Assembly: GCA_001557505.1 (NCBI GenBank)
Contig: LSAX01000003.1
Span: 4,030,001 to 4,094,000, forward strand
Length of the DNA stretch: 64,000 nt
Reading direction: 5' to 3'
Source of the DNA: Reticulascus tulasneorum
Lineage: Eukaryota > Ascomycota > Sordariomycetes > Glomerellales > Reticulascaceae
The translations under genes were made by a program, and so were the position numbers. Under the pieces are notes generated by a model, which worked only from the letters and a program-made list of their open reading frames with translations, had not been told where the DNA came from and did not search any database. Shown here in pieces: positions 1 through 64,000 of the stretch (its first letter is position 1; every line of letters begins with the position of its first letter).

Positions 1-93
1 ACACTGAACGACTTCTCTGTCACTCATGACCTCTAGTACCAGTTTTGCAATCCCTCGACCAATTCAAGCCACTGTTCAGATCTCGCAGGCTTA

Positions 94-822
94 ATGACTA
101 CCTACAATACAGTTCCCAGAGAACTGGGACTGAATGCTATCCAAAACGAAACTTTCCAGATCCTAGTCAACGACATAGCAATTGAGCTTGTTACTTCAAT
201 GCAGCTCCTCGGTAAAACAAGGCCTAGCCTCATAGCTCAAAAAACAGTGAACGGCAATATGCAAATGGGACTTCCGAGTAATCAATGGCAGATTGAAGTG
301 GATGATTGGCATGCCTACGTCATGGCGTGTTTTCAACAGCACCTAGTCAATCGAGTCATTGGACCTAGTAGCCAAGACACAAAGTTCATCACGCCCCCCG
401 CGACAGATGCAGAACGACGAGTATGCCAGGCACAAAGAGTACGTGTTCCACAGGGGTTTAACAACGTGTCACTTTTCGGGCTGGTCTTCACTCTTTGCAC
501 AGGGAGTCTTATCGTATCAATCAGTTTGTTTCTAGAGAAGATTGTTGGATATTTCGGCGGCCCCTCCCTAGGACGTTCTGTTTGGGGGAAGGACGGCGTG
601 CTTCAGATCCAGCGAATGGCTTACGAGGGACAAACGGACTACGCCTGGACTCGCACGGATCGCCATGTTCCGGTTATGGAAGTCATGTGCTATTTGGATC
701 AGCTCAAGAGCCGGACGGAGCTGATTGAGGAGAAAACTATGTCTAAGACAACTTCGAATGAAACGACAATCGCTGAGGTGTCTCCTCAGCGACCCAAAAT
801 GGTTCGAAGACTCACGACATAA
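94..822 (+). CDS. C-terminal part of a fungal membrane protein of unknown function
   Basis: An open frame of 242 codons. A single hydrophobic stretch near residues 127-148 (LFGLVFTLCTGSLIVS) looks like a membrane span, and the tail is rich in Ser, Thr and Lys. The protein resembles the C-terminal end of large fungal membrane proteins of unknown function, so the ATG at 94 is probably internal and the real gene should begin left of the window. Immediately upstream, a different frame (about 41-88) reads FAIPRPIQATVQIS before a stop. That looks like the continuation of the same protein with a one-base shift near position 90, so the gene may be frameshifted or the base call may be wrong. The function is unknown. 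I am fairly sure the frame is coding and unsure of the start. Confidence 0.5.
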   Translation: MTTYNTVPRELGLNAIQNETFQILVNDIAIELVTSMQLLGKTRPSLIAQKTVNGNMQMGLPSNQWQIEVDDWHAYVMACFQQHLVNRVIGPSSQDTKFITPPATDAERRVCQAQRVRVPQGFNNVSLFGLVFTLCTGSLIVSISLFLEKIVGYFGGPSLGRSVWGKDGVLQIQRMAYEGQTDYAWTRTDRHVPVMEVMCYLDQLKSRTELIEEKTMSKTTSNETTIAEVSPQRPKMVRRLTT

Positions 823-1136
823 TATCACATTACAGATAGCGGGACAGATCATCGGGGCAATAAGTTCACACTGGTGAAAGAGGCGAACCAAGAGCAGAAA
901 TCATTGATTGTGCTGGGAGGGTTAGGCACACGAGGTGTGCTAGCACGACCCTGACCGTTTTAGGATACCGTGGTACTATGGAGAGTCTTTGTCACTGGCG
1001 GAAGTCGTTCTTTTGATGGCACATGTTTTGTATTAGGGTTACCCTCGACTGAGATATAGCTAAAAACACTCAACAGATGAAGACACAGATAGCCAAGAGA
1101 TTATGAGCTGAGAAGGCCACAACCGTAGATTTGTCG
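823..1136. other. Intergenic, no gene seen
   Basis: No supported coding frame, RNA gene or repeat is visible here. Confidence 0.5.
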
Positions 1137-1556
1137 TCATGGTAAGCCTGTCTTGGCTGTGGCGCGAAGTAAGTCATCGGCTCGACCTGAAACAAAATCT
1201 AAACGTTCCAGTAGTCTCTGGTTTCTCTTCTCCATCTTCTCGAGCCGATGCATGGCAGCGTCAAGAAACTCATGCTTCTGCTCAGCAGACTCATGAGAAG
1301 CTCTATTTCTCTGGAGACGCTCAAGAGAATGGATGAGCTTTGTCTTCCTCTGTGCGCTCAGGCACTCATGGCAGGCTTTTTGTGAAATGTGAGAAAGATC
1401 GGCAGCCTCTTGACTCATTAGAACGTGGTATACGCCGCAGGACCCAAACTCGGTGCGGCGGCTATGCACTGGATGGCATGTTCGTTCCCGGGCAATGTGA
1501 ACGTGAACTGCAGTACACTTAGCACACCTCGCTTGAGCAACAAAGCGGATACACAT
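1137..1556 (-). CDS. Small Cys-containing protein with C-terminal coiled coil
   Basis: A predicted protein of 139 aa starting MCIRF. The N-terminal part holds scattered cysteines (C-x2-C near residues 10-13 and a later HECLSAQ). The C-terminal half is charged and heptad-like (LEKMEKRNQRLLERL), consistent with a coiled coil. The layout (MC start, Cys-rich N-terminus, C-x2-C close to a helical C-terminus) matches the gene at 2713-3399 and suggests a shared fungal family of unknown function. I see no signal peptide and no catalytic motif. It could be a chance frame, but the shared architecture argues against that. Confidence 0.4.
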   Translation of the reverse strand: MCIRFVAQARCAKCTAVHVHIARERTCHPVHSRRTEFGSCGVYHVLMSQEAADLSHISQKACHECLSAQRKTKLIHSLERLQRNRASHESAEQKHEFLDAAMHRLEKMEKRNQRLLERLDFVSGRADDLLRATAKTGLP

Positions 1557-2712
1557 TGTCAAGCGAATGATGGTTGAGTTACCTGCAGAGTTCGTATTCA
1601 GTGTTCAAGTTGGGTTGTCACTGGCGTAAACTATCGATTTTGGAGAAGTGTCAATGCTCTGAGAGAGCATGCCACAATATATACCCAGGCAGTCTTGGCC
1701 GACCTTGTGATGCTGTTCCAGATTAATAAATCTGTTTCCTCTTCTCTCTATGTATGAATTTAGTACAGTATTGAAATGAAATTGAACAAAGCTGTTTTGT
1801 TAACATACAGACACACTGAAAAGTTTTAAGAGCACATTGTTTCTTTGTTAGGCTAAGTTCCCTGTGGCGCTACCTACGCCCATTTTCTCTACTGCATGCT
1901 CGTGCAACTTGCAAATTTTTAAACAATGAGTTTGTCGTAAACCCTTTGACAAGAGCCATGTTGAATTGAACAATACGCAAGCCACAGTCATGAATGTAAT
2001 TTGACTCACTGATCCACACACAGAAAAGTTTTGGGACAGAGCTCTGAATAATGACCATAGAGCCCCGCGTTTCACTTGTCATCTAACACCTAGAGCCTAC
2101 ATACCTTCTATTCTAGTACAGTTTGATGGGTACGAATCATGCGAATGAAACGTCATTCATCCCATGGATGGAGCGTCGGCTCGTATAATGGCAAGCCGAT
2201 GGGATTCTCTTTGTCTGTTATTCCCATCATGCTCAATAACAATGCGAATGTTTGCACATTGGAAAGATCCCGACAGGACCAAGGAGAGGACGATGGGCAG
2301 ATTGAAAGGTTACCCCAAAAGAAAGGGGGTGGGTCTGTCAAGCAGTGCAGAGGTAACCGACGGGAGACTGAAATGTTAACTTTTTGACAATACTATGTCT
2401 GAGACCCTTTTTCAGACATCGAGTCTTCAGTCAACTTAGTCAGAGATAAATGCGGTTCCAACAGCAGAGAATCAGCCCAGCAGCGCAAAGACAGATTCAA
2501 GTGCTGGTTTTTTAGGCAGAGTCTGAAATAGTGTCCTCACACTCAACACATCACGTACTAAAAAATCTAATTTGGAGAGAGGGTATTCGACTTTCAATTT
2601 CGTCATTCTCTATCGTCAAATAACTATCACTAAGCAGTAAAGAATGGACTACAGGTCAGTTTCTGCAGCTCAAAATTCTACAGACACACCTCTACAGCTG
2701 TTTTTAAAGCTC
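1557..2712. other. Intergenic, AT-rich, no gene seen
   Basis: Only short overlapping frames without protein-like composition are present. I see no tRNA, repeat or mobile element. Confidence 0.5.
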
Positions 2713-3399
2713 TTAGGCGACGTTGGAAGAAGATCCAGTAAGGCTATTTTGTGCATTCTGGATACACTCGGTAAGCTTTTCACAGAGAACGGCCTTGCGC
2801 TGGGCAAGGGTCTGAAGGGTAAGCTCAAGGACCGGCCCATTCATGCCGACATGGTTGAGGCCAAATTGAACGATCTCCTCAACCTGTTTAAACTCGGTTT
2901 CAGCATGACTCTGTACAGTATTGCAAAGGGCTTGCATTTGGGTCCGGATAATCTGGACTCCAGTGGGCACATATGACTCAAGTTCAGAGACGCGGGCTTG
3001 AGTAGTCTGGACTTCAACTCGCAAGTTAGCAACGTGCTGTGCCGGAATTGCAGCCTTTGACTTTTTTGCCTTCGCCTCGAGCCATAAAGAACCGACAGTT
3101 GCTTCCAGTTGGGATTTCTCAGTGTCCCAGCGACTGCGATTCTGAGCCTCATTGGCCATAATCTGCCTGGCGCAGCAAGCTGGGCACGGCTGATTCGCAT
3201 AGTGTCCAATCTCGGCAAACTTCACCACCGGGTCTGGGAAAGTGGGCACAATACCAAGGCACATAACAGGGTGTTCTTTGAGGTCGACGTCCTCTCGGCA
3301 GGGTTCTATGCCAGCAGGATAGGGGTAGATCATACCGCAGCTGTTAGGAAACTCAGGGGTGCTGACACATCGACTGAGAGAGTATTTAAAGACACACAT
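2713..3399 (-). CDS. Cys-containing coiled-coil protein of unknown function
   Basis: A predicted protein of 228 aa from the ATG at 3399 (MCVFKYSLS). The open frame extends 44 codons further upstream, but that part has no protein-like features. The N-terminal third carries several cysteines, ending in CPACCARQ near residue 75. The remainder is an alpha-helical, heptad-rich segment (LRVEVQTTQARVSELE and onward) predicted to form a coiled coil. There is no signal peptide, membrane span or known catalytic motif. The architecture repeats that of the gene at 1137-1556 on the same strand, so the two may be tandem paralogues separated by about 1.2 kb. The function is unknown. Confidence 0.55.
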   Translation of the reverse strand: MCVFKYSLSRCVSTPEFPNSCGMIYPYPAGIEPCREDVDLKEHPVMCLGIVPTFPDPVVKFAEIGHYANQPCPACCARQIMANEAQNRSRWDTEKSQLEATVGSLWLEAKAKKSKAAIPAQHVANLRVEVQTTQARVSELESYVPTGVQIIRTQMQALCNTVQSHAETEFKQVEEIVQFGLNHVGMNGPVLELTLQTLAQRKAVLCEKLTECIQNAQNSLTGSSSNVA

Positions 3400-5214
3400 A
3401 TTGGCTATGTGCGCAGTTGAATGAAGGGTTGATCCTGGAAAATAAGGGAAATCTGTGTAAGTTCGTGTGGCAGTGTGATTCAGATGATGAGGGGAACTCT
3501 GCTGCTTGGGGACAAGAAGGGGTGAGAGCAACCTGACTTCGAGCTGATCGTACGCGGCTTAATATAGTTGTAGAGCCGAGTTAGACTTCTAATAAATGAG
3601 AAGTTGTTCAAGTTACAGTCATTGTTGATCAAAGTAGGTGTTATTGGTCAGGAAGATTATCAGCGAATAGGGTGAAATTGTAAGCCTCTTTGTCAAGACG
3701 TCACTCTTATCGAACCAGAGGAAACAGCCGAACCTCTCCCAAGTCAGACATCCACCACTCATGAGTAGACTCACAACCCTCCTGGCTTCATTATCCAACG
3801 TTGCCCTGACCTTGGGCGCCGAAGCTAATTGTCTCGTTGATCACGACAGTGAGTTCTTCAAGAACCTTGACCTTGCAGGTTCAGGAAACACATGAGCTCC
3901 CAACATCATCTCTGTTGCTCGACTGACATCTAGGAGTGGGATGGATAATATCTAATCCTCCAGGGGTAATTAGAATATAATTAACAAAAGAAATGGTGCA
4001 AATTCCTTTTCAGTAGCGGCGACCCTCTCCCGCCGTCATGTCTGCGACAAGCTGTTTCTACGTATAACTGTGCCTGCGACGTGGGCTGTTTCAACGTGTT
4101 CCTGAACAGCGACCATCATTTCTGTAGTGAGCGGAGGAATGGGCAGTAAAAGCTGAAATGAGGAGAGAGACGTAGGTCTCACAGGTTTTCAGTGAGTCAC
4201 AATCGCGAGGCAAAGGCACAAGGCAAAGGGTCGCAATCCATGATATGGTTTCATCTTGCCGGCATGAGATGTCATGGCAGCTGCTATGGGGGCTGCGGGA
4301 ACAGCCGAGATCCGCTATGAATACCAGGAACCCACTATTGGCAGGCCCTGTATCCTTGTCCCGCCCCAAATGAATGCTGGGAAGGCCCGAGACGGTGGTG
4401 ATCTGATGATCTGCTTGTGCTGTTCCCGGTTCTCGAGCATTTCATCGTGTGTCATAATGGCCATCCACGTCCTGCTGGTATTGGGACGGTGAAGTTGCAA
4501 CAGGTCTCGACCAACAAACCTCATCACCAAAATGGCCATTCAGGGTTGAGGGTGGTGACAGTGCGTTTTGGCCAACTTCCCACTGTATTCTCCTGGTGGC
4601 AGGTAGGTAGTCTGTGTACAGTGTCAAAGTCCACACTTGTCAGGACAACCCGTATACTTCGTACTGTGAGCAAGGTACTTAGGTACCTAGGTAAGGTACT
4701 GGGGAATGTACCTTACCTGGATGCTCCCCTCTGCGTCGGAAATTTATAGTGGGCCGATCAATGATTCGCCCAGTAAAATCGTTCGACTTCATCCAGAGTG
4801 CTGCTGGGCCGTAGCAGAGGAGCACTGGCCAAAGCCAGGCAATACGAGCGGCCATCGTTTTTTCGCGATTGACCAGCAAAGATAGCAAACCGTCGCACTG
4901 CAGGTTACTCCAACTTACGTTCCTCCCAGAATTATCCCTCGAATCACCCGTATTCGAACTGTCTGAACAATTTCCGGCATCTCAAACGCTCATATCTATC
5001 TATACCTACACTCCTGCGACTGGGAGATAGGCTGAGAGACAAGAGCAATGCCCGCGGTTCGCGAAGCGAGGAGATGATCGCGTCTGACACTGGAGGCTGA
5101 ACACTTGTCCAAGCCGAGGGCATTTGCCCGCCGACCTTCCTCCTTCCCGAGACGTCTCAGCCGCCTCTTATCTTCATAGACATCAGCTCGTCGAGCCCCA
5201 GAACTCGGCTCACG
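3400..5214. other. Intergenic; possible Cys-rich short exons, otherwise empty
   Basis: Frames at 3761-3848 (a signal-peptide-like start) and about 4018-4132 (a Cys-rich stretch) look protein-like but cannot be joined cleanly. A GGTAC-rich repeat lies at 4671-4718. The last few hundred bases form the promoter of the gene at 5215. Confidence 0.35.
4671..4718. repeat. GGTACCTAGGTA-type short palindromic repeat tract
   Basis: Several overlapping copies of GGTAC/GTACC and CTTAGGTACCTAGG occur in about 48 bp, forming short nested palindromes. Such tracts occur in intergenic DNA of many filamentous fungi. No function is inferred. Confidence 0.5.
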
Positions 5215-8200
5215 ATGCTCTCCCACCTCCGGTTCCATCGACGCGCGCCGTCGAATCCCTCTTCGCCAGGCCCTGATCAGCCCACTCACTGGGATGGCTC
5301 CCCATCCCAATCTCAACATCCTCCATTTCCTCAAGATGGTGGTCCCAATCCTGACAACCGTCCGAGTTCGGCCAATCCCTCTCTTCTGCCGCCCTCCCTG
5401 CCTCCAGTATCTCGCGTTACGTCCTCCGACTCCGAACCTCAGCTCGACATGCAAGACCTCGAATCCACAATGACGCAAGATCCGAGACAACAGCAACCCT
5501 TGCGATCGCCCTACAACGGTGACTCGGGGTTCATCGGTGGCGTCGCCCTTCGGAACTATAGACGTGGCCAACAAGCTACAGCACGCCGACCAGAATCTGC
5601 AGGGAACACGAGTGCTGGGACTGGTGCCGGCAGTCACGAAAGTCACATCTCAAAGTCAAAACCCATGCCCCCGCCAATAGTCACGACTGGTCCAGCTCGA
5701 CCTCCTCCACAGCCGTTGAAGTACGTCAAACCTGCGTCGTCGTTTGTAACGCCTACGGATTTGCATAGTCAGAATCAGAATCAAAATCAGAACCTGGGAT
5801 ATCCCGCCGCTGGGAAACGCCCGGCCGGGACGAGATTGACCAGCGAGCCGCCTACACTTGCGATGGCAAGCTATAACGGGGAAGTGCCCAAGGGGAAGAA
5901 GGGTTTGCCATTTTTGAAGAATCCAATGTCGACCTTGCTGGCACGGAGGAAGACCAGTCAGAATGCCCCCGATCTTCTACCGCTACCACTTGCAAAACGA
6001 AAGGAAGAGCCATCTTATGATCCTCGAATCAGGGGAACGAGGATCCACGATTTCAGCGCCCCGAGACCGAAAAGATTTGTTTCAAGCAATGATATAGCGA
6101 ATGCGGGACAGAATACAAGGGTAGAGCAACCGCGAATTGAGGAGAAAGAAGAGCTGGCGAGGGCCTCACAACAGGATAGTTTCGAGCCGTTGACATACGG
6201 ACAGCACGCAAGAAATAGAAGCAATGCATCCGACTCTGGTCTCTCACTATCGGCCAGCGTCAATTCTGCCCAGATACAAACGCCAGAAACAAGCAACACT
6301 GCATCCAGCAAGACGAGGAGGGGTTCAGACTTGGAACAGAAGCCCCTGCCTGGACAGCCGCCTGTAGTTCCCCCAAGGACCAAACTGCCATGTCGATCCG
6401 ATCCTTATCGACGGCCTCGAGAATTGCCTCTGGTGATGCGCTTGCAAGTCTCCCAAAGTCGAACCCTTCCGCCAGAACCACTTCCAGGCGTATCTCCTTG
6501 TCCGATGCATCCGGCAAAGATATCTTGTCGTCTGTTCCCCGGCACATGAAGAGCACGTCTTCTCGATTCAGCTTCGATATGATCGGTGCCGCCAAACAGG
6601 AGAAGCTACTCGAGGAGAGACATCGGCAGCGCGAGTTGGAGAAGAAGACTGCGGACCCGGATCCCCAACGAGACTCGAGATTTGACGACTTCGACGACGA
6701 CGGATTCGACTATGATGCCATGATGGATGATGATGGTCTAGAAGAACGTATCCCTGGCGTCAACGCGGATTATGAAGACGAATACGAGGAGGAGTTTGCA
6801 GCAGAGATGGAGCAGGAGGCAGAGCCGGACCCTGACAACGACCAGGAAAACTTTGCGGGTTTTGTCTTTGAAAGATCGAATCCAACATCTGCTTTGGCAA
6901 GTCCTCGAAGCGCGGGCATGCTTTCCACGCCTAGGGACAACGATGGCAAGGTAATTGGCTTTGCCATGACGAAGGACACTACTCCAGATCTTCATCCTGT
7001 GCCTTCGCCCGGCGTGTCATCTGAGCAGACTCTACAGCCGAATCCAGACGATAGCGTCACTGGTCTTGCCATACAAGGCCTGGATATTAATGTCAAAGCC
7101 CAGAAATCTAACCTTGCCGCCTTTAACCAAAACCATCAAGTGCCCCCTGTCGACGATGATCACCATGAAGACGATCTGTATTATGACGATGGCCTTATCA
7201 ACGAAGTCAATGGGTTCAGACGAGACTCTTTTGGAGGAGAAGGAGACGGTACCTATTTTGACGAGTCCATTTTTGACAACGTCGATACGGACCAGTACGG
7301 CCGACCCATACCGGGCGCGTTCGCCATGGCGCAGTCAAGCAGAACCGCGACCCAAGATCATAGTAAGCGGGTATCGGACAGCACATCACGGATGTCGGCT
7401 CAATCGGGCACTTCCCAGTCAACTACCCACACCTCGGTCAGCACAGGAATCCAGCACTATCCATCTACAGCAGGGCCAAAGCGTGAGAATGACGAGATCT
7501 CGGCCAGCCGGGAACTTCCCGCGCCCATTCCAGGGTTTCCTGCATCCGAGACCGAGAAGATGGCGGTTTATCAGGCTGCACTCGCCGCTGCAGCACACAA
7601 AGCAGCTGCCAATGGCAAATTTCGACGAGATTCCTCCCCTCCACCGAGCGAATTGAGGTTGCCTGATGGAGAGTCCACAAATGACTTAGCAGATAACAGT
7701 CTTCCTGATGACTACGAAGATTACGACGATGACCTTTACCCACACGACAATCTCGACGACTATGAGCTCGATGACGATGCCATCATTGCAGAAGCAAATG
7801 CTAGCGCTCTTGCGAATGACTCTGATGGTTGGTACGGCCAAGAATTTGGGTTTTACTCTGCTCCAGTCAATCAACAACACCATAGCAGAGACAGTTCCAA
7901 CTCGTCTAATGGCGGCAAGGATTTCGAATTCGCGAACGGCGGATTCTTTGGCCCTTCGGGCGTCAGCCGAACGATCTCAGGGCGCATGGTATCTCGGGAG
8001 CCAAACCTCACTCCAATCACGGAGCGGTCTGAGTATTCAAATCGCAACTCCATTATGAGTCTTTCAGTTCCGCCGCTAGGATCCGGCACGTCAAACCTTT
8101 TCAGTCCCGGGCTGGCACAGCTGGCAATGATGGCTGACGGAGATGACAACATGACTCTGTCGGCACTTCTAAGATTGCGTACCCGGGCTTGGGGAGGATC

Positions 8201-8810
8201 CCAGGCGAGTTTGGTATCGAGCAAAGAAGGGTCGCCTAGATCAGAAAGAGGCGATGGATCAAGCTCGCCATGGGGACCAGGCGCAGGCAACATTCTGGGC
8301 ATCCATAGTGGGCATGGGCGCAAGAACTCCACTTTCTCGATTCTCAGCCGCGACTCAGATGCAGGGAGCGCAGGCGGATCTCCTACCCTCACGATGTCGA
8401 TGCCCATAATCGGTTCTCCGCCGCCACCAATACCCCCAGCTCGCGATCTCATTAGTCCTGCCAGCGTTCCTACGTCGCAGTTCTCACAGCACCAGCCATT
8501 CCCATACCAGTCTTTGATGGAAACCGACAAAGGCGAGGATTATTCAGCATCAGCAAGCATGTCCAATTCTGGCATCTGGATGAAAAGTCCTGACACTTCT
8601 ATGCACCCAAACGTTGTGGTACGCTCTGATGTCCCAGCTCCGCTGCGGAGACCGGGTATGGGACACAAGCATAAGGGCTCGGCCGATAGCATCTCATACA
8701 TCAAAGAGGAAGATAGCGGCGAGACGCGGTGGGTCGTCGAGCGGCGTCGGACGGCTGACACAGGTGAGATCGAAGTAGAAAGGGAGGTGCTAGAGCGTGG
8801 GAGAATCTAG
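5215..8810 (+). CDS. Large low-complexity acidic protein, conserved in filamentous fungi; one apparent frameshift
   Basis: Two overlapping long frames (5215 to about 6383, then 6390-8810) together encode about 1,195 aa. The N-terminus is Pro/Ser-rich (MLSHLRFHRRAP). The middle holds a well-formed helical segment (FSFDMIGAAKQEKLLEERHR) followed by very acidic stretches (DDFDDDGFDYDAMMDDDGL and EDEYEEEF). The C-terminal half is Ser/Gly/Pro-rich with short Asp/Tyr runs and ends in a charged tail. I see no catalytic domain, signal peptide or membrane span; it is probably a disordered cytoplasmic or nuclear scaffold. The frame changes between PPVVPPRT (ending about 6381) and AMSIRSLSTAS (from about 6387). 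No GT-AG pair of intron size fits without losing conserved-looking sequence, so a one-base deletion or sequencing error is the simplest reading. Codon use and complexity are alike on both sides. Confidence 0.75.
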
Positions 8811-9553
8811 GTGGTCTGCCACCCCACCTGCGGTCTGTGCCGTCACTCTTCGAGGAGATTGTTTAGCAGGACAGGAGGACATTTGGCGTTAATGACGTGA
8901 GGATATACATGGCTTGTCTGCCCTTCGGTTATGGGTTCCAGGTTTGCAACTCGGCGTTGCAGACGGTAAATGAGGACGGTACCTATATAGGAACGTGTGT
9001 CATGACTAGACGCACCAATTGCTGGATGCAACGGGTAATAATTGGATAGGGAAACAAAAGTTGCGCAAGGCAAACATACTTAAGCCGGGCAAGAGAAGGC
9101 CGCTCCCGTGATCAATACCAAACAGAAACAAGTATCTTACGAGAAACGCCTGTTGCCTGATGCCATCTATATTGTGCTTGTCACGATGTTTAAAAAGTCT
9201 AGGATTTCAAGGTGGCGCCTTGGAAAAGAGGTACTTGCATGTTTCACTGCGAGATACGAGAAGTTTGCTAAACAGTCTGCGCCTCAGTGGCGGCAGCCGA
9301 GGTGCGCAACTCAACCAACGTCCAAACTTGGCGAGCTCCAAAGCTGTTTTGTCAAATGAAAAATCATATTGCACAAAAGAGAATGGCCCAAAGTTTGTCA
9401 ACCGCAGGCACAGTACCCGCGCGATCGTTGTATCCAGCGACTCGTCCAAGGAACGCAGAAGGCAAAGTCTTTGACGCAAGCTTTTGCATTGAAGTTGAAT
9501 CTATGTTTGAACCTTTCCGTCATAATTCATAAGAAACCTCCTCATTTTCGGTC
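8811..9553. other. Intergenic, no gene seen
   Basis: Overlapping short frames only. This region lies between convergent genes and should hold their 3' ends. Confidence 0.5.
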
Positions 9554-10048
9554 TCAGGAGCCCAAGTGGGCTGCCACTTCGATCTCGATGCGCATGTTCT
9601 CAAGAGCCAGACTTTCCACCCCGATCACAGTAAGTAGTGGTTGATGGTTTGGACACCACTTTCGCAGATTCCCTACAAGAAATCCGCCGACCTCTTCCAT
9701 ATCCAGCGGCGCAATATAGCAGCGGACCTTATAGACCTGCTCCCAGCCCTTGCTGCCAGCATGCTCCAATGTATACTGGACGTTCGCGAACGCTTGGTCG
9801 ATCTGCTTCGATATGTCGGTCGGAAATTCCTCGGTGGTGAGGTCCAACCCGCCTAGTGCTGTTGTGTTAGCCTCATTTCGAACGAGCGAGATGAATGCTG
9901 GGTCCTCGCAATCGAGGTTTATGAGGGCGTTCTCACCTTGTCCGGATATCTCAATCACATCTCCGATCCGAACAGCCTGGCTATAGTGAAAATCTTTCTT
10001 AACTCTTTCGCCGAACCCGGGGTAAGAGGAATATTGCAAATGAGACAT
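9554..10048 (-). CDS. RidA/YjgF/UK114 family protein
   Basis: An intronless protein of 164 aa, close to the usual family size with a slightly extended middle. Family features are visible in order: an N-terminal strand with YSQAVRIGDVIEISGQG (residues 22-38), a helix region QIDQAFANVQYTLEHAGS, then KVRCYIAPLD, and the C-terminal ENMRIEIEVAAHLG. In this family the Arg of the VRCY segment and the Glu of the IEIEV segment line the pocket that binds imines and enamines. Members deaminate reactive 2-aminoacrylate or act on related intermediates; the fungal subgroup with an insertion around residues 45-75 is less well characterised. It sits alone and is convergent with the gene at 5215. Confidence 0.85.
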   Translation of the reverse strand: MSHLQYSSYPGFGERVKKDFHYSQAVRIGDVIEISGQGENALINLDCEDPAFISLVRNEANTTALGGLDLTTEEFPTDISKQIDQAFANVQYTLEHAGSKGWEQVYKVRCYIAPLDMEEVGGFLVGNLRKWCPNHQPLLTVIGVESLALENMRIEIEVAAHLGS

Positions 10049-10646
10049 TATGAGGGTTAAAATGCTGATTGATCTATAGGTAATGATAGATGGAGGTCTG
10101 CAAATGAGATTGTCTGATCACCTTTGCAAGATCTAGCGATCTCAACTTCACTCCCTCGTTATATATACTCATTATCTATACACAGGCACTACGTAGAGCC
10201 TACGAAATGCTGACCTCATTCTCGCATTTTGCGAATTACAAATCGGCCAACCCGTCGCTTGGCAGAAATAGAGACTTGCTGCTGATCCTGCCCCAAGAAG
10301 ATCTGGCGTACTTGGCGATTCCTTCGAACCACTTGGCAGTGTTCGAGAAGCAGCGATTTGTAAGGCAGGAGCTGGTGTTTGTCCGACCGCCACCATCTAC
10401 CGCATTCTTCAGCTGCTATCTATCCAATTGATGTAACCCAGCAGCTACTTCAAATCATGTTCTTCAGCCCGGTGTACGCGAAATCCCGCCCACGTAGCCG
10501 CTCTTTACATCAGGACTACAGTAGTACGATAATATGGCATAATTGTAACTTTCTTCAAGTCGAGGTCTTGCTGACAAAAGATCTGCTAATTAACAACGCT
10601 CCTGTAAATTCTACTATTCATGGAATTACTCGTTGCGCCGTCATTC
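10049..10646. other. Intergenic, no supported gene
   Basis: It contains the promoter of the RidA gene. A 74-codon frame at 10207-10431 has some hydrophobic character but no start context, intron signals or recognisable motif. Confidence 0.4.
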
Positions 10647-11578
10647 TTATAATTCATCCTTGTCTCTTAAGCTGCCCCCTGTCGCCCTTGCCGAGTCTTT
10701 CTCTCTTCGTTTCACCTTCCTCTCTTGCCTTTTAACTTCGTGATGTATCCTCTCCCATGCAAGCCTGTGGTTTTTACCATCTTCAGTTTCAACAACATAT
10801 TGACCTTGGATCTTGAACGTGATGTCCCTTTTCCCGTGCTTCAAATCGGGCTTCGTATGTTCGATTGGCCATGCGGTAATCTTGCGGTCAACAGGCGAGG
10901 CCCTGTATAGAGAAAGGTCTGTAAAATCGGCTTCTGCGCGCAACGTTAGTCACATCAATCGCTCTGCGGGTGTCAATAGATGTGCGGTTTGTATGTCCTA
11001 CCTCGACACTTGCTGTTGTGTGCCACCCAGAGAGGCAAAATCGTATAGATTGAACCTGGCGCAAAGAACAAGACTTTTTCGTCTTCTGGATTGATATGAG
11101 CTTGCTCCTTCAGTTCTGCATCCTTTGGCTGCTTGGCGTTCTTCTCCAGGACTGGTTTTGTCTCCAATACAAAGGGTAGATGCTCTGTTTCGTGCTTGTC
11201 CCATAGCCGTTGATCGATCCAGTCTCTTACTGCTTTGGGCACGTCTTTGTATTCCATCATCACGAACTCACGGTTGGATCCCCCATGGTCTACGCCTTCC
11301 CAGCTACCAGGGTACGCACGCGCCTCAAACAGAGTTTTGATGGCCGCGACGTATGGTGACAGTGCTGATGGCGGCTTTTTCAAGTCTCCTAATGTGTAAT
11401 GAGTCGCGTGGAAGCTCTCGACGGCGAGGCATGGCGCCTCGAAACCCATCGGTGCCGAACCGTCATCGGGAAACGGCCATGACCGCCTGAAACTTTCAAC
11501 GACTGGATGTTGTTCCCAGCTCGCGAAAACGGTCACGCTTTGCAGTAGAATGCACAAGCATTGAGTGTTGATCCTCAT
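10647..11578 (-). CDS. Secreted protein of unknown function
   Basis: Two exons, 11578-11002 and 10933-10647, joined across a 68-bp intron with donor GTAGGA, a GACTAAC-type branch site and a GCAG acceptor; phases agree and give 287 aa. The N-terminus MRINTQCLCILLQSVTVFAS is a signal peptide, so the product should be secreted. The mature part is mixed alpha/beta with motifs such as PGSWEGVDHGGSNREFVMMEY and a basic, charged C-terminus (HHEVKRQERKVKRREKD). I do not recognise a domain. The single GGSNREF segment could be a ligand loop, but that is only a guess. Confidence 0.7.
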
Positions 11579-13928
11579 GGTTGTAGATATTGAATGCTAC
11601 CCCGTAGCCACTGCGCCAGGCTTTGGAATCATCACTTGGAAGATGGATTGAGAAGGAGGAGTTGAATGACCTGGAGGCCATTTAAGGCGCTGAGTTGGAA
11701 ATGCATTGCTGTCCTTTAGTTCTTCATTGGTGACGTCGGCTGATTTGCCTTATCATCCATATTTTTCTTTCAAGTGTCGACTCGGCAGTTTAAATAGGCT
11801 AAATGTTGCGGTAAAGCAGACATAAACTATGTATGGAGGACTGGAGATCACCCGAACGATCTGAACGGCGTCACATGATGAAGAAATTATATTATCGTGG
11901 TTACTTTGAAGATGTCCCGAATCCAAGCAGTTTTCGCGACTGAGAAGCTTCTAGAAGCAATCCTTGCCCAGTTGTAACTTGTAAACGCTGGTGATCCTGC
12001 CAATCCCGTGGGCAAACGATGGTATGAACTCGTCAAAATGTGTTTTTCTTCCAACATCAACCGTCACAAAATGGACCGAGGCGCGTGAATCCATTACTCA
12101 TAGAGCTCTTCCCACCCTGGTTTGATTCAGAGGACGGACCCGACGGCCCGGTGTCTTCCACCGAGGTTCTAATGAAGAGCATCGGCGGATAACAGTTGTT
12201 CGCGGATTTGCCACGCTATTAAGCGGGCCAAAAGCCGACGATAATCCGTTCTTAAGAAGGTCAGAAGCAAATTGGAAGAGGATGTCGGTTGCCCAGCTAG
12301 CTATCCACACTTTGGGACTCTGCACACGAGTGTCGATGATGAAAGGGCAGCGCAGCGATGCTTCAGTCAAAACCAACAAATCCCGCAGGCAGCAGGGGTG
12401 TAAATCTTACTTCACTGCCTCTGGGTCTCCTATTGGCGAGTTCAACAACATGTCATTCGATAAACTGCACGTATTGCGGCTCAGGCGTCATACCATCCTT
12501 GAGGATGGATGAGATGGCCTGCGGATTGTTTTTACAACGGATTTGACCAATAGTCGTCGACAACGGGAACAACGTGGAGGCGTCCGGCCATCGATGCAAC
12601 CAATCCCCTACAGATCCTCGCCCTCAAGCCTCCATGCGATGATGGGCTCCGTGGCCCATCGAGCATCTTCAGTTTAAATTAATGGAGACGGACCTACATT
12701 CGCATAAGTGTCATGACTCTTCAGGAGTTTGCTTCGCCCCGCCCCTTACTTCCAAGGAGAGACCAGTAGTTGAGGCTATTGTGAGTAAGGAGAGGGTAAA
12801 ACTAGACAGCACAGCGTGGTATCGATTACAAATGACAGATTGTCATTCATGGTATCCGATACATCTTGAGTTGTTTTAAGTACGGAAGCAATATACCAAG
12901 GTAGCAATTCTTGGCAAACTAAAGCTTAAGATTTCGGTAAAGGCACCCGTAAGAGACGGACCTCTCGCTAATCTGTCCGGTAGAGGCACATGAGGCAGAC
13001 GACTGCGACCCTGTATTTTCTGAGCACAGTTATGTCCACTCACCGCTTGCAGTAATCTGCGGCCCAGTACACAAAGACACGGACGAACAATGTCGATAAA
13101 TGCAAGAACCGGAGAGGCTCAATCAGTCATGAAGGATTCAATGGCGCGCTCTTTTATTTTGTACAGAAGCTGTAGAGTTAGCCAGTTTCTTCGCCGCCAT
13201 GCAATGCGACCACGAAGTTGGCAGCTCGTAAACATACTCAGAGAGTCCGAGGGACCTCACCCAGCGCACGCATTTCCGGATACCTGCAGTACTTGCATGT
13301 TCAAGGCGAAAGATCGAGGCAGCAAAGTCTGTGTGCCGATACCCAAGCCGCCACCAAGACTGCTCGATGGTCGTAAGGGAGCGTGTGGCTGGATTCAACG
13401 GGGTGGCGCAGCCTAACCGTCGCCGATTTCGCCCGGAGAAAGCGCCATAGTGATGAGTTCGCTGCATAGCATCACCGTTGGCACGTCGAGTGGCGCTGCT
13501 GGTTCCAGCAGAGCTCCGGCCAAATGCTTTCTGCAGTGTCCAGGTGGCCACGGTCACTTTCAGATCATGTCGTGTATTGTTTTTATACCAACAGCTTGCT
13601 TGAAATCATATTGGAATGTTTGTGTCAGCATCACCCTGTTTGGTGTTCAAATAAAACGACTACGAGAAAACCGCCCAACGCTCATCGGCTCCAGAACATT
13701 TCCTTGCCGCAATCCATGTCAGATACATTGACGCTTGCCTAGTGCTTTGGCCCGATCTTAGTGTTACACGTAGAGCGCTTTCTTCTTTGCAGCAGTAGTA
13801 CGAACGATTTAGGCCCTCTGTTCCCACCAATAGGACTCAGAATTGAATGATGTGGCAGTTATTCTGTTGCTTTCTAAGAATGTTGCTCCAATACTGCCTT
13901 AAGTCAGACTATGTATGATCTGACTAGA
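11579..13928. other. 2.3-kb gene-poor stretch
   Basis: Only short frames (up to 139 codons, at 13138-13557 on the minus strand) with atypical composition. I see no domain, splice-consistent gene, tRNA or terminal inverted repeats. It could be a decayed region, but I find no internal evidence for what it once was. Confidence 0.4.
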
Positions 13929-14513
13929 TTATAGTGAGGCACCAGCTTTATCCGAGCCTAGAAGCCTGAGATCTTCTTCCTTCTTACTATTTCCAGAGGA
14001 CACCGTCCCAGAGGGAGGGCTAAAACATGCAAGCTCAAGGAGACAAGATACCTGACATATAACGATAAACCCGCCAAAAAGAACAGTGCCAACAACAAAA
14101 GATATCAGGAATAATACCGAAGCAGCATAGAGGATTTGACCCAACACCCCGCCGGCAGGCCATAAGCCTACCATTTCCCAAATCCATCGATATCCAGTCA
14201 CAACAACCCAACGCCCCTCTAACAGCTGCAAGCCAAGCACGGCAAGGTAGACAAGAATTGCGATAAACTGCCGCAGCCTTGAAGTCAGGTATGGAGCCAG
14301 CCACTTGACAAAATGTGGCCGTCTGATGTCATACGGCCCGTGAGTTGAAGATCGGTGTGGTCCAGCTGCGGCGAAGGTGGCGAAACAGGAGACGACTACG
14401 AAAATGCCCAGACACCAGAAGATAGGTTTTGAGGCATACTCGGCCAAATCAGGACCGTATTCACAAGGATATGTGCGGCCTGTGCCACAGGTGTTGGTTG
14501 TTCCCCTTGTCAT
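13929..14513 (-). CDS. Small multi-span membrane protein of unknown function
   Basis: Three to four hydrophobic segments are visible: WCLGIFVVVSCFATFAAAG, QFIAILVYLAVLGLQLLEG, LYAASVLFLISFVVGTVLFG and its extension FIVICQVSCLLELA. The tail is charged (SKKEEDLRLLGSDK). The frame stays open to 14630, where it would start with GTG; the extra part is Cys-rich (CSSCNKCHG). A GTGAGT-to-CACAG pair at about 14628-14585 suggests a 5' intron, so the true first exon is unresolved. The start given is the first in-frame ATG (194 aa). The function is unknown. Confidence 0.5.
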   Translation of the reverse strand: MTRGTTNTCGTGRTYPCEYGPDLAEYASKPIFWCLGIFVVVSCFATFAAAGPHRSSTHGPYDIRRPHFVKWLAPYLTSRLRQFIAILVYLAVLGLQLLEGRWVVVTGYRWIWEMVGLWPAGGVLGQILYAASVLFLISFVVGTVLFGGFIVICQVSCLLELACFSPPSGTVSSGNSKKEEDLRLLGSDKAGASL

Positions 14514-15352
14514 CGCGGGATTGCCGTGGCATTTGTTGCAGCTGGAGCAGCCTGGATGTAGATCAAATATCAGAGAAGTAGCGTCTTGGCCTGTGCAGAG
14601 AGAACTCCGATGAAAAGTATTATCCGTCACTCACAGCCTAGAGTTGAAGTACTAGAGAAACCATTCAAAAGATTCAGAAGGTAAGGCGTGTGAGTTTGAA
14701 ACTTTGAGGAATCCGTCCTTAAGTTGAATAAAAGCGTTGGTCAGAAGTGCATATTGGCGAAGGCGGTGTGCTAAACTGTGTGGCAAAGCTGCGCTAGATG
14801 CTAAGGCTAGTTGGGTCTCTATCCCGTCTGACTATTATTCAATAATTGGTCGCACGATATGTGGGTGGTATTTGCCAAGGAAGATGCCACTCCGTTTCAC
14901 CAACAGCTACTCCAAATGAGGTTATGATCCTCTACTGTTGTGTCTCATGTCATTTGATCTGCGAAAACTGTCTTTATATGGCTCAACAACACGACGAGTG
15001 ACCATGTTTTGGAGACCAAGTAGAACCAACGCAATGTTGCCATGCAGCGAAGCAACAAATTTACGGCTCGCCGATTCGCCGCGAGGATTGTAGTTCAAAT
15101 TTCGGTCAACAGCCAACATCAACAATACTAAGGCGCAGAGCAGAATGAATCCTCGATCTTCGATGGTAGTAGAAGAAGTCTACTTTCGTCAACAATTCTC
15201 AGATGGCTCGTACTGAATATAAAAAGGAGGTGGAGAGTCACCAAGTCGGTGCTGAGATCTCAAACTCTCAAGCTCACCCACGATTTGCCTTGAATCGAAA
15301 TCCTGATACTTCTTCGTACTTTGTCTCAATTCAGAGTCGTCACATTTCCATC
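14514..15352. other. Intergenic; probable unresolved first exon of the 13929 gene plus promoters
   Basis: Apart from the possible 5' exon near 14590-14630, nothing coding is seen. The right part is the promoter of the gene at 15353. Confidence 0.4.
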
Positions 15353-16194
15353 ATGAAAGCCTGTACGCTACACATCTTTGCACTCGTCTCTCTCACCGTG
15401 GGATTGGGCATTCCGCCTCGAATCCCCAGCGTCACACCTCGAAACCTGACCATCCCAGCCGGATGGGGTCACTATGCTACGTATGTGGACGAATCCGGCC
15501 TTACTTTTGACCAGGTTGTCGAAGGTTTTACCAGAATCCTCGAGTTATCGAACTCGGCAGCTCTACCTATGCCTTCAAAGAGACAGGGCTGGACAGCTTC
15601 CACGCCTTACCAGCAACCTCAATCTCTCGAGGTGCATCTTCTCTCGAGAAGCGCGACATATGCGGCGCTGTGACAGGTTGCTTTGGGCAAGCAGCATCAG
15701 ATACTGCAACCGGTTCTATTTTTATCGCAAACGCATTTGCTTCGTCATGCGCAACGTTAGGCAGAGCCGGTTTCGACTACTTTACACGCGATAATTATGC
15801 CAACGCCAACGCGGTGCTCCAAGGCGTTGTGGTCTCCTTCGTTATCAATATGGTCAGCGTGCCCATCGGCAATGCGTGGGTGAATTCAATAAATCGCAAG
15901 TCAGGCGGCGGTTCAGACTCTTGCGCCGTTAACAGCCAAGAAGTCATCGCACAAGAATTCGCCGCCTCTTTGCACCATTTCTGTCTCTCCATCGCAACTT
16001 TGCAATCCACAACTACTCAAACCCACTACTACACTGGTGATATGAATGACGACCAAAATACACTGACGGGACAGTACACAACTACCAAGAATTTCATTGC
16101 TGCACAGGCAGGGAATTTTGCCCCTATTTGTCAGCAGATGGGTGTCGAGTGGAAGAGATCCTTGGATGGTGGTCAGGAGATGCTTGACTGGTGA
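15353..16194 (+). CDS. Secreted protein with Kex2-type site, unknown function
   Basis: Two reading frames join cleanly if an 80-bp intron (15481-15560, donor GTATGT, acceptor GCAG) is removed, giving 253 aa. The N-terminus MKACTLHIFALVSLTVGLG is a signal peptide. SLEKRDICGAVTGC follows about 45 residues after the splice point; the KR is a typical Kex2 cleavage site just before a Cys-containing mature domain (cysteines in DICGAVTGC, SSCATLG, DSCAV, HHFCL and PICQQ). The mature part has a hydrophobic segment NAVLQGVVVSFVINMVSVPI. The product is probably secreted or surface-bound and effector-like, but no domain is recognised. If the intron is not real, the gene carries a frameshift near 15535. 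Confidence 0.6.
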
Positions 16195-17205
16195 TGGGAG
16201 AATAAAGTTTGATCATCCCCATTCCGTCACCTACACGAAGTCTGCGAAGAACAGGTGGCAGGGAGCAAATACTTCACTTCTGGTGATTTTGCGTGTGGTT
16301 GGGGTTTTGTGAAATTGCGCCGAGGGTTTCTTTGTTGCTTATCAATTGCACTTGAGCCTTTTGTTACGGGTTGCTAGACAAGCCGACCACCCACTTTCAT
16401 CATCAAATTCTAGAGCTGTAAACCTCGTGCGAGTTGGCGATGAGACATATCTTGTGTAAATCAGCCCTGGACGGCTTAGTACATGAATACCGGTATTAGA
16501 TCCTAGTGAACTACTCGACTTGAATTATGGCCTAAGGTTCTACCCCACTTCCAGCTTCCAGTAAACGAATTGTAGCACCCACAGCAGTGCATTCATCGCC
16601 AAGCGAACCCTAAAAATCAGCCTCATCAGATACCCACGTAAAACCGATCTCAAATCCAACCTTACGGACCCAGCGGGTTTTTAGGGCAAAGATGGGACGC
16701 CACTAGAGTAGATCTTGCAGTACAGGCCAGAAAATAAGCTCGCGGGACTTTGGAAATCTCCCCGATGCATCGTCGTGTGTACAGGTCCGTGCGTCTATGC
16801 GTCCGTAGGAAGGCGGGTCAACCCGTGGCTGAACGATTACGGCTGGTTACAGAGCGAACCTGTCGGGAAAACATTTGGGTGAGTTTGAAATGTCAGGTCC
16901 AATTCGTCCGTAGGAAGGCGGGTTACAACAGGGCGGCAGAGACAGAGACAATAATCGTCGGAAAGGAACCTCAGTTGCGGGCTCCGGAGGAGGGCGGACG
17001 CCACAGCCCATGAGGCTATACAGTATTACAGTTGTATAGCTGTGATGTATAAAACAAACCAGTAGCGCATCATCCAAACCGGCCATACAAGTACAATCCG
17101 GCAGCACATCCAGAAACCGACAACATACATACAGCTCATACCGAGGACGCTTCTCCCTGGACGAATCCACCAAATCCTTGCCGACTAATCCATCCAACCC
17201 TCATA
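16195..17205. other. Intergenic with a short direct repeat
   Basis: No supported gene. It holds a 19-bp direct repeat and the promoter of the gene at 17206. Confidence 0.5.
16800..16923 (+). repeat. 19-bp direct repeat, two copies 105 bp apart
   Basis: CGTCCGTAGGAAGGCGGGT occurs exactly at 16800-16818 and again at 16905-16923. The segment between is not repeated. Origin and function are unknown. Confidence 0.8.
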
Positions 17206-17900
17206 ATGGCTATCATCCAGCGATCTCTCCTTCTCCTTCTTCTCCCCCTTTCTTCTCTCTTTCTCTCCGCCACCGCCGCTGACAGCTGCTGCTCCGCCCC
17301 ATCTGGCAAATATGAAACTGCCGAACACCGCGCACTCATCATAAGAAACTACCTCAACATCTGGGATGGTGACTTCTCCTTCGCCAACAAGACCTTCTCG
17401 CCATCTCCGATCATTGTGTGGGACAGACTCCCCTCGAACACCGGTGTGAGCAGCGACGTAGTCACACTACCCGACCCTGCTGCCTTCGCTGCCTTTGCGG
17501 AGAAACTGAGGGTTGGATGGCAGAATTATACCATCGTCGAGGACCGATCGGTTGGCGATAAAAACCTTATTGGATTGAAGTGGAGACTGGAAGGCATCAT
17601 GGGTGAAGGCTTTGCTCTGCCTACGTGAGTTTCATCTTTCCTTTGTCAACTCGGCGTGCTGCGCCTGTTTCCCCCCCTGTTGTTTTGTCCTCGATGAGCC
17701 TCTTCTCTGCCCTTTGCGAGATTAAAACTCACTAATAATGCTGAGAAAATAGTACCGTCAAGGTGGGAGAGCCTGTGACTCACCATGGCGCGGATTTCTT
17801 TGTCTTGAACAAGTGCACGGGGCTGGTGGACGAACTATACACGACACAGAACCTGATCGCCTACTTCCATGATCTCGGCTTGAACTTTGTCTCGGTTTAA
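17206..17900 (+). CDS. Secreted SnoaL-like (NTF2-fold) protein
   Basis: Two exons, 17206-17624 and 17753-17900, separated by a 128-bp intron (GTGAGT donor, CTCACTAAT branch site, ATAG acceptor), encode 188 aa. The signal peptide is residues 1-24 (hydrophobic core SLLLLLLPLSSLFL). The mature domain has the SnoaL-like pattern: helix RALIIRNYLNIWDGDFSFAN, a central DPAAFAAFAEKLRVGWQNY helix, strands with DKNLIGLKWRLEG, and a C-terminal VDELYTTQNLIAYFHDLG helix. Family members range from polyketide cyclases to binding proteins without known activity. The catalytic acid and His pattern cannot be judged by eye, so the reaction is unknown. The second exon supplies the last strands of the fold, which confirms the splice. 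Confidence 0.75.
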
Positions 17901-18533
17901 ATTGAAATGTCATTAAGTGTGCCTCTTGGCCATGGTTCATACATTTCCCAAGGATGGACTCGGTGTGCGGCCTGTAATGGTTCGAAGATTCTCTTCTCCT
18001 CTAAGTAACAGTTGGCTTGTAGAATAACATTGGTCGCGTTATCCCAATGAAGAACTCTTGAGATAGTTATATTTGGGTTGTCGTTCTTCCCTTGATTTAT
18101 ATTGCGGTACATCTGATCTTAAAATGAACCGGTTACCGAACGTCGTGACATCAAACAACGTTTGCAGAACATCAAATCGCATAGTCGCACAAGTCTATAT
18201 CGTAATAGTCGACCGCGGTAATGTCATAACACACCCTTCAATATGCAGTAATATACACACTTTGGGTGTTGGTTGACACGTGTCTCAATATAACTAATCA
18301 AGTTAAATGATATGCTATAAAGCTTCTTTGCGACGCAGTCGAAGTCCAAGGGCTTTGTTAAGGGTCGGAAGAAGATCAGAACACGGCCCCAGGAAGCTGG
18401 CCCACGGGAGCACTACACATTGTACCTGACTCTCCAGATACCTGCAGAGACAGTTTAGCTGTTCCTTGACTTCCGTATCAAGGGGCACAAGCTCGTCGAC
18501 TTCAAATACGCACCTAGTGTAGGTGGAGTTTTC
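17901..18533. other. Intergenic, no gene seen
   Basis: This is the 3' flank of two convergent genes. No structure stands out. Confidence 0.5.
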
Positions 18534-18790
18534 TTATTGCATGCCGACTGCGAGCTCCTCCATCTTCTTCAGCACCTCTTCTATGACCGCTGAATTGCTA
18601 ATTTGCCCATCGCCGTCGATATTCAAGCAAAACAGCACGACATCGCAATTTTTTGATCCCATGACTACCGGCAACCTCTGCGAGGCCAGTTGCTTGAGAT
18701 ATTCTCTTACAAGCCCACCTACAATGCTATCATCTGATGCATCTTTAAGCGTCGTAAGCTCCGTAGTCGAGAGCGGCCGCCACAGGCCCA

Positions 18791-19400
18791 CAGCGCTCCC
18801 GCAAATACAATCAATCCAAACATGGCCTCGTATTTGGATTGATTGCGTTTTTGAAGCCTTCGATTTGATTGAATTGATTGAACTTGATTGTATTTGATCT
18901 ATTTGTATAGAAGCAGGGGTCTAAGTTCTTATATCTGATAAGATATGCTCCGTTGGATATGACGCTCGACATTGGGCTTAAGGCTCGAAGCTGCGCTTGA
19001 GGCTTGACACCGGATGTGAGGCTCGACATTGGGCTTGATGCTCGACGCTGGATATGAGGCTCGAGGCTGGGCTTAAGGCTCGACGCTGGGCTTGAGGCTC
19101 GCTGGGGTCGTATGAATAATCCATATCACATGACTAGACACGTGTAAGAAAGCGCGCTAAGAAAACGTGGTAGTTTCATAATACGGACTATTTTACCTCT
19201 TATTTTGATTAGGGAGCTAAAGATAAGGACTATTCACGTGTATAAACACGTGCCTAGTCATGTGATATAGCTTGGCAATTCAAACAAATATTGAAGTATC
19301 TAAAATTGATTGAATTGGATTGAGGATATCTTGGATTTGGTTTGGATTGATTGCGAGCTTTGGATAACTTGCAAGTTGATTTGTATTTGCGGTAGCGCTG
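18791..19400. mobile_element. 610-bp non-autonomous hAT-like MITE with 8-bp target-site duplication
   Basis: The ends are inverted repeats: CAGCGCTCCCGCAAATACAA at 18791 and, on the other strand from 19400, CAGCGCTACCGCAAATACAA (one mismatch in 20). The flanks carry the duplication CAGGCCCA at 18783-18790 and 19401-19408. An 8-bp duplication and CA...TG ends point to the hAT superfamily. Inside are subterminal TTGGATTGATT/AATCAATCCAAA repeats, an inner inverted repeat (about 19118-19147 versus 19239-19270, around CACATGACTAGRCACGTG), and a degenerate tandem array at 18954-19105. There is no transposase frame, so it would need an enzyme supplied elsewhere. Excision would restore the frame of the host gene (618 bp, 206 codons). 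Confidence 0.88.
18954..19105. repeat. Degenerate tandem repeat inside the MITE
   Basis: About seven copies of a roughly 20-bp unit resembling GGGCTTRAGGCTCGACGYT. Each copy differs by a few bases. It accounts for a quarter of the element. Confidence 0.7.
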
Positions 19401-20410
19401 CAGGCCCAATTCAAGCAGGACAACGCCGAGGCTGTAGAGGTCGTGGTTCATGGTATACCGCTCCTGCGGGTGCAGACCCTGGCGCTTTGGGTGACGGTAG
19501 ATATTATTGTTCCAGTGCGTGTCCCCCCTCTGGTCGCTGATCGCCTTGTCGTGGCGTGCCGCTTCAAACCCACATAGGAAAGGCTCGCCAAGATGCCTCG
19601 GGAACCCATCCGCGCCCCCCGATGCCGCTGCCGTCGCCATCTTCTTGGAGAGCATGATGATGTTAGACGTACGGATTGACTTGTGCACGTACTGCATCAC
19701 GTGTACATACATGACGGCAGTGGTGATCTTCCTTGCTAGCTCGAAGCGCTGCTCGAGGGCGTGTTTTGGGGGCAGAAGCTCGACCGGCGGCCTCCTATTG
19801 GCCGCTGGCCGGGTGGTTTTGATGAGATCGAGAAGTGTTGTTGGGCATGTCGCGTCGTCGGGAACGACTACTGTTCTCGGAATTTGATAGACTAAGGCGA
19901 ATGCGCTGCGAGCGGGTTGATGGAAGTATCCTTCTCCTCTGATGATTCTGCAAAGTGGTGGATCGGCGCCGCTGAGCAGCTTTATCAGAGAAGCTACCTC
20001 GGACTCAAACTCCCTTAGACCGTCTCCGACAAGGGTAACATTGTATGCCTTAAATTCCACGACGACGGTCTGCTGGTCCAAAGTGGCGAACATGCGTGAT
20101 GATGCAGGGCCGGGGCGTAGGACCACCTGCTCTTCCGTCTTGCGCAGTGCATCGCCCGTGGCACGCTGACCTCGCACACTCAAGCGCAAGAATGTATCGC
20201 GGAGAGACTGCAAGCTGCTCGACAACTGGCCACCCCCGTCGGTGCCTTCCGCCAGCAGCTGCGTCTGGAGAGCCGGCGGAAGCAAGCCAAACCGGACATG
20301 GTACCTCTCTGTCCACCGAAAAATGTCGTTGCCTATTCCCTGCAGTTCCGCCTTCCCATACAAGAATCCGCGCACCTTTTCCGTGGCCCTCTTGGCGCGG
20401 GTTGCTGTGA

Positions 20411-20436
20411 GCGCCGCCATCTTGCGCCGCCATCTT
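20411..20436. repeat. 13-bp tandem duplication causing a frameshift
   Basis: GCGCCGCCATCTT is present twice head to tail, followed by a partial third copy (GCGCC). On the coding (minus) strand the protein would read SIVRRKMAALTATRAKRA with one copy. With two copies the downstream frame is lost. Replication slippage is the likely origin. Confidence 0.85.
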
Positions 20437-20703
20437 GCGCCGGACGATGCTGGAGTGAATGGCGACAAGGCTGGGGTGAAGGGCGAGGCAAACCTCATTA
20501 AGGAGGAACTTGTCCGGCTCGCTGATGCGGTCAGATTTAGCTGCTGTGGCGAAGATTCGCGCGAAATCGTGGAGGATGGCCACGTCGTGATCAATCGCCA
20601 GCATGAGCATCTCGGTGCCGCGGCCTTGCAACTCGGCTCTGGCGAAGGCTAAGATCTCAAGAGCGAGGGAAGAGCAGCCCGTGATTGCGCCAAGGACGTC
20701 CAT

Positions 20704-20925
20704 TCCTGATGCTGAGTTTCGCGGTGCTTATCGTTTATGTGGGAATAGATGTTGAAGTGCTATTGTTATGTCGAATGTACTGTATTCAGGTCGTCGCGAG
20801 AACCACGTCCCCAACGCATAGACCGCTGGCTATTGGATAGAATAGGTGCAGCGAATCAGAGAACTCATCTTTGTATCACCAGATCACGACACCTGAGGTG
20901 TGTTCAGACCTGCATAAGCCGCAAC
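20704..20925. promoter_or_regulatory. Shared 222-bp divergent promoter region
   Basis: The starts of the HeLo-like/kinase-like gene (20703, minus) and the kinase-ankyrin gene (20926, plus) are only 222 bp apart, so both must be transcribed from this interval. No clear TATA element or regulator site is visible. Confidence 0.55.
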
Positions 20926-23900
20926 ATGTCCACGGAGCCTCGCCCGAACCCGACAGATTGCTATTCTTCGACGGCGTATGCATGGGTCTCTTTGGACCCA
21001 AGATACGAAAATATGTCTTCCAGCCATGAATATGGCTCTTCTTTTGCTTTTAGCCATGGTGGTTGGAGTTCGGACCCTCTTACGAGCCTCGTCGAGTTGG
21101 CCCTTGCTGAAGTGGGTGCGCAAATACCTCAGCCTGGTACCATTGAGGATTTAACGACATTCGCCCAGCATCTTCACAGCACTGGGCTCCCAGTCTGCGA
21201 TGCGAGCGACCTCGAAGATCTGAATGATGGGGCGCCCATCGGCTCTGGAACAACCATGACCGTCTTTAAGTGCTTCTGGAAGTCCAAGGACAAGGCCGTT
21301 GCGGTAAAGCGAGTGAACCTCGGAGTCGCCATGGGGCAGTCACAGGCGGAAGCCCACACACAGGAATACGCGGATCTGCTCAGATCCCTCTTTCGAGAGC
21401 TTCGGGTCATGAATCATCCCTGGTGCAGGGCGCATCCGAACTTCGTCGATCTCCTGGGTGTTAGCTGGGATGCCATAGCGGCCGACAACAGCATAGCCGG
21501 TTATCGGCCCGCAATGATCGTGGAGCTTGCCGACTCGACAACACCACGATTGAATGACTTGGTTATCAGCTCCCAGTATCCCCTCAGCCTCGAGGGGCAG
21601 CAGCTGATGTTCGATCTGCTCACGGACGTTGCTGAGGCAGTTACCATGCTGCATGCGATGAAGATTGTCCACGGGGACTTAAAACCCGAAAACATCCTCT
21701 TGTTTCCGGCCCGAAATCGTCTGCTGGCAAAACTGTCTGATTTCGGATTGTGTAGCCCATTTATGGACCGCGAGTTCAGGATTGGAGGGACACTGTATTG
21801 GAATGCCCCAGTACGTGGCATTGTTCGCATGGATCTCGTGGAGTTCAGTGCAACGTATATGCTGGGATCGGATCACTGACTATATCCAGGAGTGTATGCC
21901 AGACGCTCCGGAACAGATTCGACCCTTTCGCAACACAATAACCAGGGATCTGTACTCATTTGGGCTGCTCATGTCGTACTCGCTCTTCTCAACACTCCCA
22001 TATGGCAGCGGCATCGAGGATTATGCAAACGCCTCGGAAATTCAGAACTGGAAACTCCACGAAGAACCAAGCAAATTTCTGCATGAACACATTACTGTAT
22101 ACGCTCCAGACCTTCGCCCGGTAAGCACATCTATCACTCCTCTTCCACGATACCCAAATCAAAACATTAAATCTGGATGAAAGATGCAAACGCCGACGCG
22201 AGCCAGTCTGTGTGAACCCACTCTCCATACTGGTGACTTGCTGTGGTTCCAGATATGGGTTGCCATGGCAGAAATGCTACGGAAACAACCTGACGAGCGA
22301 CACATTGCTTTGGGGCATATGCATCTAGTGTTTAACCAGCCTCAAGGGTATAACAATATGTCATTCCGTACATTACTTCACAAAGAGTCTAATGGAGTCT
22401 AGGCTGGAAAACATCTTCATGCCACAGAGCCAAGATGATGAGATAGTAAGTGTCTCCATGTTAGAAAGCACAAAGTCCGTCGCCGTCGAAGTCACACCGT
22501 GCAAGGCGAATTTGTCGGGTGGTTCAGATAAATTTTCAATACTACTGGTTTTGCATCAGGCTAACTGTGGTCATGCAAAAGACGAAAGGCACGAGTCGCC
22601 TCGACAACGTTGCTGGAACCCCATTCACTAGACCCAACATGGTTTCTAGTATGAGTCAAGGTCTACCGCAACGATCGTTCGGCAAGGTATATGAAGCAAG
22701 TGCTGGATGCATTGAAATCGCTAATGTACATCCAGTTTGATGCCTTCAGGCTTAGCGACATCCCAAGACAACTCCAGTCATTGCTCCTTGATGACTTCCT
22801 GGCTAGATACTCATCAGCCGTCCATGGTACCCAAGAAGCCACAGACCTTGCTTTGGTTCTCTCAATCTGCTACGCCCGCGGCTTTGGCACACCCAAGGAC
22901 CCTGTCGCGGCGCGTGAGTTCGAACTTTTAGCCGCCAAGACAGGTTCAGATGTTGCCCATGTCCAAGTCCTCGGTCACGGCCTGCTTGATGGATTTGATC
23001 AATCCGTGACACCTGATCAAAAGAAGGTATGGTTAAAAAGTGCTATTTGCACTATATTCTTCCCCCTCGGACAGGGCGATGCCAAGGCGAAAGAGAAGGA
23101 GGCTTTTCGGGACGGACTGCAGTCTTTTCCAACAGATTGTCTCGAGCCCAGTCTACTGTATTCATTCGTGAAGTCATACATGGAGAAGAGGGCGGTTCTC
23201 AATATTGATTTTCACGGCGCAGCGAGCGATCCGCTGTTCTCTATGGTTATCAATGGGAATAGGACCGGTCTCGTGGCGGCCTTGAAGTCGGACATGCAAC
23301 TATTGCACCGAAAGAAGGGAGGCTTCACACTATTGCACGTCGCAGTCGACCATTGCCAGGAAGATATCATTCGCGGAAAGTAATTTCCGGTTTTACTATG
23401 TTTCTCGTACTAATGTAGTCACAGAACTTGTCCAGAATTTCAACATGCAGCCCGACAGCAGATCGGATCACGGCGTTCCCCCGATAGAGCTCGCGGCCAG
23501 CACGGGGAGCATCGAGTGCGTGCGGCTCCTCATTTCCCTGGGTGCCGACATCAAGCTTCTTGCGGATCAGGATCTTTTCACATCTGTAGCCATCACAGGT
23601 ACTCGCGACACCTTGGAAAACAGTCCCGCGAATGGGAACTTTGTCCTGTTGGCCTTTCTCTGTAGAGCCACTGAAGAAGTGCCACGGCAGTCCACCACCA
23701 AGGAGGCAGTTCAGGCTCTTCTCGACGGGCGATATAATGCCGATGAAATCACAGAAGATGGAAAGACTCCAGGCTCGCCCCTCGAGCTCGCTATATCGGT
23801 GCAGAACTATGACTCCGTAATCGCCCTGCTCAACCTTGGCGCCGATCCCAATGCTTACAACCACCTGCCTCCCCTTCATATTGCTGTCTCTCTGCGCGAG

Positions 23901-24353
23901 CCGATCCTGGTTCTTCTGCTTATCATATACGGAGCCCTTCCGAACCTGAAAAGCAGCACCGACGGAGCCACTGCCCTGCATCATGCCGATGAAGTGAGCG
24001 TAACGGCGTTCTACGATGCTCCGCGAAACGACATCATCGGGTACCAGCATCTTGTGGAAGATCAGGCCAATATGGTGGATATTGACGGCAATGAGTCAGT
24101 GGCTGCGAGGGTGAAGGCTTGCATTGCTCTGCTGCTGCATTTTGGAGCAGACTTGGAGGCTTGCAACTCCGAAGGCGAGACGGCTCTCGTGCAGGCGGTG
24201 CGAAAGGGCGATTATAGAACGGCTGATTTTCTTTTCAGCATGGGTGCGGATATCAGGTCGAAGGACGCCGATGGTATTATGTCGATACTGCGCATTGAGT
24301 CTGAGGAGGCTAGGAAGTGGTGCATGGAGAATGGGTTGGTGGAAGTGATATGA
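20926..24353 (+). CDS. Ser/Thr protein kinase with Sel1-like and ankyrin-repeat regions
   Basis: Exons proposed: 20926-21810, 21890-22120, 22253-22347 (or starting 22184), 22403-22445, 22528-22686, 22736 to about 23379, and about 23420-24353, giving roughly 990 aa. The kinase domain has its hallmarks: GSGTTMTVFKC glycine loop, AVAVKRV lysine, VHGDLKPENIL catalytic loop and KLSDFGL; it should be active. After the kinase come a Sel1-like helical pair (ALVLSICYARGFGTPKDP) and several ankyrin repeats (PPIELAASTGSIECVRLLISL, SPLELAISVQNYDSVIALL, PPLHIAVSLREP, TALVQAVRKGDYRTADFL). Introns 1, 3, 4 and 5 have good donors and agree in phase. The last junction does not: a GTAATT donor at 23380 and either nearby acceptor leave the frame one base off, so a small lesion or unusual splice is possible. 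Such kinase-repeat proteins are common in fungal immunity-like gene sets. The partner across the divergent promoter is broken. Confidence 0.75.
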
Positions 24354-25228
24354 TTCCAAAACCCATTAGTTTGCAATGACTATAATTAACGTGTTCTGAT
24401 GCCAAAAGTTTAGCGAACTATGCAAGTATAGAGGCTTAGATAGATCGCCACTCTAGGCAATGATTCAACCTGTCTGACAGTATATGCCATAACCTGACCA
24501 CAGGAATAGGACTCGGCAGACTGGCCAATGCTAAGAGTATGGAGAGTAACTGAATTTCACTTGATGAACACGGACTACCATCCCTAGAACTAATATCAAA
24601 CCGGTATGTGTGCCCATCAACGAGTATCGCTTATGGGTTAACGTACACACTCATAACATTGTGATATTTGCCCCCATCGCAATATGATCACCACCCCTTC
24701 ACGTCCTACCGGACTGAAGTTGAATTCAACACACACTATCGTAATACTTCAGAACTTCCAAGTTTGTCCTCCTCACAACTGATGACGAGAGCCTCATGGA
24801 TGATAGTCAATCAGCAGCAATCATGCTGGACATCAGTACCATGTATCAACAAGATAGGCATTCACCTTAACCAATCATGTTCACCATCCCTTTATTGACA
24901 TCGACATTATGCGACGCCTTTGAAGGTACTTTGATACTTTATCGAGACGACAGATTTTGTCGTATCCAAGAATAAGAGTACAATATATTTTACACGATGA
25001 ACTGGATAGGGTAGTCTCGATTCACCAGCATGGGCAACTGCAATAATTAGATATCGAAAAGTTTGATTATGTTGCTACATGGCAGTACGTGTAGTATACA
25101 TGAAGTTTCACAACTTTATATCTGGCAATGCGTCAGGCTCTGATTGACACACTCTTGGCACTGGCTTGTCGCCATATGCACCGCTTCCCGTTTGACGAGT
25201 TGGTACATAGGGCTTCGACTATCTAGGG
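24354..25228. other. Intergenic, no gene seen
   Basis: AT-rich region between convergent genes. Nothing coding is supported. Confidence 0.5.
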
Positions 25229-25832
25229 CTAGCCAGTGCAGGTGTAGGAGCTGAGCTGCTCATCGAAACCCGGGGCTTCGTATCGGAGATCGCTGAAACC
25301 GGGGAACGAAGCAACAAAGCTGCGGCCTTTGCAGCCGTAATGACTATTTGTGTTAGACTCTGTAAAGTGCTCTGATCAAGGTCCTTGCGAAGAACAGGCA
25401 TGAAATTTAAGCAAGGAAATACTTACTAAAAGAAGCGGCATTGGCCGACTTTGACATCCGGGCGGACCGCGGACACGTTGTCATTCCAGCCATCTGGGAA
25501 ATCCTCTGCAAGGAGCTGTTAGCTGGCAGATTTCGTAGAGTAGCATTGTGATTTGAGAAAGGGAGAAACATCAGAATGCAAATAGTTATCAGGAAGTTCA
25601 TACGGCAGCTACCCGGGAAGGTCGGCAAGTAAAGGCAAGGAGACTCGAAGTTGTGGTTTTTGCAAATAGCAACACCCCAGTTAACAGCTGGAGCGCTTTC
25701 GCCTTCAGCGGCAGCTGCACCAACAGCAACTGCATCAATAGCAGCTGCATCAGCAGCAGCTGCGTCGGCTGGCATCGCAAAGGCCGGAGTGAGCATGAAG
25801 CCTGCAAGGGCAACAAGCTGGAAGACGTGCAT
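25229..25832 (-). CDS. Secreted beta/gamma-crystallin-like protein
   Basis: Three exons (25832-25604, 25505-25427, 25343-25229) encode 140 aa. All phases agree. The introns have donors GTATGA and GTAAGT, and each has a CTAAC branch motif shortly before its acceptor. The signal peptide is MHVFQLVALAGFMLTPAFA, followed by an Ala/Asp/Glu-rich spacer (about residues 20-48) encoded by GCA/GCT-rich DNA. The folded part begins at NWGVAICKNHNF and includes CLYLPTFPGSC, DFPDGWNDNVSAVRPD, VGQCRFFYHYGCKGRSF and a final FPGFSDLRYEAPGFDEQLSS. The paired F/Y-x-G-x-S strand pattern and Cys positions fit a small single-domain crystallin-like fold seen in secreted fungal proteins. Function is unknown; related proteins bind calcium or act at the cell surface. 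Reading only the first two exons would give a false stop. Confidence 0.72.
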
Positions 25833-25885
25833 GTTGTAGGAGTTATGGAGGTATTGGTTATGAACTAGGTTATTTGATGCTGATA

Positions 25886-25909
25886 CTGTGCTGTGCTGTG
25901 CTGTGCTGT
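25886..25909. repeat. CTGTG pentanucleotide microsatellite
   Basis: About 4.8 perfect copies of CTGTG lie 54 bp upstream of the crystallin-like gene's start, probably in its 5' leader. Confidence 0.85.
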
Positions 25910-25925
25910 TGATGAAAGTTGTCAT

Positions 25926-28900
25926 TCATGCGACTTTATCTTCACTTATATACCAAATGAGTCGATTTGCAAGTATTCGTTTACCGCAATTGTTGAGGAT
26001 AATTCCCGAGACACCGAGAGACTTGGAGTAGCAATGTAGTTGGAATGGTACAGTTGAGACTCTCAACTTGAGAGTGGCTGGCAGACATGCCAGGCAAATG
26101 CCCGGTTGTACGAGTCATTCATAGTCCTTGACAAGTTTGCAAAGTGCTGCTGGTAATGAGTACGACAGTAACCTACCCGGCATGTAGCCTGGTCCACGTC
26201 CGGTTGGCGGAAGGCTTACCTCAATTGTAAACATGTCTAGAATTTTGAGCCCTACGCTTACTTGAGTAAGCATTACTTTGACTCGCAATGTCTTCAATAG
26301 TCGTTCTAATATGCTTGCTAAGCTTTCACAGGCTGTTCGGAATGAGAAGTAAACCACGTCCTGACATGGTCTCAGAACTCCCTTGACCCTGGTGTCTGAA
26401 GGCTTTTGCATAGATATTGAAGGAGCCATGTAAACTTGGGTTATAATAGGGTATCGGTAAGAATGTTTGAAGATTTCTTTAACTTTGACGGGTAAGACGG
26501 AGAAAGGATGAGTATAAGACGTTGTCTTGGAGTTTAAAAAGAGCCACATGCATAAAAAAGTATGACTAACGAGAATCGCTCGATTTGGCTGTCCCCTCTA
26601 AAAGTAAGGTTGGGGAGATTCAGCTTAACCTTGGTCTTAGCTTATTACCCCCTGCCGAATTTGTTTATAAGACCTTCTGAGACCTTCTGATAGAATTGGT
26701 TGTATGGTTCGTATTCTTCTACTGTTACTTGGGAATGACTAAATAGTAGACTAAGAAAGGACTATAGTGATCGTGAAATTCCTTAAGATTGACGGGCCTC
26801 GAATCTCCGTCGGAAGCTCTCGATTAGCATATTTGTGAGAGACCATGGGTACTCAAATTCCATAACATGTACGTGAGAACAGAAAGCTTAGTAGTTAGAC
26901 TGCCAGTCGGTGCAGATTGAACACGCCTTGAAGAACACGGTGCGTACTGAAGAGGAGCTATCCACTGCAATCACGAAGGGAGACCTTGTCACGTCCGAAT
27001 TAATACTCCATACGGGGTAGAGATGCGCTCACAATAAGGCGGAGATTGAGAATCTGGGGCCTTGGTATCACCTGAGTGGCTCAGGAACAGGGTTCGCGAC
27101 TCAACTCCACCCATGCCGCGAGGCCATGTCGCGACCATTCGATATCAAGCTCATCTGATGGTCTGCTAAACTCTTGGCATTGCTGGACCAGCCTTTCTCG
27201 ATATGTGATGGCTGCCGGCTCGCGATCTGCAGCCGGAGGCAAGCCGCGGCTGCGCCCGACGCTACCATTGTCAAATAAGACATAGCTAGCCGTTCCCGTT
27301 AATAGTTGCCCCGCTTGCCGAGAGGAAGGAATTGCTCGGCATGAAGCATCTGCGGGGAGATGACTACCACATGTTCGGGAATTCGGACAATGCCCTCACA
27401 TGCCTGTTGCGCCCCGGATGATGTAAGATGACCTGGCTCCCCTGCAGTGGTGTCCTTTTAACGGGCAGATCTCGACGCGACCGGCGGAGCGGTTGTAGAT
27501 ATCGCCTCTCCGGATTCGGGTTCCTTGTAACGGAATCGTCGGCTTCTGCAATGAAAACAGGTTGTCAACATAAAGCTTCATCACAACTTTCAATTAAGCT
27601 TTCTCAACCTTGAACCGGTTAGCTTCGCTGTTTGTTTCTGTTTATTCAGTGAATTAACATTTCGCAAATAACTTTAGCACTAGGAAACGAAATGCCAACA
27701 CTCTACGTCCAAGACATCCCCGTATGCAGATGTTGGAGCATTACGAAGACGGTTTATGTTGGCTTTTCCTCCGCCCCGCTACCAGTTAGGCTGAAGTCGC
27801 AACTTTGAATTTGATGCACATGGTCTATTTAATAAAGTTAAGATGAAAAGCTACCCATAATGAAGTACGTAGGTAAGGCTGATACAGTCCGTAACTACCC
27901 AAGAAGCAGTTGCGACAGCGACAGGACCCGCTGGCCAACACAATCCTCTCCAAATGCTGCTGCAAATTCAATGCTTTCAAGAAAAGCACGAACTGAACAA
28001 GGTACGAAGTACCGAGAGATGTTCTGGGAGTTCATGCATCGGGGATGAGCTTGAACCCACTAGTCCCGTACCAGAAGGTGGAAATCGCAAGTTTCTTATT
28101 GCCCAGCCTCTTGAGTATATTTCTACTCCGTACGCTATCTGGAATTCTTGTGTGATTGGCGCATGCGGGGTTTCTCGCTGCCAGGAATGGGCTGGGGTTA
28201 ACTTACCCCGCCACAAAGATCTGAGCCCGGATTCAAACATGAACGATCTTGCGAACACAGCCATTAGTCGTTTCTATCATGTCACAGGCAGCCAGCAAAT
28301 AATCTGCTACCCATGTAGTGATTTTAGTATCATCAAAATCATCTTTTTCTAAAACCAGAAGGCAGACCTATGCTCTTAGTCGCTTGAGCGCGCGATTCCC
28401 CACGCTTGACGACTGGACATCATTTCTTGTTTATGACTTGGGAGGGGTCCACTGCCTATGGACTGGCCAAATGGTGGCGTTATTTCCTTATCAGCAATGG
28501 CTTCTTCCTATGTAAACTATTGACTAGGCGGGCCGTATACTTCCTGCAAGCAGTGCATCTGAGTCCCCCTGGCTTCGGGGGCCGATACATAGCCGCCTGC
28601 AGGCAGGATTGTGTATCAATACCTTATCTCCATGCTCGGACGGAACCCTCGGGTCACTCGGTATGTAGTCCGTATGTGCATCTGAGCTGCCCATGCCCCA
28701 GAATGCCCGCCACCAGGCATGAACCTGGGATGGCACGATGGACAGCAATCCGGAAAAGTCCAGCGTACACGACTGATGTCCGGTCGCGGGCAATCCCAGC
28801 GCCATGGCAGTGTCAACGGCAATGCAAGCAATGTCCCCGCAATTGCTGATGGAGACGTCCGACTCACGCCTTTGACTCAAGCTTTCGTCTTATCAGCTCG

Positions 28901-29259
28901 ACTTGCACACTGATAAAGCTCAACCCTGACACTGCCAGCCGCAGGTGGGGCTGGCCATGGTTCCTTGGAGCCTGCAGCACAAGATGCATGCAGCTCGACA
29001 AGCTTCGGGCTGTTGACGGCGGTTTCTGACTCGGAGGCGCCGACCAGATGAGGTTGTGCTGGGCGATACCCCCCCACGGCGAAGTGCAGCATGACGTATA
29101 CAGCTCCTAGCTCCCCGAGCAGCTCATAGCTGCCACTCGGGGCTTGCTGGGGAGCTCCAATTGGCAGTACATAAGAAGAAGCTCTCGGCATGCCGCAAGT
29201 TGTCGAGGTGGTGTAGCTCTGCCCACGATACCAAGATCCCCGCGATCCTCTGCGCTACA
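25926..29259. other. 3.3-kb gene desert upstream of the amine oxidase
   Basis: The longest frame (26115-26549, minus, 144 codons) has no recognisable feature. No terminal repeats, tRNA or splice-consistent gene were found. A pair of GATA motifs near the right end probably belongs to the amine oxidase promoter. Confidence 0.45.
28889..28917. promoter_or_regulatory. Inverted GATA-factor site pair
   Basis: CTTATCAG (28889-28896) and CTGATAAA (28910-28917) form an inverted pair about 340 bp before the amine oxidase start. AreA/NIT2-type GATA factors bind such HGATAR sites in genes for secondary nitrogen sources, which suits an amine oxidase. The role is inferred. Confidence 0.45.
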
Positions 29260-31828
29260 ATGAAGCTCCCAATACTCCTCAACTCGAGTGGCTTCGCGGT
29301 ATTGACCGTTGTGTTTAGTCTATTTGCGCAAGATGTCTTCGGTCGACCCAATCCTGAGCCCAAGGCGCAGTGGACTCGAGCAAAGCAGCACGGAAGAAAG
29401 CAGCTGATGAACACTTTGAAGCAAAGTATAAAGGGACGTCGGTGGTCAAACGAGACCGATCCTGAGCCAACTGTAGCTTGCGCTGCTACCACCGCCGCGC
29501 CGACTGAGGCTCCCAAGACCAACATCTGGGGATCTCTTAGTGGCCCGGAGGCTGCTTCCGTTGTCGAATGGTTGTTCGCACAGGAAGACTTGAATCTTAC
29601 CATTTCAGAAGAAGCTGGCTCGTGGGATAATACAGTGTCAGTGATCAGCCTTGCCACAATTGCCTTCGGATCGAGTGCTGACAGAAACACAGCCTGCTGG
29701 TTGAGTCCATGGTCCCAAATAAGACGCATGCACTAGCCTATGTTGACGGTGGCGGTCCGCTTCCCGCCAAGTATGCTCACGTTGTTCTCGATTATCGCGC
29801 CACAGAAACTCCATATTACGCCGACATTCTTGTTGGACCTCTGCCAATCAACGATACCACCGTATGGGAGCCCTTAGAGTATCCATACACGAAAAAGAAT
29901 GGTGGCCACGTCCGTAACTTGGACGCTGATGCCGACGAAGCTCTGTACGTAGAGTGGTTGTACAAGATCAGCGAGTCAGTAGCAGACATCACCCTCGACT
30001 TGTGGGGCGGTACCGCTCTTGGTCTGGAGAACGACACCCTGGACATTTGGGGCATCGATCCTTTATGGCAGGATGATGGCAGGATTATCCGCTGGGACAC
30101 CTTTTGGAACTTTCCCACCGACATCTTCGACTCTGAAACCCTCTTGCCACTAGGCCTCTTCTTCATGTCAGATGTGACCGGCCGGGATCCAAGCAAGTGG
30201 TCGTTGGAAGGTTGGCTGTACAACGACGTATACTATGCTACAACGGAAGAGTTCCGAACTGCGTACTGGACTCCAGGCTTCGAGAAGAACGGTGCAAACA
30301 TTGAGGGTCCTTGGGCGAAAACAGATTATCGAGGGCCAAACGCACCGCTGGACAGCCAGCACCCTCCCGTCACCGTAGCGCCTGCCGGGTCGCGCTTCTT
30401 TGTCGACTCCGAGCAGAAATACGTGGAATGGATGGACTACAGTTTCTATATCGGCTTCACTCGAGACACCGGTATCGCGTTGTACGATATCAAGTACAAG
30501 GGAGAGCGGATCCTCTACGAGCTCAGCCTCCAGGAGGCACTCGCACACTATGGTGGTGAGTTGAAGAGAATTGTTCTCTGACTGAACACTTACTAACAAT
30601 ATTAGGCAATGATCCTGTCCAATCTGGAATCTCTTATCTGGATAGCTTTTACGGATTTGGTCCATATGCCTTCGAACTGATTCCCGGTTACGATTGTCCG
30701 GCATACTCGACATATCTGAACACATCGTTCTACGTCTCCGAGACCACGCACACGCATGTGAACAGCATCTGTCTGTTCGAGTTCGACGCCGATTTCCCAA
30801 TGTCGCGACATAGCACAAGTCGTTACGTCACTGCAACTAAGAACACGCATTTCACAGTCCGCTCTGTGTCGACCGTCGGCAACTATGACTACATGTTCAG
30901 CTACACCTTCTTCATGGACGGATCGATCTCTGTTGAGGTCCGCGCCTCGGGTTACATCCAGTCGGCCTACTTTGCCAAGAACCATGACTACGGCTTCCAT
31001 ATCCATGACTTCCTGAGTGGAAGTATGCACGACCATGTTCTGAACTACAAAGCCGACTTTGACATCCTCGGCATGGAGAACTCGGTTCAGTTGGTGAATG
31101 TGATACCAGCGACGAAAGAGTACTCGTGGTCGAAGGGAAAATCTCGCAATACCATGACCTTGGAACGATCAATGATCGAGACTGAAGACGAAAGTCGCTT
31201 CAACTGGGCCGCAAATAGCGCGGAGCAGGTACTCGTAGTTAATACCGACGCTCCGAATAAGTACGGCGAGTACCGCGGCTACCGTATACTTCCGTACACT
31301 GGCACTGCACATCTCACCGTGAAGGACAGCACCAATCTCGCCAATGCAGCTCGCTGGGCTGAATACGACATCCAAATAACCCGCCAGAAGGATACCGAAC
31401 CGAAGGCAGCACACGCATACAATAGCCAGGACGTGCACGACCCGCCAGTCGACTTCTCCAAGTTCTTTGATGGCGAGAGTCTGCTACAGGAAGATCTGGT
31501 CGTCTGGCTTAACCTCGGCATGCATCACGTCCCGCACACGGGCGATCTGCCAACTACGGTGTTCACCACGGCGCACTCGGGCATCCAGTTCACGCCAAGC
31601 AACTACTTTGATATCGACCAGGCCAGAAACACCGTCAACATGGTTCGTATTAACTACGAGGAGGGCGTGGCTACAGCGGTTGAGACATTTGGACAAAATG
31701 CGCAGACTTGTAGTTTGGTGTATGAACCTACGGAGCCAGATCTTTGGGGATATACCGGTGATGTGGTCGTGAGGAAGTTCCCCTATGATCCGAACAACCC
31801 ATTCTACCAGACAGACTCAATTGTTTGA
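29260..31828 (+). CDS. Secreted copper amine oxidase
   Basis: Three exons (29260-29636, 29693-30555, 30606-31828) encode 820 aa with consistent phases. The 56- and 50-bp introns end in ACAG and TTAG. The signal peptide is residues 1-28 (FAVLTVVFSLFAQDVFG). Copper amine oxidases oxidise primary amines to aldehydes, releasing ammonia and peroxide. Key parts are visible: the catalytic-base segment YLDSFYGFG after HYGGNDPVQSG, the topaquinone tyrosine in VGNYDYMF, the two copper histidines in MHDHVLNYKADFDI, and the third in LGMHHVPHTGDLP. The C-terminal HSGIQFTPSNYFD is also conserved. Several N-x-T/S glycosylation sites occur. The protein would let the fungus use extracellular amines as a nitrogen source. 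The GATA pair upstream fits nitrogen control. Confidence 0.92.
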
Positions 31829-32367
31829 GCAATTAATGTCTTTTTATTGCGGGTTCTTGGTCTGATTATGATGGTGTCTGGGCAGGCCTCTTTGAATAAT
31901 GTGATCAGTAGAGAGGGCCAGGACATTGTTCGCGCCTTGATACCTATATAAGTAATATTTAAGTTACAAAGTTCCCAACGATATGTATCTAAACTGTTGC
32001 TGCTTGTTGGACCTCACTTTTGTAACTTTGTAGTCACTCGCGGCTGCATGGCATGGCCGGAACGCTTTTGTAATGTTGGTGATTGTGCGATGCCTCGAGG
32101 TCGTAACCCTGCATGCCCAGCGGGATATGTGGTTGGTGGTACAACCTCAACTCTTAGCATGCAGAAGAAAATTGAGCTATTGTCATTCCCTCTATTGGTA
32201 TACATTTGATCAGTGAGCGAGCTACTAGGTCTGAATTGAAGCTTTCGTTGGAAATTAAATTAAGATTAAGTGATCGCAGCTATGGAGGAACAGTCGGTTA
32301 CAGCGAATCCTGTCTCGTCCAGCCCTTTCGCTTCCGCCTTATCCCATATACTACATTTCAGTAGCCT
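31829..32367. other. Intergenic, no gene seen
   Basis: Convergent 3' flanks of the amine oxidase and the membrane protein gene. Confidence 0.5.
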
Positions 32368-33231
32368 CTACCTAGACTGAGGAGTGTAATATTCTACTAC
32401 CTGCGCCGGCGGAACAGGGTCCCGCAGCGTAGCAGCCGGCGCCGTTGGTGGTGCGGCGGGGGGAGCAAAGTAACCCTGTAGTGTAGACTGGCTAGACACT
32501 TGCGGATATGCGGCGTACTGCTGGTGCGCAGTCCCCTTCGGTGGGAGGTAGATCATTGGATGCATCATGGCTGGACCAGTCAACTGCCCATTCGGCAGTA
32601 AAACAAGCGTCCTTGTAACGCTTCTTCGCTGGTGCGTTTCGACGCAGGCTCGCACGAAAAGAATGAAGTGAACCAGCAACAAAAGGCTGACGAGCGCAAA
32701 TACCACTCTACGTAGTACATAGTATACTGGTGCCGTCCCGTCATCGATGGGAACGTAATGCCATGTCGTCTCCCCGTTGTCGTACGTAGTCGAGTACCGA
32801 TAGCCTGATGTCCAACTCGAACTTGCGCCAAAGAGGAATGAGGTCAGCGCACATGCTAGCCAGATAATGAGGTGTAGTGCAACGGCAGTGCCTGGGTGGA
32901 GACCACGCTTGTCGCCGGCCGTGCAGCGAGAGATGGTGTCGGCGAGGTACCAGGATATGGTGATGCCGATTATGATAATGCAGATTGAGAATGAGGTTAC
33001 TGAAGCCTTAGCGCGGCTGAAAGTGATCAGGAGGTAGATGCTCAGAGGCAGGATGGTGATGCAGCTGAAAAGGGAGATACCTCCCAGCACGAGCTTGGCA
33101 AGGTGCCATGATCGACTGAAAGGCACTACAGGCGCGTGAGAGGGCTGATGGTGCGCGGCTAGGTCTTCCAGGTGTGATCGAGACTGTGGTGTCGGCGATG
33201 AAGGTCGTGAATGAGATCTGGTGAAAGGCAT
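32368..33231 (-). CDS. Four-span membrane protein, MARVEL-like layout
   Basis: An intronless protein of 287 aa. Four hydrophobic segments are spaced like a tetraspan/MARVEL-type protein: LVLGGISLFSCITILPLSIY, VTSFSICIIIIGITISWYLA, AVALHLIIWLACALTSFLFG and VVFALVSLLLLVHFILFVRA. The loop before the last span carries YRYSTTYDNGETTWHYVP. The N-terminus is Ser/Pro/His-rich, and the C-terminal cytosolic tail is Pro/Gln/Tyr-rich (PPAAPPTAPAATLRDPVPPA). It is probably a plasma-membrane or vesicle protein with a disordered tail. No enzymatic motif is seen. Confidence 0.65.
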   Translation of the reverse strand: MPFTRSHSRPSSPTPQSRSHLEDLAAHHQPSHAPVVPFSRSWHLAKLVLGGISLFSCITILPLSIYLLITFSRAKASVTSFSICIIIIGITISWYLADTISRCTAGDKRGLHPGTAVALHLIIWLACALTSFLFGASSSWTSGYRYSTTYDNGETTWHYVPIDDGTAPVYYVLRRVVFALVSLLLLVHFILFVRACVETHQRRSVTRTLVLLPNGQLTGPAMMHPMIYLPPKGTAHQQYAAYPQVSSQSTLQGYFAPPAAPPTAPAATLRDPVPPAQVVEYYTPQSR

Positions 33232-33576
33232 GACTGCAGCTGGAGCTTGGGCAACGACTTGGAGGGGGTTCCAAGACGAATTACCCTCACTTTAAAGAGC
33301 GACTGAGGTTGAGAAATGATGCAATGGGGGGAAACGAAAGAAACCAACGGCGAAGTTCAAGGATTGCCTTGCTGCGCCGCCAACCAGGGGTTCACGAGAT
33401 CACGTGTGGGGTGCATCATGAAATTACGGAAGCTATTTTGGGGCAAGTTAACTGGTTTGTCTGACATTATGACCCCATTCATACATTAGGTAAGCTAGTT
33501 TATGCGTGCCAAGAGATACAGTAATTTCAGCTTCTCCCAGCACCAACAACCTCACAACCCGCGAGATATCGCCTCT
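33232..33576. other. Promoter of the membrane protein gene and 3' flank of the permease gene
   Basis: No coding frame is supported apart from antisense shadows. Confidence 0.5.
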
Positions 33577-35393
33577 TCAAGCCTCTGCGTTCTTCTCCAC
33601 TCCCATTGTCGATTGTGTCTTATAATCGCTTCCTTTGTCCCCCGCACTTTGGCTTTCCACGTCTGTATCGACACCAAGGACGACAGAATCGGCTCCATGC
33701 ACAACTGCTGGGATGAGGGTCTCCTTGTCCGGGAAGAAAAAGTTGGAGAAGTAGTATAAGAAGACAGACAAGAAAAAGCCATATAGCCAGTTGAAGGAGA
33801 AGAGGTTCGTCATTCCTTGGCCAATGTGCACTGTCGACGGTGACACTCTCGCCGCTAGGCCGGGCAACATGGGAACGATGACGATGACCATGGTCATAAG
33901 GGCTCGCCAGTTGATGCCGTATTTCCCATACCTGTAGATACCGTGAGGATCATACAGAGCGGGAACGTCGTAGCGCCGGCGCTTGATGAACCAGTAGTCG
34001 GTCATTAATATGCCGGCCATCGGAGCCATGAAGATTGCGTAGGCGCTCATGAAGCTCAAGAACGCCTTTGCATTGGCAACAATGATCCAAGGGCACAAGG
34101 CCCAGCCGCCGATGAAAGCGGCGAAAATGGTTCCTCTTCGGTTGTTGAACCACTTTGGGGACAAGGTGGTGATGTCGTTGGCGAAGGAGACCGCATTCGC
34201 GCTGATGTTGACGCTCACCTGTGCTATTAACCAGATGCTGGCACAGAAGAATGCGGCAGCACGACCACCGGGCGTGTTCTGCCATGTTCCGATAATCTCA
34301 AGCGGACTCCAGTATGGCGTACCCCAAATCGACTGTGATGCTGATGCTGAGACGACACCGAATATGCCGACAATGGTCTTGAAGATGGGAATGACGGGAA
34401 GCTGCCAAAACTGGGCACGGGGGTTCTTGCTGAAGCGCGAGAAGTCGGAAATATTGACAGCCAGAGTACTGTACCCGCCTGTCACACTCGTCTATGAATC
34501 ACAGTCAGCAACATTGCATCACGAAGAGTCGGGTATCTCAGAACTTACCAAGTTTGCCAGCCAAAGCCAAGCTCGAGTGGAGCCGTGAACTGTGGCAGGC
34601 TGGTAGAAGAAGTCGCCTTGGCCACCGGCGCGAACGGTGATCCAGATTACCATGCCAAGGGCCATGGGTGGAGTGATGATCGTCTTGACCCAGAACATGT
34701 ACTGGAGCCGATGTGTGGGAATGAGGAGCAGCGGGAATTGAATCAACCAGTAGATGAAGTAGGAAATCATCCCCGAGGTGGTCAGCACCGCCGACGCTGG
34801 GAGCTGGTTTGGTAATGTTGCAAAGCTAGGCCAAATGGAAGTGATGACCTATCGGCGGATTGTGTCAATACATCTCGCGCGGGAAGAGGCACCAGAAACA
34901 AACTCACAGCTCTCACGCACGTCCCTCCTTGAGCACTCTGGACACCGAACCAGAACAGAGCGAGAATACCCCGACTGACGATGCAGAAGTAGCTGAAATA
35001 ATAACCAAAACTGGCTCGAGCAGCAATGGGGAAGGGAATGTGCAGTTCAGATCCGATTGCGCCGTTGAGGACGGTGGGGATGGCGTTGCAGATGCTGGCC
35101 ACCAGCATGATGAGGATGGCATCGGTGCATGTCAGGCCGGTTGTGATGATGGCACTGCCGGAGGTCCAGGTCGAGATGGTGACCAGGTCGGAGAACCAGT
35201 AGGTGATGAAGGCACCTTTGCCCCATGTCCGCCTTTCGGCCGGGACGGGGTCCATGTCGGCATTTGTCCACACACCGGCCGGCGCGATGCTGCTCGGCTG
35301 CTTGGGGAGTTTCCAGCTCGACGGCTGCGTCAGCCGGAGCTTGGCCTTCTCCTTGGCGGCGTGGCCGCGCTGGCGTAGAGCAATTTTCTCCAT
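33577..35393 (-). CDS. NCS1 nucleobase/allantoin-type permease (Fur-like)
   Basis: Three exons (35393-34908, 34848-34549, 34491-33577) give 566 aa; both introns are 57-59 bp with GTGAGT/GTAAGT donors and ATAG acceptors. The protein shows the nucleobase:cation symporter-1 pattern: an early WGKGAFITYWFSDLVTISTWTSGSA, then AIPTVLNGAIGSELHIPFPIAARASFG, ILALFWFGVQSAQGG, and a late NISANAVSFANDITTLSPKWFNNRRG and MAGILMTDYWFIKRRRYDVPALY. About twelve spans are expected at the plasma membrane. Characterised fungal relatives import uracil, uridine, allantoin, purines or thiamine; the exact substrate cannot be read here. It is divergent from the Zn2Cys6 regulator, and their shared promoter carries TCGGCCGA. 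It is probably the uptake step of the adjoining cluster. Confidence 0.9.
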
Positions 35394-36258
35394 GGTCGCG
35401 CAGGATGGAGGATGTATCCTAGCCAAGAATGAGAATTCAAACGGCAGTCAAGCAAATGATACTCAGAAGCAACAGATGGTGATGGATATCGCAACGAGTC
35501 TGTCGTTCATTTCCTCCTGAGAAACGAGCGATGGCGATCCTTGATATTTGAATTGAAGTGGAACCGAGTCCGGAAAGGATGGACTCCCAGAGCACGTATC
35601 GAGTCATTGTGCTCCAACCTCCTATCTTGCCTTATCTGGTGGCCATCTTAGCAAGGCAAATCTGGTCAATTGAATCTGTTGCGATAGGCCGATTGCCATA
35701 GCGATAGCTCTTGGACGGAACCTTGGTAAGCACCTGATGGACAACAACCTGTTAACCCGTCACAGCTGGCACTTCATCAACAGCTGGGGTAACCAACGGC
35801 ACTGCTGGTATTGAAATTATTATCAGCGATAGCAACCAAGGACAAATGCGTATTACAGCACTCGCCCGAGCTTCGGCCGATCACTGCAACCTATCTCATT
35901 AGATAGGGGATTTAGTGAGGTACGGTGGGTGTGCGTGGCCCTGTCCACTACAGGCGCTATTTCGTCCGATTTTCACGCTAGACAGGCGTCAATCGTTGCC
36001 GGTCCCGGCCGGCCACTGCTTGCCAGGATCCATCCCCACCACAACCCACGATCCAATCCATGGCGACTCCCTGCCCGAGCCAATTGCAGTCGGCACGATT
36101 CCAATCACTCTGTTCGCGATAAGGCACATACAGTAATTATGGATTCAATCTGCTCGGTTTCTTGTAAGGCGGCAGACAGGCAGATACGAGGATGACTTCG
36201 TCCGAGTTCCACCCTTACCATTACTCCATCTTGAGCCTCTTCCAATGCTTGTGCGGCA
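35394..36258. promoter_or_regulatory. Divergent permease/regulator promoter with TCGGCCGA and GATA motifs
   Basis: The interval between the permease and regulator starts holds TCGGCCGA at 35873-35880 (480 bp from one start, 379 bp from the other). A CTTATCT (AGATAAG on the other strand) lies at 35631-35637, with further GATA cores near 35825. The palindrome recurs in every other promoter region of the cluster. A Zn2Cys6 factor is expected to bind CGG/CCG half-sites, so the regulator encoded here may control itself and the permease. Confidence 0.6.
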
Positions 36259-38569
36259 ATGTCAGCAAATCCCGTAAATCGTGGAAGACTTGCATGTGCG
36301 TCTTGCACGCGCCGCAAAGTCAAGTGCTCAAAGACTGTTCCGTGCAATAACTGCATTCGTCGGTAGGTCGCCGATACTCAGGCCTCCAATTGCTCACACC
36401 TGCTGACACGAACACCCTCGCAGAGGCGAACAAGACTCGTGCGGCTCCGAGGCCATCGATTCAGGATCTCCGACAGCTGTGGGTGGCTCCCAATCGGTGT
36501 CGCAACGCTCTGCCTCGATTCCGCAGCACTCGAATCACCACGAACTTGACTTTCTCCGACGCAAGATTGCCGATCTCGAGGACAAGGTCCGCCAGGCGGC
36601 TTCGTCGGATACTCAGAGACATCATCCAACGCCACCCACGAACGACGCCGCATCCGAAGCTGAGTCGGGCCCAGTCGACCCGAGACTGGACGAGCCAGAA
36701 TCACCTGTAATAAACCTGCCAAGCCAACGACCGGACACGAGCGATGCCATAGTCAAAGACGCAGCATCCATACTCGAGTTCCTGGCCTGGGGTCGGCGAA
36801 AGAACCCGGACTACCAGACGGTCGTCTCGCCCGAGGCTACTCTGATCGTCAGTAGCAGCTCTGGTCACCTTCGCGATTCGCACCAGCAGGAAGAACTCCA
36901 GCACAGCTTTGGAGAGTTTTCGCAGCCTGCTGTGCTTCAATTGCTTTTGCCAAGCCCCCGACAGGTCTGGCAGCTCATCGATTATCACGAGGAGTCGTTG
37001 CTATGGTATCATGGATCATACTTTGGACCTACTTTCCGGAGCCAACTGGAGGTCTTCTACAACCGTTATAACGGAATAATCGAGAGCCGAGGTGTCAACT
37101 TGCAATGGGTTGCCCTCCTCTTCTCGGTGTTGACCGCCAGCATTGTGTGCGCACCAGCCCAGCGTGCACAGGTGTGGGGGTTCCGCGATCCCGAACGCCA
37201 ACTCCTATCGAAGCGATGGTACCAGGCCGCCATTAATTGCCTCAACCAGGCCGAATACACTGCCAACCTCAGCATATTATCTTGTCAAACAATTGCCACA
37301 CTGACAATCTCAGCACACATGCTGGGATTCTCTAACGCACAGAGTATCCATCTTGCAGCAGCTGTGAGGATCGCCCAGTCCCTGGCACTGCATCGTCTTG
37401 GGCGTGACACTGGCGGCAGCGTAGTTGAGAAGGAGACTGGCCGTCGCGTTTGGTGCCAGCTATGCAGTCAAGATTGGTTTGGCATTCCCTTCTCGGAGAG
37501 CTACCTCATAAATCCGCTGTATTCTATTTCCGAACCGCCTGCGAACTGTGATGACCAGGATATGATCCCGCAACCGGAGGACAAACCCACGAGCACAAGC
37601 TATTGTCGCTTTCTTCGTGAGATCGCTTCTATCATGCCTCATTTGCAGGATGGTTTGATGACATGCAATACTGCATACACTCGATACGAACAAGTTCTGA
37701 CTTGGGACGCAAACTTACGCGCACTTGCCACCACCGGCCGCCCGATCTTCTTATCGAATGTTCCTATAGAACCAGAGTGGCCCTCTTATATTCCCTGGGC
37801 GCGTCGTGCTCTGGCGATCAGCTCTAGTCATAAAATCATAATGATTCATCGTTCATTCCTCTCCGAAAGCTTCACGAACCCAGCTTTTGCCTTCACACGG
37901 CGGACTTGTATAGCGGCATCCAAAACCATCATCAAGGAATACAAGGCTGTGGTCGAGGAAGATGGCCCAATTCTATGGATCCACCAAGCTTTCTCAGTCG
38001 CGGCATCCATCATTCTGATACTGGATGTCTTGCATCGAGGGCCGGGCGAACTGGAGACTGAGGAGCACCGGCATCTGGCAGAAGATGTCCTGGAAATCCT
38101 ACGACAATGTCGCAACAGTATGATTGCGGCGCGAGGCGTAAAGCTTCTTGGAGCTATGCTTGCTGAGGTGGCTCGAGCAGCGAACAGCGAAACATCGTCC
38201 AACCATGGACAGAAAAGGTCACAAGAGGACGCAGGATTTTTGGGTGATGGGCCAAATCGCACGGCGAAGAGACCTAAGGGCTTCGATGTGCCTCACTTTG
38301 TGAAGACTTTTTGTGAAGGCAACGGGGCTACTACTCAACAAATGGCCCCCGGCCCATCCCGCGCCACAGCTGCTGTTGACGTTCTCGGAAGAGCTGCTCA
38401 GGAGCCCGCGGCCTTCCAGTACGACACCAGCGGTGCACAGGACGTCGATTTGTTCCCCCTTGGCCAACCTGAGCTCAACTTCGCATTTCCGTCAGGAAGC
38501 TTAGAAGGGACTAATGGCTTTGAGAATCTTCTTTATTTGGCAAACAACGATTGTTTCTCGATATTTTAG
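36259..38569 (+). CDS. Zn2Cys6 transcription factor, likely cluster regulator
   Basis: A short first exon (36259-36362) and a 61-bp intron (GTAGGT donor, GCTGACAC branch site, GCAG acceptor) precede the main exon 36424-38569; total 749 aa. Exon 1 encodes the binuclear zinc cluster: CASCTRRKVKC then CNNCIRRGEQDSC across the splice, six cysteines in the standard spacing. A short linker leads to a coiled coil (LDFLRRKIADLEDKVRQ), typical of dimeric factors. The fungal-type middle homology region spans roughly residues 200-500 (AAVRIAQSLALHRLG; KETGRRVWCQLCSQDW). The C-terminus is low complexity and may activate transcription. The gene is divergent from the NCS1 permease and lies beside the dioxygenase genes, so it is probably their pathway-specific regulator. 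Confidence 0.9.
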
Positions 38570-38761
38570 TTATCGAGGAGGCACCTAGCACTTCATATGG
38601 AGTGGATTAGGTCCTCTGTGTAAGTATTAGTTATGAAGTCACGAAAGTAATGTAGCGATTCTCTCTAGCACATCGATACTGCTGGATTTCTGATTATCTT
38701 CTTTCTGGCTTTGAAATGAGGTGCACGTACATATAGTTTATCATCTTGACACCAGAAAATA

Positions 38762-39604
38762 CTAAATCTTTTCAAACAGAACGCCAATTGCCCGCTTCAC
38801 TCCTTCAAGATCCTCCAGGATCGGCTGATGTCCGCTTTTGACTACCTCCATCCAACTTTCACCTCCGACTAATCCACTCAGATCCTTAGATCTATCAACT
38901 GGGCTGATCATGTCCTTGTCTCCCGCGATGAAGACTACCGGAGCCTTGATCCGGCTATACTCGGGGTCCACATGAGTCAAATCAACCACTGCCTCACATG
39001 TCTGGGCATATGCCTCTGGGTCTGATGCAGCGACTGCGTCCCACACAGCCTGGCGAGCGATAGCATCGACATGTCGCTTTTCAGTGTCCTCGTAGAAATT
39101 AGTTTTGGTGGCTAGGTCTGCCGCGAACCCAATACCCTTTTGCCTCACAACTGCGGCGAGGCCAAGCATGCGTTGTCTGGCTGCCGGGATGTGTCCCGCT
39201 GCACGTCCGGAACCGAGCAATGCGAGCCCCGCGATGGCTTCGGGATGTTGCGCGGCGTATTGTAAGGCGACGATGGCTCCGAGGGAGTGGCCGATGAGGA
39301 TGATACCGCTCTGCGGTGAAGTAGGAGCTGCTTGCAGAGATGCGACGAGATCGTGTAAGTCGGTGACATGGCCGGCGATGGAGTATTGTTTGGATGACTC
39401 GAGACGTGGTGTTTCGCCGAAGCCTGGGAAGTCGACTAGGACTACGTTGAAATCCTGTGGGAAGAATGGTATGAGAGGAGTGAACGTTTCTGTCGAGCCA
39501 CCAAGGCCGTGGAGACAAAAAACTAGTCTTCCAGAGGGATTGCCTGTTTGGAGAAAATGTGTTTGCGTCCCGGATGAGGTTGTAAAGGTTCTTTGGGCTG
39601 ACAT
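38762..39604 (-). CDS. Alpha/beta-hydrolase
   Basis: An intronless protein of 280 aa with a complete alpha/beta-hydrolase fold. The oxyanion segment is LVFCLHGLGGS (residues 28-38), the nucleophile elbow is GHSLGA, the acid is expected in FIAGDKDMISP, and the final His is in KSGHQPILED. The size and motifs are close to 3-oxoadipate enol-lactonase-type and ester hydrolases; the substrate is unknown. No signal peptide is present, so it is intracellular. It is divergent from the first XanA-like gene, and a TCGGCCGA palindrome sits about midway between their starts. Within the cluster it could hydrolyse a lactone, ester or amide formed after oxidation. Confidence 0.88.
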   Translation of the reverse strand: MSAQRTFTTSSGTQTHFLQTGNPSGRLVFCLHGLGGSTETFTPLIPFFPQDFNVVLVDFPGFGETPRLESSKQYSIAGHVTDLHDLVASLQAAPTSPQSGIILIGHSLGAIVALQYAAQHPEAIAGLALLGSGRAAGHIPAARQRMLGLAAVVRQKGIGFAADLATKTNFYEDTEKRHVDAIARQAVWDAVAASDPEAYAQTCEAVVDLTHVDPEYSRIKAPVVFIAGDKDMISPVDRSKDLSGLVGGESWMEVVKSGHQPILEDLEGVKRAIGVLFEKI

Positions 39605-39825
39605 CGTGGTGGTAAATGGCTTTTCTGCGATTATAACGACAACAACAGATCAATCATATCAATGTAGAGATAACTTGAGGTACAGTTGAGTATGGACAAT
39701 ATTCATACAGCTTTTCACAGGATTGGATGGCACTAGCCTCGCGACTTTCTCGTCTCGCGATTCAGATACTGCGGCCGAGGGACGAGATACAGAACAAGCC
39801 CACCAGTCCCAGGTGCCAATTTGGC

Positions 39826-39833
39826 TCGGCCGA
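39826..39833. promoter_or_regulatory. TCGGCCGA palindrome in the hydrolase/XanA-like promoter
   Basis: It sits within GCTCGGCCGAGC, a perfect 12-bp palindrome, 222 bp from the hydrolase start and 229 bp from the dioxygenase start. A related half-palindrome CGGCCGAG lies at 39772-39779, and GATAAA is nearby at about 39947. Confidence 0.6.
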
Positions 39834-40061
39834 GCTCCGCTTTTGATGTCTAGTGGTGGGGATGCTCGCCCGATCATCCTACTAGTGGATTTCGGTATCG
39901 AAGTTGAACCAAGTCTCGGCCTCGCACAGGCTGACTCGAGTATGGATAAAGTTGGAATGATAATCGGACTCGACTTCTACATATCTGCCAACGTGAACTA
40001 GACACTCTTTTGCATTCTTGCCTTGCCGCCATTTTGAAATATCCAGCTCATTTTCTTCACA

Positions 40062-41465
40062 ATGGTCATTTCATCTGTTGTTACGGAAGAGGAGACAGCT
40101 CTCTACCTGTCTACCAAGAAGATCCAATTCAACCTTCCGCATGCGCAGTCATCAACTGGAAAAATAGTGCCAATTGAGCATGGACCCACGAGCAAAGTAG
40201 ACTTTGGTGCATTGGTCTACGGGATTGACTTGAACAACTTCACCGATGCAGACTTCGACTTCATATCAGATGCACTCCATACCCACAAGCTTCTTGTCTT
40301 CAAGGAGCAACCGCAGATGCTGAAGCCACAACAGCAGTATAAGTTGACTTCTAGGTACGAAAGTCATACTTGCACTGGGGAATTGGGAATTAAGGCTGAC
40401 GTGACTTGCAGCTTCGACCCTGACGAGACGACTGGCGGGTTTGCTCATGGCGCCGACCCGCTACTAACTCAGCACAACGGTCTGAAGATTTATGGTCTCC
40501 CGAAACGCCCAGCAATTCCTGTCCAGCCACAAGTACACATTTTAGGACGTGGCCCCTTACCAGAGGATCACTTCGGGTTTCCTCCGGATTTCGAAGTTCA
40601 GGGAATCAACCACGAAGAATTTCACCTGCCACCCCATATTTCGAACGAGGACCGCGAAGCTGGTGCTTCCCGCTTCTACCAATGGCACTTTGATGCTGCC
40701 TTGTACGCCATTCCACCGCCGCGTGTTGGTTGCTTATTAGCTGTACGGACGCCCAAGGGTCCGGATGTTACTGTGCGCTGGGACGATGGGACTGGCACAG
40801 AAATGAAAATAGCACCAGGCGCAACTGCCACAGTGGCAGGCAGCCGGGCTCTGGCTTTGCTCGATGATGAGACCAGAGATATAGTCATGAATAGCCGCAT
40901 CGAATACGCGCCGCACGCATTTGCATGGATGGTAGGAGCCCATAGCACTCGACTGGGACATCTACTTGAGACGGAAGGGCTTGAGAAGCCGCTGGACCAG
41001 CTGCCCAAGTGGAATAAAGAGGAAGTCTGCATTTACCCCATGGTTTGGACGAATCCCAAAACGGGGGAGAAGTCACTGCAAGTGCATGGGCAAGGAGCAT
41101 ACAAGCTCTATCTCAAAAGCAGTCCCGATGGCGAGGAAACGATTGTGGATGATTTGCAAGAAGTGAGGGCTTTCATGCATGGGTAAGTGGTACTTACTCC
41201 CTTTCTCGACAGGATGATGGCTAACTCGGATGCAGACTTATGCGTCCGGTATTGGAACCTGAGAACATATACGCCCATCGTCATGAAGAGCAGGATGTAA
41301 TCCTGTGGTACAACAGGGCACTATGGCATAGCATTGTGAGTGACGGTATGCCTAGCAGCTGGGGCCTCTCGCTAACTTGATTATCAGACTGAGTTCCCCA
41401 AGTCGTATGGCCCGAGGGTGATGCATCAATGTAATGTGGCAGCTAGTGATCATCCGACGGGATGA
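40062..41465 (+). CDS. XanA-like Fe(II)/2-oxoglutarate dioxygenase, copy 1
   Basis: Four exons (40062-40354, 40412-41182, 41236-41335, 41388-41465) encode 413 aa, with introns of 53-57 bp and matching phases. The protein belongs to the TauD/TfdA-type dioxygenases and resembles the fungal xanthine dioxygenase group. The iron-binding H-x-D is in FYQWHFDAALY, the distal His in NRALWHSI, and the 2-oxoglutarate Arg in GPRVMHQCNVAASD. Typical middle segments are VRWDDGTGTEMKIAPGAT, EYAPHAFAWMVGAHS and YPMVWTNPKTGEKSLQVHG. XanA oxidises xanthine to urate using 2-oxoglutarate; that this copy uses xanthine is inferred from resemblance only. The last two exons carry essential residues, so the long second-exon frame alone would be an inactive fragment. 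Confidence 0.85.
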
Positions 41466-42316
41466 GTGGCATCAAAATGGGCGCGCAATAGTTGATTAAC
41501 AACGTAGATTGCAGTGTTGAGGATGAAATGGAAGCAGAACCTTGGTCTAATCATCCCTTGTTTGAGCATGAGCACGAAAATCTGGAATGAATGTAATCCC
41601 GAGATAGTGAACAATGATCAATCCCACAATTACAAGATAAAGTACGCGTTAACGAACGAGAAAGTAATTCTTGAAACCAGATCCAATTCATCCGTGAGCA
41701 ATGCCGCTAGGATCCATCCCTGCTGCTTAATTCGATCCAGTATTCGCCCTGTGATGGTGTGTTAAACGAGAGAGGTTCTGCCAGGATGACCTGATTAGCT
41801 CGAGAATCTGCTCGCTGCAGTCCAAATCCATGCTTGATCATTGAAATAAAACTGACTTACGTATTACGCTGGCCAGTTTTCCCCCCGTCCAAGCCATTGC
41901 TCCGAATGGTTGGTTAGTGGGGATTGTCCCTATCAATCGATAGGCGGCCGAGATTGCTGTCTCACCTCGGCCGAGGCGTGCTTCTTGATAGGCACCCTTT
42001 CCCCCCATCCAATAGCAGGTTAGATGTTAGTACTCAACACCAATGAGAAACAACATTCCTATCAAAAGATCGCACAGGAAACTTCTGACTCGCGAGTGGC
42101 GAAGCGCGATCAAACATATCGGTTGGTCACTGCCCTAGAATCTTGTCTCGGCCTCGCTTCCAAAGTTTGTCACGAAGCTTTCACACTCTGTTGTTGACAA
42201 GAACATAAAACCGTGCTTTCAAGATCATCAATTACCTCAAACTCAAACCATTTCATTCATCACAGAAGCAGCAAGATACCCTTATACTCGGCTTATTATC
42301 AATCTCAATTACCAAC
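41466..42316. promoter_or_regulatory. Promoter region of the second dioxygenase type, with TCGGCCGA and GATA pair
   Basis: CCTCGGCCGAGG (41965-41976) is a perfect palindrome 343 bp before the start at 42317. A half-palindrome CGGCCGAG is at 41945-41952. CCTATC and GATAGG arms at 41929-41944 form an inverted GATA pair, and another GATA lies near 41985. The left part is the 3' flank of the XanA-like gene. No coding frame is supported. Confidence 0.6.
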
Positions 42317-43422
42317 ATGGCGGAACAGACCAAATACGCAGAGAGACCAATCCCTCAAGTAAGAGGGATGCCTAATGTAACTTGACACCCAGAACGTCCA
42401 CTAACAAGTAACAGATCTCTCTTCGGGACTTTGATTCTCGCATAGAGGAGATTACGGAACAGCTGTGCGATGCCGCCGAGAAAGTCGGCTTCTTCGCCAT
42501 CAAAGATCATGGCCTCACCGAATCCGAAGTACAAGACATGTTCAACGTTTCCGAATCTTTTTTCCAGCTTCCCGACGAAGTGAAAGCAACCGTACCTTGG
42601 AGCCCCCAGAACGTTGGGTGGGAGAAGATGTCCCAAATCAGACCCTCTACTGGCGCCGCGGATACCAAGGAGTCCTACCAGCTGCAATTTGGCGAAAACA
42701 TGAACGGTCTTTGGATGGGTGACGACCAGCTTCCCAGCTTCAAGGACAACAGCCTTTCATTCATGCACCGCGTGCAAAAGGTATCAGAGAAGCTTATGCT
42801 GTGCTTCGCACGCGGGTTGGGATTCGCAGACGACTACTTCAAGAACTACCATGACGTCACGCAGCCCAACTCCCAATCCGTCCTCAGACTGCTGCACTAC
42901 TTTGAGACCCCCAAGACAAACGACGGCAAGATATACCACCGCGCTGGTGCGCATGCAGATTGGGGTTTCCTTACACTTCTCTTTCAGCGCGAAGGCCAGT
43001 CAGGCCTGGAAATCTGCCCTGGACGGGAAGTTGTTACGGAGTTCGCCCTAGGCGATACCTGGACGAAAGTGGAATTTGAGCCTGGCGTGATCATCTGCAA
43101 TATTGGTGATCTCCTCATGAGCTGGAGCGACGACCGCTTCAAGTCCACATTCCACCGCGTCAAGGCGCCATCGGAGCCCGGGGACTACTACGGAGAAAGA
43201 TACAGCATCGCGTTTTTCAACCAACCACGCAAGGATTCTTTGATTCAGGGACCAAAAAAGAAGTACCCCCTTGTGACTGGCGAGGAGTTCAACGCCAGGG
43301 CCATGGCGACACAGTTTACGGCTTTGCAGGCGAAGTTGAAGGTGCAGGCGGAGGATGAAGATAATCAACCGACCAAGATTGGAGGACAAGGATCAGCGGC
43401 AACGGTAACAGCAGCAGCTTAG
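42317..43422 (+). CDS. Isopenicillin-N-synthase-like Fe(II)/2-oxoglutarate dioxygenase
   Basis: A 14-codon first exon (42317-42358), a 56-bp intron (GTAAGA donor, ACAG acceptor) and a main exon 42415-43422 give 349 aa. The DIOX_N part includes CDAAEKVGFFAIKDHGL and FFQLPDEVKA. The catalytic core has HADWGFLTLLFQ (His and Asp ligands), STFHRVKAP (second His) and RYSIAFF (2-oxoglutarate Arg). The superfamily includes thymine 7-hydroxylase, gibberellin and flavonoid oxidases and IPNS. Its place between two XanA-like genes and beside a nucleobase permease makes a nucleobase-like substrate plausible, but this is inference. No signal peptide is present. The promoter carries the shared palindrome. 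Confidence 0.88.
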
Positions 43423-43955
43423 GGTTGTATGTGTGGAATCTACGTACGCAAAAGCCATTTCAAATGTAAACAAGCAAGAATTAGTCTATACAATTTTTTC
43501 TTAAGAGCTATTGTGTGTAGGACACGGGGTTATTGTATCCGTTGTATAGAACCGTCGTGTTAGGCCTACTGTGTTCTACAAAAGCAGAAACGACGAAAGA
43601 AAACGCCTGAAAATTTATATGAATACACTTTTCCTAAGTAATTTTGTGCCAGTTCAAGTTCGGTGCACCATGTCACGAATATCGACCAAGTGCTCTCTCA
43701 ACAGAGTGTCTTTGTGAAGGACTGCTCAGAGGGCTGAAACTGATATAAATTGTCATTTGAAGAACTTCTGAAGCCATTCTGCTCAAACTTAAACATCTCT
43801 GTTTCTCAGTGTGACTAACTATCCTAAGCTGTTGGGCATCTGCAAGATATGATTCGTGAACTTTCATTGCTTTTGATATGAGCTATACGCAGCCTACTTC
43901 TAGTGAAGATAAAGAATCAGGTTATCTCCCAACTCTAATCCCAACCTGTTTCTCC
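43423..43955. other. Intergenic, no gene seen
   Basis: Convergent 3' flanks. No supported frame. Confidence 0.5.
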
Positions 43956-44708
43956 TCATGCAGCCGCGCAAGTGCTCCCTGACCTGGTACATCCCTCAGG
44001 ACACGGCGCATTTGGATCATATTGCCAGTTGAAAAATGGATCCGTCTCATTGGCCAAGACCGACCCAACGAGTCTCGTCGGCAATGGCAGGTCAAACGAC
44101 TGGGAGAAGACATCAATCGATGCGATCCGAATCTGTCCCCAGCCCTTTTCGATGAGCGTTTCGATGCTGGTCCCGTACACATACTCCTTGAACCCCGCCC
44201 ACCGAATAGCGGCTGCACACATTGGGCAGCTTTCAGCATTGGTGTAGAGCGTGAAGTCTGCAAATGCCGCCAATGCCGCACTCGGTGTCATGTTGTAGGA
44301 TCCCATTGGATCAGTGAGGACAGCGGAGCAATTGGAAATGGCTGCGATCTCGCCTGATATTTGTTAGTATTTCCACCATGAAATGAATCGTGTCGGCATA
44401 CCGTGGAGAGTAGGATTTCCAGTCGCTCTATTGCTGTTTGCACCTATGCAAACTAGTTCACCAAGTCCACCCCCAGTATGGTTGACGATGACCGTTCCGA
44501 AGGCCCCAAAGGCACAAGGACTTAGCAGCGCCAAGTTTGCTTGGCGCATCCAGTATGCTCTTGTGGTAAAGTTGATGCCGTTGATGCTCAGGGACTGGTC
44601 CCCAATCGGGACCTGCTCACCTCGTCGCTCGATTGCATGATGTCGATGGCCAAGGATGCCAGTGGCCATACAGGCTGCTAAGAGCACAAACAACGCGCGT
44701 GGAGACAT
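43956..44708 (-). CDS. Secreted cytidine/deoxycytidylate-type (nucleoside or nucleobase) deaminase
   Basis: Two exons (44708-44402 and 44353-43956) joined across a 48-bp intron encode 234 aa. The signal peptide is MSPRALFVLLAACMATGILG, unusual for a family that is mostly intracellular. The zinc site of the CMP/dCMP/guanine deaminase superfamily is complete: HGE at residues 102-104 (the splice falls inside the Gly codon) and C-x2-C at 145-148 in ESCPMCAAAIRWAG. A preceding LLSPCAFGAFGTVIVNHTGG matches the first strands of the fold. It would deaminate an amino-purine or pyrimidine outside the cell or in the vacuole, feeding the permease; the substrate is not determinable. It is divergent from the second XanA-like gene, and their promoter holds two TCGGCCGA sites. 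Confidence 0.82.
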
Positions 44709-45464
44709 CTTGATTCCAGGAATAGTAGCTGCTTGATGAAGAATGCAATGTTTTGCAGAGATGGACTGTTTGTTCCCTCGTCAAAAGCTACGTTTTATTC
44801 AGTATCCTATGTGGATTTCCTTTCATCAGCCCAAAGCAACTTGTCATGGTAACAGACTTCGAGCTACCCAGCCACCTGCGTAATCGGTATTCTGTTTGCG
44901 GTGACGTCGAGATAACACAAAAAAGACTATCGTGGTCGGGATGTCGGGATGGCGGGGTCGTGGAAATCCGACACCCCCGCGGCCAGGAACGCGACAAAGT
45001 TCATCCTCCCAGCTCGTTCCAGCTGGAAAATCAATCCTCGACTTCGGCCGAGCCCCATGGCCCCCTCGCAGGGGAGTTGGTAGATTGCAGATAAGGACAC
45101 CAACCGCGCCTCGGCCGAGATACGCTACCCGCGAAGCCACCCAACAATTTTAGGGCCGTGACCTCTGGATCGATAGCAACTCGTGACGCGCGTGCAAAAG
45201 AATACCCAGAGCACCAATGATGCCGAGAAGACAGAGTGGGCCGGACTGTGGCATTCAGTCCAGTCCGGTTAGCCGTAACAACCAAGAATCCATACTGTCA
45301 TTGCCGAGAAGCGACCGGCCAGGACCAGATATATCGATACCCTTGGCTGAAGCTACCAGTATTTCCAGACGCGTAGACCAAGACCATTGCAACAATTCCT
45401 TCTTATTTCTTGTTGCATATTCCACAACTGCTCATCTCGAAGTACTAGTTACCCCGACACCATC
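44709..45464. promoter_or_regulatory. Divergent deaminase/XanA-like promoter with two TCGGCCGA sites
   Basis: TCGGCCGA occurs at 45044-45051 and 45111-45118, with GATAAG between them at 45090-45095. The sites are 336 and 403 bp from the deaminase start and 414 and 347 bp from the dioxygenase start. The arrangement (two Zn2Cys6-type sites flanking a GATA site) suggests joint pathway-specific and nitrogen control. Confidence 0.62.
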
Positions 45465-46789
45465 ATGTCGCCGAGCACAATCACCCCAGACCCGAGCTTC
45501 ACGCTCGCCCCTATGGAAAAGACTCCGAAGGAGAAACATAACTTCGGAGCTGTCATCACCGACCTTGATTTGAACAACATCAGCGGTATGAACATCCGAA
45601 GACTTGCAAGTTCCCGTTTGGGTACACATAACTGACAAACTCACTTTTAGATGTGGATGTACAGGCTCTCTCTGATGCCATCTGGACACACAAGCTTGTC
45701 GTTGTCAAGGGCCAGAAAGATCTTGAGCCAATCAAACAATGGGAGCTCGTGACTCGGTTCGATCCGAAAGCGCCACTGGTACACTCACACGGTGATGTAA
45801 AAACATTCAACGAGAAAGGTGGAGTTCTGTCCGTAAGTTTCCCTCCCTTTCCTGAGAATGAAAGACAACTTAGGCGATTGAGTCGGATATTAAGACCCAC
45901 ACAGAAAGGGCGCGAGATCATGGGAGTCCCAGGGGCTGAGAATGTGAGGATAATTGGCAAAGGATTTCAAGGCGAGAACCACTACGGGCTTCTCAACAAG
46001 ACTTTGACCAGGGCGCCGTACCACGAGTTCCATGATCTACCGTTGTCGGAGGATGAGTACAAAGCTGGTCATACCCGTTTCCAGCGGTGGCACATTGACG
46101 CCCCCTTGTACGCGCGAGACCCTGCGTGGTTCACAACGCTGCGATGCATCAAGCGTCCGACGAGCCCCGAGATCACTATCCATTGGGATGATGGAACAGG
46201 CCAGACAAAAACATCCGAACCAGGACTCACAGCATTCTTCAGCAGTGTCCAGACTTACGACCTCATGACAGATGAAGAGAAAACACTAGCAGATCACTCT
46301 TGGGTCGAGTATGCCCCGTACCCATACCTTTGGATGGGCAATTGCAAGGGCAATGCCAACGGCCTCGGCTTGGTTGACCAGGGCAAAGAACTCAGCCTTG
46401 AGAATCTCGGCCCTTATGAAGAAAAGGACGTCAAGCGGTATCCCATGGTATGGGTCAATCCAGTTACTGAAGAGAAGGCATTCATGGTTCACGGAATATG
46501 TGTTCGCAAGATGTTCCTGCGATCATCCGTCGACGAAGAGCCAAGGATTGTGGACGATGTGGTCGAAATCCGCAAGTGGCTGAAGGTTATCCAGGAGCGC
46601 GTGTTGAAGCCGGAGTATGTTATGGTGCCTAAGTTGGGCGAAGGCGATATCGTTATGTGGGCGAACCATCAGATGTTCCACTCCGCAGTAGACTATCATG
46701 AGTCACTGGGCGTAAGGACTATGCATCAAGCGAACATTGGGGCGAGCTCTGGCCCAGTCGGGCCAGTGCCCATTCCCGTGGCTGCTTAG
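45465..46789 (+). CDS. XanA-like Fe(II)/2-oxoglutarate dioxygenase, copy 2
   Basis: Three exons (45465-45585, 45651-45832, 45905-46789) encode 395 aa. The second intron (72 bp, GTAAGT to ACAG) is free of stops and in frame; removing it brings GGVLS next to KGREIMGVPG, which fits the family better. The iron-binding H-x-D is in FQRWHIDAPLY, the distal His in NHQMFHSAVDYHE, and the Arg in GVRTMHQANIGASS. Shared signatures with copy 1 include IHWDDGTGQTKTSEPG, EYAPYPYLWMGN and YPMVWVNPVTEEKAFMVHG. The substrate pocket segments differ clearly (for example PLYARDPAWFTTLRC versus ALYAIPPPRVGCLLA), so the two may use different substrates or act in sequence. Cytosolic, no signal peptide. Confidence 0.86.
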
Positions 46790-46914
46790 GGAGCGGACCG
46801 CGTTCCAACCTTTCGCAAGTTTTGTAACCTTTTTATAGCAAGGTTTTGTAATTATCTTTCAAATATTCAGTTGCTGTCCAGCCAAATGTTGGGCCGTAAT
46901 TCCTATGCGGACTT

Positions 46915-47490
46915 TCAAGAGTCAAAGTGACTAGAGACATGATGTGCAACGGCCGCCTCGTCGCCTTCGAATGCGCCACAGACAGGACAAGTCACTGTGG
47001 CAGGTGTTGCAGAGAGTTCGTTGAGATCGGAGGCAGGCTCTCCAGGCTCGGAGTCCTGATCGGCTGGGGCGCTTCGTTGTCCCTTCACACCCTTTCTCTT
47101 TAGATGCCGTGCCGGTTTAATGTAGGCATCCAACCCCAGACTCCGTACCGCTGGTCCCTCTTGATCCTCGTGGCCGCCTACTAGTCGCGACGAACCGACG
47201 CGATCAGCGGAAGATGGATCAGTGTCAGCGAAGAGAGGTGGCATGCTTGCTCGGCTTTGAGAATTGTCGACTTCAGTTGATGCTTCACTCGCCATACCTT
47301 GCACCCTTCCTATCCTTCCGTCCGTAAGGCGCACCTTGATGCCTCGGTGATGGTCACCACGAGTCAGAATATCGCGTACGGTTCCACGGACAGTGCGCCC
47401 AGTCGGCTGATCGACCTTGAGAACAATGTCGACTCGGGCTCCTACCACTACATCCCTTGTGGAAGGGACTCGTGAAGATGAGGAGGCCAT
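46915..47490 (-). CDS. YwbE-domain protein with C-terminal zinc finger
   Basis: An intronless protein of 191 aa. Residues 14-62 (VGARVDIVLKVDQPTGRTVR, then GIKVRLTDGRIGRVQG) match the small beta-barrel YwbE family (DUF2196) known from bacteria and fungi. After a Ser/Asp/Glu-rich linker with a basic patch (KPARHLKRKGVKGQR), the C-terminus has a C-x2-C-x(13)-H-x3-H finger (VTCPVCGAFEGDEAAV and HHVSSHF). This resembles UBZ-type ubiquitin-binding fingers. The combination suggests a nuclear or nucleic-acid-linked role, but the function is unknown. Confidence 0.75.
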   Translation of the reverse strand: MASSSSRVPSTRDVVVGARVDIVLKVDQPTGRTVRGTVRDILTRGDHHRGIKVRLTDGRIGRVQGMASEASTEVDNSQSRASMPPLFADTDPSSADRVGSSRLVGGHEDQEGPAVRSLGLDAYIKPARHLKRKGVKGQRSAPADQDSEPGEPASDLNELSATPATVTCPVCGAFEGDEAAVAHHVSSHFDS

Positions 47491-48121
47491 TACCGGTGAT
47501 GGCGAGCCTCTAAAGACGCTTGCAACTCATTTATCAGTGATGATGTGTTGAGTCGCTCGTGAATGACGATGCAAGAAAAATTGGTGGGGCGGAAACCCTT
47601 AGGAAGATTAGCGCGAATTTTTATATCACATACCGTACAATTGTGGACGGGCGGCCACCGTCCGGCAAGCAGCGGTATCATTCTAGGGTGCGCATCCCCT
47701 TCTCTTCCAATCCAGACTCCGGTACATATTCGGAATCGGAGCCAATTCAATGGCATATGCTCAAGCCCCTAGCTCGGCATTGCTGGCCGAGTTATCTGGC
47801 CCATATGCGGTTGGGTTCCTGTTAGATCATTGCCTTTTTATGCTACATGGAAACCCCCTTTACACGCCGAACGCCGAGTTTAAACGATAATATTGGGTTG
47901 AGAACAATACAGCATCCGACTGATAAGAAGGATAGCGCTGTCAGAACGTCGAATCACTTCATAGGAGAACTAGGGGGCGAGGCTGCTCATTGCGCCTGTA
48001 TGATTACCTGGCGCAAATATCATTGATCAAACTCGACAATGCCGATAAGGACTAGGAGAAGCAGAATTCCATTAGGTTGGCATAATTTAAGTTAAAATCT
48101 ATGTGGTCTATCCTTCTTTCT
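47491..48121. other. Intergenic, no gene seen
   Basis: Promoter of the YwbE-domain gene and 3' flank of the alcohol dehydrogenase gene. Confidence 0.5.
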
Positions 48122-49315
48122 CTAAACTGCCAAGACGTACTTGTATTTCGCCTTGCCATTGTACTGATCGATGACAACCTGGTTGGCATCGGCCATCTTA
48201 CGCTCCTGGATTATAGGACGGATACCTTTGGTAGCAGCGAACTCAAACATCTCTTCCACTTCCTTGTAAGTACCCCAGAAGCTCCCCTCGACCTTCAACA
48301 TGCCCGCGCAGAGCGTATACGTGCTGATATCGCGGAGCGAGTCGATCGTGGCGCCTACCGTTACAAATGACCCATTGAGCTTGAGAAGACCCAGTAGCTC
48401 TCTCATAGGCATATCTGCGGAGTCGGATGTCGAAATGATAATGTCGAGGGAAGACGCATTCTTGACTGCCCAGTCCTCGTCCTCCGCCATGGCGATGAAC
48501 TCGTCGGCCCCAAGCTCATTGATCGCATCGTCCTTCTTCGAACTACTTCGAGAGATGGCCACAACTTTGTCACAACCCAAAGCTTTTGCCCAGATCAGAG
48601 CGAAATGGCCGATTCCACCAATTCCCAGAATACCAACGCTCTTCCCCGGCCCTGCGCCATGCCTTTTAAGAGGAGCCCAGGAAGTTATTCCCGCGCACAG
48701 CATTGGAGCAGCATCTGCAGCAACATTAGTTCCTTTTGATCCAGCGAGGGGGGAGAAACCGAAACCCGGCTTAAACCTACTCTCAGAAGAAACTCCATCC
48801 GGGATCTTCATGACGATGTTCATATGCGCTCGATGCACCTTCGCAAATCCACCGTGAAGGATGCTTTTCCCATCTTTCCACTTTCCGTTGGCACTCTGCA
48901 CGAATTTCGGGCATCTCTGAGGGAATCCTCTTCCGCATGCAGCGCAGTCAGATTCAAGACAGGCATAACCTTGCGGGCCAACGCCAACACGATCGCCGAA
49001 CTTGAAGGCGGTCACTTTGCTGCCGACTCTTATGACGGTTCCAATTATTTCATGGCCGATACAGCACGGGTAGGTTGTGGAGCCCTGTTCACCGTTAAAT
49101 CTGCTCTGCATACTGCCAATCTGGGTGGGTGAACTTACATATGCATTTATGAGGGCGTGGGTGTCGGTTCCACAGATCGAGCAGTGCGTCACCTCGATAT
49201 CGACATCAGTATCTTCCGCAGGTCTCAGCGGTAGATCCTGCCACACAAGCTTGCCGATAGAATCCTTGTCGAGGGCGACCCAACCTTGGGTGGATGTGAG
49301 GGGTGCTGTCGCCAT
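48122..49315 (-). CDS. Zinc-type alcohol dehydrogenase, cinnamyl-alcohol/NADP-dependent group
   Basis: The whole span is open (397 codons), but two in-frame, stop-free introns are likely: 49138-49085 (GTAAGT to ACAG, 54 bp) and 48780-48715 (GTAGGT, ACTAAT branch site, GCAG; 66 bp). Removing them gives 357 aa and brings conserved blocks together (THALINAY next to GSTTYPCCIGHE). Catalytic zinc ligands are in CSICGTDTH and GHEIIG. The structural zinc cysteines are in CLESDCAACGRGFPQRC. The Rossmann motif is GILGIGGIGHFAL, with SRSSSKK after the second strand consistent with NADP preference. It reduces aldehydes or oxidises alcohols; fungal relatives act on aromatic and branched aldehydes. Cytosolic. 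Confidence 0.9.
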   Translation of the reverse strand: MATAPLTSTQGWVALDKDSIGKLVWQDLPLRPAEDTDVDIEVTHCSICGTDTHALINAYVSSPTQIGSMQSRFNGEQGSTTYPCCIGHEIIGTVIRVGSKVTAFKFGDRVGVGPQGYACLESDCAACGRGFPQRCPKFVQSANGKWKDGKSILHGGFAKVHRAHMNIVMKIPDGVSSESRFKPGFGFSPLAGSKGTNVAADAAPMLCAGITSWAPLKRHGAGPGKSVGILGIGGIGHFALIWAKALGCDKVVAISRSSSKKDDAINELGADEFIAMAEDEDWAVKNASSLDIIISTSDSADMPMRELLGLLKLNGSFVTVGATIDSLRDISTYTLCAGMLKVEGSFWGTYKEVEEMFEFAATKGIRPIIQERKMADANQVVIDQYNGKAKYKYVLAV

Positions 49316-49954
49316 TGGAGGTGGATACGAAATCGAGGGCTAAAGTCTAAAATATGGTATGGAAATATCGTTTTGTGGATTGAATGTCTTGCTCGATAGG
49401 ATTGCGTTGAAGAAGCCAGGTCAATTAATTGTGATGCGCTCGAATTCCTTTATAGATGTTTCGCAACTCATTGCATTCATCGCCAGTGCCTGCTAATAGA
49501 TAGACGACGGACTTTAGGGGCGGTGTTAATTGATACGGCCATCTTGATGCTCGGAAGCTCACGAACAGGGCTTCGCCAAACCAAGAATTGAGCAAGGGTG
49601 GATTCCCGAGTCGTTTCAAATGTGCCTGTCGGCTTACCAAGTTACATAGCAATAGGAAATAATGCCGTTATTGCTAGGTAAAGCGTGTAGAGTCCAATGA
49701 AAAACGCTTGCCAGCCGGACCCGGAGATGGCTTTATTGGCGATAACCCTGGTGGTCGCTGCCTGTAAATCCGGGCCCAAGCCCATAGGGCGATCTAGCTC
49801 CGGCTTTCTTCCTTGCTTCCGTCCCTACAATCAATTCACTTGCATCAATCCCGAGGCTCATCATGGCGTACCTTTAATATGACAGGGTATCTCGAGATTT
49901 AATCTACCGGGAACTAATTTTGTACATTCTTTGATTTGACCGCACTTCCGCTCG
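49316..49954. other. Intergenic, no gene seen
   Basis: Promoter of the dehydrogenase gene and 3' flank of the next gene. Nothing coding is supported. Confidence 0.5.
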
Positions 49955-50800
49955 TCATTGGCCAAAATCTTCTGACGGAACCGGTCCATCTCCAAGCACT
50001 TCTTGGAGCAATCTTCTCTCTACACAGACATGTTTCCGGTCCGGCTCCTCGTCCTCCTTCCGATCGGGCATGTACTTTGCATGTAGCTCGTCGACGACAG
50101 CCAGATGTGCCTCGCGCAGTGCCTTCTTCTCCTCGTCGTGGTTCTCCTTCATTCTCGTGAGGTGCGGCGGCGGCCATGGGATTTCCGGCGGAACTTCCTC
50201 GAGATGCGCGACCGTGCCGCCCCAAAAGCAGGTCATGATGGTTCCTAGGCCGCTAAGTCTCACGACGGTGCGCTGCCATTGTCGCCTTCGCCGAGCGATC
50301 AACCATGGCTGCTCTATAGCCGACTCACGCTCACGTTGTACGTCGCGCATCTCTTCGAGCCGCGCAGAATATGCTGCGCACGCAGCATCAAGCTCACCGT
50401 GGAACTTTGCCTTCTCCTGTTGGTCTTTTTTCACCTGCCGATGCGTTAATGTGCAGTTCTTACGTGCGGATGGCTACTCGCTACTTACTGGGCTGAAAAT
50501 CCTGTCGAACTCCTGGTCAAGTTCTGTCCCAGCTTCCCCATGGTCCTCTGGTTGCACTCTCGGCCTCTTCGCCCGAGAACCTGGAGCTCGGGAGCTGGAA
50601 TTAGATACTTGCTGGAGTTCGTGACTTTCTGCGTGCAGTGGATCTTGTTCCCATATTTCGGGAGGAGTGGACATATTTCGTTCAGACAAGGTCGAATTCT
50701 GCTCCCAGACCATCTCGGGGGCTTCGTCGTCGTCGTCTGCGTTGTTCTGGGTCAAGAGGTGGTGAGCGGCTGCCTCATTTGCAGCACCGCGGCCGAACAT
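49955..50800 (-). CDS. Charged coiled-coil protein of unknown function
   Basis: Two exons (50800-50489 and 50434-49955) with a 54-bp intron (GTAAGT to GCAG) encode 263 aa. The N-terminal half is acidic and disordered (NNADDDDEAPEMVWEQN) with a basic SRAKRPRVQPE patch that may act as a nuclear signal. The C-terminal half is helical and charged (KKDQQEKAKFHGELDAACAA, RLEEMRDVQRERESAIEQ). A short hydrophobic stretch GLGTIMTCFWGGT interrupts the helices. No enzymatic motif is seen. The first ATG is used; the frame extends three codons upstream to a GTG. Confidence 0.6.
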
Positions 50801-51696
50801 GATAAGCACTGACTGGCGCGACAGATGTGGGCTTCGATGCTCTGGTAACTTTGGGCTGATAGCGGTGTCGAGTAATTCGGCAGACGTGATTTATTGGGCC
50901 TTAATTATAACCTGAACGCCTTGTTGATTGCGCGACAATTGTGGTATGGCAACTGGCTCCAAATGGAGTTTTTGTTGATTCAAAGGCCCAGCTGAATCCT
51001 AAATGATCGGGCGGTAATCATGCTCTCTTTAGAGATTTCATCACAGAGCAAACCTGGCTGATTGGGACATGTATCTTTCTGGCAGCCTGACTGTTTGGTG
51101 GTGGAGTACGTGGACACTGCGTCATCCCCACACTGGGCGGCCTCCACTCCCATCTCATCTTGCATGCGATAGGCACATTTGCATGGCTAAATGGCGTATT
51201 CCACCCAATCCTCGCCAACTGTTCGCGGCTTGTGCCCTTTCTTGGCCACTGCGCCCTCAGCCCTGAATTGAGGGGTCGTCCCTGAGATTAGCGGCATCAT
51301 CTCGTAGGCCAGTAATTCGTTATGCTGATGTAGCTACCTACCAATTATGGCCGACCCCACGCGAGATTAGCTGCGGCTACTCGAGGACCATCAACTACTT
51401 AGCCACAAGCAGTGCGAATGTTATGTCTGAGCTGCAATGAAATGGACTTGAATCAAGATGTCAGTCATATTCAGACCGTTTGAATACCTAGGATGCATGT
51501 TACGTTTTAAGGTATGAACCATTCCAACCCTGTGTCTCGTCCCTCTGCAATCGCGGACCACTATTTTCTCGCTCGCAAGAGTGCTCTCGAATTGGCTGAT
51601 CCCTACCTTTACCATCGAGGACCCTGCTACCGAGGAGCCTCCCAACATCCGTGCCAGCTTGGAGATTTCTCTTTACAATAGTTCAGAAGGAGCTTG
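50801..51696. other. Intergenic, no gene seen
   Basis: Promoter of the coiled-coil gene and 3' flank of the acetyltransferase gene. No supported frame. Confidence 0.5.
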
Positions 51697-52353
51697 TCAG
51701 ATGGACTCGGTGCCCTTCAAAGAAGCCCACTCATCCTCGAGCATCCCGAAAAGCACATGGTCATACCACTGAGATCCATACTGGTACGACTCTCGCCGCA
51801 ATCCCTCCTTGACGAAGCCGAGCCGTTCGTAAAACTTAACGGCGCGCTTGTTGAATGAAAAACATGCCAACCGCACTGCATGCATCCCGGCGACGCCGAA
51901 GGCCCAGTCGAGGGACCATCTAACGGCTTCGGCGCCGTAGCCTTGCCCTTGATATGAAGTTGCGAGCATAATCCCTAGGGTGCAGTTTCGGTGATGTCTG
52001 GTGAGCGCATGCGCATCAAGGCTGAGCCAACCAATTGTAGTGAAACTAGCTGGGGGAGACTGGCCTGCCGAGCCACTCCCCGCGACCGCGTGCTGGGAGC
52101 TTGAGTTGTCTGCTTTGACTGAGGCTGGTTCTGTAGGGAGACAGATCATAACGGCAAGGATGGCCTTAGCTAGTCCGACCATATCCTTGTCTATGTCTTC
52201 CGTACGAGGCGGTGCCAGAAGTCGACTGGTACTCTGGGCGTAGGTTGTCGGGTCATTCATCATGACGTCGCGGATGAATGCCTTATCCTCCGGGTCGTTG
52301 GACAAAGCCCTGTAAACAAGGCGGTCCGAGCGGAAGAGTCGATCAAATGACAT
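51697..52353 (-). CDS. GNAT-family N-acetyltransferase (RimJ/RimL-like)
   Basis: An intronless protein of 218 aa. The N-terminus FRSDRLVYRAL matches the first strand of RimL-type acetyltransferases. The acetyl-CoA loop is LATSYQGQGYGAEAVRWSLDWAF (Q-x-x-G-x-G pattern), preceded by CTLGIMLA. The C-terminal motif FSFNKRAVKFYERLGFVKEG is also diagnostic. An insertion of about 35 Ser/Ala-rich residues lies between strands 2 and 4 (near residues 78-105). The acceptor could be a protein N-terminus, an amino acid or a small molecule. It neighbours the UstYa-like group at 53 kb, but I see no direct link. Confidence 0.88.
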   Translation of the reverse strand: MSFDRLFRSDRLVYRALSNDPEDKAFIRDVMMNDPTTYAQSTSRLLAPPRTEDIDKDMVGLAKAILAVMICLPTEPASVKADNSSSQHAVAGSGSAGQSPPASFTTIGWLSLDAHALTRHHRNCTLGIMLATSYQGQGYGAEAVRWSLDWAFGVAGMHAVRLACFSFNKRAVKFYERLGFVKEGLRRESYQYGSQWYDHVLFGMLEDEWASLKGTESI

Positions 52354-53125
52354 GTTTGTCGAAGGAGCCGTTGTTCCTGGGTGTGTGTTGTTTCTTTACA
52401 ACCTCGCCGCTGTCGAAGAGTTCACGTCTTGCAAGTTGATGGCTGCAGGTTGATGTCTGCGGGTTGAACCCCGGAGTTGGATGGCAATGCGGGCGCTATG
52501 ATAAACCAAACAGTGCAGGGTTACTAAAACCCCTTTGTCAAGTATTTGTCACGAAGAATTCAAGTAACGACAGATTCGAAGATTGCTACCGGAGATTTGG
52601 CATGAAGCCCCGTTATCAAGGCAGAAACGAGGCAGGGGATTCAGGGGGGTGAGGGTTCGTTAGTTGGCGGTGCCGAGAATGCGAAAGGCATGTCCTTCAG
52701 ATGCATGCAAGGATGATATAGCCGGCCCGGTGTGGAAGGCCGGGTGGAGTGCAAAAGTTCCCCGCAAGCCTGCCGAATATTGATTGCAACCTTAAGTTGG
52801 TTTAACTGCGTGAAGTCTTGCTGCTTTAATCGTCGGTTGCTACTAAGTGTTGGCAGTCGCATGCCGTTATGTCTGACAGCATTGAGAGGACGGGACTGCG
52901 CCGCTTGGCAAATTCGTGTCTTATCATACACCCGTACGATGCGGCCTTTGTCTGCCATGGCTTCCGGAATTCCTTGCCTGTTGAGCCTCAGTACGTAACT
53001 CTACATGGTACCTCTAGTCGCCCACCGGCGCTCCTTACCTTCACCACTATCCGCCTCTCTACAGACTTGTGGCAGGCCAGATCACAACCTTGATACTCTA
53101 GCTTTACCTTACAGAGTCCATCACC
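52354..53125. other. Intergenic; divergent promoter region
   Basis: It lies between the acetyltransferase start and the UstYa-like start. No coding frame is supported. Confidence 0.5.
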
Positions 53126-54252
53126 ATGTCTGAGCATTCCAGATTCCTCCGACAATTCTTCTGGGAGGAGGAATCCGACCTCAAATATTCCCGTATTTCA
53201 GATAACGATGGTTCTTGCTCCGAGTCATCAGCAGCGGCTCAAGCAGTGCACAGTCGACAAGCAAAAATCCGTGCCATACTGCCATGGACCTTGGCTACTC
53301 TCTCTGGCTTTGTGAACATCTTGTTTCTGGTTATTCTATGGATCAGTCGAAGAGGGAGTCCTGGATTCAGCGAATTGGGTACATTTGCAACAGGCTTCAA
53401 GAATGACTTCCGTAAGTTTTGACGATCGGACATTGAAACCAAATACTGGCTGACCACAAACTTGTATAGTGGACGCTCGCCAACACATCGAAGTCGTGGA
53501 AACGGTCTTCAATGGTGCCCCTGAATTCATGGACGACGGCACCATGTACATTCCGAACCCCGACCCAATTCGATACGTTGGAGACCCTCGAATATTCCCT
53601 GAAGTAGATCAGAATTGGGAGGACTTGGTGTTTGGTACGGGCTTCTACTCCTTCCATGATCGCTTTGTACAGAGACAAGCCAGTTCCTAACTATCATTGT
53701 TTCAACATTTCAGGACGATATTTCCGTATTACCGAAGAAGAAGCGCACAACTCATTCGGAGACAACTACAGAGACTACTGGGATGACGAGTTCGGCGCTT
53801 ATCTAGCAGGGTAAGAGAATCCCACCCGGTTCATTTCTGGCGTTCCATCCATTCTGAGAGGGCATGACTGTAGCATCGATATGTTCCACACACTACACTG
53901 CATTGTAAGCTCTCCTGGCCACTCCTTCCTGGACTCGCCTCTGACTGACGGGTACAAGAACCACCTACGGCGAGCGTACTACCCGGATATATACCGTGAG
54001 GGTTACGAAGCTCCAGAGAAAGCTTTGATGCACAGAGACCACTGCCTCGAACAGCTCCGTCAGTACGTCATGTGCCACGGGGACATGACCCCGCTCCCAA
54101 CACAGTACTTCAAGTGGTTGGATCGCAATTATGTGCTGTCTGACGTGCCGCACGTGTGTCGAAACTTCGACAAACTTCAATCATGGATGCTGGACCGATA
54201 CCATGGGCCGCATGCCGTTCCAAGGTACAATCGAACTACGGCTGGATTGTAG
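53126..54252 (+). CDS. UstYa-like oxidase (DUF3328), copy 1
   Basis: Five exons (53126-53411, 53470-53634, 53714-53810, 53874-53904, 53959-54252) encode 290 aa with all phases consistent. The 54-bp intron 4 is stop-free and in frame, but its removal joins FHTLHCI to NHLRRAYYPD, as the family requires. The protein has a short cytosolic N-terminus, one membrane span (residues 51-73, ILPWTLATLSGFVNILFLVI) and a lumenal domain. The two H-x2-HC motifs typical of UstYa proteins are FHTLHC and HRDHCLEQLRQYVMC. UstYa proteins oxidise and cyclise peptides (ustiloxin, phomopsin, asperipin pathways) or other metabolites. The gene starts a small group of oxidative and secreted proteins. Confidence 0.88.
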
Positions 54253-54752
54253 ATAGCACTATAATATACTTGTTTTTCATTGTGATGGTCGTTCAAAAAC
54301 TTGGAGCACATAGTTGTGATAGATCTCAAGCTTAATGAAGTCACATAAAGGGATTAGACTACGTCCAGCCTTTTTGCCTCCCCGCTTCCGAACTAGGCAA
54401 GTCGTCTTGATTCGTTCACGTAAGTGTGCTAGCAGGTAGTGTAGACTAACATCACGTATTTGTGTCCACAGAACGATATTTGGAGTCTAAGGTACATGCT
54501 CCTTGCTTGTCTCATATCCATTCAGGGGCAGTGCCTAAGCAGCTTCAAGTCGATCGCTTCGCGTCACTTCAACCACAAAAAACGTCCCAAATACTGTGCA
54601 AGTGCTCTCAAGTTACCCACCAGCGAGCTTCTCGGCCTTGTTCTCGGCTCATCTTGGCTCGGGATCACTTAAGTTCTGCAAGTCAGAGTGTAAGTTGTAA
54701 TACTGCAATTTTTGCGGACTTACGATGACACTAACCAAGAGTCTTGAAGGGG
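54253..54752. other. Intergenic, no gene seen
   Basis: 3' flank of UstYa-like copy 1 and of the small peptide gene. Short frames only. Confidence 0.5.
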
Positions 54753-54926
54753 TCAAGCCTTCTCGAAAAGGTCGCCAAAAACGCTTCGCCTGACTTTGTG
54801 AGGGATGATCCAGTCCATCCAGCAAGCAACATCGTCCGCTGTGGCATCGGCAACGGCATCGTATTCGACTGGAGCAGCAATGGCAAGCGATGCAACGAAC
54901 GCCAGAGCGAAGCAAGTAATCTTCAT
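54753..54926 (-). CDS. Small secreted peptide with dibasic site; candidate RiPP precursor
   Basis: A 57-codon frame from the ATG at 54926. Residues 1-18 (MKITCFALAFVASLAIAA) form a classic signal peptide ending in Ala-x-Ala, followed by an acidic propeptide (EYDAVADATADD), a short Cys/Trp segment (ACWMDWIIPHKV) and a dibasic RR before the last ten residues, SVFGDLFEKA. A signal peptide plus a Kex2-type site just before a short C-terminal peptide is the layout of fungal secreted-peptide and RiPP precursors. It lies between two UstYa-like genes. Against it: only one possible core copy is present, and it lacks the Tyr that most UstYa products cross-link. It could instead be a small effector or pheromone-like peptide. 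Confidence 0.4.
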   Translation of the reverse strand: MKITCFALAFVASLAIAAPVEYDAVADATADDVACWMDWIIPHKVRRSVFGDLFEKA

Positions 54927-55872
54927 CTTGAATTGCTGTTCTAATATTTCTGGTTTGATAAGGCGATGTATTTGAGAAGAGAAGGCTGGAGAAGATAGAC
55001 AAGATGGCGTGATGATGGGCAGACTTATATGGACAACCGCTCTTCGTGACTCGGTGACCGCGGTTTTAATCTTGTGCCGTCAATCACTTACAACAAAGAC
55101 TCCTTTTTCTGAGAAATGCAAGTAGTCCAGTCGATATGCAGGACGTTCCGGATGACCGCGTATTGATCTCCGCCTGCTCAAGCGGGGATGGTTGCCAGCC
55201 ACCCATGGAAACACGGTTCACGCCTCTAGAATGACTTGGTGGTGTCGGTGAGCAGGCGGGATCCAGCGCATAGGAATATTGCCAAGAGGTGTTGGTTATC
55301 GACAGACTGTCGAGATGTTCGATAAATGTCGCTGCTTTAGTCACCGTCTGCCCGGGCGCACTCACAATAGATCATCTAGTTGCTCTAGGGGGCTTGTAAT
55401 TGGTGCGGGACTGATCCGAATAGATGAGCATTGACTTCGGTGTTCCAACGCCTCACAGGCGCAGCAAGGCACCGCAGAAACACAACCAACAGACCTCGGC
55501 TAGAATCCCGCGACCAATCTTGTGCGCGACCAGGAGGACAATCGCGGGACGGCGGTAGATAACGACGTCTACCTGTGCTGTGCATCAACTTCCCTCGAGT
55601 CCGGGCGAGGAATTCCTGTTCTGCGATCGGCCCGTTTCCTCTCAGGTTAATGATTGACACAGTGATACAATCCAATCAAGAACGTGTCTTCGGATTTTGA
55701 TACAACTGATCCGATTGGAAATGCCAAGCATAGCCGGCCTGCCATGATCTTAGTGTGGGCAATCGTGGTCAAACTCTCTCGAGTAACTTAGTTCTTCACC
55801 TCATCGTGTCTCTTGCGCCAGTTTTCCTTCTGAGCATTGCTCGACCTGTTATCCATTTTCGGTCCAAAGATT
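54927..55872. other. Intergenic; promoters of the peptide and UstYa-like copy 2
   Basis: Only short frames (for example 55084-55365, minus) without recognisable features. Confidence 0.45.
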
Positions 55873-56586
55873 ATGATGACCTCTCTTTTGCGCCTCTTTA
55901 CCAAGAGAACATACACTTCACTTAGTGAAGAGCAAACCCTTTTCACAAAATCTAAACTATATGAGCCATCGTCGGAGCTTGACGAGAAAGATGAGGCACA
56001 TCTCCAACTTTCCCAACTCAGTCGAAGGGTACACTTTCTTTACGCCTTGTCGACCGCTCTCGCCATTTTGATTTTCCTCATGACAACACTCTGGATTAGA
56101 CTGGCCGTCATATGTCCAACTTGTGCGTCCTCCCAAGAAATGTCGAGGCTGTCTTGCGGCGGCTCCATAGCCGAGGCAAAGTCGCTTGGGTGTACCTTCG
56201 ACATACTCTCTAAGGCCTGGCTGCCAGCAGACTGCAGCCGACTCGGTTCTGAGGAGTATCTCCGAGATTCTTGGAGCTGGGCTCATACGGGGTGGGGTAT
56301 ATATGCCGATCGTGCGCAAACGCGTGAACTCACGATGGAGGAGCTCATGGGATACGCAGATTCAGGGCTGAAGTGGTACGGGACCGAGCGCGAACACCTC
56401 GTGCACTGTGCTTGGGGACTAAAGCGGGTTCTCCATGCCTATACCAACGGAACAAAGATGGACTACATCATTCAGCAGCTTCATCATACAACACATTGCG
56501 TAGATCGGCTGTATATGAGTGCTGTCAAGGCGCCGGATATTGATGTTGTTCTTGGAAAAGGGAACATTCGGTTTGGTCTTTGCTAG
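55873..56586 (+). CDS. UstYa-like protein, divergent, copy 2
   Basis: An intronless protein of 237 aa from the first ATG. Membrane span at about residues 53-76 (VHFLYALSTALAILIFLMTT). The lumenal part begins CPTCASSQEM and has GCTFDILSKAWLPADC, then TMEELMGYADSGLKWYGT. Two H-x2-HC motifs follow: EHLVHCAWGLKR and HHTTHCVDRLYM. This is the arrangement of the UstYa-like-other subgroup, in which the first block (G-C-x-F-D-x-L) is also typical. It is likely an oxidase acting with copy 1, but could act alone on another metabolite. Its intronless structure differs from copy 1, so the two are not recent duplicates. Confidence 0.78.
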   Translation: MMTSLLRLFTKRTYTSLSEEQTLFTKSKLYEPSSELDEKDEAHLQLSQLSRRVHFLYALSTALAILIFLMTTLWIRLAVICPTCASSQEMSRLSCGGSIAEAKSLGCTFDILSKAWLPADCSRLGSEEYLRDSWSWAHTGWGIYADRAQTRELTMEELMGYADSGLKWYGTEREHLVHCAWGLKRVLHAYTNGTKMDYIIQQLHHTTHCVDRLYMSAVKAPDIDVVLGKGNIRFGLC

Positions 56587-56881
56587 AAGACTTGCTGTCC
56601 ATATGTCCATAGCATGATGAACTAAAATTAACAGCATATGATGAGAGATCGAATTTTCTCCCTTGGGACCCAAACAACGCTTGGTATAAATTTGCACTCA
56701 GTTCTGATTCATGGACCCAGTTTCAACATTCAACACTTTATGATTAGCACTTCTACCAAGTTCAGGTGTCTACTTTCTCAAAGACGGCTAATTCCGCACA
56801 ATTTATTTCATTCCATGATCCATGATCCAGTATCAACGCAGACTCTTGATAGATTGCCAAAGCTAGCTGCCTATCAAACAA

Positions 56882-58039
56882 TCATTCTGATACCGACGCA
56901 GCATTAAGTTGAGCTGGCCAGTATTCTTGCACAAACTGAAGTGGCTCCTTCAACCATGGCGTCTCCATGTTATGATTTCTGTCAAAGACATGACTTCCAG
57001 TTTGGTAGGTGAGATATAGCGGAACATCCGGCTGCAGACTCTTGAGTTTCGTTGCCCAATTCTCTGTTTGTTGCCACGGAAGCTACACCTTGTCAGTCCA
57101 TCCACTATCATGCAATTACGTACACATCATCACGCAATAAATAACGATAAACTCACATCCTCGTCCTCTTTCGAATGATATAGTAGAATTGGTGGCAGCG
57201 GTCCGGCCGTCTCCAGACTAGTCATTGGATCGATCCAAGACATGTCTCCCGAAATGTCGCAAAATCTCTTAGCCTGAACCATGGCATGCAAAAGCGGCAT
57301 CCTGCTGCCGAACCTGGCCCGCGAGCAAATCGTCCCTGGCTCTAGGCTTGCCAGGTGTTCCTCTACTATAGAGTATGGGTATATCGCCGTATACGCACTT
57401 GCAATATCATAAGACCTCTCTTTTCCTAGTACCTCCGGTACGGTGAGCAGCGTTGAAAGGTCGACGGCCGGATACTGCAAGAATAGCAGCTTGATTGGTA
57501 AGCTGGTAAGGCTGAGAAGAGCCGTCTGCGCGGTATAATAGCCCCCAGCGCTCTCGCCACCAATAAGAAGATTATTAATATCTAGACTGAGGCTTGGAAG
57601 GGTTTTATGGAGGAGTTTCTCTACGTCCTTCTCAACCCATCCCCAGAAGGATCGGATATCCTCAATAGAATCAGTTACCTCGTGCTCGGGGCGAAGTCGG
57701 TAGTCTGGTGCTATAATTACGGCGCCATGTTTAAGTGCCAACTCAAGAAAACTATAATCTGTCAGCATCAAGACGCTCTAGACACTACTAGAGTTAGTAG
57801 TATGGCACTGCTCACAATGGCCTTATAGAAGCATCTGCCTGTCCTTCAGACCATCCGCCTCCGTGAAACCGCACTAACAAGGGACGCGGTCCGGGGGGTA
57901 GCTGTTTAGGTATGATAAAGAAGGCGTATATGGGTTGGTCATCAACATATTTGTAAGCAGTGCGGTATGTGTCGAACTGATCGAGGATATTTAACGAGTT
58001 TTCCCATTGGGTGGTAGGGTCAATGGTGTAGGGTTCCAT
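56882..58039 (-). CDS. Alpha/beta-hydrolase (HSL/carboxylesterase type)
   Basis: Three exons (58039-57816, 57775-57157, 57082-56882) encode 347 aa with consistent phases. The first intron is short (40 bp) with a TACTAAC branch site; the second is 74 bp. Motifs: the oxyanion-hole HGGGWSEGQ (exon 1), PDYRLRPEHE (a hallmark of the HSL family), the nucleophile GGESAGGYYT, the acid expected in YHSKEDED and the His in QTGSHVFDR (exon 3). No signal peptide is visible. In fungal clusters such enzymes hydrolyse esters, lactones or peptide-like intermediates. It is convergent with UstYa-like copy 2 and in tandem with the FAD oxidase. Confidence 0.85.
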
Positions 58040-58570
58040 AATGGGTTAGGTAGACAATCCGCAGCTGTTTGCAGAATCCGAACGAATGACTACAAAGCAA
58101 AACTTGATTGATCTTGGATGGACATCAACATCGACTTAAATCACCTTCCAACTGTATAGTTTCAAGTGAACATTACAAATCAAGATGATGCCAGCGGAAG
58201 GATTCCCGGTGGCCCGTCAATGTTCGTTTTCCTGGTGTATCTACTAGTCACGATGATGTTTCTCGTCCCATGCGCTATTGCGTTATTGGCTAGCAGCAGG
58301 GCAAGTTTCTTGGCATATATTTTTCAAGCTGCCCAGGCCACCCCACGTCCATTTCAATCCGAAGGGAACGCAAGCTCTCCTCTTTTTTAAAGCCTAATAA
58401 CTCATGCTCGTGATGGGCTTCTATACTGTAATAACATCTGGGTCCTGGTATCGTGTTGATGGTTGATTCTATTTACTACTAGGAGGGAATAACAGAAGCT
58501 GATAGATCGGATACATATCCTTTTGTTGGTGATAATCAAAAGAAAGGCAGATATTTCCTCACGATATTCC
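58040..58570. other. Intergenic, no gene seen
   Basis: Promoter of the hydrolase gene and 3' flank of the oxidase gene. A hydrophobic 74-codon frame at 58166-58390 (plus) is not supported further. Confidence 0.4.
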
Positions 58571-60278
58571 TCAAACAGTCCGGGGAATCTTGAAGCCTGA
58601 CATGCGCAAAGTTTGGAAGACACCGTCTGGGTCATACTTCGTTGAAGCAGCCCGGAGCTTGGCGTGGGCGTCTGGCCCAACTGTAAGGAGAGGATCCTGT
58701 GCTTTGGCGGCATAGTTTAGATACTTCCAGTCCCAGCTGACACCAAGCTCTTTGGCATATGTATCAACAGCATCAACCCACCCCTTCATAATAGGATACG
58801 CTTTCGCCTCATCATCAGCCCCTTGGATGCCAAGTTCTGCAAGGAACATGATACCATGGCCATCTTGCATCCAGTAATCGAGCCCCATAACATTGCCGCC
58901 ATTATTAACCCCATGCTCTGCAATAATTCTGTTCATCGGCTGGAAAGCACACATTGTGTTGAAGTTCTTGCCCTCCGACAATGTTTCCGTTAACTTCTTG
59001 ACGATTCTCTCGTGCTGCTGAGCAGCATACTTCATGACTCGGGCGTCATTCTTGAAGGAAAGGGTAAACCAAATGTTCCTATATAATTATAACTAGTCAG
59101 CTTCTATAGCCCAAGTCACAATCTGTCTTACCTTTGACCAGCTAGTTGACCAGGATTTTCTGACCTGACAAGCTCGGTCATGGGCACAACACCACTGTTG
59201 CTGGATAGTACATGGCCGACCTTACGATACACGTCAACCGCAGGAGGGTCAATGGCACCCATCGTGTTTTCAAGGCCGAGATGGAGAACCATCCCCCCAG
59301 CCGCGGGAATATTGCCAAAGTACATGATGGATGTCGTGTTCTGGTCCAGATGAGCAGACTCAGTAAACTCTGCCATGGCGTCAATGGCGGCATCTGCTGC
59401 TACTAGATCCAAAGAAAGAAATGCTCCCCAGATATTTGGATGAGCAGGATCTGGAAACTCGATGACCTGCAGGTCAAACCTCGTGATCAAACCAAAATTT
59501 GCCGAACTGCCTTTCAAGACGACCCAAAGGTCTGAATTCTCCCGAGCGTTAGCATTGATGACGGATCCATTTGCAATGACTACCTGAAAATTGACGACCG
59601 AGTCGCAAGCCATGCCGTGAGATGCGGAGTGGAACGAGTTGCCACCCCCAGTGAGGAACCCCCCGACTCCAACTTTGCCTGCACGGCCGCCAGCTACTGT
59701 CACGCCATATGGAGCTAATGTTTCATAGACGTCTTGCCAAAGACCGCCTGGCTGAAGCGAAGCCATCTTACTGTCTGCGTTGTATGTTGTTGCATTCATT
59801 TTACCTGTTGATGTCAGCATGGCCATGTACTTCCTACCAAGGCTGTGAGGAAGAAACATGAGGCATACCAAAGTCGATTGTTACGCCATCTTCGACGCTG
59901 TTAGATAGAGGGAAAGACCCATGACCACCTCCGCGAATCCCAAAGGTGCAGTTGTGCAGTACCAGAGTTCTAATGACAGTAGAAGTATCTTCTGCCGTGG
60001 AAGGAAGCACCATACACCATGGACGTAAGGCGGCGCTGATGGACCAGTAGGAGTCGATGCGGGCCTCGTAGCCTGTCTGGTTTGGAAATAAAACCTTCTC
60101 CGCCAATCCGGCAGCAACCAGGCTCTTACACTACGGCCGATCAGCAATCAGAATTCGTCACACATGAGTGAAGACTGACGCAGGTTACAGCTGGCGTCGG
60201 AGAACATCTCGTTGCTAGAGCAGCGACTTGAAATATCGATGCCACGATTGTAATTCTAAGCGGGCCATGATATCTCAT
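58571..60278 (-). CDS. Secreted FAD-linked oxidase (PCMH-type)
   Basis: Four exons (60278-60189, 60130-59869, 59804-59132, 59078-58571) encode 510 aa; phases agree at every junction. The 30-codon first exon gives the signal peptide (RITIVASIFQVAALATRC). The FAD-binding PCMH domain follows: CMVLPSTAEDTSTVIRTL, IRGGGHGSFPLSNS (the His is the usual covalent flavin attachment residue), VAGGRAGKVGVGGFLTGGG. The second covalent Cys of bicovalent enzymes is not visible (KVGVGG region). The C-terminal substrate domain ends with KYLNYAAKAQDPL and KYDPDGVFQTL, as in berberine-bridge-type oxidases. Such enzymes oxidise alcohols, sugars or alkaloid-like intermediates. Its place beside UstYa-like genes suggests a late oxidation step. 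Confidence 0.9.
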
Positions 60279-62425
60279 CGTCACGATAGGTCCGGGTGTC
60301 GCCCCAATGCAGATTTTTACAGATCAGAAAGCGTTTGCCACAGAAAGGGATCAGGTCAAGAGATGGATGAGCAAAGTTGGAAACAAGATACTAGAAGGCA
60401 GCGACGAGTCGACTTTATATTGTTATGCGTATATATGTTTTATTAACCTGAATGCTGCGTGCTACTCACATCCTTGTTGTGCCACTCCCACATCCAATCC
60501 CCTTTGTTCAACACCAGTGAGCTTCCTGTGAAATGCGGCTGGAGCTGTTCAGATCGGACCTCGGGGCAACCAAGGTCTCGGCTTAAGACAAGTAATTTTT
60601 ATTACCTCAGAAAACCCATTCTTGGAGATTCAGCCATTGGTGCGCAGGAACCAAATCTTAGCCACTGTCATACATTTCTCAACTACGGGCAGAGAACCAT
60701 GTAAGACGGGGCCTTGGTCTGCGCACAGAATGCCGCAGATGACTGTGTAAGGCCGGCTGCTCGTCCGAAAAGCTAGTCAAAGCTGCGTCATTCATACCGC
60801 GTTTTCCGCCGCTTCGGATGGATGCGCAATCTTTCGGTCTGAAACCGAGTTGGCCGTCATCGAACGGACCGTTCATCCTTTCGAAACAAGAACACAATTA
60901 GCTATTGTTTGACACTGTGTGGGATACCAATGACCAGTTTTCAAAGCCATCGAAGTGTTTGTGAATGCAGACGGCAATTTTCCTGCTCAGTGTCACATAT
61001 GTCGCAGTATGAATTGCACCAACTCCCCTTTAATTCTTTCAATTTTGTCGATAGCTATTCTGGTGCTTTTCTGCAGGTCTTTATCTGTTGGGGTTATCGA
61101 AATCCCTTTGCTCGGAGCCTCCACTCAATGCCATGGCCCCAGGGGGGAGCATGTGGAACTCTGAATTTCTTAGGTCACGCCTTCTTTTGACTGCTGCCGC
61201 AAGAGTCCTCAATTGCTCTCAACAATTAGGTCCCAAGAATCTCTATTGAAGCCCGTACATAATGTGACCAGCACTGCATGAATTGGTCTGCACTGGCTCC
61301 CAGGCTTTGCAGCCCACTGGGCTTATTCGTGGTACGTAAGGTCTAGGATGCCAACGATGCACACAGGGGTTGACAGTGGCTGAAGGCCCTGGAACCTGCC
61401 GAAGTCAAGAATGAGTGAATCAGAGCCCCTGGGAAACCTGGCGCAGCACGCATACCATTTCCATAAATACCATTTCCCAAGGTCATATGTGAGCTATCTA
61501 ATTACGCAATCCCTAATGGTAAACCGAGTGGCAGTTCATCGCTAAGAATGTGCAGGGATTTGGAAGACACCTCCCTCAGGCGCAAGAACACGGCGGCCCC
61601 CACCATGCTGACGACGCAAACGGTGAGTTTAATCTTAGCATCCACCACCCTGTCATTGGGGTCCTTTCTCGCGTGTTCGGTCACTAGTTATCAGCCGTTG
61701 TTTTCAGGGGCACGCACACTGAAGCGCGAGGCTATAATTGTATTCCGTCTATATGAGGCCGCTTGCACTAGCGCTACCATTTAGAAAGTAAATCATCGTA
61801 TGGCGCATACTTGTGACGAACATTGGGCGGCCAGTCCACCGGAAAGCACTGGTGAGAGCAACCAGGTAAGACTCGTTTTGGCGATCTACTCTTCCTTGAA
61901 CAAACGTGTCTATCTCTTCAAAAAACGTTTTAAGAAAAATTGAAGACAGACTAAAGTCGTACAAATGATACCAGAAATTGAAACTCATCCAACCTCACAG
62001 TCGCAGATGGCTAGAGACTTTTGAAGATGCAATCGTTTTACACATCCAACGAAACAAAGCATGCGTCACTAGAGGGAGGTCTAGACTAACTTACACAAGC
62101 TTCCCGCCGTGCCGACGGTACGGGTCGACCCACCAAGCTAGACAAATGTACCGCTGATCATTTAAGTACTGATAGTGTTTCGAAGGGGCGGGCAGATCGC
62201 AAAGCAAGGTTGCTGACTGATCGTTTATCGCAACTTTGTACTTTATGATGTAAACATCTTTGGCTACCTTAATATGGAAGCTTGATATTGTGCGCACCCT
62301 GACCACAGCAATCCCCCATTACGCCTCCACAACAAATAGCTGTCTGTCCCCAACCTTCCCGCTTATGGCCAGCAGTGCTAGACGTCTGCCAATGCCAAAT
62401 GGCGGTTACTCATGCGCAGTTTGAC
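60279..62425. other. 2.1-kb intergenic stretch, no gene seen
   Basis: Only short frames without domains, splice structure or terminal repeats. Weakly hydrophobic frames at 60955-61164 (plus) and 61502-61684 (minus) are not supported. Confidence 0.4.
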
Positions 62426-62746
62426 TCAGCATTTGCATACGCAGCTTCCATAAGGCGTGCCATTGTTTGAAGAGCACTACGCCAGTCCAAGATCAGCTTG
62501 TACATTCATTGAGTAAGGAATCATGCGACTGTCTATCTATGTATTCAAAATGTGGTGACGTACGTATGAGTTTGTGCACTGCTTCGAACCGCCATTGCGA
62601 CATTTCTTGGGGCACTGGGCAGTTCCCACTATGCAGCCATACCTGCGGACTAGAAGCTTGTCTCCATGGACAGCAACTGATTCATGGTCTGGGATTTTCA
62701 GAGCGGTGACCGCAGTCAAGATAGAAAAGATGAAGATTGAACGCAT
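62426..62746 (-). CDS. Eight-cysteine defensin-like secreted peptide
   Basis: Exon 1 (62746-62564, 61 codons) and exon 2 (62476-62426, 17 codons with stop) are joined across an 87-bp intron (GTACGT to GTAG, phase 0), giving 77 aa. The signal peptide is MRSIFIFSILTAVTA, followed by a propeptide ending LLVRR, a Kex2-type site. The 42-residue mature part has cysteines spaced C-x6-C-x3-C-x7-C-x4-C-x10-C-x-C-x-C. The C-x3-C and C-x-C pairs are the signature of the cysteine-stabilised alpha-beta (defensin) fold, and the ending CVCKC resembles fungal defensins such as plectasin. Two extra cysteines suggest a fourth disulphide. A role in antimicrobial defence is inferred from the family. Exon 2 is too short to be found by frame length; its four Cys codons in 16 support it. 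Confidence 0.7.
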
Positions 62747-64000
62747 TGCGTCTTCTTTGGAGGAATCTCAATTAGATAGTGCTGAGGAAAACGAAGAGAC
62801 CCAAACACTAGAAGAGAAGAGCGTTGACGCTCCTTATACATAATATATTTAGTAAATCAATTACTACGCCCTTCACCACAGCAGATAGCTCTGTATGCCT
62901 ACGTTCTTGGCCGTAAGGTTTGTCATTACGTCAATGTCGGCTCGATTCAAGTTACACGCAGGCAGGCAAATAACTCTGATGCCCGGTCTATACGCTTCCC
63001 CGCAATGAATGTGCCACTGAGATTCTCCATTGGTGAAGACTTTCTCGTTTATATTAAAACAGCTCTCGATTGAAATTGTTCTGCTGCATGCAGACTTGTT
63101 GGCTCGGTTTCATTAGAATACGGCTGGAGGCACTACTGCAACATCGTGACACACAACAACCTCCATGCCACCCTATCACCTAGGCATATTTTCTTCTACT
63201 CCTAAGTAGAAAGTTTTACGTCACTCTTTTACTAGTTAGCCTTACGTTGGGTATCTCTGTATTTTCTTCCGTGTGGCTACCCTGGTCACACGCTTCACGC
63301 TTCCGAACCGTCTCTTAATGAGGGGTTGCAGTCCAGCCAACGGGCACTTACTTGGTGGTCTAATCTTGCAAACAAATTGTGGCGCACAATGGTGCTCATA
63401 CTTCTACCCTACTTTTGTTCGAAGTCGCTGGCTTACAATGCTGATGTAAGGGCGATCCTCTTGGCGGAGTATGTCCGTATGGACCCACGACTTGGTAATT
63501 CGCAGCTATCTAAACACCAGCATTCGGCATATTATTCGTTTGTAACAATAATGTGCGACTCAGTTGTGCTATCCCAGGAAGCCGCCAGTCCTTGCTCGTT
63601 TGTGCATCAGCCGACCATGCATCTTTGACACGAACTTGACTCGCTGGTGCAGTTCCAAGACCATGCAAGCACATGCATGCATGGGAGAAGCAAGCTCGTC
63701 TTGCTCTCTAAGCCCTTAGTCATCTTTGACTTCAGCAGTTGGTGACCCAAGTCTTGATAATAAAACTCCCTATGAAGACGTGGGATTCGACGTTACGACA
63801 CTATTACTATGATGAAATCCGCTGCTTCAAGAATCTGCTCCATTAACAACTTTGGAAATAACCATTTGGATTCTACTGGATCCAGGGTTATCAGATCATA
63901 TGAAGTGACCAGATGCTGAGCCCACGTAGACTCTAGAGATCATATCCAGCTGCAGATTCCCTCGTAAAATAAGGTATCTTGTCTAGTCACCCTTGTTATT
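62747..64000. other. Window end, no gene seen
   Basis: Promoter of the defensin-like gene and AT-rich sequence. A 100-codon frame at 63326-63628 (plus) lacks recognisable features. Confidence 0.45.

Follow-up and report, generated by a model that had tools for sequence, protein, structure and literature searches.

A candidate gene cluster for uptake and oxidation of a nucleobase-like N-heterocycle in Reticulascus tulasneorum

Two families of 2-oxoglutarate-dependent dioxygenases and one catabolic gene cluster provide the closest described comparisons for the locus reported here. A 2014 review presents XanA as a fungal novelty with paralogues of differing, unknown specificity, and states that in Amorphotheca resinae the conserved substrate residues are missing from three of four XanA paralogues (PMC5611559). 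The second family is represented by the thymine-7-hydroxylase of Neurospora crassa (5c3p; PMC4787775). At the level of gene organization, the hxn nicotinate cluster of Aspergillus nidulans, as described in three papers (PMC5746545, PMC9304392, PMC8478523), resembles our locus as a fungal nitrogen-catabolic assembly with a specific regulator, transport functions and a thymine-hydroxylase-like enzyme (HxnY). However, HxnR is a Cys2/His2 factor and HxnP and HxnZ are MFS proteins (PMC5746545), whereas our locus carries a Zn2Cys6 factor, an NCS1 permease, two TauD enzymes and a hydrolase. Membership of hxn was rejected, given that HxnR, HxnS and MFS transporters are missing from the domains of the seven cluster genes. 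Among the NCS1/Fur transporters, the family to which our permease belongs, FurE is described as an importer of uric acid, allantoin and uracil (PMC10788122). Although XanA paralogues are already known, the new observation is that two paralogue families share a conserved cluster that also holds a third dioxygenase. Searches of an open-licence library listed no paper on a cluster of two XanA paralogues and a thymine-hydroxylase-like enzyme.

We analysed a window of 64,000 nucleotides (64 kb), in which positions 33577-46789, from the NCS1 stop codon to the last TAUD2 base, hold seven intact genes. An earlier note on this DNA had proposed seven neighbouring genes, and this was borne out: all seven predicted models, with splice sites chosen from GT-AG boundaries, open frame and homologue lengths, splice to uninterrupted proteins, and Pfam agrees for each.

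33577-35393, minus strand: NCS1 permease gene, 566 aa; exons 33577-34491, 34549-34848 and 34908-35393; PF02133 in both large exons
36259-38569, plus strand: Zn2Cys6 transcription factor, 749 aa; exons 36259-36362 and 36424-38569; PF00172, 26.9 bits (cut-off 21)
38762-39604, minus strand: alpha/beta-hydrolase, 280 aa; intronless; PF00561, 92 bits
40062-41465, plus strand: TAUD1, XanA-like TauD dioxygenase, 413 aa; exons 40062-40354, 40412-41182, 41236-41335 and 41388-41465; PF02668, 88.5 bits
42317-43422, plus strand: DIOX, thymine-hydroxylase-like dioxygenase, 349 aa; exons 42317-42358 and 42415-43422; PF14226 and PF03171
43956-44708, minus strand: deaminase with a hydrophobic N-terminus, 234 aa; exons 43956-44353 and 44402-44708; PF00383, 44 bits (cut-off 25)
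45465-46789, plus strand: TAUD2, XanA-like TauD dioxygenase, 395 aa; exons 45465-45585, 45651-45832 and 45905-46789; PF02668, 80 bits

A 28.5-kb contig (C5) matches window positions 40299-55345 (99.65%, 5 mismatches, 32 gaps) and, in the opposite orientation, 40390-53893 (99.65%, 2 mismatches, 44 gaps). We did not accept it as another copy of the cluster in the genome, since two matches in opposite orientations look like a fold-back assembly artefact, and its matches were therefore left out of the paralogue count.

A synteny check, run for three of the seven genes (TAUD1, TAUD2 and DIOX), revealed that their linkage is conserved in other fungi. Homologue lists comprised the best 120 of 189 (TAUD1), 239 (TAUD2) and 3140 (DIOX) matches, and each contig size compared belongs to the longest contig in a 90% protein cluster, so that equal size is an indirect sign of linkage. 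Among the matches listed, the contigs of TAUD1 and TAUD2 have the same length in 19 of the 22 assemblies present in both lists (0.84 expected), and for 9 of the 10 tagged pairs the two locus tags differ by one to four. Tags of homologues in named relatives include ACHAQA_009560 to 009562 (Verticillium albo-atrum), RB595_004914 to 004915 (Gaeumannomyces hyphopodioides) and LTR84_006694 to 006696 (Exophiala bonariae). DIOX shares an equal-length contig with TAUD1 or TAUD2 in 13 of 24 assemblies among the matches listed and sits on a different contig in the other 11. The TAUD1-TAUD2 linkage extends across three fungal classes, and linkage of DIOX with one or both across two. Judged from common contigs and adjacent locus tags in several classes, the dioxygenase core is therefore an old cluster.

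Some cases were set apart from these counts. Alternaria alternata, Aureobasidium subglaciale, Clonostachys rosea and Zasmidium cellare were left out on account of different strains or assemblies or pooled contigs, as were Talaromyces pinophilus (TAUD1 with TAUD2), Penicillium atrosanguineum and Paraphoma chrysanthemicola. Also outside the counts are metagenome rows with equal-sized contigs of 164486 (TAUD1 and DIOX), 108940 and 33478 (both TAUD1 and TAUD2). The DIOX tree contains 13 linked rows, including metagenome 164486. Penicillium lividum, the twelfth of the 24 assemblies in which DIOX lies apart, is weak proof of DIOX clustering, given that DIOX lies 476 locus tags from its TauD partner despite the equal-length contig, and it was placed among the unlinked rows; Saccharata proteae is likewise weak proof, with its DIOX in the other half of the tree.

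We think it likely that the locus serves nitrogen scavenging as a catabolic cluster, in which a nucleobase-like N-heterocycle is taken up and then oxidized in several 2-oxoglutarate-dependent steps; we infer both the substrate class and the order of steps. The gene-cluster observation of the earlier note stands, and its interpretation as a shared route of uptake, oxidation and deamination is supported in part: the shared promoter motif, the conserved linkage of the dioxygenase genes, pockets whose residues suit free nucleobase-like substrates and the NCS1 permease agree with it, whereas deamination as a shared step is not supported.

The two enzymes are XanA-like, as had been claimed, and both are of TauD type, but neither is likely to be the orthodox XanA. 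The best homologues among the matches listed are 83% (TAUD1) and 78% (TAUD2) identical over full length. For the pocket comparison we used what we take to be the XanA substrate positions (99, 101, 356, 357 and 358), residue 122, and His149 and His340, and after rows shorter than 370 aa were dropped, 66 of 120 TAUD1 and 115 of 120 TAUD2 rows were kept. Both enzymes retain the Fe ligands. The TAUD1 family (best 120 of 189) has Q99, Q101, Q356, C357 and N358 in 52 of the 54 rows ungapped there, with Q or K at residue 122 in 63 of 66. By comparison, three of the five positions are altered in the TAUD2 family (best 120 of 239), which reads A, N, Q, A, N in 100 of 113 ungapped rows; the XanA residue set occurs in none of these 113. 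Elsewhere in the genome, 0.64 Mb from the cluster and alone beside a GINS-complex gene, a candidate (C12:4714037) has a His149-His340 spacing of exactly 191 and keeps the XanA residues except for Arg at 122. This locus is likely the orthodox XanA, and TAUD1 (40% identity to it) and TAUD2 (36%) its clustered paralogues. Since it fits XanA better, the 'xanthine dioxygenase' titles of database homologues were set aside as evidence of function.

These comparisons bear on an accessory xanthine or methylxanthine route, which we consider unlikely. TAUD1 would then add an inducible xanthine-type dioxygenase to the orthodox one, and N-methylated or otherwise substituted xanthines would fall to TAUD2 and DIOX. 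The five substrate residues kept across the TAUD1 family are consistent with this proposal. However, elsewhere the genome holds the fuller, separate XanA match as well as a locus each for uricase and for an XDH-family protein, and TAUD1 differs from that match in overall identity, at residue 122 and by five residues in its His-His spacing (196). The Amorphotheca precedent also argues against this route.

DIOX finds its best solved relative in thymine dioxygenase 5c3p (E 4e-28). Across DIOX and all 120 homologues (best 120 of 3140), His214, Asp216, His271, Arg190, Tyr194, Arg286, Ser288 and Phe292 are identical and the base contact Asn87 is kept, whereas Glu122 and Asn294 are both replaced by Gln and Tyr217 by Trp. 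The Fe, 2-oxoglutarate and ring-stacking positions thus match those of the Neurospora enzyme, which differs at the three substituted positions (PMC4787775), and DIOX retains the aromatic sandwich with fixed substitutions. The departures at Glu122 and Asn294 could also be accommodated by pyridine-type catabolism or detoxification, in which a functional cousin of hxn would handle a nicotinate-like or other plant pyridine; DIOX would then take the part of HxnY, and the hydrolase would attack a ring-opened amide. Like DIOX, HxnY comes closest to thymine-7-hydroxylase, and its authors leave its role in the nicotinate cluster open (PMC9304392). We nonetheless regard this pyridine route as improbable. 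Relative to the hxn list in PMC8478523, HxnS, HxnX, HxnV, HxnM and HxnN types are absent from the seven genes; the permease is of NCS1 type, in contrast to the MFS products of hxnP and hxnZ (PMC5746545); and TAUD1 keeps the pocket letters of a purine enzyme.

The permease assignment of the earlier note holds, with TIGR00800 at 355 bits (curated cut-off 353.1) and PF02133, in two exons, above their cut-offs. Its nearest solved relative is the hydantoin permease Mhp1 (E 1e-14), and W117, Q121 and N318, which we take to be positions with a role in Mhp1, are conserved. The alpha/beta-hydrolase weakly resembles the enol-lactonase PcaD (104 bits; cut-off 256). The nearest solved relative of the deaminase is guanine deaminase 1wkq (E 3e-7), and the protein carries HGE where HAE is usual. 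A hydrophobic stretch at residues 5-16 gives it a signal-like N-terminus, which suggests that the protein leaves the cell and agrees with the prediction of a secreted deaminase. Its proposed part as a common pathway step is not supported, given this export-like N-terminus and the lack of space for a deaminase gene between DIOX and TAUD2 in relatives with consecutive locus tags. The deaminase is probably outside the conserved core and most likely a local addition to the cluster.

Joint regulation is suggested by the four promoter regions (2929 bp), whose notable elements are as follows.

35394-36258, unstranded: NCS1/Zn2Cys6 intergenic region with nine HGATAR sites (GATA-factor type; motif count against shuffles)
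35873-35880, unstranded: TCGGCCGA palindrome, NCS1/Zn2Cys6 divergent promoter
39825-39834, unstranded: CTCGGCCGAG palindrome, hydrolase/TAUD1 divergent promoter
41966-41975, unstranded: CTCGGCCGAG palindrome, DIOX promoter
45044-45051, unstranded: TCGGCCGA palindrome, deaminase/TAUD2 divergent promoter
45110-45119, unstranded: CTCGGCCGAG palindrome, deaminase/TAUD2 divergent promoter

The claim that all four regions share a motif, made in the earlier note with no sequence given for it, was confirmed. On either strand, TCGGCCGA is the sole 8-mer common to them (positions 35873, 39826, 41967, 45044 and 45111), and none of 100 dinucleotide-preserving shuffles produced any common 8-mer. Outside these regions it occurs once in the window (8679), and because 17 other loci of the same genome, 170 kb in all, hold three copies, 0.05 copies are expected against the five observed. 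The 10-mer CTCGGCCGAG is present in three of the four regions with 0.008 expected, a value that follows from its 118 places in the 42.8-Mb genome (four of them on a duplicate contig); its control, the reversed pattern, has 57. For HGATAR, the nine sites compare with 2.4 expected, and none of 300 shuffles reached nine, with the GATA-site excess limited to two of the four promoters. Control through UaY-type sites (TCGG-N6-CCGA) was set aside, as these are absent from all four regions.

Fungal metabolite clusters often contain 2-oxoglutarate dioxygenases and Zn2Cys6 factors, and the presence of both here might point to a biosynthetic or modifying cluster, with oxygenases that act on a small secreted metabolite and not in the breakdown of a nutrient. 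This seems very unlikely, given that no synthase or synthetase was found among the seven genes and the four flanking genes scanned, and that the uptake-type permease and the GATA sites suggest nutrition. A chance neighbourhood of common catabolic genes with no joint pathway is hardly credible, for even though TauD, NCS1 and thymine-hydroxylase-like genes are numerous in the genome and the linkage comparison covers three of the seven genes, the conserved linkage and the motif common to four promoter regions speak against it.

For the scavenging cluster that we favour, the NCS1 permease would bring the free base into the cell, where three Fe(II)/2-oxoglutarate dioxygenases could add hydroxyl groups, either one after another or at alternative positions. 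DIOX would grip the ring between two aromatic residues in the fashion of thymine-7-hydroxylase, TAUD1 would work with a XanA-type pocket and TAUD2 with an altered one, and an intermediate further along the route, either ring-opened or acyl, may be cut by the alpha/beta-hydrolase. Joint switching of the four promoters may come from binding of the Zn2Cys6 protein to the TCGGCCGA palindromes, possibly with nitrogen control by a GATA factor on top. More tentatively, the dioxygenase core, found in filamentous fungi of several classes, might constitute an undescribed pathway in which a modified nucleobase (such as a plant N- or C-alkylated oxopurine or pyrimidine) is hydroxylated or dealkylated in up to three 2-oxoglutarate steps without molybdenum or flavin enzymes.

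The changed pocket positions can now be assigned to each XanA paralogue family, TAUD1 or TAUD2, and the review's open remark on paralogue specificity becomes testable with three enzymes, one regulator and one base panel. Should a plant base or modified nucleobase prove to be the substrate, the cluster would bear on the nitrogen supply of plant-associated fungi and on new hydroxylation catalysts. In favour of the scavenging reading, a similar pairing of genes recurs elsewhere in this genome: at three of the 16 other NCS1 loci a thymine-hydroxylase-like gene is no more than 2.5 kb away, and one in 100,000 random placements gave three.

Seven spliced, intact genes occupy positions 33577-46789 of the window (C12:4030001-4094000 in a genome of 42.8 Mb and 35 contigs), and their domains match the names given to them in the earlier note: an NCS1 permease, a Zn2Cys6 factor, an alpha/beta-hydrolase, a XanA-like TauD dioxygenase (TAUD1), a thymine-hydroxylase-like dioxygenase (DIOX), a deaminase and a second XanA-like dioxygenase (TAUD2). 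The genes have a promoter motif in common, the linkage of the three dioxygenases is conserved in other fungi, and the dioxygenase pockets are both conserved and distinct. We propose that the permease would import a substrate that the dioxygenases would hydroxylate, either one after another or on different forms of the same substrate, with a hydrolysis step by the alpha/beta-hydrolase and control by the Zn2Cys6 factor together with a GATA factor. Among the matches listed in the TAUD1, DIOX and TAUD2 protein searches, the best are from filamentous ascomycetes. The cluster has the following neighbours.

30560-31828, copper amine oxidase frame, left of the cluster and two genes away
32368-33291, protein without a Pfam match, left of the cluster
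46915-47526, DUF2196 protein, right of the cluster
48122-49339, zinc alcohol dehydrogenase, right of the cluster

The copper amine oxidase is a further nitrogen-releasing enzyme, and the palindrome TCGGCCGA is absent nearby. Contig C5 (28527 bases; loci L009-L011) consists of two inverted copies of window sequence (40299-55345), 99.65% identical and broken by numerous small gaps; it is probably a fold-back read remaining in the assembly, and it doubles matches in genome-wide counts.

Linkage in relatives was inferred from the protein lists by the same assembly, contigs equal in length and serial locus-tag numbers. Among the matches listed, 22 assemblies hold both TAUD1 and TAUD2, and the two contigs are equal in length in 19 of these, where random placement in a genome assumed to be 40 Mb would give 0.84; two more assemblies have close tags. 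Nine of the ten tagged pairs listed have tags that differ by 1 to 4, and the tenth, whose TAUD1 lies on a 3 kb contig, is uninformative. Sordariomycetes, Dothideomycetes and Eurotiomycetes are among the species with close tags.

Locus tags of linked dioxygenase genes
Verticillium albo-atrum, TAUD1/TAUD2, 9560/9562
Magnaporthiopsis poae, TAUD1/TAUD2, 7268/7266
Fusarium DS 682, TAUD1/TAUD2, 6270/6272 (contig of 8952 bases)
Meristemomyces frigidus, TAUD1/TAUD2, 8291/8289
Exophiala bonariae, TAUD1/TAUD2, 6696/6694
Recurvomyces mirabilis, TAUD1/TAUD2, 4780/4778
Kalmusia, TAUD1/TAUD2, 10569/10568
Pyrenophora teres, TAUD1/TAUD2, 8088/8087
Neoarthrinium moseri, TAUD1/TAUD2, 12339/12335
Gaeumannomyces hyphopodioides (Sordariomycete), DIOX adjoining TAUD1, 4914/4915
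Ascochyta clinopodiicola (Dothideomycete), DIOX adjoining TAUD2, 9328/9329
Meristemomyces frigidus (different assembly), DIOX adjoining TAUD2, 6677/6678
Pestalotiopsis fici, DIOX four tags from TAUD2

The simplest reading of these tags is that TAUD1-DIOX-TAUD2 as consecutive genes would be the common order, with tags for all three genes seen in no single assembly. Microdochium trichocladiopsis has two TAUD1-like proteins (P0063 and P0086) and a TAUD2 homologue (P0272) on contigs equal in length (2949242), and TAUD1 has perhaps been duplicated locally there.

The deaminase, which the earlier note had made a member of the pathway, is best dropped from this core. In the window it sits between DIOX and TAUD2, which have consecutive tags in Ascochyta and M. 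frigidus; it is an addition relative to those genomes if the tags skip no gene. Its sole tie to the conserved core is the promoter in common with TAUD2, and it might supply the pathway from outside.

The linkage of DIOX is less simple, since among the matches listed it is on a contig of different length in 11 of 24 assemblies. Nine of these 11 are Aspergillus, Talaromyces or Penicillium, and in P. lividum DIOX is 476 tags distant. In a quick tree, 12 of 13 linked sequences fall in a 58-member group with the window gene (SH-aLRT 96) and 10 of 12 unlinked sequences in the other half, the exceptions being Saccharata, Xylariales AK1849 and Niveomyces, so this split accounts for most unlinked cases. 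The same genome carries a second DIOX of the window-gene kind (62-70% identity) on C15, among RNA-helicase, HIT and Med5 genes and outside any such cluster.

The cluster is distinct from the usual route of purine breakdown. A single uricase locus is on C35, and a single XDH-family (MoCoBD) locus is on C12 near 1.04 Mb. A third XanA-like gene lies off-cluster at C12:4714037, about 0.64 Mb from TAUD2 and beside a GINS-complex (Psf3) gene (4532-5575 within locus L034, C12:4709500-4719499). In XanA numbering, which we take to be that of the A. nidulans work, its protein has Q99, Q101, E137, D138, D151, Q356, C357 and N358, a His149-to-His340 spacing of exactly 191 residues, and Arg at position 122, which is presumably Lys in XanA. 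Judged by these residues, it is likely the orthodox XanA of this fungus. TAUD1 and TAUD2 are 40% and 36% identical to it, and both have a spacing of 196.

Pocket residues were counted in homologues of at least 370 aa, 66 of the best 120 of 189 for TAUD1 and 115 of the best 120 of 239 for TAUD2. In the TAUD1 family, Q99 and Q101 are each retained in 65 of 66, and Q356, C357 and N358 in 54, 56 and 54, where shortened models leave 10-11 gaps; the complete XanA set at these five positions is present in 52 of 54 ungapped homologues. The TAUD2 family instead has A (105), N (112), Q (115), A (113) and N (114), exactly this set in 100 of 113 ungapped homologues and the XanA set in 0/113. The acidic pair 137/138 varies in both families, and the alignment there is uncertain. 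Of the four XanA paralogues in Amorphotheca resinae, three are without the conserved substrate residues, as a 2014 review (PMC5611559) reports. A TAUD1 homologue of that species (P0043; 74% identity) keeps the five positions, and its residues 137 and 122 are Ala and Gln; therefore, on the stricter criterion of the review, TAUD1 proteins differ from XanA as well.

DIOX was set against a thymine-7-hydroxylase structure paper (PMC4787775). It retains Asn87, Arg190, Phe292 and the ligands of Fe and 2-oxoglutarate; Tyr217 is replaced by Trp, and Glu122 and Asn294 by Gln, in all of the best 120 of 3140 homologues. In the NCS1 permease, W117, Q121 and N318 of Mhp1, which we take to be functional positions, are conserved. 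These pockets and permease residues fit free, flat, nucleobase-like substrates and name no substrate. The nucleobase-type substrate class of the earlier note is probable.

Fungal nitrogen-catabolic clusters such as hxn (PMC5746545 and PMC9304392) and XanA paralogues with different specificity (PMC5611559) are already known. No conserved cluster that joins a thymine-hydroxylase-like enzyme to two families of XanA paralogues was found in an open-licence library with few subscription journals.

The promoter motif of the earlier note is borne out. Three divergent gene pairs plus DIOX give the cluster four upstream regions, which together measure 2929 bp. TCGGCCGA is the sole 8-mer present in all four; 0 of 100 shuffles gave any such 8-mer. 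Five copies are observed against 0.05 expected from four copies in the remaining window and 170 kb of 17 other loci, which are not a random genome sample because they were picked for NCS1, XanA or DIOX relatives. Three of the regions also contain the 10-mer CTCGGCCGAG, which occurs at 118 sites across the genome (four on C5), so 0.008 copies are expected in the 2929 bp. Zn2Cys6 proteins can bind spacerless CGG/CCG inverted pairs, the form that TCGGCCGA takes, and the cluster's own Zn2Cys6 protein may bind it. The NCS1/Zn2Cys6 region (9 versus 2.4 expected; equalled or exceeded in 0/300 shuffles) and the DIOX promoter (7 versus 2.6; 2/300) are enriched in HGATAR sites, and the hydrolase/TAUD1 (2 versus 1.7; 147/300) and deaminase/TAUD2 (4 versus 2.0; 39/300) regions are not.

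Exon matches, when grouped, give at least 17 NCS1 loci (38 matches) and, outside C5, at least 13 DIOX-like loci (21 matches). Of the 16 other NCS1 loci, three have one of the 12 other DIOX-like genes no more than 2.5 kb away, a result attained in 1 of 100,000 random placements, and 13 have no DIOX-like neighbour.

C34:545500-555499 (L030), fungal transcription-factor domain, Asp/Glu/hydantoin racemase, NCS1, thymine-hydroxylase-like dioxygenase and adjoining MFS gene
C1:2666500-2676499 (L032), NCS1 adjoining thymine-hydroxylase-like dioxygenase, with fungal transcription-factor domain and MFS gene
C2:4404500-4414499 (L031), NCS1 adjoining thymine-hydroxylase-like dioxygenase

This pairing suggests a recurring theme in the genome, in which a base imported by NCS1 is then oxidised by a 2-oxoglutarate-dependent enzyme. 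The C34 locus is possibly another small cluster, and the C2 permease, at 38-48% identity, is closer to the window NCS1 than any other paralogue compared.
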